From: Candidatus Coatesbacteria bacterium RBG_13_66_14
GTDB lineage: Bacteria > RBG-13-66-14
Direction of reading: 5' to 3'
NCBI GenBank assembly: GCA_001774505.1
Contig: MFAF01000016.1
Coordinates: forward strand, 1 to 19,675
DNA: 19,675 bases
The position numbers and the translations under genes are program-made. Under the pieces are notes generated by a model. It searched no databases, was not told where the DNA came from, and was given only the letters and a program-made list of their open reading frames with translations. How positions within the stretch are numbered: the first letter of the stretch is position 1; each line of letters begins with the position of its first letter. Shown piece by piece: positions 1-19,675 of this stretch.

Positions 1-88
1 CAAGAAGACGCACCAGGGCAAGCTGGAGCTCACCAAGTACTGCCCGTGGGACCGTGAGCGGACGGTTCACCGCGAGGCCAAACCCTAG
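1..88 (+). CDS. rpmG: 50S ribosomal protein L33, C-terminal part
   Basis: The last 28 codons of L33, a small protein of the large ribosomal subunit near the E site, are read from base 2 to the TAG at 86-88. The visible residues include KLELTKYCPWDRERTVHREAK, the typical L33 C-terminus. In zinc-type L33 the second metal pair is CxxC (CPWC); here it is CPWD, so only the first cysteine of that pair is present and zinc binding is probably lost or altered. The N-terminal half lies outside the window, so the first cysteine pair cannot be judged. The order rpmG, tRNA-Trp, secE, nusG is the common bacterial arrangement, usually preceded by tuf. Confidence 0.93.
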   Translation, partial: KKTHQGKLELTKYCPWDRERTVHREAKP

Positions 89-184
89 CCCGCTCCCGGC
101 CCCGCCGCGGGTCGCGGTCAGCCGTCGGCGCGCCGACCGCCGCGGATGGTGCCGGGTCGTCCGACTGAAGCCGTCGTAAAAGAT

Positions 185-260
185 AGGCCAGTAGCTCTAA
201 TGGTAGAGCGGCGGACTCCAAATCCGCAAGTTGGGGGTTCGAGTCCCTCCTGGCCTGCCA
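185..260 (+). tRNA. tRNA-Trp (anticodon CCA)
   Basis: A full cloverleaf can be drawn. The acceptor stem 185-191 pairs with 250-256 over 7 bp, and the D stem GCTC 194-197 pairs with GAGC 206-209. The anticodon stem GCGGA 211-215 pairs with TCCGC 223-227 around the loop CTCCAAA, giving anticodon CCA at 218-220. The T stem 233-237 pairs with 245-249 (one G-U) around loop TTCGAGT. The discriminator base is G257, as in bacterial tRNA-Trp, and the CCA end (258-260) is encoded. The gene lies between rpmG and secE and is probably processed from the same transcript. Confidence 0.98.
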
Positions 261-308
261 CTCCGGACGCCGCCGATCGAGGTGGGTGTCCCCGCGCCCG
301 AGAGAGAT

Positions 309-500
309 ATGTTTGACAGGATAAAAAGGTTCATCCGCGAGACGAGGGTCGAGCTCTCCAAGGTCACCTGGCCCACGCGGCGGGAGGTCTTCTCCTCCAC
401 CCTGATCATCATCGCCATGAGCGCCTTTCTGGCCGTGCTCATCGGGGTGTTCGATTTCGGGATGTCCAAGCTCATAGACTGGATCCTGAGCCAACGCTGA
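309..500 (+). CDS. secE: preprotein translocase subunit SecE
   Basis: This is the small essential subunit of the SecYEG channel in the inner membrane, which clamps SecY. The 63-residue product is the single-membrane-span form of SecE. The amphipathic stretch FIRETRVELSKVTWPTRRE (about residues 8-26) carries the family signature around KVTWP. It is followed by one hydrophobic span (about 30-50, TLIIIAMSAFLAVLIGVF). The ATG at 309 is preceded by GAGAG. The frame stays open further upstream, but that would run into the tRNA, so 309 is the sensible start. The stop codon is 6 bases before nusG, the usual secE-nusG pairing. Confidence 0.95.
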   Translation: MFDRIKRFIRETRVELSKVTWPTRREVFSSTLIIIAMSAFLAVLIGVFDFGMSKLIDWILSQR

Positions 501-506
501 GCTGAT

Positions 507-1172
507 ATGACCGACGAGACCGAAAGACCGATCGAGGGGGACACCGCGCTCGAGGCGACCGAAGAGGCCGCCGTCGAGACCGGTCCGCGCACGCACACCG
601 CCGAGGGCAAGAAGCTCTTCTGGTACGCGGTTTACGTGTACTCGGGCCACGAGAAGAAGGTGCTGGGCAACCTGCGGCGCAGGATAGAGCTCTCCGACAT
701 CACCCGCCTCTTCGGAGAGGTCGTGGTGCCCTCGGAGGACGTGCTCGTCCAGCGTTCCGGTCGCAGCGCGAAGACGACGCGCCCCTACTTCCCGGGCTAC
801 GTCATCTTCCAGATGGTCGGCCGGGACCACGAGCTGGAGAAGGCCGACGACCGAGACTTCATCGAGGTGACCAACCTGGTCATCAGCACGCCGGGCGTGC
901 GGGGTTTCGTGGGCGGACGACGCGATCCCGCCCCCCTGGATTCGGACGAGGTGACGCGCATCCTCCACACCGAGGAGTCGAAGACCGAGCGGATCAAGGA
1001 CGTCCCCTTCTCCTCGGGCGACCAGGTGCGGATCACCGACGGGCCCTTCGCCAACTTCGACGGAATCGTCGAGGAAGTCATGGTGGACCGCCACAAGGTC
1101 CACGTAGCCGTCACGGTTTTCGGCCGGTCCACGCAGATCGAGATAGACATCGCCCACCTCGCAAAGACGTAG
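507..1172 (+). CDS. nusG: transcription termination/antitermination factor NusG
   Basis: NusG binds RNA polymerase across the DNA cleft and links it to Rho or to ribosomal protein S10. The 221-residue product has an acidic, probably disordered N-terminal extension of about 35 residues. The NGN domain follows (about 37-150: WYAVYVYSGHEKKVLGNLRRRI, then YFPGYVIFQM and VISTPGVRGFVGG). A KOW domain closes the protein (about 165-221: FSSGDQVRITDGPFANFDGIVEE). The family is usually about 175-200 residues, so the extension explains the extra length. The start is the ATG 6 bases after secE. The two genes are surely cotranscribed. Confidence 0.97.
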   Translation: MTDETERPIEGDTALEATEEAAVETGPRTHTAEGKKLFWYAVYVYSGHEKKVLGNLRRRIELSDITRLFGEVVVPSEDVLVQRSGRSAKTTRPYFPGYVIFQMVGRDHELEKADDRDFIEVTNLVISTPGVRGFVGGRRDPAPLDSDEVTRILHTEESKTERIKDVPFSSGDQVRITDGPFANFDGIVEEVMVDRHKVHVAVTVFGRSTQIEIDIAHLAKT

Positions 1173-1192
1173 GCTGGCCGTTGAAATTCTTA

Positions 1193-1272
1193 GGGGGTGT
1201 GTCTGGCATCCCCCAGCCGCCGGGGGCATCCCCGACGGGTCTCCGGGACGGCGTCTCTCGCGCCGCCGCCGG
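1193..1272 (+). promoter_or_regulatory. structured leader upstream of rplK, with alternative pairings
   Basis: The 163-base nusG-rplK gap contains several stems. GGGGGTG (1193-1199) can pair with CATCCCC at 1207-1213, with one G-U and a 7-nt loop. An identical CATCCCC at 1227-1233 is a second possible partner, so two mutually exclusive folds can be drawn. A further hairpin, CGGCG 1249-1253 with CGCCG 1261-1265, is flanked by CCGG on both sides (1243-1246 and 1269-1272). In E. coli, L1 represses the L11-L1 operon by binding a leader here. That this leader does the same is inference; no L1-site consensus was matched base by base. Confidence 0.4.
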
Positions 1273-1335
1273 GGCAAACGGGCTCGGACCATGGGGGACG
1301 CCCCGGGGTCGGGTCGAAACCTCAAGTGAAAAGGC

Positions 1336-1764
1336 ATGGCTAAGAAAAAGGTTCTGGCGGTGATCAAGCTCCAGTGTCCCGCCGGCGCGGCCACTCCGGC
1401 GCCGCCGGTCGGACCGGCGTTGGGCCAGTACGGCATCAACATCGGCGAGTTCTGCAAGGTCTTCAACTCCCAGACCGCCGATCAGGCCGGCCTGGTGATC
1501 CCCGCGTTGATCACCATCTACGCCGACCGGAGCTTCACCTTCGAGCTCAAGACCCCCCCCGCGGCCGTCTTGATCAAAAAATACGTGATGCTGGCCAAGG
1601 GTTCGGGCGAGCCGAACCGTGAGAAGGTGGGATCGCTCACCCAGGCCCAGCTTCGCAAGATCGCCGAGATCAAGATGCCCGACAGCAACTGCCACACTAT
1701 CGAGGCCTGCATGGAGATGGTGGCGGGTACGGCGCGGTCCATGGGGGTGACGATCGAGGGGTGA
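1336..1764 (+). CDS. rplK: 50S ribosomal protein L11
   Basis: L11 forms the base of the ribosomal stalk, binding 23S rRNA in the GTPase-associated centre. The 142 residues match the family length. The N-terminal domain has [43 protein letters not shown], with the conserved proline-rich [10 protein letters not shown] segment. The C-terminal RNA-binding domain ends [33 protein letters not shown]. Cysteines at two places (QCPAG, SNCHT) replace residues more often A/G or D in other L11 proteins, which looks harmless. The ATG at 1336 is preceded closely by AAAAGG. The gene is followed by rplA, the usual L11-L1 pair. Confidence 0.98.
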
Positions 1765-1772
1765 TTCCCCTT

Positions 1773-1800
1773 CGGGCGCGTACGGCGCGTACACCGCCCG
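1773..1800 (+). promoter_or_regulatory. hairpin between rplK and rplA
   Basis: CGGGCG (1773-1778) pairs with CGCCCG (1795-1800), and inside it GTAC 1780-1783 can pair with GTAC 1789-1792. The loop region also holds a tandem direct copy of GGCGCGTAC (1775-1783 and 1784-1792). There is no T-tract after it, so it is not an ordinary intrinsic terminator. It could tune translation of rplA or be a processing site; this is inference. Confidence 0.4.
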
Positions 1801-1856
1801 GGCCGAGACGACGATGCCGCGGACCCGACCCCTCGGAGTCCGCTCGAGGAGATCCA

Positions 1857-2561
1857 ATGCCCATCGGCAAGAGGATGCGGGAGATGCGGGGGAAGGTTCC
1901 CGAGGAACCTATCCTTCTACGGGACGCCCTGGCGCTGGTCAAACAGATGGCGGTCGAGAAGTTCGACGCCACCTGTGACATGGCGATCCGGTTGGGCGTT
2001 GACCCGCGCAAGGCCGAGGAGAACATCCGCGGTTCCTGCCCGGCTCCGGCCGGGTTGGGGCGCAAGGTCACGGTCCTGGCTTTCGTCGGCGGCGAGAAGC
2101 TGCAGGAGGCCAAGGACGCCGGCGCCGACATCATCGGCGACGAGGAGATCATAGAGAAAATCCAGAACGGCTGGCTCGAGTTCGACAAGGTCGTCGCCAC
2201 GCCGGATCAGATGAAATCTCTGGCCAAGCTGGGGCGGGTCCTGGGCCCGAAGAAGCTGATGCCCTCCCCCAAGGACGGCACGGTGTCCTTCGAGATAAGC
2301 CAGGCCATCGCTCTATTGAAAACCGGCCAGATAAACTTCCGCGTGGACAAGGCCGGCATAGTGCACGCCCAGGTCGGCAAGGTCTCCTTCGACGTGGACG
2401 CGCTCTACCGCAACGCGATGAGTCTGATGGAGACGCTCGTCCGCCTGCGGCCGGCATCGGTCAAGGGCCGGTACATAAAGAGTATCCACGTCTCGAGCAC
2501 CATGGGGCCCAGCGTGAAGGTAGACCCGAAGGTCGTCGTGGACGAGACACGCGTGGCTTAA
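1857..2561 (+). CDS. rplA: 50S ribosomal protein L1
   Basis: L1 forms the L1 stalk that moves deacylated tRNA out of the E site, and in many bacteria it represses its own operon. The 234 residues match the family. Recognisable blocks are DMAIRLGVDPRKAEENIRG (about 43-61), GADIIGDEEIIEKIQNGWLEFDKVVATPDQM, GRVLGPKKLMPSPKDGTV and the C-terminal RYIKSIHVSSTMGPSVKVD. The usual LPHGTGK segment reads APAGLGRK here, a local divergence. The frame is open upstream to a GTG overlapping the rplK stop, but AGGAGA lies just before the ATG at 1857 and the protein then starts where L1 normally does. The gap from rplK is 92 bases. Confidence 0.96.
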   Translation: MPIGKRMREMRGKVPEEPILLRDALALVKQMAVEKFDATCDMAIRLGVDPRKAEENIRGSCPAPAGLGRKVTVLAFVGGEKLQEAKDAGADIIGDEEIIEKIQNGWLEFDKVVATPDQMKSLAKLGRVLGPKKLMPSPKDGTVSFEISQAIALLKTGQINFRVDKAGIVHAQVGKVSFDVDALYRNAMSLMETLVRLRPASVKGRYIKSIHVSSTMGPSVKVDPKVVVDETRVA

Positions 2562-2580
2562 AACAAGGTTTGGCAGAGGC

Positions 2581-2644
2581 GTAGGGGCGGGGCTTAAGCG
2601 CCGGCGGGTGACCGCAGAGGACTCGTCCTACGGGTCGCCCCTAC
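2581..2644 (+). promoter_or_regulatory. candidate structured leader of the rplJ-rplL unit
   Basis: A perfect 9-bp stem, GTAGGGGCG (2581-2589) with CGCCCCTAC (2636-2644), closes a region holding smaller hairpins. One is GCGG-GTGA-CCGC (2604-2615), with a GNRA-type tetraloop. Another is AGGA-CTCG-TCCT (2618-2629). A third possible stem uses GGC 2591-2593 with GCC 2600-2602. The place, directly upstream of rplJ, is where L10 or L10-L12 complexes bind the leader in other bacteria. The outer arms could instead be a dispersed genomic repeat that happens to sit here. Fold and role are inferred. Confidence 0.4.
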
Positions 2645-2666
2645 ACCATCCAAATGAGGAGTGCAG

Positions 2667-3182
2667 GTGACCCGCGAGGAGAAGAGAACCGTCGTTGCCG
2701 AGCTGACCCAGACGCTCTCGGCGGCCGACTGCGCCCTCTTCGTCAACATGATCGGCCAGACCGTGGCCGAGACGACGGAGCTGCGGAGGCGGGTGCGCGG
2801 CAGCGACTCAAGTTTGCGACAGGTCAAGAACACGTTGACCAGGCTGGCCCTGACCGAGCTCGGGCGCGAGGCGGCCCTTCACCTCCTGGACGGACCCACG
2901 GCGTTGGCCACGACGGCGCACCCCGTCGAGCTGTCCCGGGCGCTGGTCGCTTTCACCAAGGATTACGAGGACAAGCTCCAGATCCGGGGCGGCTGGCTCT
3001 TCGACAAGATACTCGACTCCCAGGGTGTCGTGGAGCTGTCCAAGTGCCCGCCCATGCCCGAGATGCGCGCCAGGACCCTGGGGCTCTTTACGGCGCCCAT
3101 GGCGAATTTCCTCAGCCTTTTGAGCCAGGTTCCCGCCAAGTTCGTGCGCGTGCTCGCGGCCAAGGCCGCCCGGGAGGGTTAA
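2667..3182 (+). CDS. rplJ: 50S ribosomal protein L10
   Basis: L10 anchors L7/L12 dimers to the ribosomal stalk base beside L11. The start chosen is GTG at 2667, five bases after AGGAG. A GTG two codons upstream (2661) overlaps that ribosome-binding site and is less likely. From 2667 the protein is 171 residues and begins TREEKRTVVAELTQTL, as L10 proteins do. Family features are AETTELRRRVRGSDSSLRQVKNTLTRLAL (about 35-63) and a C-terminal helix PAKFVRVLAAKAAREG, where L7/L12 N-terminal domains dock. The gene is followed, after an unusual 174-base gap with tandem repeats, by rplL. Confidence 0.95.
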   Translation: MTREEKRTVVAELTQTLSAADCALFVNMIGQTVAETTELRRRVRGSDSSLRQVKNTLTRLALTELGREAALHLLDGPTALATTAHPVELSRALVAFTKDYEDKLQIRGGWLFDKILDSQGVVELSKCPPMPEMRARTLGLFTAPMANFLSLLSQVPAKFVRVLAAKAAREG

Positions 3183-3230
3183 AGGGACGAAGTTGCGCCC
3201 TGGTTGAGATCGTGCCGGATGGTGAAAAAC

Positions 3231-3330
3231 GAAGTAACGCGAAGCGAAACGAAGTGACGCGAAGCGAAACGAAGTAACGCGAAGCGAAACGAAGTAACGC
3301 GAAGCGAAACGAAGTGACTCGAAGCGAAAC
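3231..3330 (+). repeat. five tandem copies of a 20-bp unit upstream of rplL
   Basis: The unit GAAGTAACGCGAAGCGAAAC occurs head to tail at 3231, 3251, 3271, 3291 and 3311. Copies 2 and 5 have GTG for GTA at the same place, and copy 5 also has CTC for CGC; otherwise the copies are identical. The array ends 26 bases before the rplL ATG. Its last bases form AAGCG-AAA-CGCTT followed by TTATTTT (3322-3341), a weak terminator-like hairpin. The array is purine-rich and has no sensible reading frame of its own, since it also reads as low-complexity peptide on the other strand. Confidence 0.97.
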
Positions 3331-3356
3331 GCTTTTATTTTGCGAAGGAGCGAAAG

Positions 3357-3734
3357 ATGAAGAAAGAGGAAATCAAAGAGGCCCTGGGCAAGATGACCGT
3401 CGTTGAGCTTGCCGAGCTGGTCAAGGAGCTCGAACAGGAGTGGGGCGTCACCGCCGCCGCTCCCGTCGCCGTTGCGGCCGCTTCGGGCGCCGCGGCCGGC
3501 GCGGCCGACACCGAGGAGGAGAAGACCGAGTTCAACGTCATCCTCTCCAGCTTCGGCGACAAGAAGATCCAGGTCATCAAGGAGATTCGGGCGATAACCG
3601 GCCTCGGTCTCCAGGCGGCCAAGGAGCTCGTGGAGGGCGTACCCTCGACGGTCAAGGAGGGTGTCGAGAAGGAAGAGGCCGTCAAGATCAAGGAACAGAT
3701 CGAGGGTGCCGGGGGCATCGTCGAGATCAAGTAA
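3357..3734 (+). CDS. rplL: 50S ribosomal protein L7/L12
   Basis: This is the multi-copy stalk protein that recruits and activates translation GTPases. The 125-residue product has the standard layout. An N-terminal dimerisation helix (about 1-33, [29 protein letters not shown]) is followed by an alanine-rich hinge (about 34-51, [18 protein letters not shown]). The C-terminal factor-binding domain (about 56-125) contains [40 protein letters not shown]. The ATG follows a GAAGGAG ribosome-binding site. The strong site and the A-rich repeat upstream fit the need to make several L7/L12 per L10, but that link is inference. Confidence 0.98.
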
Positions 3735-3747
3735 CGGTCGGAGGTCG

Positions 3748-3773
3748 GGCGCGCCCGGTTCTTCGGGCGCGCC
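3748..3773 (+). terminator. strong hairpin after rplL (terminator or attenuator)
   Basis: GGCGCGCCCG (3748-3757) pairs perfectly with CGGGCGCGCC (3764-3773) around the loop GTTCTT. It lies 14 bases after the rplL stop. Only a short pyrimidine stretch (TTCT) follows, so termination is likely partial. In E. coli the same place holds an attenuator and RNase III site that lowers rpoBC expression relative to rplJL; an equivalent role is inferred. Confidence 0.65.
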
Positions 3774-3821
3774 TTCTGGCCGTTGCATGCCTTATTTTTG
3801 AACGCAAGAGTTTATAAAACC

Positions 3822-3849
3822 TTCACTTATAATTTCAGGCACGGATAAT
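3822..3849 (+). promoter_or_regulatory. possible upstream promoter in the rplL-rpoB gap
   Basis: TTCACT (3822-3827), a 16-bp spacer and GATAAT (3844-3849) form a fair sigma-70 type promoter inside an AT-rich island that contrasts sharply with its surroundings. A second TATAAT at 3828-3833 lacks a well-placed -35 box. Confidence 0.35.
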
Positions 3850-3854
3850 GCTAA

Positions 3855-3888
3855 AAATCTGGTCAAACGGACCAGATTTGTGTATAAT
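3855..3888 (+). promoter_or_regulatory. rpoB promoter with an inverted repeat spanning its -35 region
   Basis: The -10 box is a perfect TATAAT at 3883-3888. TGGTCA (3860-3865), 17 bp upstream, is a 4-of-6 match to the -35 consensus. AAATCTGGTC (3855-3864) and GACCAGATTT (3870-3879) form a perfect 10-bp inverted repeat with a 5-base centre, covering the -35 and most of the spacer. Such placement fits an operator at which a dimeric regulator would block polymerase. If transcribed from the upstream promoter, it would also form a stem-loop. Transcription from 3883-3888 would start near 3895, leaving a leader of about 420 nt. Confidence 0.65.
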
Positions 3889-4094
3889 ACACCGCTTGTG
3901 CGGAAGGGGAATCCCGACTAGGGCCCGCGAACCGAGCGCAGAGATCTATGCCCCCGGCGAAACTCCGGTAATGTTTCGGCACGAACACGGCTGATGGTAA
4001 AAGCGGGCCGATTGGGGATTTATGCTTAACGGGGGATGGCCGGCGAGCCATGCCACCGCCTTGGGTCGAATCCATCGGGCTGACTGAACACCGC

Positions 4095-4136
4095 CAGGCC
4101 CCGGGACGTGCGACGCAAGCCGCATCCGGGGCTCTG
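4095..4136 (+). promoter_or_regulatory. strong stem-loop in the rpoB leader
   Basis: GCCCCGG (4098-4104) pairs with CCGGGGC (4126-4132). It is extended outward by CAG/CTG (4095-4097 and 4134-4136, one bulged T) and inward by GTGCG/CGCAT (4108-4112 and 4121-4125, one G-U) around an 8-base loop. A smaller hairpin, ACAGGG/CCCTGT, follows at 4167-4188. No T-tract follows either, so these look like leader structure and not terminators. The rest of the 3735-4314 gap shows no gene. Confidence 0.45.
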
Positions 4137-4218
4137 GGTTTACGCCCGCCTTCCGTGCGCCTTCCTACAGGGTCCGAGTAGTCCCTGTCCCTCACCCGCG
4201 CTCCACCAGTGGTTACAA

Positions 4219-4299
4219 ACCGAGCGAACCGAGCGAAGCGAGCTACGCCCCCGGCGAACCGAGCTATGCGAAGCAAACCGAGCTACGCCTCTAGCGAAT
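4219..4299 (+). repeat. degenerate ~20-bp repeats directly upstream of rpoB
   Basis: CGAGCT recurs at 4239, 4260 and 4279 (steps of 21 and 19 bases), each followed by TAYGC and a purine-rich tail such as GCGAACC or GAAGCAAACC. CCGAGCGAACCGAGCGAAGC precedes them. A related piece (TATGCCCCCGGCGAAAC) occurs earlier at about 3947-3963. The middle copy, CGAGCTATGCGAAGCAAAC, closely resembles the unit upstream of rplL, so both arrays probably belong to one repeat family. The array ends about 16 bases before the rpoB ATG. Confidence 0.7.
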
Positions 4300-4314
4300 A
4301 ACTTGGGAGAGCCC

Positions 4315-7300
4315 ATGCCCGAGAAGACCCCGGCCCGTGCGACCGACGGTAAGTCTGCGTCCAAAGGGTCCCCCTCGACCGTAGGCGCAGAGCGACCGAA
4401 GGGAAAAGCTTACCACGGAAAAAAGGGTAAGTACCCACGCACCCACCGCACATCCTACGCCAAGCTCCCCATCGCCATGGAGCTGCCCAACCTTTTGCAG
4501 GTGCAGCGCGACAGCTTCAACAACTTCCTGCAGCAGGGCGTCCCGGCGTCCAAACGCTTCCGTCAGGGCCTGCAGTACGCCTTCGAGCGCGTGTTCCCCA
4601 TCGAGGATCCCTCCGGCGTCTTCCGCCTCGAGTTCGTGCGCTACAAGCTCGACCTGCCCAAGTACGAGGTCGAGGAGTGCAAGGACCGGGACATGACCTA
4701 CGGGGCTCCACTGAAGGTCACCTTCCGCCTCGACGTGTACTCGGTTGACCGCAAACGCAAAGAGGACCGCCAGCTCATTGACAAGCGGGAGGAGACGCTC
4801 TACCTGGGCGAGCTGCCGATGATGACCGACTCCGGCACGTTCATCATCAACGGCGCGGAGCGGGTCGTGGTCAGCCAGCTCCACCGCTCACCCGGCGTCT
4901 TCTTCAAGGAGGACCAGCAGCCCGGGGGACGCAAGCTTTACTCCTCCAGGATCATCCCCGTCCGCGGCTCGTGGCTGGACTTCTCCATAGACGCCAACGA
5001 CGTGATGTACCTCTCCATTGACCGCAAGCGCAAGATGCTCATCACCACCTTCCTGCGGGCGCTGGGCTACGCGTCGAACGCGGAAATCCTGGCGATTTAC
5101 GCCTCGGGCGACCCCATCCCCATCAGGGACTCCAAGCGGATCGTCGGTGGCGCCCTGGCCACCAAAATCTTCGATCCCCAATCCAAGAACCCCGACGACG
5201 TGCTGTTCGAGTACGGGACGCGGATTGACGAAGATGTCTACCGGACCCTGGCCGAGGTGGGGGTCCGCCACGTCCGTCTGCTGCCCGACCTGGTGCCGAT
5301 CACCGACAGCGCGCGGCTCCTGGGAGCCATCTCCCTCGAGGACGTCATTGACATGAGCTCCGGCGAGCTCATGGTCGAGGCCGACCGCGAGATCACCCCG
5401 GAGATATTCACCCAGCTCGCCGATGCGGGCATCGAGGCGGTAAGGGTCATCCCCGAGCCGGACACCATTTGGTTCTCCGTCATCCGCAACACCCTGGAGA
5501 AGGACTCCATGCCCTCCAAGGTGGAGTCGGCCCTGCGCGTATACACCCTGCTGCGCCCCGGGGAGCCGCCCAACACCGAGGCGGCGGTGAAGTTTTTCAA
5601 CACCCTGTTCTTCAACGTGCGCCGCTACGACCTGGGCAACGTGGGCCGCAAGAAGCTCAACGACAAGCTGAAGATGAGCCTGCCCCTGGAAGAGCACCGC
5701 CTCGACCGGGACGACATCATCGAGACCTGCCGCTACCTGTTGAAGCTGCGGGGCGGGGATTCGTCCGCATCCACGGACGACATTGACCACCTGGGGAACC
5801 GGATAGTGCTCAGCGTGGGCGAGCTCCTGGAGGACGTATGCCACGTGGGCATCGCCCGCCTGGAGCGCGTGGCCCGAGACCGCATGGCCGTCCAGGAACC
5901 GGGCCGGTGCATGCCCAGTGACCTCATCAACTCCAAGCCGCTCACGGGGGCCATAAAGGAGTTCTTCGGCTCCTCGGCCCTGTCGCAGTTCATGGACCAG
6001 GTCAATCCGCTTTCAGAGCTGACTCACAAGAGGCGTGTTTCGGCTCTGGGCCCCGGCGGCCTCTCGCGCGACCGCGCCACCTTCGAGGTGCGCGACGTCC
6101 ACTACACCCACTACGGGCGCCTGTGCCCCATCGAGACCCCGGAGGGGCCGAACATCGGCTTGATCAGCTCCCTTTCCACCTACGCCCGCATCAACTCCTT
6201 CGGCCTCATCGAGACCCCCTACCGGCGCGTGGTGAACGGGGATGTGGGCAACGAGATAGAGTACCTCTCGGCGGACGAGGAGGAGAACCTGATCGTCGCC
6301 CAGGCCAACGTGAAGGTGGACAAGGAGGGGCGGATCACGGACAGCCTGGTCCTCGCCCGTTTCCAGAGCGAGTTCATCCGCGTCAAGCCCACCGAGGTCA
6401 CCTACATGGACGTGAGCCCGAAGCAGGTGATCAGCATCTCCACCTCCCTCATCCCCTTCCTGGAGCACGACGACGCCAACCGGGCCCTGATGGGCTCCAA
6501 CATGCAGCGCCAGGCGGTGCCCCTCATGACCACCGAGCCCCCATTGGTCGGCACCGGCGTGGAGGAGATCGCCGCCCGGGACTCGGGGGTCCTGATCATT
6601 GCCCGGCGACCCGGAGCCGTGGCCTACGTCTGTGCCACCCGGATCGAGGTCGAGACCAAGGACGTGGACGAGTACACCGGACTTTTCGAGCGCGATGTGT
6701 ACGAGCTAAAGCGCTACGTGCGCTCGAACCAGGACACCTGCATCAACCAGAAGCCCATCGTATCCACGGGCCAGAAGGTGAAGGTGGGGGACGTGCTGGC
6801 CGACGGCCAGGCCACGGCCGGCGGTGAGCTGGGCCTGGGGTGCAACGTCCTGGTAGCCTTCATCCCCTGGTACGGCTACAACTACGAGGACGCCATCATC
6901 ATCTCCGAGGAGCTGGTGCAGAACGACAACTTCACCTCCATCCACATCGAGGAGTACGAGATAGAGTGCCGGGAGACCAACCTCGGCCGCGAGGAGATCA
7001 CCGCGGACATCCCCAACGTCTCGGCCGACAGCCTGCGCAACCTGGACGAAGGGGGGATCATCCGCGTCGGCGCCAGCGTGAAGCCCGGCGACATCCTCGT
7101 CGGCAAGGTCGCCCCCAAGGGCGAGACCGAGCTGACCCCCGAGGAGAGCCTGCTGCGGGCCATCTTCGGCGAGAAGGCCAAGGACGTCCGCGACGCCTCC
7201 CTCAAGGCGCCTCCCGGGCTGGAGGGCAAGATAATCGGCGTCAAGACCTTCTCCCGAAAATCCAAAGAACGCTCGGACCACCTCACCGAGAACGAGCTCG

Positions 7301-8319
7301 ACTCCATCGAGGATTACAAACGGTACAAGGAGGAGGAGCTGGCGCGCCTGGAGAAGGAGGAGGGGTACGCCCTCAAGCGGCTCCTCGTCGAGAAGTGGCC
7401 CAAGATGAAGGCCACCGAGGCCCGCGCCAAGGCCCAGGACATCGTGGACGAGCTCGTGGAGGTGGACGCCGACTTCGCCGAGCGTATCGTGGACACCCTG
7501 GACCGGTACGAGGAGATGAAGGCCAGGGTGGACCTGCAGACAAAGATAAAGATAGACCGCATCGAGCGCGGCGACGAGCTTCCCCCGGGCATCTACTCCA
7601 TCGTCAAGGTGTACGTGGCACGCAAGAGCCGCCTCTCCGTGGGCGACAAGATGGCCGGGCGCCACGGGAACAAGGGCGTCGTATCCATCGTCGTGCCCCA
7701 GGAGGACATGCCCTACATGCCCGACGGGACGCCCATTCAGATGGTGCTGAACCCCCTGGGGGTGCCCTCCCGCATGAACGTGGGGCAAATCATGGAGACG
7801 CACCTCGGATGGGCGGCGCACGAGCTCGGACGCCACGTGGCCACGCCGGTATTCGAGGGGGCCACCGAGGAAGAGGTGAAGGAGCTGCTCCGGGAGGCCG
7901 GGCTGCCCGAGAACGGCAAGAGCGTGCTCTACGACGGAAAGAACGGGGAGCCCTTCGACTCCCCCGTCACCGTGGGCTACATGTACATGATGAAGCTTTC
8001 CCACCTGGCCGAGGAGAAGATACACGCGCGTTCCATCGGCCCGTACTCCCTCGTCACCCAGCAGCCCCTGGGCGGCCGGGCGCAGATGGGCGGGCAGCGG
8101 TTCGGCGAGATGGAGGTCTGGGCCATCGAGGCCTACGGCGCAGCGCACACACTGCGGGAGCTTCTCACCGTCAAGTCCGACGACGTGCCGGGACGGTCGA
8201 AGATGTACGAGGCCATCGTCAAGGGCGAGAACACGCCCGAACCCGGCATACCCGAGAGCTTCAACGTGCTGCGGCGCGAGCTGATGGGACTCTGCCTGGA
8301 CATGCAACTGGAGGAGTGA
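4315..8319 (+). CDS. rpoB: DNA-directed RNA polymerase subunit beta
   Basis: The beta subunit forms one pincer of RNA polymerase and the rifampicin pocket. The ATG at 4315 follows GGGAGA; the frame is open 69 codons further upstream, but that stretch is the repeat-bearing leader. The product is 1334 residues, with a basic low-complexity N-terminal tail of about 45 residues before [20 protein letters not shown]. The rifampicin cluster [31 protein letters not shown] is at 552-582, with D561, H571 and S576 in the wild-type state, so sensitivity is expected. [25 protein letters not shown] and [13 protein letters not shown] are intact. A charged insertion of roughly 100 residues (about 985-1085) is typical of Gram-negative-type beta subunits. 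The next gene is not rpoC. Confidence 0.98.
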
Positions 8320-8362
8320 CCCGCCGGGGACCCAGTGCGCCGTTCGGGATAGAGGATGAAGA

Positions 8363-9475
8363 GTGGATGCGGCACCCAACGCGACCGGCGAACTGGCGTC
8401 GAGGTTCGACCTACGACGCTGCACCCGGTGCATCTTTCCCGACAGCCTGCCGGGGATAGCATTTTCCGACGACGGGACGTGCAACCACTGCCGAACGTAC
8501 AAAGCGCCAGAAGTGCTCGGTGAGGATGAGCTGAGGAAAATAATCGAGGGGGTCCGGGGGAGGTTCGCCTTCGACTGCATCGTGCCGTTGAGCGGCGGGC
8601 GGGACAGCGCATACGTGCTGTACATGGCGAAACGACATTTCGGGCTGCGGACCCTGGCCGTCAACTTCGACAACGAGTTTCAGACCCCCCAGGCGAAGGC
8701 GAATATACTGGCGGCGTGCGGTATCCTGGACGTACCGCTCGTGACGTACCGTTCGCGGTGGGGCACCGGCAAAAAAACGGTGCACTACGCCATCCGGGCC
8801 GCGCTGGACGGCGGTATCCGTGCGATGGCTGACTGTTTCTGCAACGCATGCTCCTACGGATACCGGGCCTGCTGCTACATCGCCGCCGAGAAATTCAACG
8901 TACCCCTGATACTGTGGGGGGAATCCGCGGGCGAGTACACCCAACCCATGACCGACGAGCATCTGAGGTTGGGGCTGACCGCAAGGATTAGGAAGCAGTT
9001 CAGCGGTGCCGGCCTGTTATACCGGTTGAACCTGTACCGCCAGCGGCTCGAGTTTCCGGTCCGGGGGAATTTCTGGCGCAATCTGGCCCTGCTGGCCCCC
9101 AGGCTAAAACGCGCCGATACGCGGGAAATCGCCTTCTTCGACTACGTGCCCTGGAACCGGGACCTCCTCAAGCGAACGATAACCCGCGAACTGGGGTGGA
9201 AGAAGCCCGATGATTCGGTCTCGACCTGGCGTATAGACTGCAAGCTGGACCGTTTGGTCACGTTCTGCTACTACAACATCTTCGGGTGCAGCAAGCACTG
9301 CTTCGGGTACCACAACATGATAAACGACCGTCAGATGAGCCGGGAGAAGGCACTGGGACAAGAGCTGAGGGCCTGCTCGATCCCGGGCGCCGAGCTCAAG
9401 GAGCTGCTCGCGGGGGACATAGAATTGCGGCCCGACGAAGTAGAGCGGATAATCGGATTCTCCCGCAAACACTGA
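8363..9475 (+). CDS. PP-loop ATPase, N-acetyl sugar amidotransferase-like (WbpG/PseA type)
   Basis: This complete 370-residue gene sits between rpoB and rpoC on the same strand, 43 bases after rpoB, starting at GTG 8363 behind GAGGA. The N-terminus has a zinc-ribbon-like pair, RCTRC (C20, C23) and TCNHC (C40, C43), inside the pattern CxxCIFPDSxPGIxFxDDGTCNHC seen in sugar amidotransferases. The PP-loop SGGRDS is at 77-82, preceded by FDCIVPL, and binds ATP for adenylation. A further cysteine group (C158, C160, C163 in CFCNAC) and the motif VPLILWGESAGEY follow. WbpG/PseA relatives transfer ammonia to acetamido sugars of surface polysaccharides. No glutaminase or sugar genes lie nearby, so the substrate is unknown. 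By eye it is slightly less GC-rich than rpoB. It could also be another PP-loop enzyme such as a tRNA or metabolite modifier. Confidence 0.85.
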   Translation: MDAAPNATGELASRFDLRRCTRCIFPDSLPGIAFSDDGTCNHCRTYKAPEVLGEDELRKIIEGVRGRFAFDCIVPLSGGRDSAYVLYMAKRHFGLRTLAVNFDNEFQTPQAKANILAACGILDVPLVTYRSRWGTGKKTVHYAIRAALDGGIRAMADCFCNACSYGYRACCYIAAEKFNVPLILWGESAGEYTQPMTDEHLRLGLTARIRKQFSGAGLLYRLNLYRQRLEFPVRGNFWRNLALLAPRLKRADTREIAFFDYVPWNRDLLKRTITRELGWKKPDDSVSTWRIDCKLDRLVTFCYYNIFGCSKHCFGYHNMINDRQMSREKALGQELRACSIPGAELKELLAGDIELRPDEVERIIGFSRKH

Positions 9476-9626
9476 GGTCGGCTCGCACGGTCGAAGGTAT
9501 TACACGCGTTCGTTATTGAAATATAGTTCGGAGTCAAACGTATCCGATGGTAACAGAAGAGTTTAAAAAACATCAGGCGTCATCCCGCACACGGTTTCAA
9601 TCCCTCGTTCCCACCGAGGTTTATAG

Positions 9627-13856
<4,230 letters not shown>

Positions 13857-13950
13857 ATTTCGCGGGCCCGGGGATGGGGTGGACGTCCTGTTTGACTTTC
13901 TGCGCCGATGAGTCGGCCCGGGATTGACCGACCACGGGTCGGGGGACGGA

Positions 13951-14574
13951 ATGGATGAACACCGCGTGCTCCGGGCCGAGTTCGTCACCAGTGCGGCCTC
14001 GCCCGGCGGCATCCCGGAACCGGGGGTGCCGGAAATCGCGCTACTCGGCCGCTCCAACGTGGGCAAGTCCAGCCTCATCAACGCTCTGGTGGGCCGGAAA
14101 CGACTGGCCTACCCCAGCTCCATGCCGGGCAAGACCCGGCTCTTGAATTTTTACCGGGTCCGGGTGAGCGCGGGGCGGGGCGCTACCGATCTGTGCCTGG
14201 TTGACACGCCTGGCTACGGCTACGCCCGGGCGTCCGGGTCAGAGCGGGAGCGCTTCGATGAGCTGGCGTGCGCCTTATTGGCCCGTACCCGGCCGTCGCG
14301 CGCCGGCGCGGTGCAGATTGTGGACATCCGCCACCCCGGCCTGGAGAGCGACGTCGCCGCCCGGGAGTGGCTGGGGGCCCTGGGCGTCCCCGTCGCAGTG
14401 GCGGCGACCAAGGCCGACAAGCTTTCCCGCAACCGTCTCCGACAGGCCCTTGACGGACACGCCAGCGCGCTCGGGGTGATGCCCGTCCCCTTCTCCGCGG
14501 TCACGGGCGCGGGGCGCCGGGAGCTGTGGTCGGCGGTCCTGGAAATGCTCCGGCGCCACGGGGGGCTTGACTGA
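13951..14574 (+). CDS. engB: ribosome biogenesis GTP-binding protein EngB/YsxC
   Basis: This is an essential small GTPase for assembly of the 50S subunit. The 207-residue product shows all G motifs: G1 GRSNVGKSS (33-41), the PGKTR switch I region, G3 DTPGYGYA, G4 TKADKL and G5-like SAVTG. The ATG at 13951 gives the usual EngB N-terminus (xEFVTSAASPGGIPEPGVPEIALLGRSN); an in-frame TTG at 13924 would add nine unlikely residues. GGGGGA precedes the ATG. The gene follows rpoC by 94 bases, with no clear terminator seen between. Its stop codon overlaps the -35 box of the next gene's promoter. Confidence 0.95.
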   Translation: MDEHRVLRAEFVTSAASPGGIPEPGVPEIALLGRSNVGKSSLINALVGRKRLAYPSSMPGKTRLLNFYRVRVSAGRGATDLCLVDTPGYGYARASGSERERFDELACALLARTRPSRAGAVQIVDIRHPGLESDVAAREWLGALGVPVAVAATKADKLSRNRLRQALDGHASALGVMPVPFSAVTGAGRRELWSAVLEMLRRHGGLD

Positions 14575-14595
14575 GGGGCCGGGAAGTGCTACATT
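14567..14595 (+). promoter_or_regulatory. promoter for the beta-helix gene
   Basis: TTGACT (14567-14572) and TACATT (14590-14595) are separated by 17 bp, with GC just before the -10. The -35 box overlaps the last codons and stop of engB. Transcription would start near 14602, about 49 bases before the chosen ATG. Confidence 0.75.
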
Positions 14596-14650
14596 GATTG
14601 CGTTCTCCACAACCTGCTCGCCCCCGATGGGGTGAAGGGTGGTGTTCGTC

Positions 14651-15508
14651 ATGCCCAGAGCGTATTGGATCGTCCTCTTCGGGTTCGCCCTCGCGGGAGC
14701 GTCGGCCGGGTTCACGGCCATCCTCCAGGAAGACATCACCGAGGACACCGTTTGGGACATCTCCGGCTCCCCGTACGTGGTCTACGGCAACCTTTACGTC
14801 ACCAACGGGGCCACGCTGCGCATCGAGGACGGCGTCACCGTGCGCTTCGATAAAGTCAGCCACGACGGCGGCCGTTGGGACGGCGCCGAGATTATCGTCA
14901 TCCACGGCTCCCTGATCGCCGAGGGGACCCCCGGCTGGCCCATCGTCTTCACCTCCAACGAGCAGATACCGTTCCCCGGCGACTGGGGCGCCATCGTGGT
15001 CGAGGGCGACAACCCGGTGATCCTGGAGAACTGCCGCCTCGAGTACGCCAAAGAGGGCCTCCTTCTGTGGAACATGACCGTCAGCGCCTCCATGTCGTCG
15101 TCCGTAACCGGGCTCGAGATAACCAACTGCTCGGTCCACGGCATCGGCATAGTGGGCGGCACGCCGCCCGACATCTTCGGATGCACCATCGTGGGCAACG
15201 GCTCCGGGATGCCCTACCAGGGCGGGATCAACCTCATGGACTGCGCGGCCTCCATAAACCAGAACAACCTCTTCGACAACTATCCCTACGACCTGGTGAA
15301 CGATTCCATCTACAACATAGACGCCACCGAGAACTGGTGGGATTCCGTGGACGAGATGGAGATTGCCCAGAAAATCTTCGACTTCAACGATCGCAGCGTA
15401 CTGGGCGAGGTGAATTTCGTCCCCTTCCTGACCGAGCCCGCGGGGGAAGGCGGCGGCGTGACCTTCCAGACATGGGGCCTGATAAAGTCCGCCTACGAGG
15501 ATTACTGA
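14651..15508 (+). CDS. secreted right-handed beta-helix repeat protein
   Basis: This is a hypothetical exported protein of 285 residues. Residues 1-19 form a signal peptide (MPR, then a hydrophobic core AYWIVLFGFALAG) with an ASA cleavage site before G20. The mature part begins with the pattern seen at the start of parallel beta-helix proteins: DTVWDISGSPYVVYGNLYVTNGATLRIEDGVTVRF, then GSLIAEGTPGWPIVFTSN and GDWGAIVVEG. Rungs with short beta strands follow (ILENCRLEYA, LEITNCSVHGIGIVGG, IFGCTIVGNG, INQNNLFDN). It ends with NWWDS and VNFVPFLTEP, a common close of this fold. No catalytic residues of a sugar lyase are recognised, and no C-terminal sorting domain is seen. The ATG at 14651 is preceded by AAGGGTGG; two GTG codons a few residues upstream are alternative starts. 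Confidence 0.8.
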   Translation: MPRAYWIVLFGFALAGASAGFTAILQEDITEDTVWDISGSPYVVYGNLYVTNGATLRIEDGVTVRFDKVSHDGGRWDGAEIIVIHGSLIAEGTPGWPIVFTSNEQIPFPGDWGAIVVEGDNPVILENCRLEYAKEGLLLWNMTVSASMSSSVTGLEITNCSVHGIGIVGGTPPDIFGCTIVGNGSGMPYQGGINLMDCAASINQNNLFDNYPYDLVNDSIYNIDATENWWDSVDEMEIAQKIFDFNDRSVLGEVNFVPFLTEPAGEGGGVTFQTWGLIKSAYEDY

Positions 15509-15530
15509 TCCCCGGCTTCAAGTGTGTTCG

Positions 15531-15785
15531 AGGCGGTCCACCGGGCCGCCTTTTACATAAGAATGCGATTCACCGCCCGTTTTTTATATACGGCTACCGT
15601 CCACCGGGTGAGCCTTTTTTCTCGGAGAGGATTCAACGGGTCCCTTCGATCAATAAAGAACGGTCCACCGGGCTGCCTTTTTTTATCGCGGCTATCGCTG
15701 CTTCTATGACTGGCATAACATACGCCGTCGTTCGAGGCGGTCCACCGGGGGAGTTTTTTTTAAAGAGGATTCACCGGGCCGCCCG
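15531..15785 (+). repeat. array of ~7 terminator-like repeats, ~32-bp period
   Basis: A core like GGTCCACCGGGCnGCCTTTTTT recurs with its TYCA element at 15537, 15569, 15600, 15632, 15664, 15741 and 15770: four steps of 31-32 bases, then 77 and 29. Two versions tend to alternate, one with GTCCACC (copies 1, 3, 5, 6) and one with GATTCA (copies 2, 4, 7). The 20-mer GTTCGAGGCGGTCCACCGGG is identical at 15526 and 15730. Most copies end in a run of 4-8 T. This array fills most of the 15509-15901 gap; no gene is supported there. Confidence 0.85.
15532..15554 (+). terminator. intrinsic terminator after the beta-helix gene
   Basis: GGCGG-T-CC pairs with GG-CCGCC (one bulged T, loop ACCG) and is followed by TTTT. 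It lies 23 bases after the stop codon of the beta-helix gene and is the first copy of the repeat array. Confidence 0.65.
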
Positions 15786-15850
15786 TCTCGTCCCGGCCGT
15801 CGCCGTCTCCGCCGCCGCCGAGGCATCCGCCGGACCGTCCTTCTCATCCC

Positions 15851-15879
15851 TTGACAGCCGGCGCCGACCCCGCTACCAT
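15851..15879 (+). promoter_or_regulatory. promoter for the lipoprotein gene
   Basis: A perfect TTGACA (15851-15856), a 17-bp spacer and TACCAT (15874-15879), again preceded by GC. Transcription would start near 15886, only about 16 bases before the GTG start and just ahead of AAGGAGG, giving a very short leader. Confidence 0.8.
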
Positions 15880-15901
15880 ACCCTTGCGGATAAGGAGGAA
15901 T

Positions 15902-16483
15902 GTGCGCTCACGTTGGCCCATGGCAGTCGCGGCGACGATGCTCCTGGCGGCGTTCGGCGCGTGCGGGTCGGAGGAGCCGGAGGCGGTGCAAACGACGGAC
16001 ACGGTCGAGCCGGTCCTCGAGTTCAGCACCATGTACCTTCAGCCGGCCTTCGTCCTGTTGCGGGAGCGGACGGGGGAGTACGCCGACGGCATGGGTGCCC
16101 TCGCCGGGCTGGACGCGGAGCTCGCCGCCCACGGCGTCGCCCCGGCCGGGCCCCCCTTCATCCACTACCTCGGGAAGGGGGACGACGGTCGGGCTCGGTT
16201 CCAGGTCGGGGTGTGCGTATCGTCCGACGTCAGTCCCTGGGACGACCTCTCGGCCCAAAACCTGTCCGAGCGGCTCGTGGCCTACCTGGAGACCAGCGGG
16301 CCCTGGTCCGATTCCCGCGCCTGGGAGCACGAGGAGCTCGCCGACTGGGCCGAGAAGGCCGGGTTCGAGGTCACCGGCACCGCCTGCGACTACTTCCTGA
16401 ACTGGGGCACCGAGGGCCTGCCCGAGAGCCTCATGGCCGAGGTGACGCTGCCCATCGCCGTCCCCGAGGAGCCGGAGGAGTAA
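15902..16483 (+). CDS. putative lipoprotein with a GyrI-like effector-binding domain
   Basis: The 193-residue product starts at GTG 15902, just after AAGGAGG (spacing is short, 3 bases). Upstream in-frame codons include the promoter -35 box and are not used. The N-terminus RSRWPMAVAATMLLAAFGAC has a basic region, a hydrophobic core and a lipobox-like FGAC with C21, so it is probably anchored in a membrane. The rest follows the GyrI/AraC-effector pattern: PAFVLLRERTGEYADGMGALAGLDAELAAHG, PFIHYL, a second half beginning RLVAYLETSGPWSDSRAWEHEELADWAEKAGF, and an ending AEVTLPI that matches the usual acidic-residue-then-P close of that fold. GyrI-like domains bind small molecules or proteins in the cytoplasm; an exported one is unusual. 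Function unknown. Confidence 0.7.
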   Translation: MRSRWPMAVAATMLLAAFGACGSEEPEAVQTTDTVEPVLEFSTMYLQPAFVLLRERTGEYADGMGALAGLDAELAAHGVAPAGPPFIHYLGKGDDGRARFQVGVCVSSDVSPWDDLSAQNLSERLVAYLETSGPWSDSRAWEHEELADWAEKAGFEVTGTACDYFLNWGTEGLPESLMAEVTLPIAVPEEPEE

Positions 16484-16495
16484 CGGTCGGTCGGG

Positions 16496-16507
16496 ACGTC
16501 CGGACGT
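16496..16507. repeat. 12-bp perfect palindrome after the lipoprotein gene
   Basis: ACGTCCGGACGT reads the same on both strands, 13 bases after the stop codon. The half ACGTCCGG recurs at 16563-16570 inside the terminator stem. It could be a protein-binding site or part of the 3' end structure; nothing more can be said. Confidence 0.5.
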
Positions 16508-16560
16508 TTATTACGGTTTTCGGCAGCGTGCTTTCCGCATAATGAACCGCCAGGTTCTGA

Positions 16561-16587
16561 AGACGTCCGGTCCGGCGTCTTTTTTTT
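16561..16587 (+). terminator. intrinsic terminator after the lipoprotein gene
   Basis: AGACG pairs with CGTCT, with inner CC/GG pairs and one bulged T (16561-16580), followed directly by a run of eight T to 16587. It separates the lipoprotein gene from the SucD-like operon. Confidence 0.85.
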
Positions 16588-16685
16588 AGGGGCGATCTCG
16601 CTGCACGGGAGCGGGTGTAAGGTCCGTCGAATCCACCACGTAGCGGGGACCCGCAGTATCAGAATCCCTGCACGGAAGGGGCCGG

Positions 16686-16714
16686 TTGACTTAAACGCCC
16701 GCCTCTGCTACTTT
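16686..16714 (+). promoter_or_regulatory. promoter of the SucD-like/citryl-CoA lyase operon
   Basis: TTGACT (16686-16691), a 17-bp spacer and TACTTT (16709-16714), preceded by GC as in the other promoters here. Transcription would start near 16721. A small stem, CCCA/TGGG around 16728-16738, overlaps the edge of the ribosome-binding site. Confidence 0.75.
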
Positions 16715-16746
16715 CACCGCCGTCAATCCCAACTTGGGGGAACCTC

Positions 16747-17661
16747 TTGGCCATCCTCGTGGACGAGAACTCCCGCGTCCTGGTCCAGGGCGTAACCGGC
16801 AAGACCGGCCGCTTCCACGCCTCCCGGATGCTCTCCTACGGAACCCGCGTCGTCGCCGGAATCTCCCCGGGCAAGGGCGGCCAGGAGGTCGAGGGGGTGC
16901 CGGTCTTCGACACCGTGGCCGAGGCGGTGGAGGCCACCGGGGCCGACGTGAGCGTCCTGTTCCTCCCGGCCCGCTACGTCCTGGACTCCGCCGTGGAGGC
17001 CTGCCGCGCGGGCTTGAGGCTGGTCGTCGTCGTCCCCGAGCACATCCCGGTCCACGACATGCTCCGCCTGCGCGAGGAGAGCCAGAAGAGCGGCACCCAG
17101 GTCCTCGGGGGCAACACGGCCGGGGTCATCTCCCCGGGCCGCTGCAACGTGGGTATCATCCCGCCGCTGGCCTTCGAGCGGGGCCGCGTCGGCACCCTTT
17201 CACGCTCCGGCTCCATCACCTACTACATCGCCGACACGCTGACCCGGTCGGGCTACGGGGAATCCACCTGCGTGGGGATGGGCGGCGATCCGGTGCTGGG
17301 CTCGACCTACAACGACCTGCTTCCGCTCTTCGACGCCGACGACGGGACCGACGCCGTGGTCATCACCGGCGAGATCGGCGGGATTTACGAGGAGCTTTCC
17401 GCCCCGGCCATCCGGGCGATGAAAAAGCCGGTGGTGGCCATGATCGGCGGCGTTTTCGCCCCGCTGGGAAAGCGCATGGGCCACGCCGGGGCCATCGTCG
17501 AGGGGCGGATGGGCACGGCCGAGAGCAAGTTCGCCGCCCTCGAGGGCGCCGGGGCCAGCATCGCCAAGACTTTCGAGGACATCCCCCGCATCCTGGGCGA
17601 GCTCGGAATCCGGCCCGCCAACGAGCCCCACGTCATCGAGGGCGGCCGCGTCGGCGGCTAG
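16747..17661 (+). CDS. SucD-like acyl-CoA synthetase (NDP-forming) alpha subunit
   Basis: This 304-residue subunit matches succinyl-CoA ligase alpha in length and layout. The CoA-binding Rossmann domain begins AILVDENSRVLVQGVTGKTGRFHASRML and continues GTRVVAGISPGKGG. The ligase domain has GTLSRSGSITYYIADTL, STCVGMGGDPVLGSTYNDLLPLF and ITGEIGG. The phosphohistidine is H246 in GKRMGHAGAI. The CoA-site motif NCPGVI of SucD reads NTAGVI, so the cysteine is absent. The start is TTG after GGGGGAA, giving the standard N-terminus. With the citryl-CoA lyase 29 bases downstream it may be the alpha subunit of a citryl-CoA synthetase (CcsB-like) rather than succinyl-CoA ligase. The ATP-grasp partner is not in view. 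An alpha subunit of plain succinyl-CoA ligase remains possible. Confidence 0.88.
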   Translation: MAILVDENSRVLVQGVTGKTGRFHASRMLSYGTRVVAGISPGKGGQEVEGVPVFDTVAEAVEATGADVSVLFLPARYVLDSAVEACRAGLRLVVVVPEHIPVHDMLRLREESQKSGTQVLGGNTAGVISPGRCNVGIIPPLAFERGRVGTLSRSGSITYYIADTLTRSGYGESTCVGMGGDPVLGSTYNDLLPLFDADDGTDAVVITGEIGGIYEELSAPAIRAMKKPVVAMIGGVFAPLGKRMGHAGAIVEGRMGTAESKFAALEGAGASIAKTFEDIPRILGELGIRPANEPHVIEGGRVGG

Positions 17662-17690
17662 AGTTTTTTTCAACACCTATCGGAGGTCGC

Positions 17691-18467
17691 GTGGGTGAAA
17701 AGTGGATCACCAAAATCACCCGGGTGGAGCCGAACCGGCTGACCCTGCGGGGATACGCCCTCGACGAGCTCATCGGGGCGGTCCCCTTCCCCTCGGCGGC
17801 CTTCCTGGCCGTGATGGGCCGGCTGCCCGTCGAGGCGGAAGCGCGGCTCTTCGACGCCCTTTTAACCAGCTCCGTGGACCACGGCGTCACGCCGCCCTCG
17901 ACCCAGGTGGCCCGCACCATGGCCTCCACGGGGGTCCCCCTGGTGCAGGCGGCGGCGGGCGGGATCGCCACCATCTCCGACTACCACGGCGGCGCCATCG
18001 AGAACGCCATGCGCGCCTTCTCCGGCGTTCCCGGGGACGCCGGCGAAATCGTGGAGTCGGCCAAGGCGGCGGTGAAGGCGGCCCGCGCCTCCAAGCGCGT
18101 CCTCTTCGGCTTCGGACACCGCTACCACAACAAGGACCCGCGCACCCAGCGCCTTCTGTCCCTGGCCCGCGAGCTCGGCTTCCACGGCCGCTACTGCGCC
18201 TACGCCCTCGCCCTGGCCGAGGCGCTCTCCGAGGACGTGGGGCACAAGATGCCCCTGAACGTGGACGGAGCCATCGCGGCCATCCTCTGCGAGCTGGGCT
18301 TCCCACCCGAGGTGGGTAACCTCGTCTTCGCCCTGGCCCGCCTCCCCGGCCTCATCGCTCACGTCCACGAGGAGCGCACGGCCTTCAAGCCCATGCGCAA
18401 GATAGTCGTCGAGGATTGCGAGTACGGGGGCCCGGTCGGCAAGACCGCCATCCCCGGCGATGGGTAG
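17691..18467 (+). CDS. ccl: citryl-CoA lyase (citrate synthase superfamily)
   Basis: The product of 258 residues is far shorter than citrate synthase (about 370-430) and matches stand-alone citryl-CoA lyase, which splits citryl-CoA into acetyl-CoA and oxaloacetate. It starts at GTG behind GGAGGT. The opening GEKWITKITRVEPNRLTLRGYALDELIG is typical of lyases of this type and of the C-terminal domain of ATP-citrate lyase. The superfamily catalytic residues are retained: H99 in YHGGA, H143 in GFGHRYHNKDPR and D192 in LNVDGA. It lies directly after the SucD-like gene, so the pair resembles a split ATP-citrate lyase large subunit. It could cleave another citrate-like CoA ester. Confidence 0.88.
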   Translation: MGEKWITKITRVEPNRLTLRGYALDELIGAVPFPSAAFLAVMGRLPVEAEARLFDALLTSSVDHGVTPPSTQVARTMASTGVPLVQAAAGGIATISDYHGGAIENAMRAFSGVPGDAGEIVESAKAAVKAARASKRVLFGFGHRYHNKDPRTQRLLSLARELGFHGRYCAYALALAEALSEDVGHKMPLNVDGAIAAILCELGFPPEVGNLVFALARLPGLIAHVHEERTAFKPMRKIVVEDCEYGGPVGKTAIPGDG

Positions 18468-18487
18468 AGCGCGGCCGACGCGGTCGG

Positions 18488-18516
18488 TTTCAACGGGCTC
18501 CGCTTCGTGATACCAT
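18488..18516 (+). promoter_or_regulatory. possible internal promoter for the HD gene
   Basis: An extended -10, TGA followed by TACCAT (18508-18516), has a weak -35-like TTTCAA at 18488-18493 with 17-bp spacing. It lies in the 79-base gap between the lyase and HD genes. Confidence 0.45.
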
Positions 18517-18546
18517 ACCCGCGAGAGGACCCCCAAAAGGAGCGTC

Positions 18547-19086
18547 ATGGTCGAGAAGCTCTTGGAGGCGATCCCCGAGTTCAAGCTCATCGAGGACATC
18601 GAGCTGCGCGAGATGTGCCTCGAGTGCTGGCTGCGGGGGATTGACCTGGGCGAGTGGACCTTCGAGGAGGCCCTGGAAATCCCCTTCACCCTTGAAATCG
18701 AGACGCGGGTGACCTTGGTCGAGCACACCCGGGGGGTGACGCTCCTGGCCGACGCCATGGCCGGGGTCATCAACCAGTTGGCTCAGGACGACCTCAAGGT
18801 GAACCACCAGTACGTCATCGCCGGGGCGCTCCTGCACGACGTGGGGAAGCTCCTGGAGTTCGGCAAGGGCGACTGCGGGTTCACCAAGAGCCGCATCGGT
18901 CGCTACCTGCGCCACCCCATCACCGGGGTCTGGCTGGCGATGACGGTGGGGCTGCCGGTGAAGATCGCCCACATGATCGGCTCCCACGCCTTCGAGGGGG
19001 ACCGGACCCCGCGCACCCCCGAGGCCATCATCATCCACCAGGCGGACTTCACCTGGTTCAACGCGCTGAAGAAAGAGTTCAAGTAG
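18547..19086 (+). CDS. HD-domain metal-dependent phosphohydrolase
   Basis: The product of 179 residues is a stand-alone HD domain, likely cytoplasmic, with no membrane segment. Metal ligands are visible in order: H60 (LVEHTRGV), the HD pair H97-D98 in AGALLHDVGKLLEF, H123 (LRHPITG), H147 (IGSHAFEGD) and D167 in IIIHQADFTWF. Such proteins hydrolyse phosphomonoesters, phosphodiesters or nucleotides; the substrate cannot be told from sequence. The ATG follows AGGAG. The gene sits between the lyase and the aconitase-like gene, 42 bases before the latter, which suggests it belongs to the same pathway, perhaps by repairing or degrading a phosphorylated or CoA-related side product. Confidence 0.85.
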   Translation: MVEKLLEAIPEFKLIEDIELREMCLECWLRGIDLGEWTFEEALEIPFTLEIETRVTLVEHTRGVTLLADAMAGVINQLAQDDLKVNHQYVIAGALLHDVGKLLEFGKGDCGFTKSRIGRYLRHPITGVWLAMTVGLPVKIAHMIGSHAFEGDRTPRTPEAIIIHQADFTWFNALKKEFK

Positions 19087-19128
19087 GGCGTTTTCCGTGG
19101 TCGGCGCCGGCTGACGTGGGGACGGGTT

Positions 19129-19675
19129 ATGGCCGGGAAGACCGTAATAGAGAAGATTTTAAGCCGCGCGGCGGGGCGCGACGTGCAACCGCTGGACCGC
19201 GTCTGGGTGGACGTGGACCTGGCGGTGGTGCGCGACTTCGGCGGGCCGAACGTCGTCCTGGAATATGAGCAGCACTTCGGCGATACGCCCCCGGCGGACC
19301 CGGCGAAAATCGCCCTGACCTTCGACTACCAGGCCCCGGCCAAGGTCACCAAGGTCGCCGAGAACCAGGGCATCTGCCGCAAATTCGCGAAAAAGCACGG
19401 CGTCGAGAGCCTCTACGACGTGAACCGCGGCATCGGGCAGCACGTGCTCGCCGAGGACGGGCGCATTTACCCCGGCCAGGTGGTCATCGGCACCGACAGC
19501 CACATGAACCTGCTGGGCGCGGTGAACTGCTTCGCCACGGGGTGCGGGACGACGGACGTGGTCGCCGCCTGGAAGACCGGCCGCCTGTGGTTCAAGTGCC
19601 CCCCCACCCTCAAGGTCGTCGTCACCGGAAAGTACTCCCACCCCACCTGCGCCAAGGACCTCACCCTCTTTATCA
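19129..19675 (+). CDS. aconitase/3-isopropylmalate dehydratase family large subunit, partial
   Basis: The first 182 residues of a hydro-lyase related to LeuC, homoaconitase and aconitase, cut by the window end. The start AGKTVIEKILSRAAGRDVQPLDRVWVDVDLAVV matches the archaeal-type LeuC/HacA N-terminus, as do AENQGICRKFAKKHGVESLYDV, YPGQVVIGTDSH and FATGCGTTDVVAAWKTGRLWFKCPPTLKV. The [4Fe-4S] cysteines lie beyond the window. The active site looks altered: the usual DH reads D66-Y67, the usual GICHQ reads GIGQH (101-105), and GxDSHT reads GTDSHM (D123, S124, H125). GGGGACGG precedes the ATG. Its place after the lyase suggests isomerising or dehydrating a tricarboxylic acid, but substrate and activity are uncertain. 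Confidence 0.88.
   Translation, partial: MAGKTVIEKILSRAAGRDVQPLDRVWVDVDLAVVRDFGGPNVVLEYEQHFGDTPPADPAKIALTFDYQAPAKVTKVAENQGICRKFAKKHGVESLYDVNRGIGQHVLAEDGRIYPGQVVIGTDSHMNLLGAVNCFATGCGTTDVVAAWKTGRLWFKCPPTLKVVVTGKYSHPTCAKDLTLFI

Follow-up and report, generated by a model that had tools for sequence, protein, structure and literature searches.

A NASAT-like PP-loop gene separates rpoB from rpoC in two congeneric Coatesbacterota species

In two Coatesbacterota species of the same genus, rpoB and rpoC are separated by a gene for a NASAT-like PP-loop protein. This gene was seen in the window analysed here (bases 1-19,675 of the 34.7-kb contig G000:C16 of Candidatus Coatesbacteria bacterium RBG_13_66_14; assembly of 2.06 Mb in 152 contigs, 75.6% complete) and in the same slot in Candidatus Coatesbacteria CSMAG_1439 (G003). 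We lean, with somewhat better than even confidence, towards an accessory gene that the two species gained in their rpoB-rpoC interval and that is kept as a selected, expressed passenger encoding a sugar-amidating enzyme. The gene would have been gained between rpoB and rpoC most likely by horizontal exchange of a segment lying there, and would have been retained intact under selection and expressed alongside the polymerase genes. The enzyme would most likely activate the carbonyl or carboxyl group of a surface-glycan sugar precursor with ATP, releasing AMP and PPi, and would add nitrogen supplied by free ammonia or by an unlinked glutaminase.

The layout of the interval is given in Table 1. 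The first-pass annotation had described an intact 370-codon gene between rpoB and rpoC, with gaps of 43 and 151 bases, and the ORF list bears this out; the PP-loop SGGRDS and the paired cysteines it named are both present in the translation. Upstream of rpoB the window carries tRNA-Trp, nusG, L11, L1 and L7/L12, and the true start of rpoB is probably downstream of the listed ORF start, near 4440, at the onset of the family match. Between positions 8000 and 9900 two terminator-like sites were found, both on the minus strand (1.6 expected), and none on the plus strand; the inserted gene is co-directional with its neighbours and free of an intervening terminator, as had been claimed. The same region has one plus-strand promoter-like site, at 9499-9527 (0.4 expected). 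Cotranscription of the inserted gene with the polymerase genes, which the annotation took as a necessity, is inferred from the arrangement, and a promoter-like site stands ahead of rpoC. Two frames were noted between the L1 and L7/L12 genes: the longest ORF (2654-3277) has no Pfam or NCBIfam match, and a shorter frame (2661-3182) may be the true L10 gene. Downstream of rpoC (13924-19674) follow a YsxC-type GTPase and then citryl-CoA lyase-like, HD-domain and aconitase-family ORFs.

Table 1 Features of the rpoB-rpoC interval in the window
Feature	Position	Strand	Basis
rpoB	4108..8319	+	ORF as listed, TGA end; TIGR02013 1740.7 bits, residues 112-1400
43-base gap between rpoB and inserted gene	8320..8362	+	ribosome-binding-like AGAGGA at 8351-8356, ahead of GTG, read by eye
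GTG-started gene for a NASAT-like PP-loop protein of 370 aa	8363..9475	+	ORF list and translation
Tetracysteine, zinc-type, C20/C23/C40/C43	8420..8491	+	family motif according to PMC10607449
PP-loop SGGRDS, residues 77-82	8591..8608	+	translation, alignment
C160 and C163, the CxxC part of the triad	8840..8851	+	pairs with NcsA/TtuA-like CxxC, cysteines masked or not
C293 (TWRIDC), third cysteine of the triad	9239..9241	+	present or absent together with C160/C163 in 32 of the 33 proteins compared
151-base gap between inserted gene and rpoC	9476..9626	+	promoter-like site 9499-9527; CCGAGG stretch ahead of the rpoC ATG
rpoC	9627..13856	+	TIGR02386 1736.2 bits; ATG start

The gene in G003 is 69-70% identical and is the only close homologue found. 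On contig DAOVLG010000291.1 (3,233 bases; the sequence of G003:C375) rpoB ends at 1644, the gene extends from 1714 to 2829, which leaves a gap of 69 bases after rpoB, and rpoC starts at 3005. Genome grouping places both genomes in one genus. Protein and profile searches at the thresholds used did not find the gene in the nearest relative, G001 (completeness estimate 100), nor in G002. The search for the same insertion in related genomes, as suggested earlier, was therefore positive for G003, in the same slot, and negative for these two. The rpoB-rpoC gap is 81 bases in G001, 181 in G002, 91 in G004 and 64 in G006. The gap in G002 (L030:8440-8620) contains repeated GTAGGACGA-type stretches, by eye perhaps a small mobile repeat. 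Seven of 61 genomes matched in the protein search (E 1e-10), among them two of the 14 of the phylum, G000 and G003, and the same two were the only ones of the 14 in the profile search (E 1e-25), in which 27 of 290 genomes matched. The TIGR03573 model matched three of the 14; the third, G009, gave weak partial matches only (33.5 and 25 bits) and was excluded from the gene count.

This presence pattern conflicts with the rpoB/rpoC DNA tree, in which G000 groups with G001 (UFBoot 99 with G003 in the set, 88 in a longer set without G003), followed by G002 and then G003. The DNA identity between G000 and G001 is 93.8% across rpoB and 94.6% over the initial 3,000 bases of rpoC. Vertical descent, by which the gene entered the interval in the genus ancestor and was separately lost in G001 and G002, requires two losses on this tree. 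It also has to accommodate the last 20 gap bases before rpoC, which are identical in G001 and G002, so that they should be ancestral, but match in G000 at only 6 of 20 positions. On the other hand, both copies occupy one slot, the end of the G000 gap is weakly similar to the end of the G001 gap (reached by 1 of 500 shuffles), which could mean partial vertical descent, and no foreign tract is seen at either edge in the G000 flanks. Other kept orthologue pairs of G000 and G003, moreover, go down to 64-75% identity. We regard such an ancestral origin as possible but rather unlikely, also in view of the outlying pS and GC3 values described below.

Several specific routes were considered and dropped. 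A shared insertion cassette was suggested by a 10-base match, CACCGAGGTT, before rpoC in G000 and G003, but was not supported by shuffling. No similarity was detectable between the 5' gaps of the two genomes (265 of 500 shuffles score as high), and no homology between their 3' gaps (71 of 500 as good). A recombination tract from a G003-like donor was not seen in the rpoB or rpoC flanks of G000: sites of the 0+3 pattern number eight in the last 1200 bases of rpoB, with none within 250 bases of the junction, and zero in the first 225 bases of rpoC. Carriage by a transposon or phage was rejected, since no inverted repeats lie at the borders of the inserted gene. The sole inverted-repeat pair in 8200-9800 is internal to it, and there is no transposase in the subset of window ORFs that was scanned, in agreement with the annotation's statement that flanking repeats and transposases are absent. 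Phage records gave no match at E 1e-5, viral contigs no confirmed relative in a pattern scan sensitive to close relatives only, and padloc no defence match.

The inserted gene is functional and under purifying selection. Both copies are full-length open frames, and the G000/G003 pair has a pN of 0.208 and a pS of 0.693, giving a dN/dS of about 0.13 at a pS near saturation. Among 40 reciprocal-best ORF pairs between G000 and G003, a small and filtered set in which some pairs may be wrong-frame (23 of 63 had been removed by a pS > 1.5 pN filter aimed at wrong-frame ORFs), this pS is the second highest and the GC3 of the G003 copy is the lowest. Of 61 G003 loci, 21 consist of N. Because composition and synonymous divergence are outlying, the gene looks like acquired cargo and not like a polymerase-linked function. 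Taken together with the tree conflict and the gap bases, these values lead us to prefer, without certainty, one or possibly two gains from an unsampled donor to a gene that was present in the ancestor and lost twice, and we infer a horizontal origin. Against this, no donor emerged: the best-scoring relative beyond the genus, in G058, is 33% identical. The earlier suggestion of a recent capture thus survives in part: capture is favoured by the patchiness (2 of 14) and the odd composition of the G003 copy, but "recent" is uncertain since the copies are far diverged.

What does the gene encode? By TIGR03573 and by fold, its product comes closest to a sugar-modifying PP-loop family, in accordance with the surface-sugar option raised in the first-pass annotation. 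The protein scores 147.8 bits against TIGR03573 (WbuX), under the cut-off of 203.2, and the G003 copy 168.5; Pfam has no family for it at E 0.001. The PP-loop SGGxDS is present (S77-S82), as is the tetracysteine CxxC-Xn-[GN]xCxxC (C20/C23/C40/C43), the latter a family motif (PMC10607449), and the NASAT fold is present in the predicted model. The position of the window protein in the protein tree is not firm, one deep node having a support of 28. Compared with the NASAT family (WbpG, WbuX, LpNASAT 8wex; TIGR03573), it is 18% identical to 8wex, remains below the family cut-off and its gene does not lie in a sugar cluster. Closer in their motifs are glutaminase-fused WbuX-like proteins (L011, L042, L043, G056), which share SGGRDS and TWR with the window protein at 25-26% identity (three aligned). 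These have an N-terminal glutaminase domain, recognised as GATase_6/7 by Pfam in three and by tblastn in G056, and no cysteine triad; the window protein is the opposite in both respects. The order of domains, with the WbuX-like PP-loop domain C-terminal to the glutaminase domain, was observed in L011:5128-7113, L042:7260-9074, L043:7152-9116 and L048, and two of these fusions are annotated as glucosamine 6-phosphate synthetase and 7-cyano-7-deazaguanine synthase.

The triad C160/C163/C293 gives room for a different activity. Among 33 proteins, a sample seeded with the window protein, all three cysteines are present in 17, all absent in 15 and partly present in one, with at least three changes on the protein tree. 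In a profile alignment with eight NcsA/TtuA-like proteins the triad pairs with three cysteines (probability 97.3; 97.5 in a repeat, E 6.6e-12), which were equated by motif, not by alignment to MmNcsA, with the [4Fe-4S] ligands Cys142, Cys145 and Cys233 described for MmNcsA in PMC10067955. It is therefore conceivable, albeit doubtful, that the gene product transfers sulphur in an Fe-S-dependent reaction, or is a non-amidating PP-loop enzyme of another kind, and works like NcsA/TtuA with a [4Fe-4S] cluster on C160/C163/C293, a proposal compatible with either history of the gene. The window protein has in common with the NcsA/TtuA tRNA thiolases (TIGR00269) N-terminal cysteines, a PP-loop and a CxxC with a distant Cys, at 11% identity in the profile alignment. 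However, with the three columns masked, the CxxC pairing was kept and that of C293 lost; C293 pairs with the third NcsA-type cysteine only unmasked and realigned, and without realignment the alignment spans residues 73-195 only, with C293 outside. A profile of the 15 triad-less proteins also matched NcsA (probability 97.4), with positions 160/163 shifted by 7-8 residues from the CxxC (G239, with one of the three cysteines, was in neither control group). The C-terminal CxxC pair of the NcsA/TtuA enzymes, a zinc finger, is not found in the window protein, whose cysteines past C293 are 302, 309, 313 and 338; a search of G000 for the TIGR00269 domain at E 1e-10 gave 0 candidates, and nothing seen here points to an RNA substrate. 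Presence in 2 of 14 genomes is also ill-suited to a core tRNA modification. Moreover, two of the seven HisH/HisF-linked relatives (G271, L149) carry the triad, which is thus compatible with ammonia chemistry and alone no indicator of sulphur chemistry.

The extra triad suggests that the active centre may hold a metal or Fe-S site. In the profile alignment, none of the three positions is a cysteine in LpNASAT. It is tempting to speculate that a large share of NASAT-like proteins (17 of 33 in the seeded sample) forms an undescribed Fe-S subgroup with a [4Fe-4S] cluster on C160/C163/C293 that bridges NASATs and NcsA/TtuA, and that one such gene moved between species in the rpoB-rpoC slot and gained polymerase-level expression, although we would put the chances of this well below even. 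No report of an Fe-S NASAT was found in the literature searched (one collection), and PMC10607449 has Fe-S terms only in its references. The triad leads to a testable prediction of metal use; the only solved family structure found reports zinc alone.

For the sugar-amidating enzyme that we favour, the relatives offer two ammonia routes: adjacent HisH/HisF-type partners (7 of 33 proteins, for many loci judged from a flank of about 1.5 kb only) and a glutaminase domain fused to the protein (4 of 33). Neither applies to the window protein, so that free ammonia or an unlinked glutaminase remains. HisH/HisF2-type partners are usual, but not universal, for NASATs; no HisF-type gene was found in the genome family of the window gene, in which PF00977 had no match in any of six genomes at E 1e-5 (G000-G004 and G006; G000 is 75.6% complete), with controls positive in 14 of 14. 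As a side result, this suggests that the usual histidine synthesis is missing from the family. GATase_6 proteins are present in all six.

The substrate would be a surface sugar if the neighbourhoods of relatives are a guide. Eight of ten plasmid-borne relatives are located in surface-sugar or polysaccharide clusters; in one the match is inside a peptide-synthetase gene, and one adjoins a carbamoyltransferase gene with a transposase nearby. In a further set of ten stretches, L162 and L165 were gene-called only and L161 had one gene scanned. The G115 relative has a glycosyltransferase neighbour, and that of G058 a secretion-sorting domain protein one gene off. NeuB is encoded in six of six family genomes, in G000 as two contig-edge pieces. 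Its neighbours in G001 are an epimerase, an aminotransferase, a UDP-glucose/GDP-mannose-type dehydrogenase and a radical SAM protein, and a dehydrogenase of this type is near NeuB also in G000 and G003. Judged from these genes, suitable sugars are probably made in these genomes, yet G001 makes them without the inserted gene.

A functional coupling, in which the enzyme modifies RNA polymerase, tRNA or a transcript and hence stays with rpoBC, is very improbable. The occurrence of the gene in the rpoB-rpoC slot of both species would fit, as would the fold, which is common with tRNA thiolases, and the location of the G279 relative 28 bases 3' of recA on the same strand (L163:6198-8202). Against this, the gene was not found in the nearest relatives, nor in 12 of 14 phylum genomes, and several relatives are in polysaccharide clusters or, in G115, adjoin a glycosyltransferase gene. 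The lineage-wide coupling to polymerase synthesis that the first-pass annotation had offered finds no support, because G001, with its completeness estimate of 100, and G002 have short rpoB-rpoC gaps and no homologue at the thresholds used. An assembly or binning artefact has a negligible chance: both assemblies are fragmentary (G000, 75.6% and 152 contigs; G003, 88% complete, 540 contigs and 7% contamination), but diverged copies occupy the matching slot in both, which makes misassembly unlikely.

The adjacency of rpoB and rpoC is among the steadiest bacterial gene orders. A query of joined rpoB tail and rpoC head matched 71 of 75 genomes, with both ends in all 71; seven had one merged match, 56 a gap of at most 300 bases, five a larger gap and three the ends on different contigs. 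In this sample adjacency is therefore the rule, but not near-universal as the opening of the annotation has it: in 8 of 71 genomes the two ends do not lie within 300 bases of each other, in one of these owing to a contig edge only. The larger gaps contain the gene described here (G000, G003), an EF-G-like gene (G026), a LAGLIDADG-like ORF (G073) and no recognisable gene among the ORFs (G025). The EF-G-like gene (672 aa; L166:2840-4858, G026:C34) overlaps the end of rpoB, and the LAGLIDADG-like domain is in an ORF of 241 aa (L167:2982-3707, G073:C1). As to the ends on different contigs, rpoC is cut at a contig start in G005, and rpoB and rpoC have different surroundings in G007 and G009. These two genomes belong to two other families of the phylum and have rpoB and rpoC fully apart, with other neighbours (L036 and L065 in G007; L066 and L067 in G009).

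The Coatesbacterota phylum shows both insertion and full disconnection, in different families. Insertion followed by full disconnection is described in Brandis 2021 (PMC8046335) as the general pattern for the operons of this cluster; a case reported there is nrdHEF, which is inserted into the rpoBC operon between rplL and rsmC. The insertions reported there for the secE-rpoBC-str cluster likewise are small and break a conserved polymerase operon, whereas the break here parts rpoB from rpoC itself and falls in a lineage other than the groups studied in that paper. In the literature searched (one collection) no paper was found that combines rpoB, rpoC and Coatesbacteria, and the phrase "between rpoB and rpoC" was found only in the context of mycobacterial identification. 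A patchily distributed gene whose slot is empty in a near relative provides a natural before-and-after case of the opening of a conserved operon. In G139:C1, which is outside the survey count of 71 genomes, the matches listed place rpoB and rpoC on the same strand at a distance of about 29.6 kb (L068, L069).
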